DNA from: Halomarina salina
GTDB taxonomy: Archaea; Halobacteriota; Halobacteria; Halobacteriales; Haloarculaceae
NCBI RefSeq assembly: GCF_023074835.1
Contig: NZ_JALLGW010000001.1
Coordinates: 1,984,001-2,048,000, forward strand
DNA: 64,000 nucleotides
Reading direction: 5' to 3'
Shown: piece by piece, positions 1 to 64,000 of the stretch
Numbering within the stretch: position 1 is the stretch's first letter
Layout: each line of letters starts with the position of its first letter
Notes under the pieces: model-generated
Database searches by the model: none
The model's input: the letters and a program-made list of their open reading frames with translations, nothing else
Told to the model about the DNA's origin: nothing
Position numbers and translations under genes: made by a program

Positions 1-14
1 TGTGCGCCCTCGAA

Positions 15-43
15 TTGATAGACCCACGCTCTCTGTCTATCAA
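15..43. repeat. 29-nt hairpin repeat, copy 1
   Basis: An inverted repeat with 9 perfect outer pairs (arms TTGATAGAC and GTCTATCAA) encloses a centre containing ACGCTCT. Two more 29-nt copies lie at 686-714 and 2040-2068. All three share the centre and sit between genes. It could be an RNA terminator or processing hairpin, or a protein-binding site; there is no T-tract after it. Confidence 0.6.
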
Positions 44-179
44 TATGCAGGCCCCAGTCGGCGCACTCTCTGCTTCGCGTCGCTCTTGAACCACTGACAG
101 CTACGAGCAACCGCGCGGGGAGACTGTGACTATTATGTATTCACACAAGAGTTATACAAAGATAGCAGATTCGTGAGAT

Positions 180-671
180 ATGGAACGACGCACGGTATCG
201 ATTGTCCTCCTCCTCCTGAGTTTGCCACTGTTCGCAGCCCCTGCAATGTTACCGGTCGAAGACGTTCGAATGCACGACACCACATCCTACCTCGGAGAGA
301 ACGCCACCGTTACTGACAGCCCCGCTGTCCGGGTCGTCGCCTACGAAAATCTCAGCACCCACGCCCAAGACCTGTACCGGCAAACCCTCGAACACGATGG
401 CACGTACAGAGTGGCCATCGATGACGGAGCCAGCGATTACAGGTACTACAATGGCAACGGCCAGTTCAAATCACTCGTGATTGAGCGTCCAGCGAACAGT
501 ACACTGCCACCCGCAGATGAGTCCTATCACCCGCAGTACGAACTCATGACCACATCCACCGTCCGCCCACCACTGTTCTCCGGCGCGTACGTCCCCCAGA
601 TGATGCTGCTCTTCCTCGCCATCTGTTCGCTTCTCAGCGGGCTGTACCTGTTCTTCAACGACCACGCGTAG
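180..671 (+). CDS. Membrane-anchored protein of unknown function, 163 aa
   Basis: I cannot assign a function. The protein has a hydrophobic N-terminal segment (residues about 5-24, signal peptide or anchor), an extracytoplasmic middle of about 110 residues with aromatic and Asp/Gly-rich stretches, and a C-terminal membrane helix (about residues 136-157) ending in a short tail. The middle part (YENLSTHAQDLYRQTLEHDG onward) resembles a family common in haloarchaea; I believe it is annotated with a DUF only. The ATG at 180 follows a TATA-like ttatacaaag about 30 nt upstream, which fits a short or absent leader. A conserved hairpin repeat begins 15 nt after the stop. Confidence 0.7.
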   Translation: MERRTVSIVLLLLSLPLFAAPAMLPVEDVRMHDTTSYLGENATVTDSPAVRVVAYENLSTHAQDLYRQTLEHDGTYRVAIDDGASDYRYYNGNGQFKSLVIERPANSTLPPADESYHPQYELMTTSTVRPPLFSGAYVPQMMLLFLAICSLLSGLYLFFNDHA

Positions 672-685
672 TCACCCGTCGGTAT

Positions 686-714
686 CTGATACACCTACGC
701 TCTGCGTGTATCGA
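686..714. repeat. 29-nt hairpin repeat, copy 2
   Basis: Same 29-nt architecture as copies at 15-43 and 2040-2068, with the same ACGCTCT centre. At arm position 7 it has C paired with G where the other copies have G paired with C, a compensatory change that keeps the stem. It lies between the stop at 671 and the start at 820. Confidence 0.6.
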
Positions 715-819
715 ACGGCTGAGCGAGAGAATCGACTGCCGAACCGAGCGTACCTCCCACTCAAAGACGTGACTCACCCCTATCAAGGGTTATACCCACC
801 GACCTCTACTCTCTTCGAC

Positions 820-2022
820 ATGAACGATAGCGACGACAATTCGCTCGCTCCCGACTCAGAGACGGGCGCACCACTTCGACTGGAGGTGAAGCCGACGTAC
901 TCGAACGTGGTCGGGCGGAATGACGCACGCGTCGGCCCTGACGTGATACAAGTCCTCGAACTCAGTCCGGGTGATTGTGTCGAACTCGCGGGCGACAGGA
1001 CGACTGTGGCCACGGTGTGGCGCACTGATGTCGACGACTGGGGCACCGGGACGGTCCTGCTCGACGAGTTTACCCGCGAGAACGCAGGCGTCAGCGTCGG
1101 TGAGACAATTGACGTTCGACCCGCCATCGTCAGCGATGCGACGTCGCTCACCGTTCAGTCCTCGACGGACCGTCCAATATCGTTCGATTCCTCCGAGATG
1201 AATCGGGTCAGGGACGGCCTGTCGTACCGCGTCCTCACGGAGGAGGATATCGTCTCGATTCGAGATGCTTCGGGGTCGGCAGCTTCTCCCTCCCACCCGT
1301 GGGCGGTTCGTGTCCACACCACCGACCCACGCGGTCCGGTCCGTGTGACGCCTGAGACGACTATCGAGTTTCAGGACCCTCAGTCGGATACTGACCGCGC
1401 GACAGTTCCCGACTCGGGGACGGACGACGCGGTCCGACTCCCGGTGAGAGAGATGTACGAGGGGAGCGTGGGAAACAACGCTGCCTGCATTGGGCATAGC
1501 GTAATGGAGCTTCCACCCTACCATCAGAACAACCGTGCAGACCAGACGCTGTACGTCAGACCGGGCGACTACGTCGAACTCACCGGCGAGAACACGACCG
1601 TTGCGCGGGTCTCACCCACCGATAAAGCAGACTGGGATACTGAAACCATTCTTCTCGACGAGTTTACCCGTGAGAACGCGGGCGTCGCTATCGATGACAC
1701 GGTCGTGGTTCGGCCAGCAACCGTCGAGGACGCCACCTCGATAACCGTTCACTCCTCGACGGACCGTCCGGTGTCGTTCGATGAGGAGACCGTGGCGGTG
1801 GTCGGAGAGCGCCTGTACAAGTGGGTCCTTGTGGAAGGAGACATCGTCCCACTACCGGGCACGGACGGCCCAGTGCCGGTCTCCGAGGCCAGTGCGGTGC
1901 GGGTCGTCGACACCGACCCAGCCGGACCGGTCCGTGTGACCTCAGTGACTGACATCGAGATGCAGGACCCTCACTCGGGCGACTCATCCCACTACCGAAG
2001 GCGGAGAGACTACGCCTACTGA
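820..2022 (+). CDS. Tandem CDC48 N-terminal-domain protein lacking AAA ATPase modules
   Basis: The 400-residue protein has two copies of the substrate/adaptor-binding N-domain of archaeal CDC48/VAT and nothing else recognisable. Copy 1 starts near residue 20 and carries VVGRNDARVGPDVIQ, LSPGDCVEL and a DEFTRENAGV stretch, then the second sub-barrel ending in DPRGPVRVTPETTIEFQDP. Copy 2 starts near residue 208 and repeats these (RPGDYVEL, DEFTRENAGV, DPAGPVRVTSVTDIEMQDP). CDC48 N-domains normally precede two ATPase domains of about 250 residues each, absent here. I chose ATG 820 over the GTG at 706 because a TATA-like ttatac at 790 lies about 30 nt upstream and 706 falls inside the hairpin repeat. 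Inference: an adaptor, decoy or regulator of the host Cdc48. The N-domain call is strong, the role is not known. Confidence 0.8.
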   Translation: MNDSDDNSLAPDSETGAPLRLEVKPTYSNVVGRNDARVGPDVIQVLELSPGDCVELAGDRTTVATVWRTDVDDWGTGTVLLDEFTRENAGVSVGETIDVRPAIVSDATSLTVQSSTDRPISFDSSEMNRVRDGLSYRVLTEEDIVSIRDASGSAASPSHPWAVRVHTTDPRGPVRVTPETTIEFQDPQSDTDRATVPDSGTDDAVRLPVREMYEGSVGNNAACIGHSVMELPPYHQNNRADQTLYVRPGDYVELTGENTTVARVSPTDKADWDTETILLDEFTRENAGVAIDDTVVVRPATVEDATSITVHSSTDRPVSFDEETVAVVGERLYKWVLVEGDIVPLPGTDGPVPVSEASAVRVVDTDPAGPVRVTSVTDIEMQDPHSGDSSHYRRRRDYAY

Positions 2023-2039
2023 TTCAGCCAGCGAAGGAA

Positions 2040-2068
2040 CTGATAGACTCACGCTCTGAGTCTATCAG
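2040..2068. repeat. 29-nt hairpin repeat, copy 3
   Basis: Perfect 12-bp stem (arms CTGATAGACTCA and TGAGTCTATCAG) around a 5-nt loop, located between the convergent stops at 2022 and 2089. Related to copies at 15-43 and 686-714. Its convergent position would suit a bidirectional terminator. Confidence 0.65.
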
Positions 2069-2088
2069 TACCGGCAATCGATGCAAAC

Positions 2089-2760
2089 TCACTCAATAGG
2101 GAGGTCATAGAGTTCGGGGCGGTCCTCGATGCAGCGTCTCACAGTTGACCGCGATGAATCGAGTTCGCGAGCGGCGGACCGTTTAGACTGTTCACCCTGG
2201 TGGACGCGGTTAATGACCGCACGGATGTGAGGATAGTTTTCCGCTTCAATGAGCCTCCCGTCGTCCTTTACGAATCCGAGCGGGGCTTGTCCATGCTGAT
2301 ACTCCTCGCTCGCTTGCCGCGCGGCAATGCCCTCTCGCGTCCGCTGTTGGGCGATAGAGGCTTCGAGTTCGGCAAAAACACCCAAGAGCTGAAACATCGC
2401 GCGTTGATACGGGTCATCGTCATCGACTCGCAGGACGAACCCCTCGGAGATGATGTGGAGTTCAGCGCCCGCATCGTCGACGATACGCTCGGCGGTCCGG
2501 TCGAGGTCTCGGATGGAGCGGGCGATGCGGGAGACGCTGTGGACTACCACGGCGTCGACCTCGCCGTCCTCGACGTCATCCATCATCGCCTGGTAGCCTG
2601 AACGGTCGGTGTTGGTCCCGGTCGACCTGTCGATGTGTTCGTCAGGCATCTTCGCGAGGTTGATGTCCCAAATTCTGCGACAGTAATCGGCGGTGCTCTG
2701 TCGTTGTCGTTCGAGTGACTGGTTCTCCGTGCTGACTCGATGATACCGTCTGATATGCAT
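2089..2760 (-). CDS. Serine recombinase (resolvase/invertase family), 223 aa
   Basis: The N-terminal catalytic domain has the expected YHRVSTENQSLERQ motif with the nucleophilic serine at about residue 10, followed by the conserved VVVHSVSRIARSIRD stretch with its arginines near residue 80 and the GVFAELEASIAQQRTREG helix near residue 135. A short C-terminal DNA-binding HTH segment (KRSAARELDSSRSTVRRCIED) ends the protein. It is the length of haloarchaeal small serine recombinases. A TATA-like tttataaa at 2784-2792 (minus strand) lies about 25-30 nt before the ATG, so the message is probably nearly leaderless. Three GACCAG sites flank that TATA box. A related but broken copy lies at 47025-47714. 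Likely role: resolution of element multimers or local inversion. Confidence 0.88.
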   Translation of the reverse strand: MHIRRYHRVSTENQSLERQRQSTADYCRRIWDINLAKMPDEHIDRSTGTNTDRSGYQAMMDDVEDGEVDAVVVHSVSRIARSIRDLDRTAERIVDDAGAELHIISEGFVLRVDDDDPYQRAMFQLLGVFAELEASIAQQRTREGIAARQASEEYQHGQAPLGFVKDDGRLIEAENYPHIRAVINRVHQGEQSKRSAARELDSSRSTVRRCIEDRPELYDLPIE

Positions 2761-2768
2761 ACCAGTTT

Positions 2769-2841
2769 GACCAGCCCTATCTGTTTATAAAATTCGGGAG
2801 TCGTGACCAGCCTGGTCGCGGACCGAGGTACTCGACCAGCC
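2769..2841 (-). promoter_or_regulatory. Promoter with GACCAG operator sites for the serine recombinase
   Basis: GACCAGCC occurs at 2769-2776, 2805-2812 and 2834-2841, and the middle copy is half of a perfect palindrome GACCAGCCTGGTC (2805-2817). The palindrome lies just upstream of the TATA-like box (2784-2792) that serves the gene starting at 2760. The layout suggests self-binding by the recombinase or a repressor site. Confidence 0.5.
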
Positions 2842-2849
2842 ATTGTACA

Positions 2850-3911
2850 CGTTACTATAGAAAGTCACGCAACCAACGAGAGCAGCCCGAGGACCGCCCC
2901 GGTGTCACTCTTGTCTAAGCGGGGAGTTCGACAGCCTGGTCAAGAGCCGCAGGCGGGTTGGTTCGAAACATGAATCGGCTCACGAGCAGCACGGCTCGGA
3001 AGCAACGATGAGTAGGATTAATCGGCATCGTCGCCGAACGACGAGACGCCACTTGCCGAAGGGGGCCGCCGTGTTACTGGCGACCCCGCCTCAGCTCGCA
3101 GAGTTGCATCGCCCCGATGACGATGACAACGACTTCAGCGACGAGTTGAGCGACGGGGATGGTTTGTGCATCCATGTGGTTTAGCGACCGCTCTGCATAG
3201 TTTCTACACAAGCACCGACACGGTATCGACCCCGCCGCGTTGGACGAGGGTTGACACCGACCGCCCTCAGAAATGCCACCTGCCGAAGGGAGCCGATGTA
3301 CGAGTGAACCATACCCTGGGAATGTTAAAAACATAAACGATTCTCCCCACGCGCATGCGGGCGGGGACCACGTTCATCTGAGTCCGACTACCGAGCGGAG
3401 GGTCTACCCCTGTGACGAACACTGCGTACCAGGCAGCGACGAATGCCACTCATAAACAGAGAGACCGAGAGTAGTCATCATCGCTCTCTCCATCGCCTTC
3501 CACTGTAGTGGTGAACTCATTCCACGCCGCTCATGAAGGGTCCTCTCCTCGGTGAGTTGCGGCATCAAAGGCAGTGGGGAGACGCTCAATAAGAATCACT
3601 TCGAGCTCGGAGATGTTGGTCGAACGAATCGCGTGGGTGTTCGAACGGACGGGCGCTACGCGTCGCACGATGGGTAACCGAACCGATTACCGACGGTGAG
3701 GAAGCGTTCGTCGGGATACGTAGGGCCGAGCGCATTAGATGGAGAGCTTCAGTAGTCGTTGACCGCACACAGCAGATTGGTCGTCAACCAGGGCGACGAG
3801 CTTCGAACGCACAGCCCCTCAACCGACCGCTCGCAACTCTCGCACTTCAGAGCTGTTCAGCAGCGGACACGACGCTTAGGTTTCTCCGTGCGGCTGACTC
3901 GACATACGGAG
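2850..3911. other. Gap of about 1 kb with no convincing large gene
   Basis: All frames longer than 60 codons here lack family resemblance and conflict with each other. The motif GCCAC(C/T)TGCCGAAGGG occurs at about 3048 and 3275. One possible 33-codon membrane protein is listed separately. Short unidentified genes or degraded sequence are both possible. Confidence 0.4.
3074..3175 (-). CDS. Possible 33-aa single-span membrane peptide
   Basis: The reading frame begins MDAQTIPVAQ and contains a Val/Ile-rich hydrophobic run (AEVVVIVIGAMQL) followed by a basic tail (RRGRQ), the layout of a tiny membrane protein. I found no clear ribosome-binding site or TATA box. It could equally be chance. Confidence 0.25.
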   Translation of the reverse strand: MDAQTIPVAQLVAEVVVIVIGAMQLCELRRGRQ

Positions 3912-6119
3912 TTAGGACAACACCACTCCCCAATAGTACTCGGCTCTATCTCGGTCGTGAGGATGGAGCACCCCATCATCGTCGGGCGTAATCCCGAACT
4001 CCTTGCCAACACCGACTATCACCGCGTAGGGTGGTTCGTCAGGGTCGAAGCCGTAGTTGAGGACAGCATCCCGTCCAAGTGACAGTAGCTCTATCGGCGT
4101 GAGGTCCAAGAGGAACGACTGGGAAACGTCCGTGTCAACGTAGCCTTCGGCGAGGGCGACCAGTGCGAGGCCGTTCTTCCCTGTGCCATCAGACGCACGC
4201 CAGTAATGCCCATCGTCGTCGACCGCAATGCTGAGGTCAGTGGGGTCGAGCTCGCCCGCCGCAACCACGTCAGAGGCGTCACGAGTGAACCACGAGGATG
4301 CGTTGTCGGAGTACTCCCAGTCGCCACTACCGAACCCGTGGTCGTAGCCCCGGTCTTCGATGGCGCGGAGGATGGCCCCGAAGTCCCCGCTGTCGTACAG
4401 CTCGCTGTGAGCAGGCGGTTCGCAGATGCCCTCCTCACGGGCGACGTGGGCGAGCACCCCACGGGGAGCCGGGTCGTGGCTGGCGAGGATGCCCTCGTCT
4501 TTCGCGTGTGTCCAGGCGACGTAGTGTTCCTCATCAGAGAGTGGCCCCATTGGGGTGTTGGGGTTGCGCACCCCTGCGTCACACAGCAAGAACGTCAACG
4601 CGTTGTACGTGACGTGGTTGTCCTTCTCACCCTTCTTGTAGTCCATACCGAAGTCGCCCCTGACTTTGAAGTAATTCTTCGAATCGCCGGTGTGTCCACC
4701 AGGGAGGGTGTTCAGCCCACGGTCGCCGTCGGGGATACCCGTGACGTCGGTCATCGTGAGGTCGTACAGTGCGCTCACTCGCCCGTCACTCTCGATGTCC
4801 GACCCTGCACCGTCGGCGTCGCGCTCGGGCGTGGTCGACTCACCGAACGCGCGCTCCTCGTCAGAGAGCTGCCCGAACGGCGTGGCACAGACGAGCAGCT
4901 GGTCGAACTCTGCCCGCCCGTCGACCACCGCGTCGGCCGTCCACTCGCCGTCGCGTTCGCTCGGCGGCACGAACCGCGAGGCGAGGTAGTCCCCGAGGTC
5001 GACCTTCTTGCCATCGCGGGGGAGCTCCACGAGGCGTGCGTCGAACCCATCGTCGGCGAGCAGCCACATCGACCGGAGCGCGCCGCGTCGTCCCTCTGAG
5101 GTGAACGGGACCGACAGCGCCTCGCCAATGGACTCGTACGTCTCGTCGTCGAGGATGGTATCGGTGGTCTCTTCCTCGCCGCTGACCGTCCGCAACGGGT
5201 TGAACTGCGCCTCCTCGGCATCAGGGACGACGTACACCCGGTCGATGCCATGGTCGGCCAGCAGGTCAATGACCTCCTCGTACGCCGACAGCGAGAACTG
5301 CGTTGTGACCGGCGAGATGGTCGGGTGGCCCGCCTGGATGGCGTGCATAGCGTCCGCGACCCCTTCGGCGATGACGACGTAGTCGCGCTCGTCGAGGGAG
5401 TGCAGCCCGAAGATGGTCTCGTCATGGGTGACGTACTCCGCCTTCCGGTGCTTGCTGTACTTCGAAGAGAGAAAGTCACGGTAGTGGCCGTCGTAGCCCG
5501 CTTTCCCGCCCCCCTTCGCGCCGGTCGTCCGGGTAATCGTGAATACCGGCTCGCCCGTCTCGTCCCGGTAGACGAACACGTACCGCCCTTGAGAGAGGGT
5601 CTTCGGCTCGAACGTCTCGAAGTCCTCACCCTCGTCTTCGTTCGGTTCGGTGAACAGCCCCGTGGCGAGTATCTCCTCGCGGGTGTAGCCGCGCTTTCGA
5701 AGAACGTCGAATGCTCCACTGTTCGGAGGTGCCCAGCCGAGCTGGTTGGCATCGATAGTCTCATCGGTGAGGCCCCGCGACCGGAAGTACTCACGAGGCG
5801 TGTCCGGACGGTCGTCGTCGTAGAAGTGCTCGCCGAGGCGGTCGTCGACGTGGGCATGCCAGAATTCGACGAGTGCCGCCAGTGCACTCTTCTCCGGGGG
5901 CACTGTTGGGTCGGTAAATACATAGCCAGCAGCGGTCTTGTCGAGCTCTCCGGCGTCGACTGCTGTCGCGATTGGGCCGTTGGCGAGCGTGACGTTCCCC
6001 ACACGCTCGACGGCTTCGGCGAGGGGCACGTAGTCGAGGGGCTCATCTAGGGCGTAACCCTCGGTGGCGAGCGTCCGTTGCACCTCGGTCCAGTCGACCG
6101 CGATGCCGTGGTCACTCAT
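3912..6119 (-). CDS. DnaG-type primase with TOPRIM domain, plasmid/virus replication protein
   Basis: The 735-residue protein has a region resembling the bacterial DnaG primase core: a motif REYFRSRGLTDETI at about residue 110 and LGWAPP after it, a FVYRDETGEPVFTITRTTG strand region near 185-200, then a TOPRIM domain with VVIAEGVADAMHAIQAGH (catalytic Glu about residue 252) and VYVVPDAEEA (acidic pair about residue 300). The last 250 residues (YDLTMTDVTGIP onward) resemble the C-terminal part of viral primases and carry no helicase P-loop. No CHC2-type zinc finger is visible at the N terminus. I chose ATG 6119 because it gives an ATGA overlap with the helicase stop (6116-6118); ATG 6125 is also possible. 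It is the last gene of an operon with a helicase. Cellular archaeal replication uses a different primase (PriS/PriL), so this serves the mobile element. Confidence 0.72.
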   Translation of the reverse strand: MSDHGIAVDWTEVQRTLATEGYALDEPLDYVPLAEAVERVGNVTLANGPIATAVDAGELDKTAAGYVFTDPTVPPEKSALAALVEFWHAHVDDRLGEHFYDDDRPDTPREYFRSRGLTDETIDANQLGWAPPNSGAFDVLRKRGYTREEILATGLFTEPNEDEGEDFETFEPKTLSQGRYVFVYRDETGEPVFTITRTTGAKGGGKAGYDGHYRDFLSSKYSKHRKAEYVTHDETIFGLHSLDERDYVVIAEGVADAMHAIQAGHPTISPVTTQFSLSAYEEVIDLLADHGIDRVYVVPDAEEAQFNPLRTVSGEEETTDTILDDETYESIGEALSVPFTSEGRRGALRSMWLLADDGFDARLVELPRDGKKVDLGDYLASRFVPPSERDGEWTADAVVDGRAEFDQLLVCATPFGQLSDEERAFGESTTPERDADGAGSDIESDGRVSALYDLTMTDVTGIPDGDRGLNTLPGGHTGDSKNYFKVRGDFGMDYKKGEKDNHVTYNALTFLLCDAGVRNPNTPMGPLSDEEHYVAWTHAKDEGILASHDPAPRGVLAHVAREEGICEPPAHSELYDSGDFGAILRAIEDRGYDHGFGSGDWEYSDNASSWFTRDASDVVAAGELDPTDLSIAVDDDGHYWRASDGTGKNGLALVALAEGYVDTDVSQSFLLDLTPIELLSLGRDAVLNYGFDPDEPPYAVIVGVGKEFGITPDDDGVLHPHDRDRAEYYWGVVLS

Positions 6120-7957
6120 ATCCACATCCCCTCCTCAAGGAACGACTCGGTGAACGAGAACGCGTCCCGAACGATGGTGAGGTGTTTCTTCGACCTCGTT
6201 AAGGCGACGTACCAGACTCTGTGGACTTCTCGCCACTCCTCGGAGCCGAAGTTGTCGTACCCCTCGCGGGTCTTGCTCGTGATACCGTCGAAGCAGATGA
6301 CATGGTCGGCTTCCTGGCCCTTTGCTCCGTGAAATGTACGGAGAGCGATGTTCGCCTGGTGCGGGTCGAACACGTTTTCGTTGCGCTCCAGCGCCGCCTG
6401 GAGGTACTGCACCCCCAGCAGCTCACCGACGGCCTCGTTGATGGATGCCGAGTCGAGGAACTCCAACGGGGCGTCACCGACCAATGCACGGGACGCCTCG
6501 ATGGTGAGGTAGCGACTGAACTCACGCATCGGGATGAACGTCTGCTCGGGCTCGCTCCGAAGGTCCTGCACCGAGAGTGGCCCGTCTGCGAACGTCGCCT
6601 CCGACGGGACGTGGCCGAGCACAGTCGCTGCCTCGGCGAGTCGCAGCGGCTCGTTCGCGTAGTCGCCGTGATAGGGGCTAAGCACGTCGCCGTCTGGTTC
6701 AGCAAAATCCTCGGGGTCGTATTTTGCGAGCTTCTGGAGGGCATTGTACAACCGGAGTCGGTGGGTCGTCTGGTTGTTCTCGTGAGTCCACGCCCGCGAC
6801 CGCGAGGACCCCGTGAACAGGTACCCTGCGCGCAAGAGGTACTCCGCGATAGGCTTGAGCTGGTAGGTCGTCGAGGCTTCGAGGAGCACCGTCTCCGTAT
6901 CCGTAGCAGCCAGAGCGTCTTCGAGGAGCGTCTCGGGCGTCGAGATACCCTGGGGCGCATCGGGCGGGTCCCCATCGGCGTGCATCCGGTACTCCACCGA
7001 GCGTACCGCGAGCGTACCATCCGAGGTCTGCGGCGTAAGCTTCGGTGGGTCGTGGGCTACCGACAGCACGTCCGTCGCCAGCATCCAGTGCTGTTCGGGC
7101 ACGCGCCATGTGTCTGGCAAGAACACCTCGGGAAGGTCGATGTCGTGGAACGTCTCGGTCGCCGCGCCCTGATAGGAGTTGACCACTTGCATCGGGTCGC
7201 CCGTGACGATGACGACACCGCCCTCGTTCTGAATGGCGTCCATCCAGAAGTCGAGTACCTCCATCATCAGCGGGTAGGCGTCGTGGATTTCATCCACATA
7301 GAGCACCTCCACGTCGGGCACGAGTTCGAACACAAGCACCGAGCGGAGCCAGTCGTCGTAGTCGTGGACACTGTGTTCGGATTTGTACACCGCCCACTCG
7401 TCGATGAACTCGACGACGTGAGGTTCGTAGCCGTAGAGCTCGTCGAACTGCTCGTAGTACGGACACTCGTTCACCCGCTTGATGTCGATGAGCTGCTCCA
7501 TCAGCCAGTCTCGGATTTTGAATAGCAGCTCGCCGGGACCTGGGTCGTCGCCACTGCCGTAGTAGTCGATACCCAGCTCTCCCGTGCAGAACCCCTGTCG
7601 CCGGTACGAGGCAAGGGACGTCGAGTGGCCCTCGGCGTCTAGGAGCCGACGGGCGACCGCATGAATCGTTCCGAGCCATGTCGTCTCGTCACCCTCGAAC
7701 GCATCGTGGGCGGCGAGCTCGTTCGCCAGCTGGTGGCCTTTGTCGCGGCGGTAGCTGATGGCACAGAGGTTTCCCAACGAGAGCCCCCCACGTTGGCGGG
7801 CGTACTCATCGAGGCGTTCCTCGGCCTGTGTCGTCTTACCAGCTCCCGCCGCTCCGTTGATTTTCACCGAGGAGTCAACGGGGACACGCTCCTGGTCGAC
7901 GATGGAGATGCGCGTGCGAGGGGTTGGCTCTCCCTCATCGTCAGAGGTGTGACTCAT
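6116..7957 (-). CDS. UvrD/Rep-like superfamily 1A DNA helicase, 613 aa
   Basis: An ATP-dependent 3'-5' helicase by family. Motifs are readable in order: Walker A INGAAGAGKTTQAEE (residues about 33-47), motif Ia region with TWLGTIHAVARRLL, Walker B VLYVDEIHDAYP, motif III VVIVTGDPMQVVNSYQGA, motif IV TWRVPEQHW, motif V RTFHGAKGQEADHVI and motif VI VWYVALTRSKKHLTIV near the C terminus. Length fits small UvrD proteins. Its ATG (7957) overlaps the stop of the preceding gene in an ATGA and its own stop overlaps the primase start, so the three genes should be translated together. Helicase plus primase implies a dedicated replication module. Confidence 0.88.
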   Translation of the reverse strand: MSHTSDDEGEPTPRTRISIVDQERVPVDSSVKINGAAGAGKTTQAEERLDEYARQRGGLSLGNLCAISYRRDKGHQLANELAAHDAFEGDETTWLGTIHAVARRLLDAEGHSTSLASYRRQGFCTGELGIDYYGSGDDPGPGELLFKIRDWLMEQLIDIKRVNECPYYEQFDELYGYEPHVVEFIDEWAVYKSEHSVHDYDDWLRSVLVFELVPDVEVLYVDEIHDAYPLMMEVLDFWMDAIQNEGGVVIVTGDPMQVVNSYQGAATETFHDIDLPEVFLPDTWRVPEQHWMLATDVLSVAHDPPKLTPQTSDGTLAVRSVEYRMHADGDPPDAPQGISTPETLLEDALAATDTETVLLEASTTYQLKPIAEYLLRAGYLFTGSSRSRAWTHENNQTTHRLRLYNALQKLAKYDPEDFAEPDGDVLSPYHGDYANEPLRLAEAATVLGHVPSEATFADGPLSVQDLRSEPEQTFIPMREFSRYLTIEASRALVGDAPLEFLDSASINEAVGELLGVQYLQAALERNENVFDPHQANIALRTFHGAKGQEADHVICFDGITSKTREGYDNFGSEEWREVHRVWYVALTRSKKHLTIVRDAFSFTESFLEEGMWI

Positions 7958-8931
7958 TCGGGGTCACCTCCGACAGCCCGCACACCATCATCGAACGTCG
8001 CTGCCTCAATGAACGCGCGTGGCAACTTCCAAAACCGCTTGGTGCCCTCGCCGACGCTGATGTGCTCGGATGCCGCCCCGTCGATGACGCTGAGTGCTTT
8101 GAGCTCCTCCTGCATCGCCCGATAGGTCACATCGTGCGCGTCGCCGACACTCTTCAGCAGCTGCGTGTAGACGTAGAGGTGCGCGTCGTCCTCGGGTTTC
8201 TCGTAGACCTTGGAGACTTGGACGGCCTGTTCGGGGTCGGTATCGACCCCTTTTTCCAGTCGAACGCTGAGCTTGCTCCAGAGCTCTTCGACGGCCTCGC
8301 GGCGCTCAGAGACGTAGTGCTCGACGGTCGCGTTGCGCGACATGAACGGACGGAGGAACTCCTCTTTCCACACGCCGTCGTTCTTGTAGTTCATTCCCGC
8401 AATCTGTGCGCCCGCGTCCAGCGACTGATTGGCGATGAGGTCGATGAAATTCGAGTGGTTGTTGTGGTTCGAATCGCCAGTGTTGACAGTGAACGTCTCC
8501 CGGTAGTCCTCGGGAGCCTCGAACTCCCAGAGGTGGGAGACAGTGCCCGATGACCCCTTATCGCGCTCCTGGACGAGCGAGATAAGGTGCTCTTGTATCC
8601 ACTCGTCGAGCGGGAGACGGCGGAACTGCGCGGTCGTCGAGTCGTCACGCTCGTCGGCGCGAGTGTCGATGTTGTTTTTGATGAAATCCTCAACCCCATG
8701 TTGGCCGAGGTCGAGCTCAGACGCGAACTGGGCAACCAGCTCGTCGAGGTCGTCATCGTCAAGGATGCCGTCAAGGTACGCGTCGGCGAGTACTGGGTCG
8801 ACGAACTCTCCGAGAGCGGGGTACTTTTTGAGTCCTTCCTCGTGGACGGCCGCAATCACCTCCGTCGCGGCGGTGGAGGCGTCGGCTGTTCGGGTGATGT
8901 CGAGGTCGTCGAGATGAGTTTCGAATGACAT
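7954..8931 (-). CDS. Unknown 325-aa protein, first gene of the primase-helicase operon
   Basis: No family recognised. The protein is strongly acidic in its N-terminal 100 residues (for example ILDDDDLDELVAQFASELD), has a middle segment rich in Asn/His (TGDSNHNNHSNFIDLIANQS) and a C-terminal segment (residues about 255-310, QLLKSVGDAHDVTYRAMQEE then KRFWKLP) that looks like a winged helix. The ATG at 8931 begins the sensible acidic protein; the frame stays open upstream but its composition there is not protein-like. It overlaps the helicase by ATGA. By position it may be a replication initiator or loader; that is inference only. Confidence 0.75.
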   Translation of the reverse strand: MSFETHLDDLDITRTADASTAATEVIAAVHEEGLKKYPALGEFVDPVLADAYLDGILDDDDLDELVAQFASELDLGQHGVEDFIKNNIDTRADERDDSTTAQFRRLPLDEWIQEHLISLVQERDKGSSGTVSHLWEFEAPEDYRETFTVNTGDSNHNNHSNFIDLIANQSLDAGAQIAGMNYKNDGVWKEEFLRPFMSRNATVEHYVSERREAVEELWSKLSVRLEKGVDTDPEQAVQVSKVYEKPEDDAHLYVYTQLLKSVGDAHDVTYRAMQEELKALSVIDGAASEHISVGEGTKRFWKLPRAFIEAATFDDGVRAVGGDPE

Positions 8932-9083
8932 TGGTATATGTTGAAGAGTGTGACACCCGCTGGCGGCCATCGGTAGGTCTATAGCCCCATCTTCCCCAGG
9001 AGAGAACACGGGAACCACCACCCTCAGACCCGCTAGTGGGTTGTCTCGGGGGAGAGTCACTACCTCTCCCCCGTTCGGTCTTC

Positions 9084-9302
9084 TTAGAACCTCACCTCCG
9101 AGAGCGAGGGGTGGGTCTTCAAGGGCGTCACCAGCACGCCCACGTCCGGAACCATCCAGACACAGACGTCCTGGGATTCGTTGAGGGAGTCGCTGGCCGT
9201 GAGGTACTCCGCACCCTTGTCGGACAACGACGCTCGGTTCGTTCCGTCCAGCGTACGCACACCGAGGAAGGTGGCGTCGAACGGGAGGGGGTTGTACTCC
9301 AT
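9084..9302 (-). CDS. Small protein of unknown function, 72 aa
   Basis: The protein starts MEYNPLPFDATFLGVRTLDG and ends DVGVLVTPLKTHPSLSEVRF. I do not recognise it; the beta-strand-rich pattern is compatible with a small DNA-binding or regulatory fold but nothing proves it. The start at 9302 is preferred because GGTGAT, a match to the haloarchaeal Shine-Dalgarno core, lies about 7 nt upstream, and a TATA-like tatttaag lies around 9330-9340. It is encoded upstream of the replication operon in the same direction, beside the candidate origin. Confidence 0.55.
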   Translation of the reverse strand: MEYNPLPFDATFLGVRTLDGTNRASLSDKGAEYLTASDSLNESQDVCVWMVPDVGVLVTPLKTHPSLSEVRF

Positions 9303-9504
9303 TTTGACAATCACCCATTCGAGATGCTACTTAAATACTTTTCGTCTGGAGGGTACAAACAGCAGATAAAGCGCCTCAGAAACCCTCACGCGTCGAAACT
9401 CTAAGACACTTATAATACTATGTCGTCCTTCGCCTTGGTCGACTAGAAGGGTCCACAGTCACCGAGCGGAGGTAGGCGGGCTGGCGACAGCTATTAATAG
9501 ATGA

Positions 9505-9905
9505 GACACGCGCGCGCATAGTTACGGGTGGTCAGACCCCCTAAACGCCGGTTTATCGAAATGGGGTGTCATCACCCGAGGAAGCCTCTATACTACCCAT
9601 ATTCTATACAGAGATGCTTCACAAGGGGGAGTGGTGCGACCCGTGAACCCGAGGAATCGCCGCTACTGTTTGATTTTGAGCAGTACAGAAGAAACCATCA
9701 CTTACCACGGTGTTCGACGTGCCACTACACCACACGATACGCCATGTCACTCGCTCACTCGGAGACGGACCCTCTCTCCTGAGCTAATTCTTCGACCTCC
9801 ACCAGCGATAGCAACCAGACCGTCACCTACCCTTCCTCGCGCATGGTAACGCGCGCAAAAGGAAAAATGGTCTGAGGGGGTTTGACCACCCGAAGTATTG
9901 CGCGA
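9505..9905. other. Structured non-coding block, candidate replication origin
   Basis: No credible gene occupies about 9,310-10,070. Inside it, CGGGTGGTCAGACCCCCT (9525-9542) is repeated inverted at 9875-9892 with one mismatch, and each copy is adjoined by an alternating CG tract (about 9509-9519 and 9850-9856) and a related GCGCAT(A/G)GT(T/A)AC stretch. Between them lie a GGGTG/CACCC hairpin (about 9564-9577), an imperfect palindrome over an AT-rich patch with two CTATAC words (9581-9620), and further AT-rich sequence. The motif GACCA(A/C)CCGAAGTATT recurs at about 9884 and 10242. Long inverted repeats around an AT-rich core beside a primase-helicase operon are what archaeal origins look like. 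Confidence 0.45.
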
Positions 9906-10072
9906 GGGCGCACGTGTAGAGCGCCACCACCTGGAACGGGGCTATACCACCACAGAGCTCCGCGGAATCGCCCAACTCCGTCCCAGGTAGAGTATCGTCT
10001 CATTCGTGGATGAACTGCGCGCTCTCAGCGCAATCTGATGCGGTTGAGCAGAAGGGGTGTCCGAGGGGGTGC

Positions 10073-10189
10073 TCAGCGCCGTTCCGCGCTACCACAGACG
10101 GTGCACTCAGTCCACGTCGCGCCACCCCAGTCTTTGTACGTTTCTTGGTCGCAGTCGGGGCAGAACAGATAGCCGGGTACTTCTAGCAT
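10073..10189 (-). CDS. 38-aa zinc-ribbon microprotein
   Basis: The 38-residue protein has two CxxC pairs: FCPDC at residues 9-13 and CTVCG at 29-33, separated by 15 residues, the classic spacing of a zinc ribbon. Function unknown; haloarchaea encode many such microproteins, some of them regulators. The ATG at 10189 is the only start giving both Cys pairs. Confidence 0.65.
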   Translation of the reverse strand: MLEVPGYLFCPDCDQETYKDWGGATWTECTVCGSAERR

Positions 10190-10275
10190 GCGGACGGAAC
10201 GAGAGCCGACCACAATAGGCTGGTGGTGGGCTTAATCAGACGACCAACCGAAGTATTCCTGTACTGGGTGTCCTC

Positions 10276-10377
10276 CTATTTCGCTGAGTCGCTCACCGTA
10301 TCTGCCGCGCGCTCTGTACCGGACACCGTGGTCTCCTCGTCGACCTCTGGGAGGTAGATGAGTGCCGTCGTGGTCAT
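10276..10377 (-). CDS. Possible 33-aa peptide
   Basis: The frame begins MTTTALIYLPEVDEE and continues with acidic residues and haloarchaeal-like codon choice. It is in tandem with the zinc-ribbon microprotein at 10073-10189. No domain and no clear promoter; listed as tentative. The rest of 10,190-10,498 holds nothing I can identify. Confidence 0.3.
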   Translation of the reverse strand: MTTTALIYLPEVDEETTVSGTERAADTVSDSAK

Positions 10378-10498
10378 CCCGAGCGGAGGCGATGTGTGCT
10401 AACCAGTCAGGGCAGTCTCTGGCACTGGTGCGAGAACGGGGTGCAATAGTGGTGGATGGCCCCGTATAGACTTTGCATTGGTGACACTATCAGGGTGT

Positions 10499-10960
10499 AT
10501 GAACCGCATATCCCCCTGGCACGGCGATGCCGAGAAATTCCTCGGCACAGGCTGTCCTGAGTGTGGCCGTCACTGGCTCTCGCCGGTTCGGGGTACCGAA
10601 CAGAACGGGCGCGTCGTCTGGTGTTCGGACTGCGGATTCGTCGGCGAAGTCTCCGTTGGAGAACACACCGGTGACCACCCCCACGTCGACGAGCGTACCG
10701 ACCCACCGACCATCACCGACTCGGACGTGCCAGTATCGGACGTCATCGAGCTGTACGAGCGTGAATGGACACGATACGAGATTTTCGACGAGCTAGATAT
10801 CCCTGTCGAGGCAGTCCAGGATGCCGTCGTCTGGCATCTCAAACAGTTCCGCGATGAGTGGCGTGAGGAGGGTGAGAAGAACTTGGCGTACAATCTCGGT
10901 GAGCATGGTCGCAACGAACAGTTCGAGGACTGGTATCGCGCGCGCGCGCTACGGCCGTGA
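10499..10960 (+). CDS. Zinc-ribbon protein with C-terminal helical (HTH-like) domain, 153 aa
   Basis: Residues about 19-45 form a zinc ribbon (GCPECGRHW then WCSDCGF). The C-terminal half (SDVIELYEREWTRYEIFDEL, then EAVQDAVVWHLKQFRDEW) reads as a helix-turn-helix, so a DNA-binding regulator is plausible. ATG 10499 is preferred to the TTG at 10478 because a TATA-like cgtataga (10463-10470) lies about 30 nt upstream. The frame ends just after an alternating CG tract at 10937-10949, and the next gene begins in a shifted frame there; see findings. Confidence 0.65.
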   Translation: MNRISPWHGDAEKFLGTGCPECGRHWLSPVRGTEQNGRVVWCSDCGFVGEVSVGEHTGDHPHVDERTDPPTITDSDVPVSDVIELYEREWTRYEIFDELDIPVEAVQDAVVWHLKQFRDEWREEGEKNLAYNLGEHGRNEQFEDWYRARALRP

Positions 10961-11213
10961 GCCCACCGACGTTACCGTCGACGACCACGAGAACGAGCGC
11001 GTCTATCTCGGCTACTCGCTCTTAAAACATGAGAACGCTATCCAAGGCGAGGCGTCAATCATTCGGACGACTGACGAGCCCGGTGAGTCCGAGGTCGTCT
11101 CGGAGTTCGAAAATGGGCGTATCCCGAATGGCTACTACGAGTTCGTCCGTCGCTCGCTCGTCGAGCAGTGCAAGCGGACTGCTGAGTACTATGAAGACGA
11201 CCCGGATACCTGA
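10905..11213 (+). CDS. Unknown protein, possibly the frame-shifted C-terminal part of the preceding gene
   Basis: The convincing protein sequence starts around base 10950 (REPTDVTVDDHENERVYLGY) and runs 85 residues, rich in Glu/Asp and with EYYEDDPDT at the end. The only in-frame ATG before that is 10905, which lies 56 nt inside the preceding gene, in a part of the frame that looks like shadow sequence. No start sits at the natural place. Adding one CG unit to the tract at 10937-10949 would fuse it to the 153-residue protein upstream in frame. It is either a separate gene with an overlapping start or the tail of a frame-shifted gene. Confidence 0.5.
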   Translation: MVATNSSRTGIARARYGREPTDVTVDDHENERVYLGYSLLKHENAIQGEASIIRTTDEPGESEVVSEFENGRIPNGYYEFVRRSLVEQCKRTAEYYEDDPDT

Positions 11214-11255
11214 GCGACCCGACCGTTGATATCGTCCGCGTACTAACACGAAACC

Positions 11256-11711
11256 ATGGTCGAACCGCCCAGTCCGTCGCCGCCGGCCGCGGTCGATGAA
11301 TCGATACAGAACCTCCTGGAAGCGCTCACGGCTAAAGACGACGCCTGGTGGGACCAACTGGCCGAACGCGCGGAGGACGACCCGCGGCTGACGGTTCGCC
11401 GTCGCCCACCGACCCACCTCACTCGGCTGGAGGACCCACCGGCTGTCCCGCTCGCTGCCGACCGTCCCGAAGACCTCGTGTGGCTGGAGTGGGTGACGTG
11501 GGACGACGATTCACCGGTCGAGCACGACCACTATCATCACCCGCTCGGGCACGTCGCACCCGATATCGACTGCCATCCCGCTGACACCATCCGCCCACCC
11601 GTCGTCCTCACCCGTATGCCCAGAGCCGACGAACTGGGAGCCGACCCGTGTCCTGAGTGTTGGCCCACTGACCACGCCGAGCCGACGATTCGCGGAAACG
11701 GAGACCGATGA
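11256..11711 (+). CDS. Unknown acidic protein, 151 aa
   Basis: I do not recognise it. It has a Trp-rich centre (AWWDQLAERAEDD, then LVWLEWVTWDDDSP), a His cluster (EHDHYHHPLGH, residues about 89-99) and one CPEC near the C terminus, which could together bind a metal. The stop overlaps the next start in an ATGA (11708-11711), so it is coupled to a small membrane protein. Confidence 0.55.
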   Translation: MVEPPSPSPPAAVDESIQNLLEALTAKDDAWWDQLAERAEDDPRLTVRRRPPTHLTRLEDPPAVPLAADRPEDLVWLEWVTWDDDSPVEHDHYHHPLGHVAPDIDCHPADTIRPPVVLTRMPRADELGADPCPECWPTDHAEPTIRGNGDR

Positions 11712-11845
11712 GCGACGGGCTAGCGGTGGCGTTCGCAGCCCATCTCCGTCAGCAGGCCCTTGATGCGGCCGTGGCGGGACTCATCATCTCGATGGTGGTC
11801 GTGACAGTTATTGTACCAGTGTGGCTGTTCGTCATGCTGTGGTGA
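11708..11845 (+). CDS. 45-aa single-span membrane protein
   Basis: The frame starts MSDGLAVAFAAHLRQQ and continues with a hydrophobic run of about 26 residues (AVAGLIISMVVVTVIVPV and onward) ending LWLFVMLW-like. One membrane helix, N terminus polar. ATGA overlap with the gene upstream supports translation. Function unknown. Confidence 0.6.
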   Translation: MSDGLAVAFAAHLRQQALDAAVAGLIISMVVVTVIVPVWLFVMLW

Positions 11846-11873
11846 GCTACGGCTCGGTCAGTCCGTAGAGCTC
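11844..11873 (+). terminator. Hairpin directly after a stop codon, possible terminator
   Basis: CTACGG and CCGTAG form a stem around a 10-nt loop, with extra GAG/CTC pairs outside, starting within the stop codon of the 45-aa membrane protein. No T-run follows, so its function as a terminator is uncertain. Confidence 0.35.
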
Positions 11874-12064
11874 AGAAGCGAGAAGCACCGCAAGCCCTCT
11901 ACCGAGTACGGGGGCGAATCTTCCCAGTGCCCACACAGTAGGCAGGCGACACCAGTGACGCGAACGAACATGACAGGGTACCAACCGTCGGGTCCTCCCC
12001 TGATAGTGCTCTCGTCGTTGCGTGGCCTCTCACGTCTTTTTCGTCGTCGGTCGGCGCGACTCAT
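11858..12064 (-). CDS. Possible small basic protein, 68 aa
   Basis: From ATG 12064 the frame reads MSRADRRRKRRERPRNDEST, strongly basic, then a more hydrophobic part with CLLCGHW. A TATA-like element around 12100 (minus strand) is about 35 nt upstream. It would be divergent from the microprotein at 12107. The basic N terminus could bind nucleic acid. Weak evidence; may be a shadow. Confidence 0.35.
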   Translation of the reverse strand: MSRADRRRKRRERPRNDESTIRGGPDGWYPVMFVRVTGVACLLCGHWEDSPPYSVEGLRCFSLLSSTD

Positions 12065-12106
12065 CCTGCCGTAATGTCTTTGCACCGTTGTTTGACTGTA
12101 ATTGAC

Positions 12107-12205
12107 ATGAAGTGTGAACAGTGCCGCGGTAAGATTACTGGATTGTGTGTCAACGGGTCGTCGCCGTCCAAGGCGACGTGTCTCTGGTGTGCGTTCAACT
12201 CGTGA
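12107..12205 (+). CDS. 32-aa zinc-finger microprotein
   Basis: The whole protein is 32 residues with CEQC at 3-6 and CLWC at 25-28, plus an extra Cys at 14, a minimal zinc-knuckle layout. No function can be given. From here to 12,472 there is only a hydrophobic frame ending at 12402 that lacks a start codon. Confidence 0.5.
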   Translation: MKCEQCRGKITGLCVNGSSPSKATCLWCAFNS

Positions 12206-12472
12206 CCTGAATCGTACCCGGCACAATTGACCGCAGGGTTCGTCTGTTGTCACAGAGGAACTGTGGGCGACCGAGCGCATGACCATGTCCGGGGTCTCTC
12301 GTTCTCATCGTCCTCGCCGCGTTCGCGCTCGTCTACACCGTTGCACTCGCCGCAATCGTCATCCTGGCCTCAGCCTCGTCTAACTCATCGTTCGTCGCGT
12401 GATTATCTATGGATGAGACGGTTGTCCACTGTTATTTGGTGTCTCTCCTAACACTAGACCACTGTACTCCAG

Positions 12473-12757
12473 ATGGCTAGGGCCGAACTGTTGGTTGTTG
12501 TCGACGAGCGTGAGCACCTGATTCATCCTGACGGGTCGTGGGAGACATCGTCCGAACTGGTCGCGGATGTTCACCATGGAGACCTGCGAGGTCGCGAGTT
12601 CGTCCGAGAGCGTGATGACGTGACGTTCAGAATCGAGGAGGAGCCCGAGGATTATCGCGCGCCCGCAGATGGGTTGACGGGCACGGTGTTATTGTTACCG
12701 GGGGCGACCGACCACGGGGTCATCGGCCACGTCCACTGCATCGACGTACTGGATTAG
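12473..12757 (+). CDS. Unknown 94-aa protein
   Basis: The protein (MARAELLVVVDEREHLIHPD to the end HVHCIDVLD) is acidic and beta-rich; not recognised. Its stop overlaps the stop of the convergent integrase by 4 nt, a compact arrangement typical of mobile elements. Confidence 0.55.
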   Translation: MARAELLVVVDEREHLIHPDGSWETSSELVADVHHGDLRGREFVRERDDVTFRIEEEPEDYRAPADGLTGTVLLLPGATDHGVIGHVHCIDVLD

Positions 12758-14292
12758 CTTCCCTGGTCGTCATCATCGTTGAGGAGCGCACGTATCCCGG
12801 ACGTGCCACCCATGCTTCCTACTCCGTCGACATCCATGTCGTCGGGCGCGTCCAAGGGCCCGTCATCACCGAACAGGTCGTCCCACTGCCGTGCGATTTC
12901 TCTCGCCTTCTCTTGGTCATCCTCCTCCATATCAGCGCGTGCAGCCTGTCGCACGAGGTGTTCATGCAGAGTCTCCGTGACCTGTTGATAGCCGAGGTAG
13001 CCGAGGTCGCTCGCATCTGTTACCTCCTGTCGCTCTATGAGGTCGTTCGCGAATCCTTCGTCATCGGTTATCTCAGCGAACAGTTCCAGCCACTCTGGTG
13101 TGCCGCCCACTCGTTCTGCTGGGTCAGTTGTCACGCCACATCGTGGGCAGGTCTTGCTAGTGATTCCTTCCTCGCCGCAGTTCCAGCACGCAAGCGCTTC
13201 AAATGACTCATTCTCTTCCTCCTCAGCTGTGGGCAACCCTGCAGCCTCACGGATGTTGTTGTTTCGCGTCTTGTCCCCTGTCCGGTCGTAGACGTTCAGC
13301 ATTCGCAATGCATCATCTGTCCACCCAGTCATGTGCTGAATCTGCGAGGGGGTGAGTTTCAAGTCGTTCACGAAGTGTGTGATAGCGGCAGCACGGAACG
13401 AATGTGGGTTGATTGACTTGTCTTCGACACCTGCTCTGTTTGCTATTCGACGCAGCGCACTGCGAATACCATCAGGGCTCAGCGCACATTCTTCAGGGTT
13501 ATTACTGTCGTAATTTGTGACGGTGAACAAGGGGGCCTGATTATTCTCGGAGTCTGGGTGGTCTCTGAGCCATTGACGGACATCGGCTGCAGACCAGATT
13601 AGAGTACGCTCTGAGTCTGGTACACCTTTCTGTCCGACCCCATCCTCATTTGGCTCCCAGGTCGGGTCGTCTGTGTTCTGGATATCGACGTCCCCGACTC
13701 GCAATTGCGATACCAGGGTCACTCGGTGGCCGTCGCTCAAGAACGCGATGATGGCGCGGTCTCGACTATTGTTGCACGCCTCCTTCATTGACTCAACGTC
13801 AGAGACCGTCAACAAATCATCGTCATCTGGCTTGGACGCGTCGGGAGACTGGATGGCGATACTATCATACCACGAGTAATCCCTCTCTCCGTGCTTTTCC
13901 GTCTCATCCTCAAGCCAATAGTAGAAGCCCCTCAACGCACGTTGATAGCCGTACATCCCACTCTCACTCAAATTATATTCGCCTTCGAGGGTACTGAATA
14001 GTGAGGACAACCTATCGAAATCGAAATCTAATAGTGGCCATTCAGCACGCTGTGCAGCGTTTCTTAGTGTCGAAGTGTCAGCTATGCGCGTGTTGATGGA
14101 TTTCCCCCGGGTTTTCCGGAACGCCTCGTATTTGATTATCGCGGACTTGTCTCGGTCGTCTATAACTGCATCGTCCAGGTGTTCTTTGAAGTCTTTATCG
14201 CGGTCATCTGGGTGTTTCGCTGCTTGTACGACCTGTTCCTTACGTCGACGTAGTTTACCTTTGAGGTCGCCCGCGTCGTTGACGTCGGCCAT
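12754..14292 (-). CDS. Tyrosine recombinase (integrase) with C-terminal zinc ribbon, 512 aa
   Basis: The catalytic tyrosine-recombinase domain is readable: first Arg in SDGHRVTLVSQLRVGDVD (R190), HSFRAAAITHF giving the H-x-x-R pair (H297, R300), H320 in QIQHMTGW, and the nucleophile in LNVYDRTG (Y335). A SAM-like core-binding domain precedes it (residues about 90-150). After the active site comes a zinc ribbon (CWNCG at 369-373, CPRCG at 382-386) and an acidic tail, an extension seen in several haloarchaeal integrases. It sits at the border with chromosomal genes, as expected for the integrase of the left element. TATA-like aaatatc lies about 30 nt upstream. Confidence 0.88.
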   Translation of the reverse strand: MADVNDAGDLKGKLRRRKEQVVQAAKHPDDRDKDFKEHLDDAVIDDRDKSAIIKYEAFRKTRGKSINTRIADTSTLRNAAQRAEWPLLDFDFDRLSSLFSTLEGEYNLSESGMYGYQRALRGFYYWLEDETEKHGERDYSWYDSIAIQSPDASKPDDDDLLTVSDVESMKEACNNSRDRAIIAFLSDGHRVTLVSQLRVGDVDIQNTDDPTWEPNEDGVGQKGVPDSERTLIWSAADVRQWLRDHPDSENNQAPLFTVTNYDSNNPEECALSPDGIRSALRRIANRAGVEDKSINPHSFRAAAITHFVNDLKLTPSQIQHMTGWTDDALRMLNVYDRTGDKTRNNNIREAAGLPTAEEEENESFEALACWNCGEEGITSKTCPRCGVTTDPAERVGGTPEWLELFAEITDDEGFANDLIERQEVTDASDLGYLGYQQVTETLHEHLVRQAARADMEEDDQEKAREIARQWDDLFGDDGPLDAPDDMDVDGVGSMGGTSGIRALLNDDDDQGS

Positions 14293-14460
14293 TGTGTCTC
14301 AAATGTAAGTGCTTCAGATATTTGGTTGCTACGCCACATGACGCGACAGGTGTTCGGCAGCGCCGACTGACGGTTCGACGCGGTTCGACGCACGACAGAC
14401 CCCTCTCGACGCTCTCCTGTACGGCCGACTCGACTACGGTCGGCACGCTCCGTCCGACAG

Positions 14461-14667
14461 CTACCGGAGTCGGTTCTCGATGCGACCCCTCGTAGCAGGG
14501 ACGACGGCGAGTGCGACGACCACGAGGACGAGTCCACCCAGGACCGACAGGAGCGTCGCCTGCGCGATCGCCCCGAGCGCCAGCAACAGCAGGACGAACC
14601 CACCGCCCCAGGTCAGTAGTCGCGGAATCCCTCCCTCCTTCGTTACGCCGGACGCCTCTGGCGGCAT
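14461..14667 (-). CDS. Small two-span membrane protein, 68 aa
   Basis: From ATG 14667 (MPPEASGVTKEGGIP) the protein has two hydrophobic helices (about residues 18-34 and 38-56) and a basic tail (RGRIENRLR). First gene of the chromosomal core after the left element. A GCCGAC/GTCGGC hairpin lies just past its stop and may terminate it. Function unknown. Confidence 0.6.
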   Translation of the reverse strand: MPPEASGVTKEGGIPRLLTWGGGFVLLLLALGAIAQATLLSVLGGLVLVVVALAVVPATRGRIENRLR

Positions 14668-14813
14668 GGTACCAGCCTCCGAGACGCAGGAGGTGCATAG
14701 AAGTTCGTGTTGCTCGGAGTGGACCGGCCCCCGGCTCCGAGCCACCCGGTTCGGGTGCCGACCCGGGGGGAGTGGAAAGGGCTATTACCTCCTGTTCCTC
14801 CCGTTCGAGACGT

Positions 14814-15026
14814 ATGGGGTCAGACCAGCCAGCACTCGTGCGATGTGGGGACTGCGACAAGGTACTCACTGGCCGGCTCGACGACGGAGGCGAAGCGAAG
14901 CTGTCGAGTGGCCGGTCGTGCCCGACCTGTGGGGGAGAGTCGTTCGAAGCGGTCGAGGAGGGTGTCCACGAGGTGGACGCGTCGCCCGACGGAGGGACGG
15001 ACGCGTCAGGAAGCACGGTCGACTGA
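14814..15026 (+). CDS. Zinc-ribbon protein, 70 aa
   Basis: The protein starts MGSDQPALVRCGDCDKVL and has CGDC near residue 11 and CPTCGG near residue 37, a zinc ribbon followed by an acidic tail. A TATA-like ctattacc about 30 nt before the ATG suggests a nearly leaderless message. Probably a small nucleic-acid or protein-binding factor; not named. Confidence 0.65.
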   Translation: MGSDQPALVRCGDCDKVLTGRLDDGGEAKLSSGRSCPTCGGESFEAVEEGVHEVDASPDGGTDASGSTVD

Positions 15027-15129
15027 CCGATGCCGTCGGGTGTGACGACGTCCGTCACATCGACGCCGCGTCGGTGGCCCGTCGCGCGACGAGTCGCTAC
15101 GTTCACTTTCCCCGCGACGGAACGGGGGG

Positions 15130-15753
15130 ATGATGGTCGATTTCGCTCCGGGTGGATTGCGGTACGCGACGGTGTCGTTGCTCGCTAGCCTCGCCGCTGT
15201 CGTCGTCTCGCCCGTCGCGGCCGTCGTCGGCCTCGCGACGACCGGGTTCGTCCTCGCGTTCTACCGCGACCCGGACCGACAGGTCGCACCGGGCGGCGTC
15301 GCGTCGCCAGCCGACGGTCGAGTCTCGGTGATTCGGCGCGACCCGGACGGTCGCCTCCGCGTCGGCGTCTACATGAGCGCGGCCGACGTGCACGTCAACC
15401 GCGCACCGCTCTCGGGGACGGTCGAGGCGGTCACCCACCGGCCGGGGGCCAACAGGCCCGCCTTCTCCAAGGACTCGGACCGGAACGAGCAGGTCCGCGT
15501 CGACTGCGGCGCGTTCGACGTGGTGCTCGTCGCGGGGTGGTTCGCGCGGCGCATCCACCCCTACGTCGAACCGGGCGACGCCGTCGAACGCGGCGACCGC
15601 ATCGCCCACATCTCCTTCGGCAGCCGTGCCGACGTGGTGCTGCCAACCGGGTTCGACGAGGCGGACCTGACCGTCGAGGAGGGCGACCGCGTGGTCGCCG
15701 GGCAGACGATGCTCGCGGCCGAACCGGGAGTCGAGTGTCGGGAACGAGCGTGA
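15130..15753 (+). CDS. pssD: Archaetidylserine decarboxylase (phosphatidylserine decarboxylase family)
   Basis: This pyruvoyl enzyme decarboxylates archaetidylserine to archaetidylethanolamine at the membrane. In haloarchaea it is linked to archaeosortase-dependent surface-protein anchoring. Visible are two N-terminal membrane helices (residues about 12-45), the YRDPDRQVAPGGVASPADG motif, the MSAADVHVNRAPLSG motif with the family's His, and the self-cleavage region HISFGSRADVVLP, where the Ser of FGS becomes the pyruvoyl group. Length (207 aa) matches the short archaeal form. ATG 15130 and ATG 15133 are both possible. Confidence 0.9.
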   Translation: MMVDFAPGGLRYATVSLLASLAAVVVSPVAAVVGLATTGFVLAFYRDPDRQVAPGGVASPADGRVSVIRRDPDGRLRVGVYMSAADVHVNRAPLSGTVEAVTHRPGANRPAFSKDSDRNEQVRVDCGAFDVVLVAGWFARRIHPYVEPGDAVERGDRIAHISFGSRADVVLPTGFDEADLTVEEGDRVVAGQTMLAAEPGVECRERA

Positions 15754-15821
15754 GGGAGACCCTCGGACACGTCCGGTAGCGACGGAGACACGGCGGCGCC
15801 CGACTCGCCAGCGGTGGATAA

Positions 15822-16328
15822 ATGGGTGCGAAGCCGCTACGTCGGGCTATGCTCGCAGCCCTGCTCGTCGCGTTCGTCGTGCTGACGTGCCTGCTGGTCG
15901 CGGTGCTCGCGGTGGGGGCACTGACGGCGCTGGCGACGCTCTCCGCACCCGTCTCGGTGTTCCTGACGAGCGTCGTCCCGTACGTCGCGGCCGCGGCCAT
16001 CCTCGGCGTCCTCGAAGTGGTCGTCGTCGTGGCGCTGGCGTGGACGCTCGTCAAACGCTCGGAGTTCAGCGTCCGTGGCGGTCGCCTGGAGTCGCTCGCG
16101 AACCACGCCGAGCGACACAGCGACGTCGCCCGGTCGCTGGGGCTCTCCTCGCTCGTGGAACGGCCGCCGGAACGGAGACGCGAGGACGCGCTGGATACGC
16201 TGAAGCGGCGGTACGCCGACGGCGAACTGGACGAAGCGGAGTTCGAGCGTCGACTCGGGCGGTTACTCGACAACGACGACGTCGACACGGCCCGCGCACG
16301 CAGAGAGCGGGCGAGACTCCGCGAGTAG
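15822..16328 (+). CDS. SHOCT-domain membrane protein, 168 aa
   Basis: Two hydrophobic helices (about residues 10-38 and 45-75) are followed by a charged linker and a C-terminal SHOCT domain: DALDTLKRRYADGELDEAEF and LGRLLDND (residues about 125-155). SHOCT is a short oligomerisation motif at protein ends. ATG 15849 is an alternative start that removes nine residues. Role unknown. Confidence 0.75.
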   Translation: MGAKPLRRAMLAALLVAFVVLTCLLVAVLAVGALTALATLSAPVSVFLTSVVPYVAAAAILGVLEVVVVVALAWTLVKRSEFSVRGGRLESLANHAERHSDVARSLGLSSLVERPPERRREDALDTLKRRYADGELDEAEFERRLGRLLDNDDVDTARARRERARLRE

Positions 16329-16411
16329 TACGGACGCCCTCCCGCGACCGTCGTACCCCGACTGCGCCGTCCGTGAGGGGCCGCGCTTTACCGCTCAGCC
16401 CGCTGCCGCGC

Positions 16412-17740
16412 TCAGTCGTAGCGTGAGGCGAGTTCCGTCGGCGTGACCACGTCGACGTCGCCGCTGGATTCGAGTTCCGACACCCGGTCGACGAGCGACG
16501 AGAACGCCGCCCGGTCCGTGAGGTGTCGGGTCGTGAAGACGAGCATGGCGACCTGTCGGTGCTCCGCGGCGGCCTCGACGCAGTCGGTCGCCAGCGAGAG
16601 GTCGTCCGCGTCGACGGAGAGCACCGTCCGCGTGTCCGAGAGCGAGGTGTTCGACCCCAGTGACCCGCCGACGCCGACGAAGGTCAGGTCGAACAGGTCG
16701 TCTGCGTAGCCGAGCGTCTCCGCCGTGTAGCTGCCACGCGGCGGCCGGAAGACGTTCGTCGCCCCGTCGAACCCCTGGTCGTTCAACTGCGAGACGGCAC
16801 CTTCGACCGCCTGTCGCTCCTCGCCACCGAGGCTGGTGAGCCGCTGTCGTCCCAGAGTGAGCGGTCCGACGTCCCAGCCGTCGGACTGCATCGTCTGGTA
16901 GTCGTCGGACGTGGGCGTGCTCGACCCGCCGAGGTTGTCCGGAGCGAGGAAGACCCCGGCCGCGTAGCCCGCCTCGTTCAGGACCGGGTAGGCCAGCGAG
17001 AAACTGTTCTCGTGGTCGCCCTCGAAGGCGAACACGACGGTTCCCTTCTCGGCGCCTGGGTGCGTCCGGAGGTCGCTGACGAGACACCGCGAGGCGTTGT
17101 CGCCCAGCCCGTAGTGCTGGACCCGGATGCGAGTCACCTGCGAGAGGTCGACGGGGTCGGGACTGCTCGCCCCGGCGTCGACGCGGAGCCACTCGCCCGC
17201 CGCCTCCGAGGGGACGATGTCGGTGTACTCGGCGGACCGCCCGTTGATGTCCTGGACGCGGATCATCGTCTCCGTGGCCGAGGCCTCCGTCGCTTCGAGT
17301 TTGACCGCTATCGAGAACTCCCGCCCCGAGAAGTCGATGGGCTGGTAGTACCGCCGTTCCATCCGGGCGACGCCGCCGTCGCCCGTCGTCATCCGAACGG
17401 CCGGTCCTCCCAGGAACCCCTCGTTGTCGACGAGGGCGACCTCACCGGACTGTACCTGCCAGTTCTCCTCCAGGTCGGCGAAGTCGGTGTACTGCTCCCC
17501 TTCGCTGGCCATCCACGCCGGGGGCTGTTGGGGTGCGGGGGTCTGTGTCTCGGTCGGGGTGCCGTCGGGCGTCGGTGTCGCGGTGTTCTCGGGGGTCGAC
17601 GTCGGGGTGCTCGTGACCGACCCGGTCCGCGTCTCGGTTTCGGAGGGACCACTGTCGTCCGAACAACCAGCGAGGCCCACGAACGCGGCGCCGACGGTTC
17701 CGAGGAAGGCACGACGGCGCACGCGATGTTTGGGTGCCAT
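16412..17740 (-). CDS. Tat-exported lipoprotein with polysaccharide-deacetylase-like domain, 442 aa
   Basis: The N terminus has a twin-arginine signal with a lipobox (RRRAFLGTVGAAFVGLAGC), so the protein should be lipid-anchored outside the cell, after a Thr/Pro/Glu-rich linker. Residues about 85-215 look like a carbohydrate-binding-type beta sandwich. The C-terminal 210 residues follow the NodB deacetylase layout: VVFAFEGDHENSF in place of the usual TFDDG motif, FRPPRGSY matching the RxPxG motif, and late His/Asp positions. The replaced metal-binding Asp pair makes catalytic activity doubtful. ATG 17740 was chosen over 17755 because it gives the standard short n-region. Confidence 0.72.
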   Translation of the reverse strand: MAPKHRVRRRAFLGTVGAAFVGLAGCSDDSGPSETETRTGSVTSTPTSTPENTATPTPDGTPTETQTPAPQQPPAWMASEGEQYTDFADLEENWQVQSGEVALVDNEGFLGGPAVRMTTGDGGVARMERRYYQPIDFSGREFSIAVKLEATEASATETMIRVQDINGRSAEYTDIVPSEAAGEWLRVDAGASSPDPVDLSQVTRIRVQHYGLGDNASRCLVSDLRTHPGAEKGTVVFAFEGDHENSFSLAYPVLNEAGYAAGVFLAPDNLGGSSTPTSDDYQTMQSDGWDVGPLTLGRQRLTSLGGEERQAVEGAVSQLNDQGFDGATNVFRPPRGSYTAETLGYADDLFDLTFVGVGGSLGSNTSLSDTRTVLSVDADDLSLATDCVEAAAEHRQVAMLVFTTRHLTDRAAFSSLVDRVSELESSGDVDVVTPTELASRYD

Positions 17741-17978
17741 GTTCGTCCCGACCAACGTCCCACACTACCTTGGTAAGAACGTTGCTAAGGAGTGAGTTTC
17801 ATTCGTGAGAGAGGGATGCTGTTCGAACGAGCGGAGCGCGCCTCGCTGGCTCCCCGCTCCCCTCAGCGACCGGGCGACGCCACGAACCGGGCGTTAACGT
17901 GTCGTTAGTCGTCGGCAGTGAGTTGCTCTGGACGGGGACGGGAGGGGGTCACCGTCGGTAAGACGAGACTACCGGCCG

Positions 17979-18314
17979 TTACTGGGTCGTCTCGTCGCCG
18001 CTCCGCGTGGGCCGTTCGTCGAGCAGTCGTCTCCGCTTCGCGTACGCGTGGAGGAACCCGACGGCGGCGAGACAGTAGACGGCCACCAGCGTCACGACGA
18101 GGCCCGGCACGCCGATGGTCGCGTCGAGGAGCGACGGGACGCCGAGGGCCAGCGTACCGCCGATGCCGAGCAACACGACCGGGAGACCCACGGTCGTGTA
18201 CCCGATAGCCGTCGAGCGCGTCATCTGCCGCTGTCCACAGTGCGGACAGTTCGACGCCTCGGCGGGGATGTCGGCCCCACACGAGACGCAGGGCAGTTCG
18301 CTCACATCTACCAC
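17979..18314 (-). CDS. Zinc-ribbon membrane protein, 111 aa
   Basis: A double-CxxC zinc ribbon (CVSCGADIPAEASNCPHCGQ, residues 9-28) is followed by two membrane helices (about 36-58 and 66-90) and a basic tail. Such fusions are common in haloarchaea and of unknown role. A GTG start at 18314 is assumed; a second GTG three codons on is also possible. Confidence 0.65.
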   Translation of the reverse strand: MVDVSELPCVSCGADIPAEASNCPHCGQRQMTRSTAIGYTTVGLPVVLLGIGGTLALGVPSLLDATIGVPGLVVTLVAVYCLAAVGFLHAYAKRRRLLDERPTRSGDETTQ

Positions 18315-18383
18315 AATGCTATCTACTGTAATGAATGTTCGGTATCTGGAGGATAGTCTGACGGCCGTCAGCCGACCGGCGTC

Positions 18384-20696
18384 TCACTCCGGCGACACTT
18401 GCCGGGGGCCGCCGGAGGAGAACAGCTTCCGGGCGTACCGGTACACCGGGAACAGCGTCGACGTGATGGCGTCGGGCACGCCGGTCGAGTGCGCGTAGAC
18501 GGCGACTGGCACGTCGTGGTCGTTCGCCAGGTCCACCGCCCGGTCGGGGGTGCTCCCGAACATCCAGCGGTCGAGACGGCGCGTCCGCGACGCGCCGACG
18601 ACGAGCGTCCCGCCGCGTTCCTCGGCCACCTCCACCAGGCCAGCGGCGACGGTTGGTGCGGTGACGTCCACGACGTCGACCTCCACCCCCTCCAGCCGGG
18701 TGAGGGTCGACTCGGGGTGCTCGCTGGTGCCCCCCTCGCTCGGCGTCACGTTCGCGACGACGACCGGGATGCCCGCTTCGCCGAGTCTCCGGACCATCGA
18801 CAGCAGCTCCACCTGGTGGGGGCCTTCCCCCGTTCCGATGACGAGCGGTCGGTCCGACGACGGCTCGGGCACGTCACCGACGAACAGCACGCCACAGGGT
18901 GCCTCGTACTCCACGCGCTCGGTCACCTCGGGGTGCTCCTCGGGGAGGCCCATCATGATGCGGTCGGCCCCGTCGTCGCGTGCGGTCTGGACGATGTCGA
19001 ACCCGATGTCCCGACAGATGTGGGACTCGACGAGCAGGTTGTCGGTGTCGACGTCCGCCTCGGCGAGCGACTCCCGGAGCGCGGTGAGGCGCTCGGCGTT
19101 CTCCTCGCGCATCAGTTCGCTCGGGGTCTGGTCGGGCGTGTCCGTGACGGTGACGAGTTGGACGACCGGGTTCTCGTGGTCGGCACCGGCCAGCGACCGG
19201 GCGAGTCGGACGTACTTCGGCGCGCGGTCGGGGCGCGCGATGGGGACGAGGACGCGGAACGCCTCGGCGTTCGAGAGCGACTCCTCCCCGGAGGTGCTCC
19301 CGCCCAGCGCCGTCGGCGTGACGAGACTCGCCCGTTCGGACATCTCGTCGACGGGCGTCGTGCCGCCCCAGGCGAGGTAGACGCCCAGCATGACGACGAC
19401 GACGGCAGTCCCGATGAGGACCCCGACGGTCGGCAGCATGTAGATGAGCGCGAGGTTGGCGACGATACCGACGACCGGCAGGACGGGACTGCCGGGCATC
19501 CGGAACCCTCGCGTGAGGTTCGGCCGGTTGCGCCGCGAGAAGACGAGCGCCCCGTTGACGACCGCCAGCGGCAACAGGAGGTTGAACGTCGCGAATCCGG
19601 TGAGCGGTTCGAGTCCGAGCACGTCGTGTGCGACGAGGCCGTGGTGGCCGAGCAGCGACATGAAGACGATTATCAGGAGACAGATGAGCGCGGTAGCGGT
19701 CCCGATGGACCACGAGGGCGTACCGTAGTCGGGGTGGATACGCGAGAACCGACGCGGCCCCTGCCCGTTGCGGCCCATCAACGCCCCGATACCGCTCGCC
19801 GCGAGGATGGAGGCGTTCGACGCGCTGATCATCGAGAACACCGCCCCCGCGACGATGAGGTACTGGCCGACGGGGCCGAGGAACGAGGCGGCGACCTGTC
19901 CCATCGCCGTCTCACCCTGTTCGAGGACGCTGTTGGGGACCGGTGCGTTCACCATCGCGACGATGACGAGCGTGTAGAGGACCGTGACCGTGACGATGCT
20001 GGCCGCGATGGCTCGCGGCACGGTCTTCGTCGGTTCGATTATCTCGCCCGCGCTCGCCGCGATGGCGGAGAATCCGAAGAACGTGATGAACGCCAGCGCG
20101 GCGATGGAGACGATGCCTCCCGCCTCCATCTCGAAGCCACCGGTGAACGTCGTCGTCGCCTCGCCCGGTCCGGCGTAGGCGATGGCCCCGCCGATGAAGA
20201 CGAACAGGACCGCGACCTTCGCGGCCGTGACGATGACCTGGAAGCCTCCGGACTCCTCGGTCCCCTGCGCGTTGAGCGCACCGAGTGCGATGGCGGCGAG
20301 GACGCCAATCGTCCCGCGGGGGAGCACCGCGAACGACTCGGGGAGGATGAACATGAAGAACCACTCGTCCATCGTGGCGAGGTAGAACGCCGTCGTCCCC
20401 GTGTATCCGAGGAACAGCGCCATCCCGACGCCGTACTTCAGCGTGTCGAACCTGTCGAACGTCCGCGAACAGAACAGGTAGCCACCGCCGTTCTCGGAGT
20501 AGATGGAGGCGAACTCCGAGTACGCCGCCGCCGTGATACTGGCGACGAGCGCGGCGATGACGAACGCGATGACGGCGCTCGACCCGATGGCCGCGACCGC
20601 CGTGCCGGACAGCGAGAAGATACCCGCCGCGATCATCGTCCCGAGACCGATTGCGAACGCGACCTTGAAATCGAGCGTCCGCGTGTGTTCGACCAT
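18384..20696 (-). CDS. APC-family permease fused to two UspA domains, 770 aa
   Basis: The first about 440 residues form an amino-acid/polyamine/cation (APC) transporter with 12 predicted helices, opening with FAIGLGTMIAAGIFSLSG, the family's helix-1 glycine motif. The C-terminal part (about 480-760) contains two universal-stress-protein domains (FRVLVPIARP onward, and a second beginning near RPLVIGTGEGP with GTLVVGASRTRRLDRW as its nucleotide-loop-like end). The architecture is common in haloarchaea and suggests transport controlled by nucleotide or stress sensing. A TATA-like tatataaat at about 20720-20728 is about 25 nt before the ATG. A paralogue follows at 20804-23074. Confidence 0.85.
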   Translation of the reverse strand: MVEHTRTLDFKVAFAIGLGTMIAAGIFSLSGTAVAAIGSSAVIAFVIAALVASITAAAYSEFASIYSENGGGYLFCSRTFDRFDTLKYGVGMALFLGYTGTTAFYLATMDEWFFMFILPESFAVLPRGTIGVLAAIALGALNAQGTEESGGFQVIVTAAKVAVLFVFIGGAIAYAGPGEATTTFTGGFEMEAGGIVSIAALAFITFFGFSAIAASAGEIIEPTKTVPRAIAASIVTVTVLYTLVIVAMVNAPVPNSVLEQGETAMGQVAASFLGPVGQYLIVAGAVFSMISASNASILAASGIGALMGRNGQGPRRFSRIHPDYGTPSWSIGTATALICLLIIVFMSLLGHHGLVAHDVLGLEPLTGFATFNLLLPLAVVNGALVFSRRNRPNLTRGFRMPGSPVLPVVGIVANLALIYMLPTVGVLIGTAVVVVMLGVYLAWGGTTPVDEMSERASLVTPTALGGSTSGEESLSNAEAFRVLVPIARPDRAPKYVRLARSLAGADHENPVVQLVTVTDTPDQTPSELMREENAERLTALRESLAEADVDTDNLLVESHICRDIGFDIVQTARDDGADRIMMGLPEEHPEVTERVEYEAPCGVLFVGDVPEPSSDRPLVIGTGEGPHQVELLSMVRRLGEAGIPVVVANVTPSEGGTSEHPESTLTRLEGVEVDVVDVTAPTVAAGLVEVAEERGGTLVVGASRTRRLDRWMFGSTPDRAVDLANDHDVPVAVYAHSTGVPDAITSTLFPVYRYARKLFSSGGPRQVSPE

Positions 20697-20803
20697 CGCT
20701 GCGGAATACCTGCTGAAGGTATATAAATGGACTCCACGCGGCTGCCAAATACGCGGAGATAATTACTGAATGCTAAATCACGCGGGGGTTCGAGACCGTT
20801 CCG

Positions 20804-23074
20804 TCAGCCGAAGAGGCGCTCCCTGAGCGATCGGTCGCGGCGCTGTTCTGCCAGCAGCACGGAGCAGTCGACGTCCTCGACGACGTCCATCACGAGCGAC
20901 CCCGAGACGAGTCGTCGGAGGAGACCACGCTCGGTGGCTCCCACGATCATCATCGTCGCGTCCCCGGCGGCGCGTTCGATCGACGCTTCCACCTCGCCGG
21001 TCTCGACACGGAGCGTCGCGTCCGAGAGGCCGTGGTCCGCGGCCCACGATTCGAGGAACTGCCGACCGGTCGCCTCGTCGTCGGCGACGTTCATGAGGAC
21101 GACCTCGCTCCCGTACTGCTCGCGGAGCAACACCGCTATCTGGGCGGAGAGGTCGGAGTCCGGGCCGCCCGCCGTCGGGACGAGGATGCGTTCGGGGTCG
21201 AACCCGCGGTCCTTGAGCACGAGGAAGTCACACGGAACGTCCTGTGTGAGGTCGTCCATCGCGCCCTCCGCGCGGCCGGGCGAGCCGTGGTCCGGCCCCC
21301 AGCCCATCACGACGAGGTCGGCGTTGTACATCTGGGCCGCGCCGAACACCTCTTCGAACCCGCGGTGGGAGATGACGGTGTGGGTCTCGACCGGGACGCC
21401 GAACGTTTCGGCGTCCTCGCGGGCGTGTTCGAGCAGCTCGACGGACTCGCCGCCCAGTTCGTCGGCGTGTTCGGCCCCGTACTCCAGGGAGGTCTGGTCG
21501 GGGACGGTCACGATGTGGGTGGCGACGACGGTGCCGCCACGCTGTTTCGCGATCGCTCCCGCGAGCGTGACCAGGTCCGTCTCGCTGGACGGGTTCGACA
21601 GTGGCACCATCACGCGGAACTCCCCGCCGTCCGGCTGGACGGCGCTCGCGGCGTCGACGGCCGCGTCCGGCATCTGGTCGGGCTGTGAGAGGATGTACTG
21701 TGCGAGGATGCCTCGCTTGTCGGTCTTCGAACTCGCGTAGAGGAAGTACCAGACGATACCGAACCCGACGAACCCGACGGCGAGACCGATTTCGACCGGC
21801 TTCATGAACGCGATGAGTCCGAACGAACTGATGGCGCCCAGAATGGGAACGACCGGGTACAGCGGTACTTCGTACTCGGGCTGGTAGTCGGGGCTGTCCG
21901 ACTGTCGCATCACGATGAGCGCGAGATTGAGCAGCCCGTAGACGATGAGGTGGAGGACGCTCCCGGCTTTTGCGAGCGTCTTGACGTCACCGTAGAGGAT
22001 GAACGCGATGATGATAGCACCCGTGACCGCGATGGACCGGTACGGCGTCGCGAACCGGGGGTGGACGTCGCTGAGCTTCGATGTGACGAGTCGGTCGCGG
22101 CCCATCGCGAAGTTGATGCGCGAGGAGGCGAGGATGGAAGCGTTCGCGCTGGAGGCCGTCGCGAGCAGTCCCGCGAACGTCAGGAGGGCGATGCCGACCC
22201 CGGCCAGTCCGACCGCACCGAAGGCGATATCGGCCACGTCGAGGACGGGCGTCGTCGTGAACTCCGGCGCGAGCTGTTTCCAGTTGATGACACCCATCAG
22301 GACCACCATGATGATGGCGTACATCGTCGTAACGATGACGACACTCCCGATGACTGCGAGCGGGAGGTTCCGTCCGGGGTTCTTCAACTCCTCGGCGACG
22401 GTCGTTATCTTCGCGAAACCGAGGAAGGAGACGAACACGAGCGCCGTTCCGGGCAGAATCGCGCTCGCGCCGCCAGTCTCTTCGGGGAAGAACGGTCGGA
22501 GCGTCGAGAGGTCGGCCTGCAGGAACCCGAGGACCGAGAACAGCGTCAGGATGGCAACCAGTATGACGACGATTATCGTCTGCAGGCGGCCGGTCTCTTT
22601 CGCTCCGACGTAGTTGACGCCGATGAACACCAGTCCGGCAAGCAACGCACCGACCTGGAACGACGAGAGGCCGACTGTCCCGAGCGGACCGAGTGTCGTT
22701 GTCACGTCGGGCATCGGAAGGAACGTGGCGAGGTACTCGCCGAACCCCAGCGTGTAGAATGCGCTCGCGAACGCCAGGCCCATCCAGTTCCCCCACCCGG
22801 CGATAGAGCCGAACAGCGGGCCGAGAGCGTGGTTGACGTAGTAGTAACTCCCGCCAGCCTTCGGCATCGCCGTGCCGAGTTCGCTCGCCGACATCGCCGT
22901 GAACAGTGAGATGATACCTCCGGCGACGAACGAGAGCGCGACCGCGGGACCTGCTGCGGCTGCCGCTTGCCCTGGCAACACGAAGATGCCCGCACCGATC
23001 ATCGTCCCGACGCCGATGGTCAGCGCCGCGAGCGGTCCGAGGTCCTTGGCGAGTTCCTGGTCGTCGCCGCTCAT
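20804..23074 (-). CDS. APC-family permease fused to two UspA domains, 756 aa
   Basis: Helix 1 has LTIGVGTMIGAGIFVLPGQA, the APC signature, and twelve membrane helices fill the first 450 residues. Two UspA domains follow: FRVMVPLSNPSSETDLV onward with a GWGPDHGSPGR nucleotide-loop motif, and RILVPTAGGPDSDL onward with MMIVGATERGLLRRLV-like ending. Probably an amino acid or cation importer. It lies 42 nt downstream of a stand-alone UspA gene read in the same direction, so the two are likely co-transcribed. Confidence 0.85.
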   Translation of the reverse strand: MSGDDQELAKDLGPLAALTIGVGTMIGAGIFVLPGQAAAAAGPAVALSFVAGGIISLFTAMSASELGTAMPKAGGSYYYVNHALGPLFGSIAGWGNWMGLAFASAFYTLGFGEYLATFLPMPDVTTTLGPLGTVGLSSFQVGALLAGLVFIGVNYVGAKETGRLQTIIVVILVAILTLFSVLGFLQADLSTLRPFFPEETGGASAILPGTALVFVSFLGFAKITTVAEELKNPGRNLPLAVIGSVVIVTTMYAIIMVVLMGVINWKQLAPEFTTTPVLDVADIAFGAVGLAGVGIALLTFAGLLATASSANASILASSRINFAMGRDRLVTSKLSDVHPRFATPYRSIAVTGAIIIAFILYGDVKTLAKAGSVLHLIVYGLLNLALIVMRQSDSPDYQPEYEVPLYPVVPILGAISSFGLIAFMKPVEIGLAVGFVGFGIVWYFLYASSKTDKRGILAQYILSQPDQMPDAAVDAASAVQPDGGEFRVMVPLSNPSSETDLVTLAGAIAKQRGGTVVATHIVTVPDQTSLEYGAEHADELGGESVELLEHAREDAETFGVPVETHTVISHRGFEEVFGAAQMYNADLVVMGWGPDHGSPGRAEGAMDDLTQDVPCDFLVLKDRGFDPERILVPTAGGPDSDLSAQIAVLLREQYGSEVVLMNVADDEATGRQFLESWAADHGLSDATLRVETGEVEASIERAAGDATMMIVGATERGLLRRLVSGSLVMDVVEDVDCSVLLAEQRRDRSLRERLFG

Positions 23075-23116
23075 CCGGACCCGCCTCCGACGTGCAGCGG
23101 TGCGGTTCGGCCGCCG

Positions 23117-23527
23117 CTACACATCGGGGCCTCCGGGGAGGGCGACGACCGGCAGGTCCCCCTCGGTGACGAGGTCGAGCGTTCGGTCGCCCGAGATCAA
23201 CTGGACGATACGCGACCCGCCACGCGGGTGGAAGGCGACGGCCGTCGCGTCGAGGTCGCGGGCGGCTTCGAACACCGTGTCGACGATGTCGGTGCCGTAG
23301 CGGACCTCGGTCTCGGCGTCGGGGAACGTCTCCCGGAACGCCTCGAACGCCTCGGCGGCCTGTTCTTCGCTCTGTTCCACCGGCGTCTTGTCCGGGACGC
23401 CGCCCCCCTTCTCGACGACGTGTAACACCGTGACCCGCTCGGGGTCGTACCGGTCCAGCGACCGGGCGGTGAGACGTGCGTCGTCGGCGTCGGCGACCGG
23501 GACCAGGGTGTGAGCGAGGAGAGTCAT
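23117..23527 (-). CDS. UspA-domain protein, 136 aa
   Basis: Single universal-stress-protein domain: MTLLAHTLVPVADADDARLT at the start (beta strand 1), VTVLHVVEKGGG, and an end DLPVVALPGG. The G-2x-G-9x-G-S/T ATP loop is altered (HPRGGSRIVQLISGD), so nucleotide binding is uncertain. Divergent from trkA with 141 bp between, and first gene of the APC operon. Confidence 0.8.
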   Translation of the reverse strand: MTLLAHTLVPVADADDARLTARSLDRYDPERVTVLHVVEKGGGVPDKTPVEQSEEQAAEAFEAFRETFPDAETEVRYGTDIVDTVFEAARDLDATAVAFHPRGGSRIVQLISGDRTLDLVTEGDLPVVALPGGPDV

Positions 23528-23668
23528 GTCTCTACTCGGGTGTTCGTGTCGATGTCCATAGGCTCCACTGTTCGGCAGTCGGCAAAACGGTTGGTGGTTC
23601 CGCCGTCGTCCGATGAAAACCGATTTAGACCTCAGCGGTGTGGTGTCCGACATGACTTCGGAGGGAGC

Positions 23669-25000
23669 GTGCGCGTAATCGTCGTCGGCGCGGGCGAAGT
23701 CGGGGAGAGCATCGCCGCCAGCCTCTGTGGGACCCACGAGGTGGTCGTCGTCGACATCGACCCCGACCGGGTCGGTGACCTCACCTACGAACTCGACGTG
23801 CTGGCCATAGAGGGCGACGGCGGCGACCGCTCGACGCTCGTGGAGGCCGGAATCGAGACCGCCGACCTCGTCATCGCCAGCACGGACGACGACGAGACGA
23901 ACATCGTCACCTGCGGGACTGCAGACACGCTCAGCGACGCGTTCACCATCTGCCGCGTGAAGGACACGCAGTATCTCGACACGTGGCGCAACGCGGACGG
24001 CGCGTTCGGCATCGACTTCATGGTCTGTACCGTCCTGCTGACCGCCGAGAGCGTCGTCCGTCTCATCGGTCTCCCCGCCGCTCAGGACGTCGACACGTTC
24101 TCGGGCGGCACGGTGCGGATGGCCCAGTTCGAGGTACCCGTCGACAGCCCCGTCGCCGACCAGACCGTCGCCGAGGCCGACCGGTGGGACTCGTTGACGT
24201 TCGCGGCCATCATCCGCGACGACGAGTTCGTCATCCCCTCGGGGGACACCTGCATCCAGGCCGACGACGAGGTCATCGTCATCGGGTCGCCCGAGAGCAC
24301 GAGGGAGTTCGCCGCAGACCTCTCGCCGAGCTCCGGTGGTCCAGACGACATCGTCATCGTCGGCGGGAGCGAGGTCGGCTTCCAGGTGGCCCGCCTGCTC
24401 GAAGAGCGCGGGTTCCGCCCGCGGCTCATCGAGCGAGACCCCGACCGGGCGCGGAGCCTCGCCGAGCAACTGCCGAAGACGACCGTGATGGAGTCCGACG
24501 CGACCGACCGCTCGTTCCTCCAGCGCGAACACGTCGGCGACGCCGACGTGGTCGTCACGGCACTCGACAACGACGAGAAGAACCTGCTGGCGTCGCTCAT
24601 CGCCAAGCGTCTCGGCGCGGACCGCACCGTCTCGCTCACCGAGACGGGCGCGTACGTCGAACTGTTCGAGGAGGTCGGCGTCGACGTCGCCGTCAACCCC
24701 CGTGAAACCGTCGCCGAGGAGATAACGCGGTTCACCCGCGAACAGCGCGCCGAGAACGTCGCCATCATCGAGGACGACCGGGCGGAGGTGCTCGAACTCA
24801 CCGTCGAGGAGGAGAGTTCGCTCGTCGGCCGTCCCATCCGCGAGAGCGTCCCGGACCTCCCCGCCGGAACGGTCATCGGGGCCATCACGCGCGACGGGAG
24901 CTTCGTCACGCCGCGCGGGGAGACGGTCATCCAGGTGGGCGACCACGTCGTCCTGTTCGTCAGGACCGAGGACATCGACGCCGTCGCGGCGAAAGTGTGA
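23669..25000 (+). CDS. trkA: Trk potassium uptake regulatory subunit TrkA, 443 aa
   Basis: TrkA is the cytoplasmic NAD(H)/ATP-binding ring that gates TrkH channels. Two RCK units are visible: VRVIVVGAGEVGESIA (Rossmann GxGxxG, residues 1-16) with VVVVDIDPDRV, and a second Rossmann unit near residue 228 (IVIVGGSEVGFQVARLLEER, then RLIERDPDRA). Each is followed by a TrkA-C domain. The protein starts at GTG 23669; reading further upstream adds residues without family resemblance. It lies 55 nt before a trkH gene in the same direction. Confidence 0.92.
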   Translation: MRVIVVGAGEVGESIAASLCGTHEVVVVDIDPDRVGDLTYELDVLAIEGDGGDRSTLVEAGIETADLVIASTDDDETNIVTCGTADTLSDAFTICRVKDTQYLDTWRNADGAFGIDFMVCTVLLTAESVVRLIGLPAAQDVDTFSGGTVRMAQFEVPVDSPVADQTVAEADRWDSLTFAAIIRDDEFVIPSGDTCIQADDEVIVIGSPESTREFAADLSPSSGGPDDIVIVGGSEVGFQVARLLEERGFRPRLIERDPDRARSLAEQLPKTTVMESDATDRSFLQREHVGDADVVVTALDNDEKNLLASLIAKRLGADRTVSLTETGAYVELFEEVGVDVAVNPRETVAEEITRFTREQRAENVAIIEDDRAEVLELTVEEESSLVGRPIRESVPDLPAGTVIGAITRDGSFVTPRGETVIQVGDHVVLFVRTEDIDAVAAKV

Positions 25001-25055
25001 CCCGACGAGCAGCGCCGTCACGTCGTGACGCGGTGGCGACGAGCGAGCGTCGTTG

Positions 25056-26567
25056 ATGCGGGTCCGCGTCGACTGGCGGACCAGTGCCAGCATCCTCGGC
25101 ACGATTCTGAAGATACTCGCGCTCCCCATCGCGGCGGTCGGCGCGCTCGCGGCGGCGTACCGCGAACCGCTCGCGCCGTTCCTCGCCCCGCTGGCCATCA
25201 CTCTCCTCGCGGGGGTCGCCCTCGAACGGTTCGACCGGGGCGACCCCGGTGTCCGCGAGGCGTTCCTGCTCGTCTCCAGCGCGTGGTTGGCCGTCGCGCT
25301 CGTCGGGGCGGTGCCGTTCGTCGTCGCGGGCGAAGGGACGCTCGCCGACCCCGTCAACGCGCTGTTCGAGTCGATGAGCGGTATCACGACGACGGGTGCG
25401 ACGGTCATCGACGACTACGACGCTCACGGCCGTGGGGTCCTGATGTGGCGGCAGGTGCTCCAGTGGCTCGGCGGCCTCGGCATCCTCGTCCTCGCCGTGG
25501 GACTGCTCTCGGAGCTCTCCATCAGCGGGGCGCAGTTGATGGAGACCGAGACGCGGACCCAGAACGTCACGAAACTCACTCCCCGCATCGAGGGGACCGC
25601 GCGTCTCCTCGGCGGCCTGTACGTCGGGCTGACGGCGCTGCTGACGGGCCTGCTCTACGGCCTCCACCTGGTCGGGCGGGCGGTCGGCTCGCCCGACCTC
25701 GCCCCGGAGATGACGCTGTACGACGCCGTCGCGCACGCGCTGACGACCATCGCCACCGCCGGGTTCTCCCCGCGCGCAGAGAGCGTCGGGGCGTTCTCGC
25801 CCGCGGTCCAGTGGCTGGTCATCGCGTTCATGTTCGTCGGCGCGACGAACTTCGTCCTCCTCTACCACCTGACGCGGGGCGAAACGGATCGCTTCCGCGA
25901 GAGCGAGGAGTTCCGCGTCTACCTCGGCGTCGTCCTCGGCGGGACGCTCATCGTGGGGGCGATGCTCGTCCTCGACGGCGAGTACGCCGTCGGCGAGGAA
26001 CTGGTCAGGACGACGCTGTTCCAGGTGACGTCCATCGTGACGACGACGGGGTACGCGACGGTGGACTTCGACCTCTGGTCGGCCGGGCCGCGCCACGTCC
26101 TCTTCCTCGGGATGTTCGTCGGCGGGATGGCCGGGTCGACGACCTGCTCCATCAAGACGCTGCGCTGGCTGGTCGTCGGCAAGACGTTCCACCGGGACCT
26201 GTTCACGGCCATCCACCCGCGCGCCATCCGGCCGGTCCGGCTCTCCGGACAGACCGTCGACGAGGACACCGTCCGCGACATCTACGCCTACACGCTCGTG
26301 AGCCTCGTTATCTTCGGGCTGCTGACGGTGTTCGTCGTCATCGACGCCTCGCGGGCGGGCGTCGAGGTGACGGAGTTCGGCGCGATGGGCGCCGCCGCGT
26401 CGACGTTCCTCAACATCGGCCCCGCGTTCGGGTTCGCCGGACCGTACGGGAGCTACGAACCGTTCCCCGACTCGACGAAGCTCGTCATGGTCGTCATGAT
26501 GTGGGTCGGCCGCATCGAGATATTCCCCGTCCTGGCGCTCCTCACCCGCGCGTTCTGGCGGTCGTAG
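25056..26567 (+). CDS. trkH: TrkH-type potassium transporter membrane subunit, 503 aa
   Basis: The protein has the four membrane-pore-membrane repeats of TrkH/KtrB. Selectivity-filter stretches are visible, for example FESMSGITTTGATV and FQVTSIVTTTGYATV, each centred on a conserved glycine. The end (IGPAFGFAGPYGSYEPFPDS, then GRIEIFPVLALL) fits TrkH. It pairs with TrkA encoded upstream. Two more trkH genes lie nearby, so this is one of three paralogues. Confidence 0.9.
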   Translation: MRVRVDWRTSASILGTILKILALPIAAVGALAAAYREPLAPFLAPLAITLLAGVALERFDRGDPGVREAFLLVSSAWLAVALVGAVPFVVAGEGTLADPVNALFESMSGITTTGATVIDDYDAHGRGVLMWRQVLQWLGGLGILVLAVGLLSELSISGAQLMETETRTQNVTKLTPRIEGTARLLGGLYVGLTALLTGLLYGLHLVGRAVGSPDLAPEMTLYDAVAHALTTIATAGFSPRAESVGAFSPAVQWLVIAFMFVGATNFVLLYHLTRGETDRFRESEEFRVYLGVVLGGTLIVGAMLVLDGEYAVGEELVRTTLFQVTSIVTTTGYATVDFDLWSAGPRHVLFLGMFVGGMAGSTTCSIKTLRWLVVGKTFHRDLFTAIHPRAIRPVRLSGQTVDEDTVRDIYAYTLVSLVIFGLLTVFVVIDASRAGVEVTEFGAMGAAASTFLNIGPAFGFAGPYGSYEPFPDSTKLVMVVMMWVGRIEIFPVLALLTRAFWRS

Positions 26568-26676
26568 GCTGTCGTGAGGCGGTTTCGGAGGCGGCGTCGC
26601 GGGGACGGGTCGCTCGAAGACGGTGGATTCATATCTCGGCCGTCGGAGCATCGGGTGTGATAGCGGTGGGTCGTCG

Positions 26677-28269
26677 ATGAGTCGCCTCCGGGTCGAGTGG
26701 CGCGCGAGCGTGAGTCTCGTCGGCACCGTCCTGCGATACCTCTCGGTGCCGCTCGCCTTCCCCCTCGCGGTGGCGCTGTTCTACGGCGAGGACGTCCTCG
26801 TGTTCGTCGCGACCATCGTGTTCGTCGTCGGCGTCGGGTACGCGCTGGAGGGTCTCGACCCGGAACCGGACCTCGGCCAGCGCGAGGGGTTCCTCATGGT
26901 CGCGCTCACCTGGCTCACCGTCGCCGTCGTCGGGACGCTCCCGTACCTCCTCGCGGGCGACGGGACGCTCGCCCAGCCGGTCAACGCGCTGTTCGAGTCG
27001 ATGAGCGGCTTCACCACGACGGGCGCGACGGTGATGGGCGACATCTCCTTCGACACGCACTCTCGGGCCATCATGATGTGGCGCCAGCTCACGCAGTGGC
27101 TCGGCGGCATGGGCATCGTCGTGCTGGCCGTCGCCATCCTCCCCGAACTCTCCGTGGGCGGCGCGCAGTTGATGGACGCCGAGGCGCCCGGCCCCGGAAT
27201 CGAGAAGCTCACGCCCCGCATCGCCGAGACTGCCCGCGTGCTGTGGCTGGCGTACATCGGCCTGACCGTCCTCGAAGCGACGCTCCTCTACGGCATGCAC
27301 GTCGTCGGTCCGATGGTCGGGCTGCCGAACCTCGCCCCGCAGATGACGCTGTACAACGCCGTCGCACACGGGTTGACGACGATGCCCACCGGCGGGTTCT
27401 CCCCGGAGGCACGCTCCATCGAGGCGTTCTCGGCGGCCGTCCAGTGGGTCATCGTCCCGTTCATGGTCGCCGCCGGCGTGAACTTCGCGCTCGTCTGGCA
27501 GGTCGTGAACGGCGACGTCCGACGGCCGTTCCGCGACGGCGAGTTCCGGGCGTACGTCGGCCTCCTCGGCGTCCTGAGCGCCGCCGTCGCGCTGTTGCTG
27601 TTCTCCGGGACGGGGCTGTTGGACTCGGCGTCCGGGGTCGTCGGTATCGACCCCGGTTACCTCTCGGACCTGCAGGCGGCGGTCCCCGGCGACCTCGAAC
27701 GGTCGGTCCGGGACGCGGTGTTCCAGGTCGTCTCCATCATGACCACGACGGGATACGCCAGCGTCGACTTCAACGCCTGGAACGGGACCGCCCGCTACCT
27801 GCTCGTCGTTGCGATGCTCGTCGGCGGGTCCGCCGGGTCGACCGGCGGGGCCATCAAGGTGGTCCGGTGGGTCGTCATCGCGAAGTCCATCCGCCGGGAA
27901 CTGTTCACGACGGTCCACCCCGAGGCGGTCCGCCCGGTCCGTCTCGGCGGGCGAGCGCTCGACGAGCGCGCCCTCCGTGGCATCTACGCGTTCACCGTCC
28001 TCTACCTCGTGTTGTTCCTGGTGAGCATCCTCGTCCTCCTCGCGGACGCCGACCGGGCCGGTACGGCGCTCACCAACTTCGAGTCGATGAGCGCCGTCGC
28101 CGCCACCATCGGGAACGTCGGGCCGGGGTTCGGCGTCGTCGGCCCGATGCAGTCGTACCTCGACTTCTCCCGGTTCTCGAAGCTCTACATGGTGTTCCTG
28201 ATGTGGATCGGTCGCCTGGAGATACTCCCGGTGCTCGTGTTGCTGACGCGGTCGTACTGGCGGTCCTGA
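26677..28269 (+). CDS. trkH: TrkH-type potassium transporter, second copy, 530 aa
   Basis: Pore motifs FESMSGFTTTGATV and FQVVSIMTTTGYASV mark it as TrkH. The C-terminal GNVGPGFGVVGP and GRLEILPVLVLLTRSYW match the family end. Start at ATG 26677 (MSRLRVEWRASVSLVGTVLR) parallels the other copies. It is closer to the third copy at 29674-31257 than to the first (for example shared AVYYGED/ALFYGED and EPDLGxREGFL stretches). Confidence 0.9.
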   Translation: MSRLRVEWRASVSLVGTVLRYLSVPLAFPLAVALFYGEDVLVFVATIVFVVGVGYALEGLDPEPDLGQREGFLMVALTWLTVAVVGTLPYLLAGDGTLAQPVNALFESMSGFTTTGATVMGDISFDTHSRAIMMWRQLTQWLGGMGIVVLAVAILPELSVGGAQLMDAEAPGPGIEKLTPRIAETARVLWLAYIGLTVLEATLLYGMHVVGPMVGLPNLAPQMTLYNAVAHGLTTMPTGGFSPEARSIEAFSAAVQWVIVPFMVAAGVNFALVWQVVNGDVRRPFRDGEFRAYVGLLGVLSAAVALLLFSGTGLLDSASGVVGIDPGYLSDLQAAVPGDLERSVRDAVFQVVSIMTTTGYASVDFNAWNGTARYLLVVAMLVGGSAGSTGGAIKVVRWVVIAKSIRRELFTTVHPEAVRPVRLGGRALDERALRGIYAFTVLYLVLFLVSILVLLADADRAGTALTNFESMSAVAATIGNVGPGFGVVGPMQSYLDFSRFSKLYMVFLMWIGRLEILPVLVLLTRSYWRS

Positions 28270-28347
28270 GTCGCACGTCGCGCTCGCTGGTGACCCGACT
28301 GTCGAATCAGGCACCAGCCATAACCCCCCTCCGTGGGTATCGGTGGT

Positions 28348-28482
28348 ATGGTTCAGAAGTCGACGTTCGTGATACTCGCCGGTGTCGTGTTCCTGTTCAT
28401 CCCCATCCCGCCCATCGCGACCATCATCGGCATCGTGCTCATCTTCGCGGGAGTCGCGATGCGGTCTATGGGCGGGTCCTGA
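28348..28482 (+). CDS. 44-aa single/two-span membrane protein
   Basis: The frame starts MVQKSTFVILAGVVFLFIP and is almost entirely hydrophobic, with an IPPI hinge in the middle and a short basic-Gly end. Tiny membrane proteins of this kind recur in haloarchaeal genomes. Function unknown. Confidence 0.6.
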   Translation: MVQKSTFVILAGVVFLFIPIPPIATIIGIVLIFAGVAMRSMGGS

Positions 28483-28542
28483 CCTCCGGGTAAACCCGTC
28501 GGACCGACGAACAGTTATGCGACTGGCGACGGAGCGTAGGCT

Positions 28543-28932
28543 ATGAGCCAGCAGACGCTCACAGCCCTCTCCCAGCGCGACGAGGCGTTCTGGATAGCCC
28601 TCGGCCTGCTGTTCGGCGGCGCGGTCCTCACCGCCGTCGGTACCGGCCTCACCGCTCCGCCGTCCACCATCGTCGTCGATATCGGGCCCGTCCTCGACTC
28701 TTCACCAACCACTATCGTGGTCGATATCGGGACGCTCATCGCCGACGTCGGCAGGTTTCTCTCCGGCGTCGGGACGCTCGTCATCCTCACTCGAATCGCC
28801 GTCGCGGTCTGGCGCATCCTGCGGACGACGGTGCTCGCGGGCAGACTCGGCTACGCCGAGGGAGTCGCGGGCGACGCTCCCGACGCCGACCACGGCGCGG
28901 CCGACGAGGACCGGACGACGCTCACGGAGTGA
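28543..28932 (+). CDS. Membrane protein with internal TIVVDIG repeat, 129 aa
   Basis: Two membrane helices (about residues 17-40 and 70-95) with an extracytoplasmic loop between. The loop holds a duplicated strand, PPSTIVVDIGPVLDSS and SPTTIVVDIGTLIAD (residues about 40-68). The C-terminal tail is acidic. Not recognised. Confidence 0.6.
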   Translation: MSQQTLTALSQRDEAFWIALGLLFGGAVLTAVGTGLTAPPSTIVVDIGPVLDSSPTTIVVDIGTLIADVGRFLSGVGTLVILTRIAVAVWRILRTTVLAGRLGYAEGVAGDAPDADHGAADEDRTTLTE

Positions 28933-28936
28933 CGCG

Positions 28937-29431
28937 TCACTCGTCGGTCAGCGTCGCGGACCCGAACGGGACGGAGAAGTCGTCACACCAGACACTGACG
29001 CCGCGGTACTGCGTCGGGTCGATGTCGCCGGGTAGTTCCTGTCGGAAGGTCCCCTCCTTGGTCGACTCGCCACCGTCTGCCCCGCCGTCGATGCGCACCT
29101 TCACGCCGCGGTCTATCTGGTCGCGGGTCGTGGGGTCACCGTCGGGCGTCAGGTAGACGAACACGTCCGGCCCCTGCGTCTGACTGTAGTTCTGGAAGTA
29201 GAGGACGTGTGTGCCGTCCTCCTCGACAAGGGAGACGGTGCCGGAGACGCGGTGGGCGGCGTCGGCCCCCGAGAACGTCCCGGTTGCGAGCGTCGTCGCC
29301 CCGTCGCCGGGTCCCGCCTCGACGACGGTGGTCGAGCGTTCGGGTGCGAACAGGTCGTAGACGACCGGGCCGGCGACGACGACGATGACGACGGCCAGGA
29401 CGGTCAGTGCGGTGCCGAGACGACGGTTCAT
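28937..29431 (-). CDS. Membrane-anchored DM13-domain protein, 164 aa
   Basis: After one N-terminal helix (residues 7-28) the exported part is a DM13 domain: TGTFSGADAAHRVSGTVSLV, HVLYFQNYSQTQGPDVFVYL and a late VSVWCDDFSVPFGSATL with the conserved Cys. DM13 domains are proposed to work in redox reactions or as electron carriers. Convergent with the preceding gene, 4 nt between stops. Start ATG 29431 fits the signal anchor. Confidence 0.85.
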   Translation of the reverse strand: MNRRLGTALTVLAVVIVVVAGPVVYDLFAPERSTTVVEAGPGDGATTLATGTFSGADAAHRVSGTVSLVEEDGTHVLYFQNYSQTQGPDVFVYLTPDGDPTTRDQIDRGVKVRIDGGADGGESTKEGTFRQELPGDIDPTQYRGVSVWCDDFSVPFGSATLTDE

Positions 29432-29673
29432 ACCGGGAGGAGGCCGTCCCCGAAGATGTAGGTTTTCTAGAATTCGTTCGGACTCCGTCGAACATCGGCG
29501 TCTCGGGGTTCGAGGCCAGCGTCCGGGGTCGAAGCTAGCGTCACGAGTCGACAGCGTAGTCGGGAGTCGTGACCGGAGCGCGCGTGCCGCCGGAACACGA
29601 GGACCGGAACGGTACCCGGTCGGTAGTCCCACGAGTCGAGGACGAGGCCCGCGGCGAACGAGTTCGTCGTCGG

Positions 29674-31257
29674 TCAGCGCCGCCAGTACGCCGGCGTGAG
29701 GATGACGAGCACCGAGAGTATCTCCAGGCGACCGATCCACATCAGGAACGTCATGTACAGTTTCGAGGCGTTCGAGAACGGCTCGAAGTTGTTCATCGGC
29801 CCGACGACGCCGACGCCCGGCCCGACGTTCCCGAGCGTGGCGATGGCCGCGCTCGTCGCCTCCAGCGCGTTCAGTTCCAGTCCCGCGACCCGGAAGCTGT
29901 CGACGTAGATGAGCACCGTGGACAGCGCGAACAACACCACGAACAGCAGGACGAACACGAAGATACTCCGGATGGTGTCGTCGTCGGCGACGTTACCGCC
30001 GTGTTCGATGGGTCGGACCGCCTCGGGGTGGACCGTCGTGAACAGTTCCCGCGAGATGGTCTTCCGGACCAGATACCAGCGGATGACCTTCACCGAGCCG
30101 GCAGCGGAGCCGGCGGACCCGCCGATGAACATGGCGAACAGGAGGACGACCTGCGTCGACTCGTCCCACGTGTTGAAGTCCATGCTGGCGTACCCGGTCG
30201 TCGTCACGATCGCGACCGTCTGGAAGACGGCCTGTCGGATCGAATGTTCGAGGTCGCCAGTGAGGCCGGGGACGTTCGTGGGGACCGCCGCGAGACCGAC
30301 GCCGGTGTACAGCATGGCGGCGAGCAGGGCACCGACCGCGCCCATCGCGAGGAGGTACGACCGGAACTCGACGTTCTCGACGAGGTGGCGAGGCTGGCCC
30401 TCCAGGGCGTACCAGAACAGCGCGAAGTTGGTCCCGGCGACGACCATGAACAGTATCACCGCCCACTGGACGGCCGCCGAGAACGCCTCGACGCTCCGAC
30501 CCTCGGGTGAGAACCCGCCGGTCGGCAGCGTCGTCAACCCGTGGGCGACCGCGTTGTACACCGTCATGTTGTCCGCCAACCCCACGAGTTGCAGCGCGTA
30601 GTACACGCCGATGGCGAGGAGCGTGAACGCCACGTAGATGCTCCAGAGTGCCCGTGCGGTGTCCTCGATGCGCGGCGTCAGCTTCTCGATGGAGAGCCCC
30701 GGCGACTCCTCGCTGATGACCTGCGCCCCGCCGACCGAGAGTTCGGGGAGGATGGCGACCATGAGCACGAGGATGCCCATCCCGCCGAGCCACTGCGTGA
30801 GCTGGCGCCACAGCAACACCGACCGCGAGTGCGTCTCGAACGAGATGTCAGCGAGGACGGTCGACCCCGTCGTGGTGAAGCCGCTCATCGACTCGAACAG
30901 CGCGTTCACTGGGTGAGCGACGGTGCCCTGCCCGGCGACCAGGTACGGGAGCGTCCCGACGAGCGGCACGACGAGCCACGTCAGCCCCACCAGCAGGAAC
31001 CCCTCGCGGTGGCCCAGGTCCGGCTCCGGTTCGAGGCGCGTGAGCGCGTACCCCAGTCCGAGCATCACGACGCCCGTGACGACGAACGGGAGGACGTCCT
31101 CGCCGTAGTAGACCGCAGTGGCCAGCGGAAGCAACGTCGTCGCCGAGAGGTACACCAGCACCGACCCGAGGACGCCCAGGCTGGTGTGATAGTCGACGTT
31201 GGTGCGGATCCGCGATAGCACGTTACGCTCCACCGTCACGCTCCTCGCCCGCCCCAT
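29674..31257 (-). CDS. trkH: TrkH-type potassium transporter, third copy, 527 aa
   Basis: Same layout as the two upstream copies: FESMSGFTTTGSTV and FQTVAIVTTTGYASM pore loops, GNVGPGVGVVGP and GRLEILSVLVILTPAYW at the end. ATG 31257 was chosen because it leaves a short charged N terminus before the first helix; a GTG a few codons later is possible. It is on the opposite strand from trkA and the other copies. Confidence 0.9.
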   Translation of the reverse strand: MGRARSVTVERNVLSRIRTNVDYHTSLGVLGSVLVYLSATTLLPLATAVYYGEDVLPFVVTGVVMLGLGYALTRLEPEPDLGHREGFLLVGLTWLVVPLVGTLPYLVAGQGTVAHPVNALFESMSGFTTTGSTVLADISFETHSRSVLLWRQLTQWLGGMGILVLMVAILPELSVGGAQVISEESPGLSIEKLTPRIEDTARALWSIYVAFTLLAIGVYYALQLVGLADNMTVYNAVAHGLTTLPTGGFSPEGRSVEAFSAAVQWAVILFMVVAGTNFALFWYALEGQPRHLVENVEFRSYLLAMGAVGALLAAMLYTGVGLAAVPTNVPGLTGDLEHSIRQAVFQTVAIVTTTGYASMDFNTWDESTQVVLLFAMFIGGSAGSAAGSVKVIRWYLVRKTISRELFTTVHPEAVRPIEHGGNVADDDTIRSIFVFVLLFVVLFALSTVLIYVDSFRVAGLELNALEATSAAIATLGNVGPGVGVVGPMNNFEPFSNASKLYMTFLMWIGRLEILSVLVILTPAYWRR

Positions 31258-31457
31258 CGTCGACCCGTCGGCTCGCGACTCGGTCCTCGTCCATCGTCCC
31301 CACCGTCTCGGAGTCGGCACAAAAGTCGTGCGGACGACCGCGGAGCTACATCGACAGTCGACGGACGAACACGGCCCCGACCCGCTCGCGTCGTCCTATC
31401 CAGACTCGACGGTTCGTAACGAGGGACGTGCGAGGGACGCCCCGCAGAGAACCACCG

Positions 31458-31817
31458 TCAGTCGTCGAGGACGCGCAGTTCGTACCCCTCGTCGGCGTCG
31501 AACACGTCGCGGAACACCGATTCGAGGAAGTCGGCGAGGTGCTTCGCGTCGGCGATGGCCGAGAGGACGACCACTCCGTCCGGGGCCTTCCGGGTCTCCG
31601 GCTGTTTCACCTTGAACACCGGGTACTCGTCGAGCAGAGCGTCGAGACGCTCACGTTCCTCGTCGCCCAGTTCGAGCGTCACCGTGCGGTCGGCGTAGTC
31701 CAGACGCCCCGCGTCGGACTCGAAGGCGACGCCGTCGCCGCCACCCGTTCGCTGGGCGTTGACGGCCCGGACGAACGCGACGAGGCGATCCTGGGGCGTG
31801 TCGGCAGTGTCGGTCAC
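31458..31817 (-). CDS. Unknown conserved-looking cytoplasmic protein, 119 aa
   Basis: The protein is acidic, with helix MTDTADTPQDRLVAFVRAVN, a strand-rich centre, and an end DVFDADEGYELRVLDD. Not recognised. It follows the methyltransferase gene by 27 nt on the same strand, so they are probably one transcript. Confidence 0.6.
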   Translation of the reverse strand: MTDTADTPQDRLVAFVRAVNAQRTGGGDGVAFESDAGRLDYADRTVTLELGDEERERLDALLDEYPVFKVKQPETRKAPDGVVVLSAIADAKHLADFLESVFRDVFDADEGYELRVLDD

Positions 31818-31844
31818 GTGGTCGGCGATACCCCCGGAGAGATG

Positions 31845-32504
31845 TTAAGCAGTTCGTGCGACGACCTGCAGCCAGTGGCTGTCCGTCTCGGTCACGAGCG
31901 AGTCGACCGTGAATCCGGCGTCCTCGACGATTTCCCGGAACGACTCGGGGTCGTACAGCGTGAACCGTCGTTCGTCCTCGGCGTCGTACGGGCTCCCCTC
32001 GGTGTCGCGTTCGCCCTCGCCGCGCTGGACCGCACAGAACAGCACGCCGCCGTCGCGGAGGACGCGCTCGAAGCCAGCGAGGGTCGCCGGCGCGTCCTCC
32101 CGTGGGACGTGGAGGAACGACGCACAGGCCCAGACGCCGTCGAAGCTGCCGGGTGCGAACGCCAGCGAGCGCATGTCCATCCGGGCGCGGTCGGCGCTCG
32201 GGGCGACGTCGCCGGCCTGCCGGAGGAACGCGGGCGTGATGTCGATAGCCGTCACGTCGTGGCCGCGGTCGGCGAGCGTCGCGGCCTCCCAGGCCGGACC
32301 ACAGCCCACGTCGAGGACGCAGGTGGGTCGGTCGCTCGGGAGCGACCCGTCGCTGCTCCCACCGTCGCCCGTGCGTGCTGCGCCGAGCGCGTCGTCGAAC
32401 CGCTCGACGGCGTCCGCGACGACGCTCCGGTCGGCGTGTCTGTCGCGGTACTCGTCGGCGAGTCCCTCGTAGGAGGCGAGCGTGCGGGCGACGGGGTCGT
32501 CCAT
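31845..32504 (-). CDS. SAM-dependent methyltransferase, class I, 219 aa
   Basis: Motif I VLDVGCGPAWEAATLADRG (residues about 55-73), motif II VTAIDITPAFL, then MDMRSLAFAPGSFDGVWACA and VLRDGGVLFCAV give the seven-strand methyltransferase fold. The substrate cannot be read from the sequence. Divergent from adk. Confidence 0.82.
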   Translation of the reverse strand: MDDPVARTLASYEGLADEYRDRHADRSVVADAVERFDDALGAARTGDGGSSDGSLPSDRPTCVLDVGCGPAWEAATLADRGHDVTAIDITPAFLRQAGDVAPSADRARMDMRSLAFAPGSFDGVWACASFLHVPREDAPATLAGFERVLRDGGVLFCAVQRGEGERDTEGSPYDAEDERRFTLYDPESFREIVEDAGFTVDSLVTETDSHWLQVVARTA

Positions 32505-32561
32505 GGTGGTGAGACGTGACGGTTCCTACAAGCCTTTTAGGGAGGCCGGTGTGGGGCCGAT

Positions 32562-33191
32562 ATGAGCAACCCGCGAATCCTGCTTATCGGACCGCCTGGT
32601 GCGGGCAAGGGGACCCAGAGCAAGCACATCGTCGAGACGTACGGCGTCGAGCACATCACGACGGGCGACGCCCTGCGGGCGAACAAGGACATGGAGACGG
32701 AGTTCGGGAAACCCCGCGAGTTCATGGAGAAAGGCGAACTCGTCCCGGACCCGGTCGTCAACGAGATCGTCGTCGCGGCGCTCGAAGACGCCGACGGGTT
32801 CGTCCTCGACGGCTACCCGCGCAACATGTCGCAGGCGGAGTACCTCGACGAGCAGACCGACCTCGACATCGTCGTCCTCCTCGACGTCGGCCGCGACGAA
32901 CTCGTCACCCGCCTCACCGGCCGTCGGGTCGACCCGGAGACGGGCGAGAACTACCACGTCGAGTACGACATGCCCGACGACGAGGCCGTCCGCGACCGAC
33001 TCGAACAGCGCGACGACGACACCGAGGACGTCGTGACGGACCGCCTGGACGTCTACTCGGAGAACACCGAACCGCTCGTCGAGTTCTACGAGGACCGCGG
33101 CCTGTTGACGCGCATCGACGGCGACCAGACGCCCGACGAGGTGTGGCACGACCTCCGCCTCGCCATCGAGGACGCGCAGGCCGACGCCTGA
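32562..33191 (+). CDS. adk: Adenylate kinase, 209 aa
   Basis: Converts ATP + AMP to 2 ADP in the cytoplasm. The P-loop GPPGAGKGTQ is at residues 9-18, the AMP-binding TTGDALRAN and DGYPRN motifs follow, and the LID segment GRRVDPETGENYHVEY lacks zinc cysteines. Length is standard. In many archaea adk sits beside the DUF106, cmk and truB genes, as here. Confidence 0.95.
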   Translation: MSNPRILLIGPPGAGKGTQSKHIVETYGVEHITTGDALRANKDMETEFGKPREFMEKGELVPDPVVNEIVVAALEDADGFVLDGYPRNMSQAEYLDEQTDLDIVVLLDVGRDELVTRLTGRRVDPETGENYHVEYDMPDDEAVRDRLEQRDDDTEDVVTDRLDVYSENTEPLVEFYEDRGLLTRIDGDQTPDEVWHDLRLAIEDAQADA

Positions 33192-33332
33192 GTCGGCGGC
33201 CGAGTGGCGTCAGAGCCTCGACCGGGTCGGGGTCCGAACGCTTCGCAGTCCGGCCGACTGACGGACCGACGTACTCGTTCCCTCGAACCCACGTCACAGG
33301 GTTGATAACGACGCTGTTCCTATCTCCGGCAA

Positions 33333-34244
33333 ATGGCACGTGTTGCGCAGAAAGTCCGGGACCTCGCGAACGAGGACCCCGGCATGCGTCGTGCACTCGA
33401 AGTCGTCCTCGACCGGTCGGAGTCGAACGGCGGGACGGTCGAGTGGGCCGACGTGGACGACGAACTGTCGAGCGGCCAGTGGGGCCGACTCATCGAGAAG
33501 GGAATCCTGAAGAGCGCCGACGGGGACGGCTTCAGGGTCCGCGACCCCGAGGGCGTCGAGCAGGCGCTCCACGGGGACGACGGTGCGAGCGGAACGAGTA
33601 CGACGACGACGAGCGTCGACGACGACGACGAGGACTCCGGGTGGACGACCTACGACAAACTCGCCGGCCTGGCCGCCCTGGGCCTGTTCCTGGGCTACCA
33701 GGTCAGCCCCATCCGCAACCTCGTCGGCGGCACCCTCGACGCGGTGCTCGGCCCGCTCAACGAGATGCTCCCCTTCTACGCAGTCGTCCTCGTCCTCTCG
33801 ATGGTCACGGGGCTCTACTCGACGCTGCTCCAGGCGAACCTGATGGACACCGACAAGATGGGCGAGTACCAGGAGCGGATGCAGGAGATTCAGGAGCGCT
33901 ACAAGGACGCCAAGGAGCGCGGCGACGACGACGCCGTCGACCGCATCAACGACGAGCGGATGGAGGCGATGGGCGACCAGATGGGCATGATGAAGATGCA
34001 GTTCCGCCCGATGGTGTGGATCATGCTCATCACCATCCCGGTGTTCCTCTGGCTCTACTGGGAGATCATCCAGCACGCCGACGAACTGGGGTCGGTGACG
34101 ATGCCGCTCATCGGCGAGACGGCCTGGACCGCCGGGACGTTCGTCTTCCCGGCGTGGATCCTCTGGTACTTCGTCTGCTCGATGGGGTTCACCCAGCTGC
34201 TCCGCAAGGCGCTGAACATCACCACGTCGCCCTCGACGTCGTAG
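33333..34244 (+). CDS. DUF106 / EMC3-related membrane insertase homologue, 303 aa
   Basis: The N-terminal 100 residues are a cytoplasmic, haloarchaea-type extension (KVRDLANEDPGMRRALEVVL, then a DDDDED linker). Three membrane helices follow (about 115-130, 145-165 and 220-275) with the amphipathic coiled part GEYQERMQEIQERYKDAKER and Met-rich EAMGDQMGMMKMQFRPMVW between them. This is the archaeal DUF106 family, related to YidC, Oxa1 and EMC3, which insert proteins in the membrane. Located between adk and cmk as in other archaea. Confidence 0.88.
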   Translation: MARVAQKVRDLANEDPGMRRALEVVLDRSESNGGTVEWADVDDELSSGQWGRLIEKGILKSADGDGFRVRDPEGVEQALHGDDGASGTSTTTTSVDDDDEDSGWTTYDKLAGLAALGLFLGYQVSPIRNLVGGTLDAVLGPLNEMLPFYAVVLVLSMVTGLYSTLLQANLMDTDKMGEYQERMQEIQERYKDAKERGDDDAVDRINDERMEAMGDQMGMMKMQFRPMVWIMLITIPVFLWLYWEIIQHADELGSVTMPLIGETAWTAGTFVFPAWILWYFVCSMGFTQLLRKALNITTSPSTS

Positions 34245-34390
34245 GACCGTACGCTCTCGACGTTCGACCACGCGCTCGCGACGTTTCGTCGGTGGGTCTC
34301 ACCGCGACACGCTGTCGACTACCGTGACGCGGAGCCACACTCCGCGACGCGTAGGATAACCGTTTTATTGCCCTCGGCCGGAGAGGGGAC

Positions 34391-34969
34391 ATGTTAATCA
34401 CCATCTCCGGACCCGCCGGAGGCGGCAAGAGCACCGCCGCGGCGGCGCTCGCCGACCACCTCTCCTACGAGCACATCAGCGGTGGCGACATCTTCCGGTC
34501 GCTGGCGGCCGACCGCGACATGACGCCCCTGGAGTTCAACCGACTCGCGGAGGAGGACGACCAGATCGACCGCGACCTGGACCGACAGCTCCGGACCATC
34601 GCCCGCGACCGCGACGACGTCGTCCTCGAATCCCGGCTCGCGGGCTGGATGGCTGGCGAGTACGCCGACTTCCGTATCTGGCTCGACGCGCCGCTGCCCG
34701 TCCGCGCCGCCCGCATCGCCGACCGCGAGGAGAAGGCGGTCGACGTCGCCCAGGAGGAGACCGAAGCCCGCGCCGAGAGCGAGGCGTCGCGCTACCGGGA
34801 GTACTACGGTATCGACATCGCCGACCGCTCCATCTACGACCTCGTGCTCAACACCGCCCGCCTCGGCCCCGAGGGGATGGTAGAGACGCTGTTCACCGCC
34901 GTCGCGTCGTACGACCCGACGACCGACGAGGGGAAGATACCGGTCGAGGGCGTCCGCTACGAGTTCTGA
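34391..34969 (+). CDS. cmk: Cytidylate (CMP) kinase, archaeal type, 192 aa
   Basis: Phosphorylates CMP/dCMP using ATP. P-loop [13 protein letters not shown] at residues 5-17, [12 protein letters not shown] for the nucleotide pocket, LESRLAGWM and the LID arginines ([11 protein letters not shown]). A TATA-like gttttattg at about 34,361-34,369 lies 25 nt before the ATG, so the mRNA is probably leaderless. The stop is followed after one nt by the truB start. Confidence 0.95.
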
Positions 34970-34970
34970 G

Positions 34971-35879
34971 ATGCGTGGCCCCCCAGACGACCGCTCGCTC
35001 GACGACCTCCTGTCGTTCGGCGTCGTCAACCTCGACAAGCCGCCGGGACCGTCCTCACACCAGGTGGCGGCGTGGCTCCGCGACCTGACCGGGCAGGACC
35101 GTGCCGCCCACGCGGGCACGCTCGACCCGAAGGTGACGGGCTGTCTGCCCGTCCTGCTCGGCGACGCCACCCGCGCCGCCCAGGTGTTCGACCGGGTTCC
35201 CAAGCGCTACGTCGCCGTGCTGGAACTCCACAAGCGAGCACCGGCCGCCTTCGAGGAGGTCCTCGCGGAGTTCGAGGGACCCATCCTCCAGAAGCCGCCC
35301 CGGAAGAGCGCCGTCAGCCGCCGCGTCCGTACGCGGACCGTCCACGACCTGACGGTCCTCGAACGCGAGGATCGTCGGGCGCTGGTCCGAATCGACTGCG
35401 AGAGCGGGACGTACGTCCGGAAGCTCTGTCACGACCTGGGACTCGCGCTGGGCACCGGCGCGAACATGGGCGCGCTCCGGCGGGCGGGCACCGGTCCGTT
35501 CGACGACGGGACGCTCGCGACGCTCCACGACGTGACCGACGCGCTCGCGTTCGCCCGCGAGGAGGGTACGGAGGCGGACATCCGAGATATCGTCCAGCCA
35601 GCCGAACGCGCGTTCGTCCACCTCCCGAGCGTGACCATCGCGCCCAGCGCCGCCGAACAGGTCGCTCACGGTGCCCCCGTGTACGCGCCGGGGGTCGTCG
35701 ACTGGGAACCGGCCACCGAGCCGGACCCGTGGAGCGACGCGTCCGAGGACGCCATCGAGGAGGGCGCGCTGGTGGCCTGCTACACGCCGGACGGCGCGGC
35801 GGTCTGTCTCGGCCACTGGATGGGCGACCCCGACGCCGACTCCGGTACCGTCGTCTCGCTCGAACGCGTGCTGGTCTGA
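34971..35879 (+). CDS. truB: TruB/Cbf5-type RNA pseudouridine synthase, 302 aa
   Basis: This is the archaeal TruB/Cbf5 family, which makes pseudouridine in tRNA and, with box H/ACA guides, in rRNA. The catalytic motif HAGTLDPKVTG contains the essential Asp. VRTRTVHDLTVLE, RIDCESGTYVRKLCHDLG and a C-terminal PUA domain (from about residue 215, FVHLPSVTIAPSAAEQVAHG) are visible. Co-transcribed with cmk. The tRNA-Pro gene lies downstream. Confidence 0.93.
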   Translation: MRGPPDDRSLDDLLSFGVVNLDKPPGPSSHQVAAWLRDLTGQDRAAHAGTLDPKVTGCLPVLLGDATRAAQVFDRVPKRYVAVLELHKRAPAAFEEVLAEFEGPILQKPPRKSAVSRRVRTRTVHDLTVLEREDRRALVRIDCESGTYVRKLCHDLGLALGTGANMGALRRAGTGPFDDGTLATLHDVTDALAFAREEGTEADIRDIVQPAERAFVHLPSVTIAPSAAEQVAHGAPVYAPGVVDWEPATEPDPWSDASEDAIEEGALVACYTPDGAAVCLGHWMGDPDADSGTVVSLERVLV

Positions 35880-35957
35880 GCGGGGCCGTGCAGTAGGGTG
35901 ACGCGCCGAGGACCGAAGCGAAGCGCTTAATCGTCGTACTCTCGTCGTTCGAGTCGC

Positions 35958-36030
35958 GGGGCCGTGGGGTAGCTTGGTATCCTCGGCGGATGGGGTCCGT
36001 CGGACCTGAGTTCGAATCTCAGCGGTCCCA
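35958..36030 (+). tRNA. tRNA-Pro (anticodon GGG)
   Basis: The acceptor stem GGGGCCG pairs with CGGTCCC (36023-36029) plus discriminator A. The anticodon stem GGCGG/CCGTC encloses loop ATGGGGT, giving anticodon GGG. The T arm is TGAG-TTCGAAT-CTCA. No intron. A TATA-like cttaatc around 35,926 is about 30 nt upstream. Its 3' end is the insertion site of the element that follows, and the gene stays intact. Confidence 0.9.
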
Positions 36031-36032
36031 TA
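36016..36032 (+). repeat. Attachment site attL (tRNA-Pro 3' end)
   Basis: ATCTCAGCGGTCCCATA here is repeated exactly at 61239-61255, next to the integrase at the other end. The site covers part of the T arm and the acceptor 3' strand, the usual integration target for archaeal tyrosine integrases. Confidence 0.9.
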
Positions 36033-36100
36033 CGATATTTTACGGGTCGTCATTATCGGAGTCCTCAGGCATGCCTATCGCCTGAAAACTTCGGTTGAGG

Positions 36101-36171
36101 GGGTAGCCAGCGAACTGTTTGGCTGCTACCCTGAAACGACAGTACTGACTGCTGAGAGCAGCGGCTCTCAG
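36101..36171. promoter_or_regulatory. Two inverted repeats inside the left end of the element
   Basis: GGGTAGC (36101-36107) pairs with GCTACCC (36125-36131), and CTGAGAGC/GCTCTCAG forms a perfect 8-bp hairpin with a 4-nt loop at 36152-36171. They lie between attL and the first microgene, so they could be integrase arm sites or operators of the microgene operon. Confidence 0.4.
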
Positions 36172-36191
36172 ACGCGCGCGAGGTGTAGACC

Positions 36192-36296
36192 GTGAGTTCG
36201 TGCCACCAGTGCGGGTGCCGCCCCTCTCCTTGGCCAGGACTGGGCGGCAACCCGCTGGTAGTGTGGCGCCGTGACCACGGAGGTGGTCCGGCGTGA
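36192..36296 (+). CDS. 34-aa zinc-finger-like microprotein, first in a GTG-coupled chain
   Basis: The frame from GTG 36192 reads (V)SSCHQCGCRPSPWPG and ends GGGPA; three closely spaced cysteines suggest metal binding. Its TGA overlaps the GTG of the next frame as GTGA (36293-36296), which argues that it is translated. Too small to classify. Confidence 0.5.
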   Translation: MSSCHQCGCRPSPWPGLGGNPLVVWRRDHGGGPA

Positions 36297-36451
36297 CGAA
36301 CGGCGGTCCCGGACGCATTGAGCGTTGCGTCGTCAGTTCCTTCGGCAGAGACAGGGTTTGTCATAACTCTACGATAGGAAGAAGCGATCAAGAGCTCGGC
36401 CTCGCCCTTGACGATCAGCTCTCAGACGACGACTGGGGGTGGGCAGCGTGA
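36293..36451 (+). CDS. 52-aa unknown protein, second in the GTG-coupled chain
   Basis: From GTG 36293 the product has a basic first half (GGPGRIERCVVSSFGRDR) and an acidic end (LALDDQLSDDDWGWAA). GTGA overlaps at both ends tie it to its neighbours. Not recognised. Confidence 0.5.
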   Translation: MTNGGPGRIERCVVSSFGRDRVCHNSTIGRSDQELGLALDDQLSDDDWGWAA

Positions 36452-36615
36452 TTCGGGATATCCAGGGCGATGCGGTTCCGGATTTCATCCGCGCCAGCCG
36501 CTTGTACGATGTCGAGAAGGGCGAGCAGATCCTCTGGGACTGGCGTCGTAATCAGCCCGCCCGTTCGCGAGAGACTGGTGGCGAACACGGCGACAACGAT
36601 GAGTGGGGGGCCTGA
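36448..36615 (+). CDS. 55-aa unknown protein, third in the GTG-coupled chain
   Basis: From GTG 36448 it reads (V)IRDIQGDAVPDFIRASRLY then EKGEQILWDWRR and an acidic tail. Coupled by GTGA to the gene before and followed 2 nt later by the GTG of the next gene. Not recognised. Confidence 0.55.
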   Translation: MIRDIQGDAVPDFIRASRLYDVEKGEQILWDWRRNQPARSRETGGEHGDNDEWGA

Positions 36616-36617
36616 CC

Positions 36618-38378
36618 GTGTCTCGCTACATCGAGGCCGCCCCGCACGAAGGCGACATACGATTCACGGTTGGAGTCCACCCAGACGAGCACGTCTCCGA
36701 TCACGGGCTAGCACCCTACTATGCGATGGACAGTCTCCTCAAAGACTGGGGAGATCGATGGAAGACGGAGGGGAAGCCGACGGAGACTATCCAGTTTATG
36801 GGCGAAGAGTGGGCCACCAGCTTCGATTACTCGAAGAGTGGGCTCGATCCGTGGGACTATTCGGACTTCCAGATCGAACAGGTCCGTGAGTTCCACTTCT
36901 ACTTCGTTGCGACCGACTCGCCTCACTACAGCGGCAAGCGTGCCGACCAGGACCGTCGGGTAAGAGGCGGGACGATCACAGTGCGCCCACGCTGGCCCAA
37001 TCTCAAGTCCGAGGGGAAACCCGTGTCAGTCCCCAACTACGGTGCCCCATATATCGATGTCCAGGTGCAGGCATCGAATATTCCACACGAGCAGTATCTG
37101 ACGCTCGTCAAGCGCGTGATGACTGCGTACGGTATCGCTGGGCGGTACTTCGACCAACCGCACCCAGACAGCCACATCAACGATTTGGCCTACTACGTGC
37201 GCCTGTTCCGGGGTGAGAGTGGACCGCTGTACGCTCCGGATGGTCCGATTGCCCGTGCGCACACGCTCATTCAGGGCGACCGGAGTGGCTACCGGAAGCA
37301 CGTCGAGGACCATACCAAGATTCCCGGCTACTACGTCACCGCTACCGTCGAGGATGAGAAGGCTGGTGAACTGATTCGTGGCCATACACTCGGAAAGGAA
37401 CTGAAACACTACTACCCGAACCACCCCGACGAGTACGACCCCGATCAGGCACCACATCACCCGAAATTCGAGGTCTCCTACCAGACGAAACGGACCGAGG
37501 AGACGGTACGGTGGAGCGATCTTGAGGATGCTCGTCGAGAACTCGAAGAGACGCTTCTGAATTGTCTCGAATGGTGTGGGCTCGCGACGACTGCTGAAAG
37601 CGACGCGTTCGTGCCGTTCGATTCGTACTGGCAGCTCAGCAATACCCACGAGGCTCGAAAGCTCGTGAAGTGTCCCCTGCCGGAGATCGAAAGCGAGCAG
37701 GAACATCGAGTGATGCAGTTGTGGGGCCAGATGACTGACACGGACCGGGACGTGACAGAACTACTGCTGACCGACGGCGGGAAGATCTCACCGAAGGATG
37801 CCGCCGAACGGACGGGCAACACCTACCGGACGATCCGAACGGTCATCGACCGGATGGAGGGACTCATTCGCCATACCTACGGAGAGATGGAATTGGAGTC
37901 TAAGAAGATCCAGCAGGAGCTGTTAAAGCGAGTGCGAGCAGCCGGTGACCGCTTCGAACAGTCCATCGAGAGCGCCACAATGGATCTCGCCGACGCGGCT
38001 GACGACCGACTTCCAAGCGCATGGGCTCGGCTCCGTCGTGAGTATGCGATCAGTCAGGTGGACGGTGAAAACTGTCGGAAACTACTGAAGGTCGGCTACC
38101 AGCCGAGTGACGAAGTCGAAGCTCGTGAAATCCTCCGCGAGATCAAGACGATGTATTGCCAGCACGTCGAGCCGGACATCTATGGCGTCCACGTCGTCAT
38201 GAGGTTAGCTGATGGGTCCCGAAGACGGTGGCGCAACCTTCGCAACGCCTTTCAGAAGTCCGTCGAGCGACATAGAGAGCTAGAGCGTCAGAACGAGAGA
38301 GCGCGAGAGATGTTCGACTTCGAGGCGTGGATGGACGCCGGTTGTCCGCCAGCAGACGAGTGGGGTAGCGGCGGGTAG
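36618..38378 (+). CDS. Haloarchaeal mobile-element protein with central winged helix, 586 aa
   Basis: No catalytic motif is visible. The first about 290 residues match a family I know from haloarchaeal integrated elements (segments LAPYYAMDSLLKDWGDRWKT, FDYSKSGLDPWD, LIQGDRSGYRKHVEDHT and ELKHYYPNH); I believe it is annotated DUF7845. Residues about 370-420 (LLLTDGGKISPKDAAERTGN, then TIRTVIDRMEGLIRH) are a winged helix-turn-helix. The rest is helical and basic. Start GTG 36618 follows the preceding stop by 2 nt; GTG 36603 would overlap it. By position in the operon beside attL it may regulate or replicate the element. Confidence 0.68.
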   Translation: MSRYIEAAPHEGDIRFTVGVHPDEHVSDHGLAPYYAMDSLLKDWGDRWKTEGKPTETIQFMGEEWATSFDYSKSGLDPWDYSDFQIEQVREFHFYFVATDSPHYSGKRADQDRRVRGGTITVRPRWPNLKSEGKPVSVPNYGAPYIDVQVQASNIPHEQYLTLVKRVMTAYGIAGRYFDQPHPDSHINDLAYYVRLFRGESGPLYAPDGPIARAHTLIQGDRSGYRKHVEDHTKIPGYYVTATVEDEKAGELIRGHTLGKELKHYYPNHPDEYDPDQAPHHPKFEVSYQTKRTEETVRWSDLEDARRELEETLLNCLEWCGLATTAESDAFVPFDSYWQLSNTHEARKLVKCPLPEIESEQEHRVMQLWGQMTDTDRDVTELLLTDGGKISPKDAAERTGNTYRTIRTVIDRMEGLIRHTYGEMELESKKIQQELLKRVRAAGDRFEQSIESATMDLADAADDRLPSAWARLRREYAISQVDGENCRKLLKVGYQPSDEVEAREILREIKTMYCQHVEPDIYGVHVVMRLADGSRRRWRNLRNAFQKSVERHRELERQNERAREMFDFEAWMDAGCPPADEWGSGG

Positions 38379-38775
38379 CAGCTGGCCTGGTTAGAGGTAT
38401 CACTGTCCTACGCGGCTTATCGCGGCAATCTGGACTGGTTTTAGTCCCTCAACCCAGCAGTTACTGCTAAGAATTCCTCCAGCAGAGTCACAAGTAAATT
38501 GACCGACCATATCGAAACCGGAATGCGAGCTTCCGGTTTACTCTTACTCGTGTGCCTAAGGGCACGGAATCAAATTACATGTGAACTCAGTTCAGACGGC
38601 GTAGACGCGCTAGGCTATCAATCCGAGTATACAGCAGACTGCTTCTCAATCTGCGTTTGTTGGTCTCTCCTGTGTTGCATGATGTTCAAAAAGAATCTCC
38701 TGCTTTCTAAACAATGGATTCCTTCTCCCCAAAACGTTATTTATGCTTGTGGCAGTGGAATAGATTGATATATCG
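38379..38775. other. Intergenic stretch where GC content drops
   Basis: No reliable gene. An 89-codon frame (38499-38768, plus strand) is Cys- and Leu-rich without family resemblance. From about 38,460 the sequence becomes visibly AT-rich, continuing through the next gene. A TATA-like ttatttatgc at about 38,737 is about 35 nt before the next start. Confidence 0.5.
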
Positions 38776-41700
38776 ATGCAAATGAGCGTATTACCGGGTT
38801 CCTTCCTTTTGATCTTGACTGCTCTATTGCTATTCTATATATACTCCCGCACAATAAGACCTATTCTCGCTTCAAATCGCTGGGCATTCCCACCAACCAG
38901 TTCTCTGCGGATTAGAGTTTTCCAACGGAGAATCATAGACCGAGGGCTGTGGAGTACAATTACCGGGATAATCCCAATAACTCCTCTTTCAACGTACTTG
39001 AGTTTTATTTGGGTGATTCCGCTTTCTTTAGGATTGGTATTTTCTCTCGCGTATTTTGAATATCCTGGGGAACTGCTGATCTATGGTAGCATTGAGGCAG
39101 GCTGGCAAGCCCAGTTGACGATTACCAGCCTTAGCTTTGTGGTGCTAATATTCTTGCTTGAACAAATTAACCGCAGCAGGTACCGGGAGGGCGTTTTGCG
39201 TAGTTTCCTTTCCTCATCGAGGGTAATGCCGGTATTGTACTATACGCTTTCTGCGTCAGTAATTCTTACATATTTGACATATTATCATTCGCCAGAGAAC
39301 TCTCAACCCCTGTTCCTTGACGCTACATTTTTCTTTCTCGTAGGTACAATCGTAGCAATCGGATATGTTTACTATCGGGCTGTTCGCCTCGTCTTTTCTG
39401 ATTTGCTCGAAAAGCTAACGATTCAACAGATAAATAAAGGAATCAGGCTCCGAGCCATGGACAGAGAGCGAGTCCAGAACTCAGAATCCATAATCCGAGA
39501 TCGCTTACCTGAAAGCGTCCATGTAAATAATCCTCCAATTCGAGCTGACCCAAATCAGACGGTCAGAAGTTATGACGCAAATGAAACTGGACTAGACGGG
39601 TACGTCGTTGACATAGATATCGACCGCCTATCCACTGCTATCAGCCAAGCTAAGGATTCGCTCGGCGAATCAGATGACTTATTCGTAAACTTGAAATTAG
39701 GGCTTGAGATGCAGCGAGGAATCAACTTATTGTCTGTCTATTCTGACAGTACGATTGCTCCGTCCATTCCGTCGGAGGTAATCGAATCCACCCAGGAAGC
39801 CATCTACTGTTCAAAATCTCTTCCTTGGAAGACTGGTGATTCGATAGTCGAGAAGAATATGTCTCATATTAGCGAGGAAACACGCAGAGCAATCACCGAA
39901 AGCAATCCTGTAGAGGTTGAGGCCAATCTAGAACGTTACTCGCTCTTGCTAGAGTCCGCATTGGAATTAGAGCAAGGTTCATTCGTCAATAGTGACGAGG
40001 CCTCAAAGATAGTTGACGGCCACGTCGATTCGATACTCCGGGAAATATATCGCATCATTGAAGCGGTCGCTGAGAGCGGTGTAACCGAAATAGTCACCGC
40101 AGTCCGAGCTGAGATTTTCAGATTTGCTTTAAAGTTTCATCGACGACGAGAGCCGTCACGGTTCCAAAGAACCGTTGGGTTGTATAATTCATTTTATCGG
40201 AACCTCAGTGCTAACCCGAATGTAGACTCAGAAGCGTTGAGAAGCCTACTATATAGCGTTGACAATCTTAGCACGTCTATTTTTGCTTCTCTGAAAGATG
40301 CTGACACGCCAAAAGATGCAGAATCGGTTGGAAAAAACATCGCTGACTTCTATGAGGTCGTCGACGACATGCTCAGATCAGCATTGCAATTAGGAGACGG
40401 AGAGACCTTCAATAATCTCTGGGAGTTAGGTCAGATTGGTTCCTATCGTGTTTCCGATTACCGTGGAATAATCGATCGTACGAGTGCGGAATACGATCAG
40501 GAATTGAGGAGCAGTTTAGTCACTCTCGTTCATGAATTGAGCAATGATACGATAAGCCAGATACAAGATCAGGGGGAAAATAGCGGTGGCGAGGACCTTT
40601 TGGGTAGACTCCCCGATTTTCCTAAGCTCGTGCGGCTTCAAAATCGACTTATCACTGCCGAAATCCAAATAGAAGTAGCCCAGTCAATACGCGATAATTT
40701 CAAAAAGATTCAATTTGTAGCTGCTTCTCATGCTTATAGGATGCAGCAGGTGGGAGATCTTGAGCCCACAGAGTTCTCTAAAATTTGCCAGACATCGTTG
40801 AGTCAGTATGACGTGCACGGATTGATCGACGGATACACTCTGGCAATCTCTAAAGCACCCCACGGGATGAGTAAGTGGAATTGGAATGACTCTAATGCAT
40901 TCAAAAATGCCTGGGTTGAGATGCCCTCTGATGATGAGGTTCTTGGCGAATTCTTTTGCTACATGATGTTGATTCTGATTGACCCCGATGAGTACGAATT
41001 AGACGGGATTACTGAATACAATAATCCGTTGGCAGAAGTTGAACCCAAGGAAAGAAAACCACCAAACCTTCGCTCTATTATCTCAAATATAGAAAAAGAA
41101 GATATTGCGGTGGAACTACTGAGCAGCGCCGACAAATTTGAATTTGAAGAACGACGCCGTATTCTCCAGGTCATGAACACAAATGCAAGGAAAATTCTCA
41201 AAGAGCGTAACCGTAAAGCGATAGCTGATGCCGATATTGATGATGACCTTGTTGCAGAGTTCAGAGATACTTATGAAGAGGAGTTCTGCCAGAGATTTAT
41301 ATTAAGGACAGTTCTGGATGATTTGGGGCAACTCAATGTCGTTGAATATGATAAGGATACAAGTCCGCTTCCTTCTGGCTACTCCGTCAATTATCCCAAG
41401 ATTGCATTCTTACCAAATCATGAGGTGATAACCCATATTGGACGTGATGCTCAGAGTCACGCCGACACAATAACGTCAGCATGGATTTCTGACAATCGAG
41501 ATAATATCAACGAAGTGGAGATGGATCCCGAGAAACCTTTGCCAGAAAAGATTGCGGAGGTTGTCAGAAGTGAGCCAGCAAATCCGAACGATTCTCATGC
41601 ACTAATCCTTTCGGGAGTTCGCGCGCGGGCAGCAGTGAGAGATAGCGACTATTTCCAGAGAGGTGATGGGTCGACCGCTGACAGTGGGGTGTTCACAGTT

Positions 41701-41982
41701 GACAATAACGAAATCCCAACGTACTATGGTGGTGTCGAAAAGTACGATTTCCTGTTACTGATTGGCGAACTAAGCGCACTGGAGCTGGTTGAGTATCGTA
41801 ATAATGGTCAAGTCGTGGATATTGAAGTGGATGCGATTTCACACGAATCGAACTCGGGTGATGATTCAGATAGAAGCGAGGACAACATAATAGACAGGGG
41901 CCAATACGTACATTTACAAATCAAACACTATGCTGAATTCAGTACAACGAGTTACTTTGCAGTAGGTGGTAAAGTGGATTAA
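38776..41982 (+). CDS. AT-rich 1,068-residue membrane protein with large cytoplasmic domain, unknown
   Basis: I do not recognise a family. About five membrane helices occupy residues 5-215 (for example VLPGSFLLILTALLLFYIY, FIWVIPLSLGLVFSLAY, LFLDATFFFLVGTIVAIGYV). The remaining 850 residues are soluble, mostly helical and acidic, without a P-loop, HKD, PD-(D/E)XK or HNH motif that I can find. Codon use differs sharply from every neighbour: many A/T third positions, AGA/ATA codons and AT-rich runs, so it is recent foreign DNA, perhaps from a low-GC source. Start ATG 38776 (ATG 38782 also possible). Its place on a defence-loaded element suggests, but does not show, a defence or exclusion role. 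Confidence 0.7.
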   Translation: MQMSVLPGSFLLILTALLLFYIYSRTIRPILASNRWAFPPTSSLRIRVFQRRIIDRGLWSTITGIIPITPLSTYLSFIWVIPLSLGLVFSLAYFEYPGELLIYGSIEAGWQAQLTITSLSFVVLIFLLEQINRSRYREGVLRSFLSSSRVMPVLYYTLSASVILTYLTYYHSPENSQPLFLDATFFFLVGTIVAIGYVYYRAVRLVFSDLLEKLTIQQINKGIRLRAMDRERVQNSESIIRDRLPESVHVNNPPIRADPNQTVRSYDANETGLDGYVVDIDIDRLSTAISQAKDSLGESDDLFVNLKLGLEMQRGINLLSVYSDSTIAPSIPSEVIESTQEAIYCSKSLPWKTGDSIVEKNMSHISEETRRAITESNPVEVEANLERYSLLLESALELEQGSFVNSDEASKIVDGHVDSILREIYRIIEAVAESGVTEIVTAVRAEIFRFALKFHRRREPSRFQRTVGLYNSFYRNLSANPNVDSEALRSLLYSVDNLSTSIFASLKDADTPKDAESVGKNIADFYEVVDDMLRSALQLGDGETFNNLWELGQIGSYRVSDYRGIIDRTSAEYDQELRSSLVTLVHELSNDTISQIQDQGENSGGEDLLGRLPDFPKLVRLQNRLITAEIQIEVAQSIRDNFKKIQFVAASHAYRMQQVGDLEPTEFSKICQTSLSQYDVHGLIDGYTLAISKAPHGMSKWNWNDSNAFKNAWVEMPSDDEVLGEFFCYMMLILIDPDEYELDGITEYNNPLAEVEPKERKPPNLRSIISNIEKEDIAVELLSSADKFEFEERRRILQVMNTNARKILKERNRKAIADADIDDDLVAEFRDTYEEEFCQRFILRTVLDDLGQLNVVEYDKDTSPLPSGYSVNYPKIAFLPNHEVITHIGRDAQSHADTITSAWISDNRDNINEVEMDPEKPLPEKIAEVVRSEPANPNDSHALILSGVRARAAVRDSDYFQRGDGSTADSGVFTVDNNEIPTYYGGVEKYDFLLLIGELSALELVEYRNNGQVVDIEVDAISHESNSGDDSDRSEDNIIDRGQYVHLQIKHYAEFSTTSYFAVGGKVD

Positions 41983-42242
41983 TAGTACCCCTTGTTGTAT
42001 CACTTCAGTTAGAAAACTGCATCTAAACAGCTTGGTTTTAGTTACCATAGATTGTCCAGACCGGCCCCTCCTTATTAGCCAGATTTACAGTTTGTCATTC
42101 AACCTTGATAAAGAATGCCTCATCATCTACCCTCAACACTCAGCGACTGATTCGCGGTATCTATTCAGCACGCCCTCGGCAAACTACTATCGGGTTAAGA
42201 GTTCACCAGAACCTCTTGCTAAGGTCCCGTTGATCTTGGTGG

Positions 42243-44744
42243 TCATCGCTCCCTGGTCAAGCGTCTGATTGCTTTCATCGGATCCTTCCCAGTGAAGATT
42301 GTATTGAAAGCTCCTCGCCCGAAGCTGCCAAATGCCTCATAACCTTTCGCCACCGCTTGTCCTTGAGTGACGAGCTCGGCCAACCGCGTCAACTCCTCCT
42401 CGTCATAGGCTCTCGCTAGTCGGTCAAAGAGGGGTTCTTCAGAATCATACTCGACGAGTTCGCGATACCAGATCGTGAACAGGAGGAAGGTGAACCCACT
42501 CCGATCGCACTCTGGAATGGATATCTCCGCACCAGTGACATCCTCATAGAGCGTAACAAGCCGCTCGAATCGCGCGTCGTGTGCTTCGAGCTGTGCTTCC
42601 ATCCATGAAGGATTCAGCAACTGTTCTGCAATATAGGGATCTGCAGGCATGAACCAATCATCGTCTCGGGGAGAGAACTGCCGGTAGATCGTCTGTGAAT
42701 AGTAGAACGGGTCTGCTATGTCTGATTCCCGGCCCAACCATCGGAGCAGTGTGAAGCCAAGCGCGGGTCGAATGAACAGCACATCAAACGCTTTCTCCCC
42801 GTCGACGACCTGCTTTGGGTTAATCTTGGCACTGGATAGGACCGTCGAGAGATACGATGAAACCCTAGGTACAACCTGCTCGTCGTGGAGCCGTTCGAGT
42901 ATCTCAGTGCAAATATCGGCGAGCTTCTCCGTGTTGAGCTCCGTCTCGACCCCGTCCGGAAGCTGGTCATCGATGTACCACCGAAGGAGGCCGAGCTCAC
43001 ACCCCGCCCAAACGTTCGAGAGATGATCGACGAGGAGCTGTGCACCTTCGGGTGTCGACTCTGTCTTAAGCGTCTCATCGATCGCTTTGAGCGAGAGTGA
43101 GAGGCCGTCTTTGACCTGTAGATGTCGCGCTCGAGCGTTGTTCGAACTGCTTCTCGCTGATCCACCCCCCCAGTCTGGTTCACCTCTCGGGATTCCAGTC
43201 TCGTCTGTTGTGGCGATGAGCTGATGCTGGTTGATGGATCGAACCGCTCGGGAGAGTGCCATCCCTGCAGTCCCCTGCTCACCAAACAACAGTGATTCGA
43301 AAAGGTCTTGCATTCCCTCTCGACCACCAGTTCGGCGCATATTCCCCTCCTCCCGGGAGTTCGGAATCGCTTCCGTGGTCACCTGCCGGTAGTTCGAATA
43401 CTCCCTATCGGCGGTTTCGAGTCGAACGAGCTCGTCTTCCCATCCCGATTCGATGTTGAGTGTGAGGATGTCGCCTGCAGTCTGATGATCGGTTTGTTCA
43501 TCGCCAGTGTTTATCGGTTCCCACTCGAACCTCACCGTTGGTTCACCGCTACGTGCAGTCAGTTTTACCGACGCTTCCGTTTCGAGTCCGTCTGCGACTA
43601 TCTCAAGCTGGTCGCCATTCGTCTTCGATGTTAACCGTACATCCAGGAGGTCGATGTTCTGCTCGACGATATCGGACGAGCCTTCAAACGAGGGGTACGG
43701 ACGAGTCTGGATGTCCTTCGAATCGACAGGGTCTCCAATCTGCGCCGGGAAGGCACCGGCACCAAGCAGCGGACTGGTGTTCCCTGTAAAGTACATGGAA
43801 TTCGGTGCGTGACGGATGATCCCCGCCTCGATGTTACCGGAATCCGCTGTGTTGACGAGGGCGGAGCCAGTCATATTTGGACTCCCGAACAGACAGGCAC
43901 TCCCCCAGTTTCCTTCGACTATGAGGAACTTGGCGTGGACCCATCGCCCGGTCGAGTGTGAGAGATGGTGGAGAGCCGTGCCTCCACCGAGGTGCTCGAA
44001 CACGGCATCGAGATCGACGTGTGTCGACTCAGGATCCACGACGACGTGATATTCTTCGGCACCCAGCGTATCGGCTATCTCACCGAGTGGTGTGCCCGTG
44101 CTGAAGAACGGGGCGGCGAGCCACGCCTGCTCGATTTCGCCGACTGAATCGGCGAGCTGTTCGATGATCGGATTCTGAAGGTTATGGACGAACTGGGCGT
44201 CCGGTTCAGCTCGTGGTTCAATATCTACTACCCACTCGCTCACTTCGAGCAGCTGGCGTACCTGCGTCCATGTATCTCGGCCCGTCACATACTCGTCAGC
44301 GAGCGTCTCAAGGAAGGTTCGAATCGAGCGAGCGACGTGTACCTCCGCTGCACCAGCTGGGTCATCTGACTCGTACCCTGGCGTAATCATCGCACTGGTC
44401 GCGAGCTGCGCTGCAGTCGTGTACTCGTTTAGCGTCACGTTGGCTGAACTAACGACGAACGAAAGCTGCTCCTCACTTGCCGTGAGCCCAACTTTCGGGT
44501 GAAATACCTCCGTGGCCGAGATCGGCTCGAGATAATACTCGCCGCTGAGGTCGTACGGTGCCCAGTCCTCTCTGGTGATGGCACGATGGTACCGATCCTG
44601 ATCCATCAGCACGACTGGCCGGGCGACCCCAGATTTGTGGAGCTGTTTGAGCAGGTATGTGCGAAAGAACGACGGGTCGAACGGATACGTCGTCATGGCC
44701 GCATACTCCGCGACGTCCGGCTTGAGTGCGTTCGAGAGGTTCAC
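42243..44744 (-). CDS. Phospholipase-D-superfamily (HKD) nuclease-like protein, 833 aa
   Basis: The N-terminal 310 residues hold two PLD half-sites: EVFHPKVGLTASEEQLSFVV then SSANVTLNEY (H-x-K plus Ser/Asn, residues about 80-108), and RWVHAKFLIVEGNWGSACLF then GSPNMTGSAL (residues about 267-300). The Asp of the classical HxKxxxxD is not obvious in either, as in many nuclease-type members. The following 500 residues are unknown. The last 120 are helical and basic at the end (KDPMKAIRRLTRER). Its ATG (44744) overlaps the stop of the upstream 627-residue gene in an ATGA. PLD-type proteins are nucleases or lipases; in defence systems such as DISARM a PLD protein takes part, but the partner here is different. 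Confidence 0.72.
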   Translation of the reverse strand: MNLSNALKPDVAEYAAMTTYPFDPSFFRTYLLKQLHKSGVARPVVLMDQDRYHRAITREDWAPYDLSGEYYLEPISATEVFHPKVGLTASEEQLSFVVSSANVTLNEYTTAAQLATSAMITPGYESDDPAGAAEVHVARSIRTFLETLADEYVTGRDTWTQVRQLLEVSEWVVDIEPRAEPDAQFVHNLQNPIIEQLADSVGEIEQAWLAAPFFSTGTPLGEIADTLGAEEYHVVVDPESTHVDLDAVFEHLGGGTALHHLSHSTGRWVHAKFLIVEGNWGSACLFGSPNMTGSALVNTADSGNIEAGIIRHAPNSMYFTGNTSPLLGAGAFPAQIGDPVDSKDIQTRPYPSFEGSSDIVEQNIDLLDVRLTSKTNGDQLEIVADGLETEASVKLTARSGEPTVRFEWEPINTGDEQTDHQTAGDILTLNIESGWEDELVRLETADREYSNYRQVTTEAIPNSREEGNMRRTGGREGMQDLFESLLFGEQGTAGMALSRAVRSINQHQLIATTDETGIPRGEPDWGGGSARSSSNNARARHLQVKDGLSLSLKAIDETLKTESTPEGAQLLVDHLSNVWAGCELGLLRWYIDDQLPDGVETELNTEKLADICTEILERLHDEQVVPRVSSYLSTVLSSAKINPKQVVDGEKAFDVLFIRPALGFTLLRWLGRESDIADPFYYSQTIYRQFSPRDDDWFMPADPYIAEQLLNPSWMEAQLEAHDARFERLVTLYEDVTGAEISIPECDRSGFTFLLFTIWYRELVEYDSEEPLFDRLARAYDEEELTRLAELVTQGQAVAKGYEAFGSFGRGAFNTIFTGKDPMKAIRRLTRER

Positions 44745-46624
44745 TGCTCTCCCCCGCTTCGGAGCCGGCTGATATACGTGTGGCCAGCGCCAGTCACAAT
44801 CGGCTCCTCGTTTTTGTACCGGACGAGATTGCAGTCCTGGAGCATCGTCAGCATCCGCCCAAATCTGAGATTCTGCGTGCGCGGAGCGCCTGGCTCCGCT
44901 TCCGCTCGGAACGTGTCCGTTTCGAGGTCGTGGGTGAACGCGAGGGCGATGGTTTCGCCAGCGGAAAGCCGATCGTGGATGACGTACTGATGTGTCTCGA
45001 GCACTCGGTCAGTGAGTGTTTTGAACGCCGCACTGGCTATCCCGTTCTTCGATGCGTGACGTTCGAGGTGATCTGATAACGCTGGGAGCGACGACCGCTG
45101 TCGGCCGTACTGCTGTCGTAACAGCGTGTCAACGTCTGGGTATGATGTGGTGAGGTTCCGATACCGCTGGTCGACGAGCATGAGTGCCACCAGTCCTTGC
45201 CCTGTCGCCTGTCGCAGGAGTGGTTCAGCCGCTGCTTGCGTTCCAATCTGTGCCAGTTCCCTCCATGTTTCGTCCAGCTGGAGCTTAAGGGCTGGGAGTG
45301 TCACTTGGTCTCCGTCTATCGGGTGCCACCCCGTCTTGACTACCGACTTGAGCCGCGTTCTAAGTTCACCAACCTCCGGTGCTGAGAGCCCGGCTTCATT
45401 CTCGGAGATTGCTGGCTCAACCGAGGTCATTGGAGCTTCACCGTTGAGCGCCAGTTCGCGGGCCAGCACTCCTCGAGGGAGGGCTTTTCCTCCGCTACTC
45501 GACCGCGCCGCGAGCGCGTCATCTACCGTCGCTGAGAGCTCATCTGTATCAGTGATGACTGCCTCTAAAGACCTTCTCGTGACTCCTAACCCCTCCGCGA
45601 GGTCCAGATAGCGATAGAGGACCGACAGCAGTGATCGGAGTGCGTATGCTGCGTACCCTTGGAGCCAGTATGCCCGAGCAAGTACTCGGAACTCCTCGAA
45701 CACCGCCTGGTCCGTCTGGTCAAGTGCGACGCGTTCATGTCCAGACTCCAATAGATCCAGCACTCTGAGTATGAACAGTCCCCACCCCCGTCGTAGCACG
45801 TGGACGTTGCTCGCGATGTCTTCGCGCTGTTTCTGGTCGTGATGGACTCCCCCGATGACGTGTTCCGGGTATGAGAGGGCTGGTATGCCGACTTTCTCCC
45901 CAACCTCAGTGAGTACCACGTCATTCCGGCTGGAGTCCCATTCGACGAATCCGAGGAAAAGGCGCTGGACTGCTTCTAACTGCTCAGCAAACTCCTCCGG
46001 TCGACAGAACGCCGCTTGGAGTGAGACGTACTCGCTGAACTCGTCTAATTGTGCGTGGGTGACTTCCTCCTCGAGGATACAGGAAAGCAACTCGTCAGCC
46101 ACGGGCCCGATATGGTGGTCGACAGCATCCGCGACTGTGCGGCCTGCTGCGGTAAGGCCCAGCTGGGTCCCCGTCCTTCTGAGGTATATTTGACGAAGAT
46201 TGCTCTGGATGTTGTCGATGGCATACGAGCTTTGGAGCAACTCGATCTCACTCAGGTCGACTGGGTCTTCATCCCAGAGCTCTTCTCGACCAATTCGTTG
46301 GCCCCCTGTCATTCCCCGAACTCCTTCGGGTGGGTCGTGTGTCTGCTGGTACCGATAGCTTGCCATAGCCAAGATCTCCTCGAACGTTCGAAGATGCGCT
46401 TTCTGTTCGGCTACCGACTCGTCGCTGGCCTCTGGGTGGTTTGAGATTTGGTGTGTCGCCCATGCAAAGCCGGAGAGGTAGCCGCCACGAAGGTAGACGT
46501 CGGTGGTGATCCCTCTTGCAAGGGTAGTCGCCAATCCGTTGCGGATGGAATCGGCCCGGAGTGGTGTTCGGGGTGCGCCCTGCTTATCAAGGCGACTTGT
46601 CCACTGGGGGTCGAGGGAGGACAT
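44741..46624 (-). CDS. Unknown 627-aa protein coupled to the PLD-like gene
   Basis: No known domain found. It is largely helical, has segments that look like winged helices (YLRRTGTQLGLTAAGRTVAD at about residue 148 and a last one ending TGAGHTYISRLRSGG), and a linker near residue 395. It contains no P-loop or obvious nuclease triad. The overlap with the PLD gene implies one complex or one pathway. It may be the sensor or DNA-binding subunit of a two-gene system; this is inference. Confidence 0.65.
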   Translation of the reverse strand: MSSLDPQWTSRLDKQGAPRTPLRADSIRNGLATTLARGITTDVYLRGGYLSGFAWATHQISNHPEASDESVAEQKAHLRTFEEILAMASYRYQQTHDPPEGVRGMTGGQRIGREELWDEDPVDLSEIELLQSSYAIDNIQSNLRQIYLRRTGTQLGLTAAGRTVADAVDHHIGPVADELLSCILEEEVTHAQLDEFSEYVSLQAAFCRPEEFAEQLEAVQRLFLGFVEWDSSRNDVVLTEVGEKVGIPALSYPEHVIGGVHHDQKQREDIASNVHVLRRGWGLFILRVLDLLESGHERVALDQTDQAVFEEFRVLARAYWLQGYAAYALRSLLSVLYRYLDLAEGLGVTRRSLEAVITDTDELSATVDDALAARSSSGGKALPRGVLARELALNGEAPMTSVEPAISENEAGLSAPEVGELRTRLKSVVKTGWHPIDGDQVTLPALKLQLDETWRELAQIGTQAAAEPLLRQATGQGLVALMLVDQRYRNLTTSYPDVDTLLRQQYGRQRSSLPALSDHLERHASKNGIASAAFKTLTDRVLETHQYVIHDRLSAGETIALAFTHDLETDTFRAEAEPGAPRTQNLRFGRMLTMLQDCNLVRYKNEEPIVTGAGHTYISRLRSGGEQ

Positions 46625-47024
46625 CTACTAACTCGTGATCGAGCGAACAGATGAATATTGGTCCTTAGTGTCATTATGCTCTATTCGGATATCACTCGGT
46701 AAGCCAGAATGGTCTTCTCGTCCTTGGACAAAAGCCAGCCGCTCCTCCTCGCTGTAAGTATCTGACGTCGATGCTCCCGACGGCGAGACACAGGTCACGA
46801 CGGGTGGCGTGGCGGCCTTCGTGGTCCGTACCCTGGCTGACGGCGAGCCACTATGCCGAATCGGTATCGTCGGTCCGGCCTGAATCATCGCCGGCTTCGG
46901 CAGGATTCGTGCGCGATACGCGCTATGTATACAGCACGAAGAAACTGTTAGAGATATAAAATTTGAAAACTCCGTCTAGTAGAACCACGCACTCAGTCAA
47001 ACAATAGCGTCGCGACGGGGTCAG
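46625..47024. other. Gap with no supported gene
   Basis: An 86-codon minus-strand frame (46628-46888) ends just before the 627-residue gene but has no family resemblance and ordinary Ser/Thr-rich shadow composition. Nothing else stands out; the promoter of the 627-residue gene should lie here. Confidence 0.4.
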
Positions 47025-47714
47025 TCAGCGATTCGGCGAGTTCGGAGCACTATTTCCGCTCAGCCCATACAGTTCGGATCGATCAGTAGGCGCGTTGCGA
47101 ATGGTCGCTCGTGTCGTGTTGAGACGCTTGGCCGCCTTCCGTTTCGAGAGATCGCCGGATGCGACCATGTCGAGGACCGCACAGACATCATGGTAGTTGT
47201 TACCCTCAACAAGTGTTTCATCCTCCTTCTCAAAGCCGAGTGGCGCTGGTCCGTGCGCGTAGTCGGGATTTCGACGGCGCTGCGCGAGGCCCTCGCGGGT
47301 GCGCTGTTGGGCCATCTCGGCTTCCAACTCGGCGAAGACGCCGAGCATCTGGTGCATCGCCTTCTGGTATGGGTCGTCGACGTCCGGAGCTAACCTGAAG
47401 CCCTCGGAGATAATGTGGAGGTCCGTCTCGGCTTCCTCGACGATCCGCTCGACCGTTTGGTCCAGGTCGCGAATCGACCGGGAGACCCGCGAGACGCTAT
47501 TGACGACGACCGCATCATGTGTCTCGACATCCTCGATGAGCTCGCGGTAGCCAGCGCGGTTGACGTCCGTTCGGGTCGCCTAGTCCTGATAGAACATCAA
47601 GTCGCCAAGGTCGGCGTCAAGTTCGCGCTGGGCGTACTCGGTGGTGGCACTGCGCTGCCGCTCGAGGGACTGCTCCTCGGTGCTGACACGTAGATAGCAA
47701 GTAATTTGCGCCAT
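47025..47714 (-). pseudogene. Serine recombinase interrupted by one in-frame stop codon
   Basis: The reading frame runs from the catalytic motif (CYLRVSTEEQSLERQ) through SRVSRSIRDLDQTVERIV and GVFAELEAEMAQQRTREG to a C-terminal HTH (KRKAAKRLNTTRATIRN) without a frame change. A TAG at 47580-47582 falls after LMFYQD and before ATRTDVNRAGY, where the intact relative at 2089-2760 reads IDRSTGTNTDRSGY. A Lys codon AAG would need one substitution to become TAG. Without readthrough only about 44 N-terminal residues are made. The start (ATG 47714 or 47717) and TATA box (about 47736-47745) look intact, so the damage seems recent. Confidence 0.82.
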
Positions 47715-47735
47715 CATCTCTCCCACCGGATGATA

Positions 47736-47770
47736 AATATAAAGACTGCAGGATATTCCCACCCTGGGAA
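47736..47770 (-). promoter_or_regulatory. TATA box and perfect palindrome before the broken serine recombinase
   Basis: A TATA-like tttatattta lies about 25 nt before the start, and TTCCCACCCTGGGAA (47756-47770), a perfect palindrome with 3-nt centre, lies directly upstream of it. The intact recombinase at 2760 has a palindrome in the same place but of different sequence. Confidence 0.5.
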
Positions 47771-47959
47771 AGAACTAGGTTTACTGCCACTCCATCGCGA
47801 CCGGTGGTAGGAGGTACGCCTAATGGTACGAAGCGAAAATACCCGCAACAGCACAGCAACGAGTAGTCATAATAGTACCAAAGGATGGCCGAGTGCGGAT
47901 TCTGTTCAACGGAGTACAAGCCGGTGCACGATTGAACTCAATATTTTACCCGCGATTGA

Positions 47960-49282
47960 TTAGTTTGAAAACTGCTCGTTCCGTAGTTCTGCCTTCTCGA
48001 TGAGCTCCTGGTTGAACGCGTCACCATCGCGCCCCTGGTGACGACGGCGGTGGCAATTGGGACAGAGCGCGATGACGTTCTCGGGGTCGTCCGGCCCACC
48101 GTCTGTGAGGCGCTTGAGGTGGTGGACTTCGAGGAATGGCTGACCACGTTTGTTCTTGAACGGTGCCGGTTCTCCGCATCCCTGACAGACGCCATCGGCG
48201 GTTTCGAGCGCGAATTCGCGGACGACCTCCGACCGTTTTCGGCGCTTTCCACCGCTTGAGGTACTGTTGGTCGTGGCAGTTGACGTCGACGAGCGCGGTG
48301 AGCTCTGCTTACCCTTCTGGAACAACTCCTCTGCGGACATCGACCCGAGTGTCCGGTCGCCGATGTCGACGTCGGTCCCTCCGGACGCGACCAACCGGAA
48401 CCGTATCGCTTCTCGCATCCGACCGTCGGCGTCCGCAAGTGTGTCGACTTGGTGGCTATCGTACTCGAACTCGCCAACGTAGGTGACGATCCACGGTAGG
48501 TCCGTATCCTCGAAAAGGTGAACCGCCTCTCCGTTCTGCTTGTGGTCCCGGAGGGCCTTGTTCCCGTTCTCCATTGTCATATCCCCCTCTGCTCCCTCAC
48601 CGGAGTAGAGGAACGTATCGTCGTCGAGGAATTCGTCTTTGTAGCCGTAGTCACTCCCCGATTCGCCAGTGACGATGATGATGAACGGGTAGTCTGAGGG
48701 CTTGGCGATACCCTTGTAGCGCTCACCCTTGAGCACGTCGTGGATGAGCCACCGACTGTACGTCTCGCCCACCTCAAACGCACCTCTCTCGAACTCAAAC
48801 GCATACTCACCATCGGTTTCGGTGACGAGCTCCAGCGATAGCAGCCAGTCGAGGTGTTTCTGTACGACGCCTTCGGGAAGTGCATAATCTGGGAACACAC
48901 TGCGGAGTCGGCCCTGTATCTCACCAACAGTGCGGTGACCCGATGCTATCGCTCGGGCAATCTCCCGGAACCCATCAACCGCGGTCGCCAGTCCCTCATA
49001 GATGACTGCGGGGTTGTCGTGTTCGTAGTACGCTGCGCCCTTGTTGGTGAGTTCGTACCACCCCTCAGACTCACGAATCAAGCCGATGGATACCAAGAAC
49101 GCGATGTTTCGGCGGACGGTGGTCTCTGTTCCTGCAGGGGTGCTGTCGAGAATCCACTTCATTAGCTCCGTTTCATTCGGCTCTGCGCTCTTGATGAAGC
49201 CGAGTGTGTCGTGCAGGTACGCCATTCGCCCGTTGACGCCGCCGAAGAACCGTTCGGTTGTCATCCGCGTTTGGTCGGCCAT
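47960..49282 (-). CDS. Type IV (modification-dependent) restriction endonuclease, winged helix-SRA-like-HNH, 440 aa
   Basis: Residues 1-165 contain two winged-helix segments (TTVRRNIAFLVSIGLIRES and VVQKHLDWLLSLELVTE). Residues about 195-295 match an SRA/YDG-type base-reading domain as found in ScoMcrA-like enzymes: YGYKDEFLDDDTFLYSGEGA, GDMTMENGNKALRDHKQNGE and AVHLFE. Residues 366-415 are an HNH nuclease: CQGCG (366-370), EVHHLKRL with H387-H388, N402, and CPNCHRRRH (407-415). SRA-HNH proteins cut DNA with modified cytosine and protect against modified phage genomes. The protein is complete. ATG 49282 is the likely start; ATG 49264 is an alternative. Confidence 0.85.
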   Translation of the reverse strand: MADQTRMTTERFFGGVNGRMAYLHDTLGFIKSAEPNETELMKWILDSTPAGTETTVRRNIAFLVSIGLIRESEGWYELTNKGAAYYEHDNPAVIYEGLATAVDGFREIARAIASGHRTVGEIQGRLRSVFPDYALPEGVVQKHLDWLLSLELVTETDGEYAFEFERGAFEVGETYSRWLIHDVLKGERYKGIAKPSDYPFIIIVTGESGSDYGYKDEFLDDDTFLYSGEGAEGDMTMENGNKALRDHKQNGEAVHLFEDTDLPWIVTYVGEFEYDSHQVDTLADADGRMREAIRFRLVASGGTDVDIGDRTLGSMSAEELFQKGKQSSPRSSTSTATTNSTSSGGKRRKRSEVVREFALETADGVCQGCGEPAPFKNKRGQPFLEVHHLKRLTDGGPDDPENVIALCPNCHRRRHQGRDGDAFNQELIEKAELRNEQFSN

Positions 49283-49567
49283 CGTGTCGTCTTGACGTAT
49301 TCTATTGGGGACATATGCACTCCGATTCGGAGCTCAACAGCACGACTTGACGTCACCCCACGGGCTCACGTCGCGAGAAGATTGCTTCACCCGATATGCA
49401 CACGAGCCGTCGAAAGCTGTGTGTACCAGACACCGTATTTCGACGAAATTCGTGACGACCGCAACTCAGATCTCACGAGCAACCCCCCTATTTCGGCTCC
49501 AGCTTATATATAACTCAGACTTGAGTCCCTCCGATAGAACTAGGATTTAGCAGTCGTGTGTACGAGT

Positions 49568-49828
49568 ATGCGTATCCGAACAGACGGCGACTACGCTCAC
49601 CGAATGGACGCGATTGAGCAAGCCGCGCGGTTCTACGGCCAGAACAAGACTGCGAGTGTGGTGAACGCCTGTGAAGACATCCCACGACTTGCGAACGCTG
49701 TTGAGCGGCTATTGGGGCGCGGCGATCTCACCACTGAGCAGAAGCAAGAGATTGCCAATCTCTTTGACCTCGGTCAGAGCTTTAGCGTGAGATACTCCGA
49801 GACCGTAAACGTCGGTCAAAGCGAATAG
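49568..49828 (+). CDS. Small haloarchaeal protein, 86 aa (DUF7692-like)
   Basis: MRIRTDGDYAHRMDAIEQAA and the DLTTEQKQEIANLF segment resemble a short family common on haloarchaeal plasmids, which I recall as DUF7692. Helical, soluble, function unknown. ATG 49568 begins the conserved part; an ATG four codons upstream exists. A TATA-like tatatata at about 49,503-49,510 precedes it. Confidence 0.6.
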   Translation: MRIRTDGDYAHRMDAIEQAARFYGQNKTASVVNACEDIPRLANAVERLLGRGDLTTEQKQEIANLFDLGQSFSVRYSETVNVGQSE

Positions 49829-49943
49829 TAGAACTGAGGATTCGTCCGCCGAGACCACTTATCGAGCAGCTTGAATATATCGCACAAAAAGAGGTTTGCG
49901 TTCGGAACATTCATTTAATCTTAGCTATCAGTTAGTCTCAGTG

Positions 49944-51506
49944 ATGAAGGAGGGACAACGACTCAGTAGGCGAGACATCCTCAAATTGGCTGGCGCGAGT
50001 ACAGGCGTAACACTCGTTGGTGGGAGCGCCGCATTCGTCCTCGTTGATGACAAGCAGAACCGAGGACAATGGGGCGGACTGATCAATGGGGGAAACGGGA
50101 CGTCCAAGGGAAGTGCGAGTGTCCCTCAAGATGGCAATCGTAGCGATAGCTCCGGAGCAGAGCCAGAGCCCCACAATCCTGCAGATGACGAGTCTGGCGA
50201 GGGCCAGCGATCAAGAACCGGCGAGGTAGAGCCGTCCGCGACATGGCAAGAAACACTCGTTGGAATGCATGAGTACAGTGTCTCTGTCGAAGTGGATCTT
50301 GGCACTAAGGACGAAGTCTGGGTTACACGCGGTGTCAATCGCGATAACCGACTCATCACCTTCAGCCGAGAGGATGGGCGGATCCAGAGTGCCAAGGTAG
50401 CGGGGGAAGGCGGAGTTGTGGGCCCAGTCGAACTCTTGGATACCTTCGTGCTCTACCACCACAACGATACTCTCGATATGAACACGACCTTCGACACGCA
50501 CCTAGCTGGGTCGAAAACTGATGTGTCCTATCCCATGCATCTCGAGTACATTCAGGGTGGGACCTGGCCCCGGGAGCTGTCAGGAAAGGTCGAAGAGAAG
50601 CGCTATACTGTTTCGTACGATGGACAAGTAGGAGTTCTTTCGACGGATATCCCTGTAGAGTTTCACGAGTACTTCCAAAACCGACGCCGAGCTCGTGATT
50701 ACGGGGCCTACGTATCCGATGGGTTTGACGATACGTACATTGACAGTCTGGTTGACCAGTTCAAAGAGTACGGCGAACAGGAGGGGTATTCTGAGAGCCG
50801 GATGGTCGATCACATGGCTGCATTCGTACAGGGGCTAGAGTACACTAGAGACAGTGTCACCGCTGGGTTCGACGAATATCCGAGGTATCCAGTCGAGACA
50901 TTAGTTCATGGCGGAGGAGACTGCGAGGACACCTCGATTCTGCTTGCGTCAATGATCGAGTCACTCGGATTCGGGACGGTGCTATTGAGCCCGCCAGGCC
51001 ACATGGCAGTCGGGATAACTGGCGATGATGAGTTGCCAGGATCGTACGTCACTCACAACGGGGACCGGTACTACTACCTCGAGACTACCGGCGAGGGCTG
51101 GGGTGTCGGTGAAATACCAAGCGAATACGAAGGGGGTCAGGCCCGAGTCTTCCCGATCGACGATCATCCTGCAGTCACCTACCACTTCGGTACCGGAATT
51201 CACGAAATGGGGGGGCTGAAGACTGAGGTACAGTTCTGGAATACAGGTGATGCGCCAGCGCGGAACGTTCAACTCCAGCTCGAATTCGAGGACCGTAGTG
51301 GGCAGACAGTGATGACCAAGCGCTCGGAGGGAATGACCCTGGCCCCAGACCAGCGAATGACTGTTACGAGTCAATTCGAAGTCCCTGATATCGAGGTTCG
51401 CATCCGATCGGGGGTTTGGGTCGATGGGCAGGTTCATGACACTGCACAGGCGTCCGGATACCGAGAACCGGGTGAGTTCTACGGTCCGGACGGAGAACAG
51501 CTATAG
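49944..51506 (+). CDS. Tat-exported transglutaminase-like protein, 520 aa
   Basis: The N terminus has a twin-arginine signal (LSRRDILKLAGASTGVTLVG). A low-complexity linker of Gly/Ser/Asp follows (about residues 45-95). The catalytic region resembles transglutaminase-like cysteine proteases: GGGDCEDTSILLASMIESLG (Cys), SPPGHMAVGI (His) and YYYLETTGEGWGVGEIP (acidic residue), about residues 310-390. A C-terminal immunoglobulin-like or CARDB-like domain (VQFWNTGDAPARNVQLQLEF) ends it. It should act outside the cell, cleaving or cross-linking proteins. ATG 49944 gives a standard Tat n-region. Its link to the restriction genes around it is unclear. Confidence 0.78.
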   Translation: MKEGQRLSRRDILKLAGASTGVTLVGGSAAFVLVDDKQNRGQWGGLINGGNGTSKGSASVPQDGNRSDSSGAEPEPHNPADDESGEGQRSRTGEVEPSATWQETLVGMHEYSVSVEVDLGTKDEVWVTRGVNRDNRLITFSREDGRIQSAKVAGEGGVVGPVELLDTFVLYHHNDTLDMNTTFDTHLAGSKTDVSYPMHLEYIQGGTWPRELSGKVEEKRYTVSYDGQVGVLSTDIPVEFHEYFQNRRRARDYGAYVSDGFDDTYIDSLVDQFKEYGEQEGYSESRMVDHMAAFVQGLEYTRDSVTAGFDEYPRYPVETLVHGGGDCEDTSILLASMIESLGFGTVLLSPPGHMAVGITGDDELPGSYVTHNGDRYYYLETTGEGWGVGEIPSEYEGGQARVFPIDDHPAVTYHFGTGIHEMGGLKTEVQFWNTGDAPARNVQLQLEFEDRSGQTVMTKRSEGMTLAPDQRMTVTSQFEVPDIEVRIRSGVWVDGQVHDTAQASGYREPGEFYGPDGEQL

Positions 51507-51784
51507 TTGGTCTGCCGGTGATAGCTGGCACAGGCTTGGCATACCAGCCCGAGGCGCTACGCTACCAATCAAGTGGCGAAACCCCGACACTGTCCTGAGA
51601 GAAACTAGCGGTATGCAGCATTGTCTCTTTGGGCCCAGGACTCGAGATAAAGAGCCCAAATTGTTTCCACACTGGAAGAGAGCCGACGTTCTCTATCGGA
51701 GTAGAAACGACCGAGCTCGTCTATTTTAGAGTGAGTCATTCCAGGAGGCAGTTTTTTGCCCTTACCACCAAGTTGTTTACAAGA

Positions 51785-54613
51785 ATGAGCCAGTCTTCGG
51801 AGGGCCTTTCTACGCTATTACGACGTGTTGTTGAGGACTACCCGATTGAGCAGATTGGCAAGGGAATTTCACCTCATGTCACCCGTGAAGATATTGAGAC
51901 GCGGATTCCGGAGCGGATCCAGGAACTCCTTCAGAATGATGATCTCGTCATCAAATCCTCTGCCGGGAGAGGGCGGTGGACAGCCATTCCCTGGGTTGCG
52001 ATTATGGATCCTCGGGAAACGGATCGAATCCAAGATGGAATATACGTCGTCTATCTGTTCGAACCACAGGAAAACCGTGTTACACTGACGCTCAATCAAG
52101 GTGTGACAGAACTGAAGGACGAACTCGGGACAAAGGCCGCCCGTCAACGCCTGCGAGAGACTGCAAATGGTTTCTACGAAAACCTCTCAATAGAAGGATT
52201 TCAGGCAGGACCGATCGATTTCCCCCATGCCTCCTCTCGAAACGAACTTTATGGGCCGGGTACGATCACTTACAAGCGGTATTCGTTAGAATCGATACCT
52301 GACGATGACAGCCTTCGTGATGACCTTGAAACACTCGTGAGCACATATCAAGAGCAGATCTCGCCAGCTCATACTCCGAACGTCTACCAATGCCCGATCA
52401 AGGGAGGAGGGATAATGGAGCAGAATTACGAAGATACGGTTCTCGAGGGAGTCAGCAGAGAGCGCCTTGAAGGGATCTGTGATATCCCGGTCGAGCACGA
52501 GGATCTCCGTGTCTGGGGCAACCGATCATCTACGGCCGCTAACCCCGGTGATTACCTCTTGTTTGCGGAACGAGATGGTCCCAGTGGCGGCGAATATACG
52601 GTGTTGGCTCGGATCGCTGATGCAACAGTGTTCGATGCTGAAACAGCACGTGAATTCAGCGAAGCTGTTGGCTGGACAGACGAGAGCGAAACCGCCTTCC
52701 CACATAAGATGTTCCTCGAACCACTCTACAAAGCCAAACTCAACCGGGCGGACTTCTGGGATCTTATGGGGTTCAAAGGGTGGCCCAACGACTCCTACAG
52801 CCGACTCGATTTTGAGCGTCAAGAGTCATCGTTCTTTTCGAAGTATAGGTCGGTCACCGACTTCCTCGAGAAGATCAAAGGTGAGCAAATATACCCCCAG
52901 TCTAGCACGCTAAATGACTACTGGCAAACGATCGATACACAACAACAGAAGGCTGAGACCTTCCTGGCTAACCCGACAGAAGGGTCCTTCAGAGCATTAC
53001 TCAATTCGCTCCCATGGTATGTCAGCCGATGGACCGACTCGAAAGTGGAGAAGGTGTTCGAGGAAGCAACGCCACATGAGGTAGCCGATATCATCCAAGA
53101 TTCGGCTGACGAGGGCAATATCGGACCGGTACTCAACTTTGGTGAACTGGGTGTAGGGGCCGCGTCTGAACTCCTAGCCTCAGTGTCGCCGGAGAAGTTC
53201 GCTCGACTGAACAAAGAGGTCGCTGACGCAGTAGAGGCCATGCGATTCGACCGCCCGAATCCAAATACTACGTCGCCAAGTCGATATGATACGTTTCTGG
53301 ACGATGTCGAACAAATCCTCGAGCAGTATTCACTTCGGGAGTTCGTTTGGGAGATCCCCGACTGGGCCACCGACCTACAAGTCGCTACCTACGCGTTCCA
53401 CTTACATGAGACGGGGGAGCTGGATCTGACTGAACTCGTCCCCGTTGATCCGTTCGAGGAGCTTGAGTCTCTGCTCGAACAGGAGGCTTCACAGGCTCAT
53501 CTCTATCGGCAAGCTGCTGCTCATTTGGTCGCAGGAAAGAACGTGGTCTTTTACGGACCACCAGGCACTGGGAAAACAAGAGCAGCAAATCTTCTATCCG
53601 ACGCGCTCTGTGCGTCGAAATCTCTCGTCACTGCGAACGCAGAGTGGTCAAACTATCAGGTCGTGGGTGGCTACCGACCAGTGGGTAACTCGTGGGAAGC
53701 AGAAGCTGGGTTCCTGACCAGTGCTGCAAGTAAGTGTGTGGAGACGCTACGACGCGACACGCCACAGCCGTCGTGGGTGATCATCGACGAACTGAACCGG
53801 GCAAATCTTGACGAAGCGTTCGGCGACGTGTTCACGCTGCTCGACCTCGACTACCGGACGACTGAACCTCTTTCGTATGCCAATCGCGAGGTCTACGTTC
53901 CGCTGTCGTTTCGTATCCTTGCAACGATGAACACATACGACCAGGCACAGCTCTTCTCGCTGGGATACGCTTTCCGACGGCGATTCGCCTTTGTCAATGT
54001 GCCATCGTTACTTGACAATCAGAAGCCCCCCGAAGGATCGACCGAGGATGGAATTCCGTCTGAAGCCCCTGAATTGAATTCTAGTGATGAGAAGCTGGTT
54101 GCGCTCGTGGAGAAAGCAGCAATCGATGCTATGGCTACTGGTGGAAATGGTGGCGGTGTCACCTCGTCTGATGTTGCGCCGATCTTCCCCGAATTCGCTT
54201 CCCGAAAGACACTGAGCGATGCGCTAAACACGGTCAGTACCAAGCCGGAGCTACAGAGGAATGGATTGGATGCCATCCAGACACTCATCTACTTCTGTAT
54301 TGAGGTCACTGACCAGGACGTCGTCGATATTGGCCAGGCACTATTGATCGACGCCACGAAGTACCTAATCGCACATCAGCTTCTATTCCCTGACGAGACC
54401 TCACGAGAGGCACTTGATGATGCGCTCGTGGCCTATATTGTGCCGCAATTTGAGCATTTCATGTCGGAACTTCGTCGGGCTGAGACCATCGATCGAGATA
54501 GCGATGCGAAAGAGCGTTTCAATCGGATCATCCAGCTGGCGCGAGATCTGGCGTTGCCGAAAACGGCGACCGTGTTGGCAGAGGCTGGCGAGTCAAAACA
54601 GATCCTCTCGTGA
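51785..54613 (+). CDS. mcrB: McrB-like AAA+ GTPase with MrcB_N and EVE-like domains, 942 aa
   Basis: The motor subunit of an McrBC-type modification-dependent restriction system. Residues about 1-215 are the MrcB_N (DUF3578) DNA-recognition domain (WTAIPWVAIMDPRET, DGIYVVYLFEPQENRVTLTL, NQGV). Residues about 240-330 look like an EVE/PUA-type domain (NPGDYLLFAERDGPSGGEYT, then VLARIADATVF), which in other proteins reads modified bases. The AAA+ domain has Walker A GPPGTGKT (591-598), Walker B WVIIDELNRAN (664-674) and the McrB signature MNTYDQ (715-720; MNTxD in the family), then the arginine finger AFRRRF. ATG 51785 was chosen since the upstream extension has no family resemblance. The next gene overlaps its end. 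Confidence 0.88.
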   Translation: MSQSSEGLSTLLRRVVEDYPIEQIGKGISPHVTREDIETRIPERIQELLQNDDLVIKSSAGRGRWTAIPWVAIMDPRETDRIQDGIYVVYLFEPQENRVTLTLNQGVTELKDELGTKAARQRLRETANGFYENLSIEGFQAGPIDFPHASSRNELYGPGTITYKRYSLESIPDDDSLRDDLETLVSTYQEQISPAHTPNVYQCPIKGGGIMEQNYEDTVLEGVSRERLEGICDIPVEHEDLRVWGNRSSTAANPGDYLLFAERDGPSGGEYTVLARIADATVFDAETAREFSEAVGWTDESETAFPHKMFLEPLYKAKLNRADFWDLMGFKGWPNDSYSRLDFERQESSFFSKYRSVTDFLEKIKGEQIYPQSSTLNDYWQTIDTQQQKAETFLANPTEGSFRALLNSLPWYVSRWTDSKVEKVFEEATPHEVADIIQDSADEGNIGPVLNFGELGVGAASELLASVSPEKFARLNKEVADAVEAMRFDRPNPNTTSPSRYDTFLDDVEQILEQYSLREFVWEIPDWATDLQVATYAFHLHETGELDLTELVPVDPFEELESLLEQEASQAHLYRQAAAHLVAGKNVVFYGPPGTGKTRAANLLSDALCASKSLVTANAEWSNYQVVGGYRPVGNSWEAEAGFLTSAASKCVETLRRDTPQPSWVIIDELNRANLDEAFGDVFTLLDLDYRTTEPLSYANREVYVPLSFRILATMNTYDQAQLFSLGYAFRRRFAFVNVPSLLDNQKPPEGSTEDGIPSEAPELNSSDEKLVALVEKAAIDAMATGGNGGGVTSSDVAPIFPEFASRKTLSDALNTVSTKPELQRNGLDAIQTLIYFCIEVTDQDVVDIGQALLIDATKYLIAHQLLFPDETSREALDDALVAYIVPQFEHFMSELRRAETIDRDSDAKERFNRIIQLARDLALPKTATVLAEAGESKQILS

Positions 54614-54615
54614 CG

Positions 54616-55971
54616 ATGCGTGTCGAGACGTATGGACGGTACAGCCAATCTGATCTTGGACTTGATGACGAGGAGTGGGGCGCACTCCAGCACTACATAG
54701 ACACTATCACCACAGCTCTCGAAGACGAGGTCACCAATGCTAGGGGTGTTGAAGGTGTTGAAGAAGCCCCACCATCGATTGATAGCAACGAATTCAACCC
54801 TGGCGGCTGGGTAGGGCTGTTCCCAGGCGACGTAATCGTCGTCGCGAGTCATCTCTCTACCGATGAATACGAAGTGCTTCTGCAGGAGACTCAAAAGTGG
54901 GTCGAAATCATAGGTGCGACGACGTTTGAAGCTGCATTCCCACTCTCCCCGGAGTTGCTACTCGATTTTCGAACACAGCTCGCTGCCTACAGTAAAGCGC
55001 TCATAGAGCTGTCCGAAAGCCTGCGAAACCAACGTTTACCGGTGGAAGTACAGCGCACGCAGAACCGCGGGCTCGAGCCACAAGGGCGACCCCTGTTTGG
55101 AGAGACCATGCGTGAAGCGGCCCGTGGCTCGCAGCAAGTCGTCAGCGAAGAGGTCAAGTTCAGCTTTGACACTGTTCTAAACCACCTCCTCGTCCGGTTC
55201 CATATCGATCTCCTCACCGAAATGCAGGCTCTATCGGAGAGTTACGCCTATTACGAGTCAGCGTTCGCATCTCAAGTTTCGTATCACGAAGACTTCGTGA
55301 ATACAGGTATCCCGAGTCGGTTCGTCGATAAAGCTGTCGAGCGTGACTTCACTGCGCCCGACGTGATCGCTGAAGCACGACGAGAGGCATCTGGTTCGAT
55401 GGCGGAAATCATCGACCTTTGGGAAGCGTTCCAGCGGGATATTGGCATGGAACTCTCCCTATCACGCAATCTAAATACGGCAGTCAAGCCGATTAGCAAA
55501 CTATACGAGCTCTGGTGTCTCGGCATCTTGCTGGACACACTCACTGAAGTCTGCGGACGGCCACCGAAGAGTCCGGAGTCGATCAACCGTGAGTATCGGT
55601 TCGGCGATGGTGTGCGTCTCCACTACAACCGGTCCCTCGGTCGATTCAGCCAGTACTTCAAAGACGAACTTGGGATTCGGAATGGGCCAGGGCAACCCGA
55701 TTTCGCTCTCGAGATCGATGGAGAGATTGCTTGGATCGGAGATGCCAAATTTAAGACGGAAGTGAGGCTTGCAGACTATCGTCGCTTCCTCGCCTACGTT
55801 GTTGACTTACTCCACCCTGACAAACCGAGTTCAATTCTCTACGCCTCTGAGGAGTCCAAGGGTCAGAAGCGCGTTCGGGATTACGATATTGATCATATCG
55901 CCCTTCGCCCCAATACTAGAGTGAAAGCTCGCTCGGACCTACTGAACGCCTTTGAGCTACTCGTGGGGTAG
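54616..55971 (+). CDS. mcrC: McrC-like nuclease subunit (DUF2357 plus PD-(D/E)XK), 451 aa
   Basis: Partner of the McrB protein. The first about 300 residues resemble DUF2357 (helical, with EVQRTQNRGLEPQGRPLFGE and the RSL-type region LYELWCLGILLDTLTEVCG). The C-terminal nuclease has the motif QPDFALEIDG (D362) followed by WIGDAKFK (D376-A-K378), the PD-(D/E)XK pattern. GTG 54610 overlaps the mcrB stop by 4 nt; ATG 54616 comes 2 nt after it. Either start means translational coupling. Confidence 0.85.
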   Translation: MRVETYGRYSQSDLGLDDEEWGALQHYIDTITTALEDEVTNARGVEGVEEAPPSIDSNEFNPGGWVGLFPGDVIVVASHLSTDEYEVLLQETQKWVEIIGATTFEAAFPLSPELLLDFRTQLAAYSKALIELSESLRNQRLPVEVQRTQNRGLEPQGRPLFGETMREAARGSQQVVSEEVKFSFDTVLNHLLVRFHIDLLTEMQALSESYAYYESAFASQVSYHEDFVNTGIPSRFVDKAVERDFTAPDVIAEARREASGSMAEIIDLWEAFQRDIGMELSLSRNLNTAVKPISKLYELWCLGILLDTLTEVCGRPPKSPESINREYRFGDGVRLHYNRSLGRFSQYFKDELGIRNGPGQPDFALEIDGEIAWIGDAKFKTEVRLADYRRFLAYVVDLLHPDKPSSILYASEESKGQKRVRDYDIDHIALRPNTRVKARSDLLNAFELLVG

Positions 55972-56218
55972 CACTACTTCACCGGGGGGCATTGCCATCT
56001 ATCGGTTTCGATTGATTTCTGAGGAGAGTCATCGATTGTTACCAAAGACCTGTCGAGACTGGTTCCCCCTAGTGTAGCTTTTCCGCAGAGTCATCGGCGG
56101 GAGCTTCAGAGACGATTCCGAAATCCGGGCCAGTAATGACTACAAAAACATTCTGGATTCTAGAGGTATTAGGTATTGTGACCAGAACACTTGTCACCTT
56201 CAGCAGGATGGTACAATT

Positions 56219-57076
56219 ATGCGAGAGGATCGTGTAGCGGCCGTCTCAGAAGCTATTGCAGACATCGGTTACGAGGGAATCGTCGCTTTCGATCAGTTCG
56301 AACCTGAGTACACCACTATTGAACGACTCTACGAGGAGTTCAGAAATACTGACCGAGTTCAGCTGCTGGCCATCTGTGCGACGACACAGGACTTTCAGCT
56401 TAATGGAGACGCCCAAGCATTCTGGCAGACACTTACTGACGTGGCGCTTGAATACGGCTCTTTGGACTCGCTCACCGATGTAGAAGCGATATTATGGAGG
56501 TTCATGGAGGAACCGGTCAATGCCCGGTTCACGAGTATGAAGACCACTCGGCTCAGGAAATTACTCAAGTCTGAATTCCCTGAATGGTTCTTAGCGAGTC
56601 ATCGTGATGTGGACCCGTTCGAGGTGTGGGAACGACTTGCGGACGGCATCGAGAACAAGAAGCGAAAGAAGACGGTGGTCCTCTCGATGAAAATCTACGA
56701 CATTGCCCACCTCATCGACACAGGCGAGTATCTGCAATTTCCCTCGGATATCCCAATCCCGTGTGACCTCCAGGTCGAGCGGGTCTCAGAAACCGCGGGG
56801 ATAACGGTCTCCACGAAGACGGGTGACGTCATGGCTGCCTGGGGGGAGGTAATGGAACGAGTTAGTGAGGAGGTCGGCCGTCCCATCTCGTTGCTCCGCA
56901 TTGACTCAATCATCTGGCAGGCCGGACAAATTATCGGGGACGCAGGTGAGAATCTCGAGCAGAGCCGCCTAGCGCTCGACGCTCATTTTCAGGAAGTCGG
57001 TCTTGAGGATCCCGAGCGCACCGCTCTTGCCAACGAACTAACAGCGTGTATACAATCGCACCCAGGACCACGATGA
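56219..57076 (+). CDS. AGOG-like DNA N-glycosylase/lyase, 285 aa
   Basis: The protein matches archaeal 8-oxoguanine DNA glycosylase (AGOG, helix-hairpin-helix superfamily) in several places: GDAQAFWQTLTDVALEYG (residues 63-80), NARFTSMKTTRLRKLLK (101-117), KTVVLSMKIYDIAHLI with the candidate catalytic Lys 158 (151-166), DIPIPCDLQVERV with candidate catalytic Asp 183 (177-189), and RIDSIIWQAG (227-236). Typical AGOGs excise oxidised guanine and cut the strand. This one is not next to repair genes. Its stop overlaps the start of a PD-(D/E)XK gene by ATGA, and that gene is coupled to a DUF6884-like gene. The divergence and context suggest a changed target, possibly a modified base in invading DNA; that is inference. 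Confidence 0.75.
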   Translation: MREDRVAAVSEAIADIGYEGIVAFDQFEPEYTTIERLYEEFRNTDRVQLLAICATTQDFQLNGDAQAFWQTLTDVALEYGSLDSLTDVEAILWRFMEEPVNARFTSMKTTRLRKLLKSEFPEWFLASHRDVDPFEVWERLADGIENKKRKKTVVLSMKIYDIAHLIDTGEYLQFPSDIPIPCDLQVERVSETAGITVSTKTGDVMAAWGEVMERVSEEVGRPISLLRIDSIIWQAGQIIGDAGENLEQSRLALDAHFQEVGLEDPERTALANELTACIQSHPGPR

Positions 57077-57687
57077 AGCGCTCGAGCTATCGAATTCAAC
57101 AGCTGGCGCAGGCCTTCGCACACACAATCCCGATCGTCGACGAGACAGCCACCCATAGGAGGTGGAGGCCTGGCATCGGCCCCTTCGAAGAGGAGCGCCA
57201 ACTCGAACAGCTCCGAGAGGAGGTAGAGAATAGGGGACTGATTGAGGTGACAATCAACTACGAAGAACCCTATCCGGACTCCAGCCGCCGTGTCGATCTG
57301 CTCTTGGATGATGGTGGCAACCAGTTACCAATCGAGGCGAAGCTCATCCGATTCCGACGGGACAACGGCAATATCGATCCGAATATGTACAAGAGCGTGT
57401 TCAGTCCGTTTCCGGAGCGGAGTTCGTCGTCGATGCTGACGGACTGCCAGAAATTAGCCGAGTCCGGATTCGACTTTCCTTGTGGAGTACTTGGACTCTA
57501 TTACGAGTCCAACGAGGAAGCGTACGAGGAGCTCCGTGCGGACCGAATCGCAGAGAAATTCACCCTCGATGTAGGGTACTGGTACGATATTCCGATCGAA
57601 CCTATTTGCGTCGAATCGTTTAGCGGCCTCCGCCATCCACATCACCAACAGGGGGCAGTCATCGCCTGGGAACTCACAGAACCATGA
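57073..57687 (+). CDS. PD-(D/E)XK nuclease-like protein, 204 aa
   Basis: The motif RRVDLLLDDG then NQLPIEAKLIRFRRDNG (Asp, spacer, Glu-x-Lys, residues about 75-95) fits the PD-(D/E)XK restriction-nuclease fold, preceded by a helical segment with GPFEEERQLEQLREEVE and followed by conserved-looking LGLYYESNEEAYEELRADRI. Size fits a single nuclease domain. ATG 57073 overlaps the upstream stop (ATGA), and its own stop overlaps the next start in the same way. Likely the strand-cutting member of the three-gene operon. The nuclease call rests on one motif. Confidence 0.65.
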   Translation: MKRSSYRIQQLAQAFAHTIPIVDETATHRRWRPGIGPFEEERQLEQLREEVENRGLIEVTINYEEPYPDSSRRVDLLLDDGGNQLPIEAKLIRFRRDNGNIDPNMYKSVFSPFPERSSSSMLTDCQKLAESGFDFPCGVLGLYYESNEEAYEELRADRIAEKFTLDVGYWYDIPIEPICVESFSGLRHPHHQQGAVIAWELTEP

Positions 57688-58127
57688 CGCGAGAAATAGG
57701 ACTCGTCAGTTGCGTCAAAACCAAACAGGATAGGGCAACGAAACCCCGCGATCTCTACACATCTCAGTACTACCGAAAGATGCGGTCGTACGCCGAAGAG
57801 GAACACGACGAGTGGTGGATTCTCTCGGCGAAACATGGCCTACTCGATCCTGATGGACCACCGGTCGAACCCTACGATGAGGCGCTCAGAGAGGCAAGCG
57901 TCGCGGAAAAGCGTGACTGGGCGGAGAGAGTGTACCAAGAACTCGAAGCAGCCGGGCTTCTCGAGCCAGGAGTGCATCTTGTGATTCACGCAGGGGAAGA
58001 CTACTATGGCCACCTCATCCCGAAAATCCGGGATTTGGAGGGTACGAGTTTTGAAATACCGACAAAGGGCCTTTCAATCGGTGAAACGGTTTCATGGTAC
58101 ACGGAGCAAGAGGACAGACAGATCTGA
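57684..58127 (+). CDS. DUF6884-like protein, 147 aa
   Basis: The sequence pattern LVSCVKTKQDRATKPRDLYT, WWILSAKHGLLDPDG, VEPYDEAL and HLVIHAGEDYYGHLIP follows the DUF6884 family as I remember it, small proteins found in phages and mobile elements. The ILSAKHGLL...PY part has a distant look of the YaaA family, which binds DNA; that similarity is only a theme. No biochemical role is known to me. It is the last gene of the ATGA-coupled glycosylase-nuclease operon. Confidence 0.65.
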   Translation: MTREIGLVSCVKTKQDRATKPRDLYTSQYYRKMRSYAEEEHDEWWILSAKHGLLDPDGPPVEPYDEALREASVAEKRDWAERVYQELEAAGLLEPGVHLVIHAGEDYYGHLIPKIRDLEGTSFEIPTKGLSIGETVSWYTEQEDRQI

Positions 58128-58386
58128 CCTGGCGCCGTACGATATCGAAGCTGTGGCCGGTTCAGAAGCCTATTCCGTAGGCCATCTCGAAACCCAGCGG
58201 GGGTATATGGATGCTTTTCACACCGATTGACATCATCAGTGTTATAATTGCGAAACTAGCCTATCTGCTGAATTGTTTCTGACTCCTCAACATCTTTCGG
58301 AACGCGGCCCGCGAGGCTCATTTCTGTTGTTGTAATCGATAGTGGTACTACTGATACCGGTTGCTGTGATACTACTGAACTCTCGA

Positions 58387-58689
58387 TTAGGCTTTGTTGA
58401 GGAACTCGTCTGCCGCGTATCCAGATTCAGACATCATCATCCTGGCACTGCGTCGGACTTCCCTGTTGGGGGGCCGACGGCCATTCTCTCTAATTTTGCT
58501 CTTAATGTACTCCGCTACTTTATCTACCTCGCTCGCTGTAGCGCATTCGGCAACGCTCCGGAGTGACCTTTCATATCCCTTCATCGCGGGGGGCAATCCC
58601 TGACGGCTACTGATGACAGCGTCGTTTGTTTGCCCGATCTCCCGAAGATGTCCCTGTACGCGCAGTTCTATGTCTCGCGAGAGCGTCAT
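58387..58689 (-). CDS. Unknown small helical protein, 100 aa
   Basis: The protein is charged and helical (LSRDIELRVQGHLREIGQTN, ASEVDKVAEYIKSKIRENGR). No family recognised. ATG 58689 is the likely start. Convergent with the DUF6884-like gene across a 260-bp gap. Confidence 0.5.
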   Translation of the reverse strand: MTLSRDIELRVQGHLREIGQTNDAVISSRQGLPPAMKGYERSLRSVAECATASEVDKVAEYIKSKIRENGRRPPNREVRRSARMMMSESGYAADEFLNKA

Positions 58690-59050
58690 ACAATTCTTTC
58701 AAGGCTATCTAGGTATCAATCCTCGGTTACCATGATTCTGCTCTCCCACAATTGCCTGAACAACCAATCTACGGATTGCTTGTCATAGCATCAGGCAAAC
58801 TGCGTCCACTTAGACGGTTTTACGGGAATATCATAGGACAGACTCCCGGAATAGATCCTGTACGCGGAACCGGTATCACCGAGCCAGCTATGGTGGGACT
58901 GCTACCGCTCAGAATGGATATGTCTGGCTCAGCACTGACTATAATATTATGAATTTTACATATCTATAATCGGATTCAGAGTATATCTGTCGGGAGCCGT
59001 ACCTCTGAGGAAGGGGGGGACAACGGGTTACCAGAATAGGGCTAAGCAGA
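58690..59050. other. AT-rich gap, nothing identified
   Basis: Neither strand has a frame with family resemblance. The sequence is AT-rich towards 58,930-58,980, which may hold promoter or terminator sequence. Confidence 0.4.
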
Positions 59051-59692
59051 TCACTGCCGTCGCTCCATAATCACGGTAATATCTTTATCGTAAAACTCCG
59101 AAAAAACTTCTTCAATTATATGACGCTCTGATTTTACTTGGCTAGAATCCGCAAATACACGGACCTCATCAACATCCGTGAGGTCCATACGGATGTCGTT
59201 ACGGGCGAGGTTGATAACGTCTCGATACATCACCGGATCTCCCGCTTCGATTTTCTCTTTGATCTGTTGAATCCCCTCAATCCGCCGACTTCGCACGATC
59301 ACGCTTACATCAGTTTGGACAATTTTGGCGTCGGCCGCTGTCCCGAGATCCCCGTCCCCTCTTTCGATTCCGTTTTCGAAAATCGCCTCGGCATCATATC
59401 CCTGGCTCTTCAGCCCAGCATAAATCCACCCAATCAGGGCTTCTATGGCCGACAAGAGGTCGGTGTCCTCCTCATCCAACCACTCATCCGCGTTCTCAAA
59501 TATCTTGTCACGATCTCGATCTCTCAAGGCTAACTCTATCAGCTCGAAATCGAGAATCGCGTTATGAATGCGTTTTCGGATAGTAGCGCGCTTATTGTAG
59601 TGGACCTGTTGGGATTCGTATTCCTTTTCTCCTCGAAGATATGCTCTGTCTGACCGTCGGAGTAGCCCAGACTGTCGATCTTCAGATGGCAT
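59051..59692 (-). CDS. Unknown 213-aa protein divergent from the integrase
   Basis: The segment LLRRSDRAYLRGEKEYESQQ with KRATIRKRIHNAILDFELIE (residues about 10-55) matches a haloarchaeal family I have seen on plasmids and next to integrases, of unknown role. The rest is mixed helix/strand with a basic region near residue 130. It shares a 50-bp intergenic region with the integrase side. It may control excision or integration. Confidence 0.6.
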   Translation of the reverse strand: MPSEDRQSGLLRRSDRAYLRGEKEYESQQVHYNKRATIRKRIHNAILDFELIELALRDRDRDKIFENADEWLDEEDTDLLSAIEALIGWIYAGLKSQGYDAEAIFENGIERGDGDLGTAADAKIVQTDVSVIVRSRRIEGIQQIKEKIEAGDPVMYRDVINLARNDIRMDLTDVDEVRVFADSSQVKSERHIIEEVFSEFYDKDITVIMERRQ

Positions 59693-59698
59693 GATTGT

Positions 59699-59726
59699 CT
59701 AACCTATTTTTGGTTAGTTGCTAACC
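59699..59726. promoter_or_regulatory. Operator-like repeats between the 213-aa gene and the integrase side
   Basis: CTAACC (59699-59704), GGTTAG (59712-59717) and CTAACC (59721-59726) alternate in orientation within 28 bp, between divergent genes. The AT-rich centre ctattttt could serve as a TATA region. A repressor binding here could control both directions. Confidence 0.5.
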
Positions 59727-59741
59727 CCATATCTATTTGTT

Positions 59742-60063
59742 CATGGCACCAAACTGCATAGACAGCCTGACCAGGCGATCTGGTCATTCGGTTGGAAAGC
59801 AAATCACCCTGCCACAAAAGTGGTGGGACACGTTGCACGCATCGGCCGATGCCGTAGGAGTCAGCTGGAAACTTGTCTCCTACAGCATCGAACCTTCCGC
59901 ATGGAGCAGACCGACAATCGGTGCCCCGAGAGAAACTATGGCGGCGAGTGCTAAAGTGGTTTCTCCGGGCTACATCGGATCCTGCCTCGGGAGTTGCTGG
60001 CCCAAAACTAGCATACTCACCCAATGGAAAAGACTAGAACGCAAGCAGTGGAGGAATCGACTG
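59742..60063 (+). other. Open frame upstream of the integrase, possible separate domain or remnant
   Basis: The frame is continuous with the integrase and starts at ATG 59742 (MAPNCIDSLTRRSGHSVGKQ, then ITLPQKWWDTL). The first 35 residues have a faint AbrB-like look. The following part is Ser/Trp-rich and unlike any integrase. It could be an N-terminal extension, a separate small gene later fused by mutation, or non-coding. Confidence 0.35.
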
Positions 60064-61185
60064 ATGAGTAGCGATCTCGTACCCCTTTCGCCGGAAGAAG
60101 CAGAGGAGATGTGGCTCAATCGTCTGCAGTCCGAGCGTTCTGAGGAAACGCTCGATAGCTATCGATATCGGATTGATCAGTTTGTCTACTGGTGCGAGGA
60201 TGAGGGAACAGACAATCTGAACCATCTCACGGGCCGAGATATATATCAATTCGACGCCGCACGTCGAGCTGAGGACCTCGCTATAAGTACGCTGAACAAC
60301 CAACTGGGTACGCTTCGACAGTACCTCGAGTTTTGTGTCGACGTAGATGCTGTCCCGCCAACGCTTCCCGCGAAGGTCGAGGTTCCAAGGCTCGCAAACT
60401 CAGCTGCAGTAAATGAAGATAAGATCACGTCTGAGCGAGCAGAGAATATCCTCACCCATCTAGACCGGTATGAATACGCATCGCGCGACCACGTGATCTT
60501 CGCGCTGATGTGGCACACGACGGCTCGACTTGGTGCAATTCACGCATTAGACGTCGAAGACTGTTACCTCGATGCAGAGGACCTCAAGCGTCTCGGCCAT
60601 GCTGATGACATCACCGAGGAGGACATAGAGCGAGCAGAGCTCCCCTTTATCTACATTCGTCATCGGCCAGAGTCGGAAACAGAACTGAAGAATAAAAATG
60701 AGGGCGAGCGCCCCGTGATGTTAAGCCCCGATGTAGGTGATCTACTCCGAGACTACATCAAAGTCTCGCGAATTGAAGCTACAGACGACTACGGACGAAA
60801 TCCGCTTCTCTCGACAAAGCGAGGAGGGAGAAGGATGTCCAAAAGTGCGATTCGATCGCGATGCAACATCCTCACTCAACCTTGCCGGTTTGGAATTGAG
60901 TGTCCACACGGCCGAGACGTGGATACCTGCGAGGCTCGGGAGCATGGGTATGAAAGTCGCTGTCCATCAGCTCGCTCCCCACATCCGATTCGTACCGGAG
61001 CAATCACTCACCATATCGACTGTGGGTGGCCACCGTCCGTACTAGCTGAACGCGTGAACGCAACGCCGGATGTCATTCGAAATCACTACGACCACCCTGA
61101 ACCGCTGAAGCGAATGGAATCGCGTAGAAAGCATCTCGGTAAGCTGAACCAGGACAGCACCAATTCTGGGAGCGATAGCGAATAA
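60064..61185 (+). CDS. Tyrosine integrase of the element, SNJ2-like type, 373 aa
   Basis: Catalyses recombination between the tRNA-Pro 3' end and the element. Core-binding domain: EEMWLNRLQSERSEETLDSY at about residue 15 to about 100. Catalytic residues: R155 in HTTARLGAIHALD, H307 and R310 in SPHPIRTGAITHHID, and Y342 in IRNHYDHPE. An extra Cys-rich stretch before box II (CRFGIECPHGRDVDTCEA) is typical of this haloarchaeal type. ATG 60064 starts the conserved protein (MSSDLVPLSPEEAEEMWL); the frame is open further upstream. It ends 54 bp before attR. Confidence 0.9.
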   Translation: MSSDLVPLSPEEAEEMWLNRLQSERSEETLDSYRYRIDQFVYWCEDEGTDNLNHLTGRDIYQFDAARRAEDLAISTLNNQLGTLRQYLEFCVDVDAVPPTLPAKVEVPRLANSAAVNEDKITSERAENILTHLDRYEYASRDHVIFALMWHTTARLGAIHALDVEDCYLDAEDLKRLGHADDITEEDIERAELPFIYIRHRPESETELKNKNEGERPVMLSPDVGDLLRDYIKVSRIEATDDYGRNPLLSTKRGGRRMSKSAIRSRCNILTQPCRFGIECPHGRDVDTCEAREHGYESRCPSARSPHPIRTGAITHHIDCGWPPSVLAERVNATPDVIRNHYDHPEPLKRMESRRKHLGKLNQDSTNSGSDSE

Positions 61186-61238
61186 CGATGAATCAGGCTC
61201 TCGCGAACGACGGTACATGCGTCACGCGAGAGCCGCGT

Positions 61239-61255
61239 ATCTCAGCGGTCCCATA
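61239..61255 (+). repeat. Attachment site attR
   Basis: Exact 17-bp copy of the tRNA-Pro end (ATCTCAGCGGTCCCATA), without the rest of the tRNA. Chromosomal genes resume just beyond. Confidence 0.9.
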
Positions 61256-61325
61256 TACTTCTGTCGCGAGCACACTCGCGAGCGACGACGTTAGGCGGAG
61301 CTGATATTCGAGCACCGAGTGACTG

Positions 61326-61766
61326 CTACCCGTCGAGACGGGCTTCGACATGGTCTCGAAGCACCGTCCGATGACAGCGTTTCTTGTCCGTATTCTCGAA
61401 ACAGACCAGCGCGAGGTCCTCCCCGGACCGGACCCTGTCCACGAGCCCCTCGACTGCGTCCCGGGCGTCCGGGGTAGACGCGAGGTGGTCGCGGTACCGC
61501 GCTTCGAACTCGACCTCCTCCCAGGCGGCGTTGTGCGCGCCCTCGTCGCACATCCCCCGCCGCTTCAGCGCGTCGTGGCGACGCTTGGTCGCGTCGAGGA
61601 GGTCCGCGGGCGGTCCGAGCGACGGCTGGTTCTCGTCGACCGTCGACCGGAACCAGCCCGTGGGTCGCCGGACGACGCCGACGAGCGTCGTCTCCGCCGG
61701 CAGGTCGACCAGCCCGTGCTGGAGCGCCGCGACGTACGTGTCCCGCACTCGCCCGGAGGTGTTCAT
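61326..61766 (-). CDS. DUF488 family protein, 146 aa
   Basis: The end of the protein has LALVCFENTDKKRCHRTVL, the DUF488 signature (Cys and CHR motif), and earlier parts LVGVVRRPTGWFRS and WEEVEFEARYRDHLA fit. Function not established; the cysteine suggests a phosphatase-like or nuclease-like activity, unproven. Confidence 0.75.
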   Translation of the reverse strand: MNTSGRVRDTYVAALQHGLVDLPAETTLVGVVRRPTGWFRSTVDENQPSLGPPADLLDATKRRHDALKRRGMCDEGAHNAAWEEVEFEARYRDHLASTPDARDAVEGLVDRVRSGEDLALVCFENTDKKRCHRTVLRDHVEARLDG

Positions 61767-61903
61767 GACGTGCTGCTCGTTCGGGAGCGTCGGTGGTCAA
61801 TGGCACGGTGGTGGCCACCGGTGGCTCGACTCGTCCCGTCACCAGTGACCGAGGTGTCCAGGTCGGTATCGCCGAGTGGGTCGGGAGGGGGGACGGTCCG
61901 TGG

Positions 61904-62674
61904 TCAGTCCCCCGCAGCGGTCCCCTCGCGCATCTCCGAGGGGTCGCTCATCCCCTCCTTGACGCCGAATTCCACGAGCAGGACGTTGACCGGCCACGCG
62001 ACGAGGAAGCCGATGGACAGCGAGAACACCAGCGCCGACCAGAACAGTATCTCGCCCATGTGCGCGTCGGCGGCCAGGAGCAGGTCGGTCCCGATGGCGA
62101 AGATCTCCATGACGGTGATGGAGGGGGTCTCGCTCAGCAGCGCGTCCCAGGTCGCCTCTTTGAACCCGACGCCGTCCTGCATCAACGGGCCGATGGTCAG
62201 GGCGTAGCCGAAGAGGTACGCGAAGCCGAACGTGATCGCCGCGACCCACCCGACAGTGAGTGCGAGGATTCCCTGAGCGATCGTGATACCGACGACCTCG
62301 CCGGCACCACACCCCGAGTAACAGTGCGCGGTCGAACGGAAGCCCCGTCGCCACAGCGAGTCGTGCGCGATCTGCGTTCGACCGGTGTACCAGTAGACGG
62401 CGAGCCCGAACGGGCCGGAGTACAGGACGACGAGCGTCCAGACCGCCTTCATCATCGACCCGAGCGGTTCGTTGTTCGACCGGAGGTCCCACCAGAGCAC
62501 GCCGACGCAGGCGAGGACGACGAGCGCCCACACACCGACGATGGTGGGGTTCGAGAGGATCGGGACGAGCACCTCTCGAGCCGGTTCGAACGCGTGTTCG
62601 ACCTGTTTCGCGAGGCCTGCGAGCCCCCCATCCGACTGGAGCATGGAGGCCAACGCCGCTGTGTTCGTGGTCAT
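61904..62674 (-). CDS. DUF4396-type multi-span membrane protein, 256 aa
   Basis: Six or so membrane helices. The segment HCYSGCGAGEVVGITIAQG, with His and two Cys, is characteristic of DUF4396 membrane proteins, as I recall. Met/His residues in helices (GDxxxAADAHMGE region) might bind a metal. ATG 62674 gives MTTNTAALASMLQSD as the start; the open frame above it is Arg-rich shadow. Confidence 0.7.
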   Translation of the reverse strand: MTTNTAALASMLQSDGGLAGLAKQVEHAFEPAREVLVPILSNPTIVGVWALVVLACVGVLWWDLRSNNEPLGSMMKAVWTLVVLYSGPFGLAVYWYTGRTQIAHDSLWRRGFRSTAHCYSGCGAGEVVGITIAQGILALTVGWVAAITFGFAYLFGYALTIGPLMQDGVGFKEATWDALLSETPSITVMEIFAIGTDLLLAADAHMGEILFWSALVFSLSIGFLVAWPVNVLLVEFGVKEGMSDPSEMREGTAAGD

Positions 62675-63022
62675 CGTCTGCCCTGACCTTCTCGCGGCAC
62701 GTTTAACGGGTTTGTGCCTCGGGAACCAAACTGGCGTCTCCGGGGCTGTTCGGTCGCCTCGTCGACCTGCGCCCGGTATCGGCCGTAGACGCGACGGTTC
62801 CACTCAACTGGGCCGAGAGACGACTGGGTTTGGTTACTTCGGGCGACCGGTGTGGTCCACCGAACGTCGTGAACCCGAAGTTCGAGTCGTGGGACAGCGA
62901 CCACCGGTAGCGGGCGCGCTACCGGTCGACTGCGACGAGCCACATGAAGGTGGTGCCCGCAGGCGAGGCTTGTATCGTTAGCGAAAAACCGCTTGAACGG
63001 GACGCCCGTCGTTAGAGATGCA

Positions 63023-63364
63023 ATGGCGCTACAACAGATCGACCACCTGAGCGAGGAGCAACGCGAGTGTATCGACAACTGCAACGAGGCCGCACAGGTC
63101 TGCGAGTGGTGTGCCGACGAGTGCGCCGGCCACGGCGAGGAGATGGCCGAGTGCGTCCGCCTCTGTCGTGACGTCGCCGACATCGCCAGCCTGCACGCGC
63201 GGTTCATGGCGCGGGACTCCGACTACAGCGGCGACCTCGGAGAGCTCTGCGCGGAGGCCTGCGAGGCGTGCGCCGACGAGTGCGAACAGCACGACCACGA
63301 CCACTGTCAGGCGTGCGTCGACGTGCTCCGCGAGTGCGCGGAGACCTGCCGCTCGATGGCCTGA
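63023..63364 (+). CDS. Cysteine-rich four-helix copper-binding protein (DUF326-like), 113 aa
   Basis: Twelve or so cysteines line helices in CxxxC/CxxC spacing: CIDNCNEAAQVCEWCADEC, ECVRLC, CAEACEACADECEQHDHDHC and CVDVLRECAETC. This is the pattern of copper-storage/DUF326 four-helix bundles, which hold Cu(I) in the core. ATG 63023 lies in front of MALQQIDHLSEEQREC. Possibly works with the DUF4396 membrane protein encoded nearby in metal handling (inference). Confidence 0.82.
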   Translation: MALQQIDHLSEEQRECIDNCNEAAQVCEWCADECAGHGEEMAECVRLCRDVADIASLHARFMARDSDYSGDLGELCAEACEACADECEQHDHDHCQACVDVLRECAETCRSMA

Positions 63365-63490
63365 ATCGGCGGACTCGGTTCCGTCCACGCGCGGCGAGTC
63401 GGCCACCGACGAGGTCGGCCGCCGCGCTCGAATCGGCGTCGAACACGTTTTCGAAGGAGTTGCCGGCGAGCGGCAGGTGTCGCGCTCGCG

Positions 63491-63853
63491 TCAGCGGATT
63501 CGCGTGTCGTCGTGAACGCCTCGGTCGGCGGCCCCGGCCGCAGCACTCTCGTTCACCAGGCCGAAGTGCTCGTCGCAGAACCGCACCGTCGCGTCGTCGA
63601 CCCGGTACTCGACCTTGCAGACCGTCTTCCCGTCGCGTTCCTCGCAGAACGGCTCCCACGTCGGGAGGGCGTAGAACCCGTCGCGGTCGCAGAACGCACA
63701 GCCCTCGACGCCGCTCCAGTCGCCGCGCGCGAGACTCCGACCGAACTCGGACTCCTCGCAGCGGACGCAGAACCCACCGAGTTCCCGGTGGTGGACGGTG
63801 TCGACGACCGCTCGATTGAATCCCGCTCCCAGTCCGCAGGCGACACAGTCCAT
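63491..63853 (-). CDS. Zinc-binding cytoplasmic protein, 120 aa
   Basis: Starts MDCVACGLGAGFNRAVVDTV and has several CxxC pairs: CVAC (3-6), CVRCEES, CAFCDRDG and FCDEH later, enough for two zinc sites. No family name recognised; haloarchaea have several like it. Start ATG 63853 puts the first zinc pair at the N terminus. Confidence 0.6.
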   Translation of the reverse strand: MDCVACGLGAGFNRAVVDTVHHRELGGFCVRCEESEFGRSLARGDWSGVEGCAFCDRDGFYALPTWEPFCEERDGKTVCKVEYRVDDATVRFCDEHFGLVNESAAAGAADRGVHDDTRIR

Positions 63854-64000
63854 CGCGTCTCCCCCCTGCTCCTTTCCCCCTCGTCTGTCACCTACGGTCA
63901 TCTCGGATGTGGGAGAAGCTACCACGTCGAAATAGTTCTTTCGGGATACTTTCTCGAAGTGGTGCATATCTGAAGGGTCCACAGTGTACGACACACCCGC

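Follow-up and report, generated by a model that had tools for sequence, protein, structure and literature searches.

An AGOG-family glycosylase gene joined to a nuclease candidate and a DUF6884 gene on a haloarchaeal mobile element: a possible base-excision restriction module

Three genes lie in tandem on the forward strand of the window, the 64,000-nucleotide stretch of Halomarina salina DNA that was analysed. Gene A (56219..57076, 285 aa) encodes an AGOG-family HhH DNA glycosylase/lyase, gene B (57073..57687, 204 aa) a PD-(D/E)XK-like nuclease candidate and gene C (57684..58127, 147 aa) a DUF6884 protein with a YaaA-like fold. All three are real genes, and ATGA overlaps at 57073 (A/B) and 57684 (B/C) join them, which bears out the coordinates, strand and overlaps of the three-gene operon described in the original prediction. 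A PADLOC run on the trio returned matches for C alone (PDC-M57A, plus a weak DpdC).

A ~25.2-kb element integrated in tRNA-Pro carries the trio as cargo, as judged from a drop in GC content, a repeat of the 3' end of the tRNA gene and an integrase gene inside one repeat end. GC falls from ~0.69 to 0.45–0.59 between 36 and 61 kb of the window. The target, tRNA-Pro (GGG), was found by ARAGORN at 35958..36030 (+); a 17-bp exact repeat marks the two att sites, with the left copy (36016..36032) formed by the tRNA-Pro 3' end and the right copy at 61239..61255. Just inside the right end lies the element's tyrosine integrase (60064..61185, +; PF02899, 8.2e-11), in agreement with the earlier claim of a mobile element. 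The McrBC neighbour was likewise borne out by Pfam domains: an McrB-like AAA+ subunit with an MrcB_N domain (51779..54613, +; PF12102, 7.3e-41; AAA_5, 3.8e-18) overlaps by 4 bp the gene for an McrC-like subunit (54610..55971, +; weak PDDEXK_7 match, E 0.027), and 248 bp separate the latter from gene A. For a further neighbour described as an SRA-HNH system, the HNH nuclease stood (47960..49282, −; PF01844, 6.1e-13), with a winged-helix N-terminal part, but Pfam finds no SRA domain. The element also encodes an 833-aa PLD-like protein (42243..44744, −; PF13091 at 2e-4, below the cut-off), and PLD-like proteins adjoin A in one other locus (L090) and a decayed A in another (L088). A 627-aa ORF without a Pfam match (44741–46624) overlaps the PLD-like gene, and the two may form a two-gene defence unit. 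Another ORF inside the element (38776–41982, 1068 aa) has unusually low GC (0.45) and no Pfam match.

Gene A scores 89.1 bits against the Pfam AGOG family (PF09171, curated cut-off 26.1; E 3.8e-25) and also matches solved AGOG structures in the PDB, which upholds its original description as AGOG-like. The catalytic Lys140/142 and Asp172/174 of AGOG correspond to invariant K151 and D183 in A. The 8-oxoG pocket, too, is largely retained (Trp62/69, Trp212/222, Asp208/218 and Lys149/147; in A W69, W233, D229 and K158). The residue that distinguishes 8-oxoG from G in AGOG, Gln24/31, is different. This glutamine contacts the N7-H of 8-oxoG, and published work calls it strictly conserved and essential for activity (PMC9638937; PMC3397491), but it is Glu30 in all 8 aligned A homologs, and the relatives of A in Archaeoglobaceae share the glutamate. 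In addition, the E59/R176 salt-bridge pair of Pab-AGOG, also called strictly conserved, is Q66/Q185 in A, and Leu replaces the stacking Phe in 5/8 homologs, A itself included. From these alignments, A likely retains catalysis while its base reading has changed. 8-oxoG may still be its substrate, since the rest of the pocket is kept and a glutamate could accept N7-H.

For gene B, no Pfam match rose above threshold, and the best weak family match was to the SfsA endonuclease-like domain (E 0.054). Across 23 homologs, D75, E88 and K90 are invariant and E40 nearly so. A structure model (pLDDT 88.8) has the element order helix-strand-strand-strand-helix-strand and places D75 on strand 73–80, E88-x-K90 on strand 83–93 and E40 at the start of helix 40–54; alignment and model together give the acidic-Lys motif in an alpha-beta-beta-beta-alpha-beta core. 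Structural neighbours included SwaI, OkrAI, BglII and HincII at Z 5–6.4, intermixed with unrelated folds, and Foldseek returned no match with E below 1e-3. Considering the invariant residues in canonical order on a confident model, together with these weak nuclease links, we regard B as a candidate PD-(D/E)XK-like nuclease; the fold originally proposed for the middle protein is thereby supported in its motif residues and core order, while matches to known nucleases are weak.

Gene C matches Pfam DUF6884 (PF21818, E 2.4e-39), as had been predicted. The CxxxK (C10, K14) and LSAxH motifs are invariant, including L47-S48-A49; the glycine of an LSAxxG-type motif is present in C and missing from some homologs. 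The model of C superimposes on YaaA (5caj_A) with Z 8.7 and rmsd 3.3 over 134 residues, and the next best match is at 6.0. YaaA stood out in this second comparison, Foldseek itself giving no E below 1e-3, and from the modelled structure we assign C the YaaA fold. Pfam's authors consider DUF6884 a YaaA-like family, and its Bacillus subtilis member YfjM was one of the proteins recovered on abasic lesions (PMC11701544). DpdC, which converts preQ0, a 7-deazaguanine, in DNA, has been assigned to DUF6884 (PMC11888242), although another paper assigns it to DUF328. C has the YaaA-like fold and CxxxK motif in common with DpdC and YaaA, but consists of one short domain that stands alone and has a glycosylase for a partner. 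A C homolog overlaps dpdA in Halorubrum tailed virus 29, of the genus Dpdavirus (L105 5986–7111).

Homologs of A are sporadic: matches were found in 9 of 391 Halobacteria genomes (absent from 382/391), and a search of 126 further genomes of the same family yielded no new A. A Natribaculum plasmid also carries one. Above its cut-off, the AGOG profile recovered only A homologs and one partial divergent relative from the 391 genomes, with no ordinary AGOG among them. In the glycosylase tree, halophile A sequences and those of Archaeoglobaceae form separate groups (support 99/97). Sporadic occurrence, profile results and tree separation together identify A as an accessory gene; the possibility that it is an ordinary host AGOG was rejected because no such gene was found in the Halobacteria genomes searched and the tree splits cleanly. 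Alignment scans of IMG/VR viral contigs with A and B found no homolog, a result that is neutral on defence.

A and C form a conserved unit across two archaeal classes. Among 11 Halobacteria loci of A, 7 have C no more than 3 kb away. The two genes are joined by ATGA in L086, adjacent in L085 (Halocatena) and convergent in L089; L091 has them 2.7 kb apart, and in L088 and L093 both have decayed. Three loci have A with neither C nor B (L087, L092, L129), and in L090 A has only a GIY-YIG neighbour. Outside Halobacteria, Glu-type AGOG occurs in Archaeoglobaceae (family f21), including Geoglobus ahangari and Archaeoglobus sulfaticallidus. There AGOG and DUF6884 genes stand side by side in 6/6 genomes that have both, each with a single DUF6884 gene, in arrangements that run from an ATGA overlap or plain adjacency to separation by two ORFs (one genome) and a DUF7664-AGOG-DUF6884 fusion in one 554-residue protein (L124); in a seventh genome, the Glu-type AGOG gene sits at a contig end. 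DUF6884 is absent beside the canonical Gln-type AGOG of L106 and beside the Glu-type genes of L126 and L127. By a simple uniform-placement estimate that ignores relatedness, the rough odds of such A+C adjacency by chance are below 1e-15 per class. The G. ahangari AGOG gene is split by one in-frame TAG (L123 9346–10149), and two of the AGOG-DUF6884 pairs are followed by a third gene of 240–251 aa with Cys/His motifs (L120 2655–3377; L123 10595–11350), the L123 copy of which has no Pfam match.

Other genes recur near A. HFX_2341/DUF6293, a regulator with a Csa3-like (CARF) N-terminal domain and a winged helix, of which genomes carry just 1–4 copies, lies no farther than ~1.4 kb from Glu-type AGOG in 6 of the 7 Archaeoglobaceae genomes (among them L119 11585–12394, L123 7286–8116, L124 7701–8516 and L125 1419–2204). 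It adjoins A in L087 (8435–9268) and L091 (11622–12401) and is 1.4–1.8 kb from A in L090 (7048–7851); none is found beside A in the window. Defence-type neighbours at other A loci include a type II methyltransferase, HsdS, a GajB-like helicase and an LmuB-like ATPase. The C gene of L089 is preceded by a 183-aa protein (10792–11343) that is convergent with A and has a weak BglII endonuclease match, possibly another nuclease in B's place.

Gene B has its own set of partners. It has matches in 47 genomes of class Halobacteria, and at ~10 loci B and C overlap or abut without A; like the A+C linkage, this one is read from gene order. At most of these loci the next gene is of GIY-YIG type, in one of three varieties assigned from Pfam (type 1), from a weak Pfam score together with the RefSeq name (type 2) or by eye only (type 3). 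A DpdA-like identity for this partner was considered and rejected on comparison with the DpdA of Halorubrum tailed virus 29. Three haloarchaeal plasmids have a 456-aa GIY-YIG gene immediately before B and overlapping it, in the position that A holds here (L131, L132 and L133, each 5616–7579), near McrBC in L131 and near BREX in L133; RefSeq names B in these operons a 'transcriptional regulator'. In Halocatena (L085), a B remnant is fused before C, and a GIY-YIG gene 72% identical to the 456-aa plasmid type follows A and C, while a different GIY-YIG type lies beside A in L090. These arrangements indicate that B and C take either A or a GIY-YIG protein as partner. An intact trio was found once, in this genome, among the 391 Halobacteria and 126 same-family genomes, and the only other trace was the decayed Halocatena copy. 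Since what recurs is A+C, B+C or B+GIY-YIG, A-B-C was rejected as a conserved three-gene system. The originally predicted coupling of a glycosylase to a nuclease-like protein, on an element of defence type, is supported at this locus but not as a conserved trio.

We propose, with a probability of about 0.48, that the operon is a base-excision restriction module directed against a 7-position-modified or oxidised purine and carried as defence cargo. A would flip out and excise a purine with a change at position 7 or close to it, and its catalytic lysine would then open the strand at the abasic site, as in AGOG. C would bind the abasic site or the flipped base, or would first trim the 7-substituent, and B would cut the DNA at or near the abasic site, so that a gap open to repair becomes a lethal break. 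We infer the antiviral purpose from the recurring partners, the sporadic mobile distribution and the restriction-type neighbours. As to the substrate, 7-substituted deazaguanine is an attractive candidate target given the glutamate change, the kinship of C with DpdC and the presence of preQ1 in a halovirus: HVTV-1 has ~30% of its G replaced by preQ1 (PMC6884629), so that a natural target exists. In a more specific form, which we consider unlikely, the pair of Glu-type AGOG and DUF6884 would be a glycosylase system against 7-substituted 7-deazaguanines in virus DNA (preQ1, archaeosine, amido-deazaguanine), with Glu30 binding a donor or cation of the 7-substituent and C converting or presenting the base, as BapA does for Brig3.

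The main rival is repair of oxidised bases, because A retains the greater part of the 8-oxoG pocket and its glutamate could accept N7-H. A would then excise 8-oxoG or a related oxidised purine, C would protect or process the abasic site and B would trim ends, the whole being an accessory fitness gene set riding mobile elements. The role of Escherichia coli YaaA as an oxidative-stress DNA-binding protein, the recovery of YfjM with abasic lesions (both PMC11701544) and the occurrence of the A+C pair in Archaeoglobaceae are all consistent with such a role, which we regard as possible but somewhat unlikely: the glutamine described as needed for 8-oxoG is the residue replaced, and a sporadic distribution, restriction-modification neighbours and the swapping of GIY-YIG partners are odd for repair.

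The gene pairs could also be read without a common pathway, with B+C a self-standing restriction-like unit of swappable partners upstream of which A landed by chance. The ~10 A-less B+C loci, the uniqueness of the intact trio and the loss of B from Halocatena with A and C retained point this way, but the two ATGA overlaps in the trio and the independent conservation of A+C, with a fusion in another class, make it rather improbable. The tree of C places A-linked C in a subclade with most B-linked C, not clearly as one clade. Finally, the module might maintain or edit modified DNA of the element or host, for example by removing misplaced 7-deazaguanine, and leave invaders alone. DpdC acts on 7-deazaguanine in DNA and the viral DUF6884 gene sits beside dpdA; however, no dpdA-type gene was recognised among the neighbouring genes scanned, and nuclease partners would harm self DNA, leaving this reading very improbable.

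Base-excision restriction has relatives among known systems. Anti-phage glycosylases have a precedent in Brig1 (PMC11078745) and Brig3-BapA (PMC13160076), in which attack on modified invader DNA by a glycosylase, proposed here, has been shown, and Brig3 likewise shares its operon with a partner that trims the base. Hydroxymethylcytosine bases are the target of both, whereas A is partnered with nuclease-like and YaaA-like proteins; the nearest structures to Brig1 are uracil-DNA glycosylases, whereas A is an AGOG (HhH) enzyme. PabI-family restriction enzymes also restrict through base excision plus lyase activity, but use a HALFPIPE fold and sequence-specific adenine excision that is blocked by methylation, while the trio has no methyltransferase. 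McrBC and modification-dependent restriction share the island, and probably the aim of attacking modified DNA, but the trio has no NTPase and would excise bases in place of translocation-coupled cutting. The anti-phage glycosylases cited are bacterial and the topic is young; if the proposal is right, an archaeal kind would unite an HhH (AGOG) enzyme with a YaaA-like protein and with nucleases that can be swapped, and would be conserved from Archaeoglobaceae to Halobacteria. By association, the fused AGOG-DUF6884 protein suggests a function for the uncharacterised DUF6884 family, and the one Gln-to-Glu change at the base-reading residue opens substrate specificity to a direct test.

Compared with AGOG itself (PF09171; Pae-, Pab- and Tga-AGOG), A belongs to the same fold family and shares the catalytic Lys and Asp and, in the base pocket, two tryptophans, an Asp and a second Lys, but has Glu for the N7-H-reading Gln, Gln/Gln for Glu/Arg and Leu for the stacking Phe, and is sporadic, mobile and in an operon with DUF6884 and nuclease-like genes. 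A second, divergent AGOG-like HhH family also occurs in Halobacteria (L095 9772–10764, L094 9125–9961, L096 9380–10222), and in L095 its gene converges with a C homolog that lies ~12 bp away.
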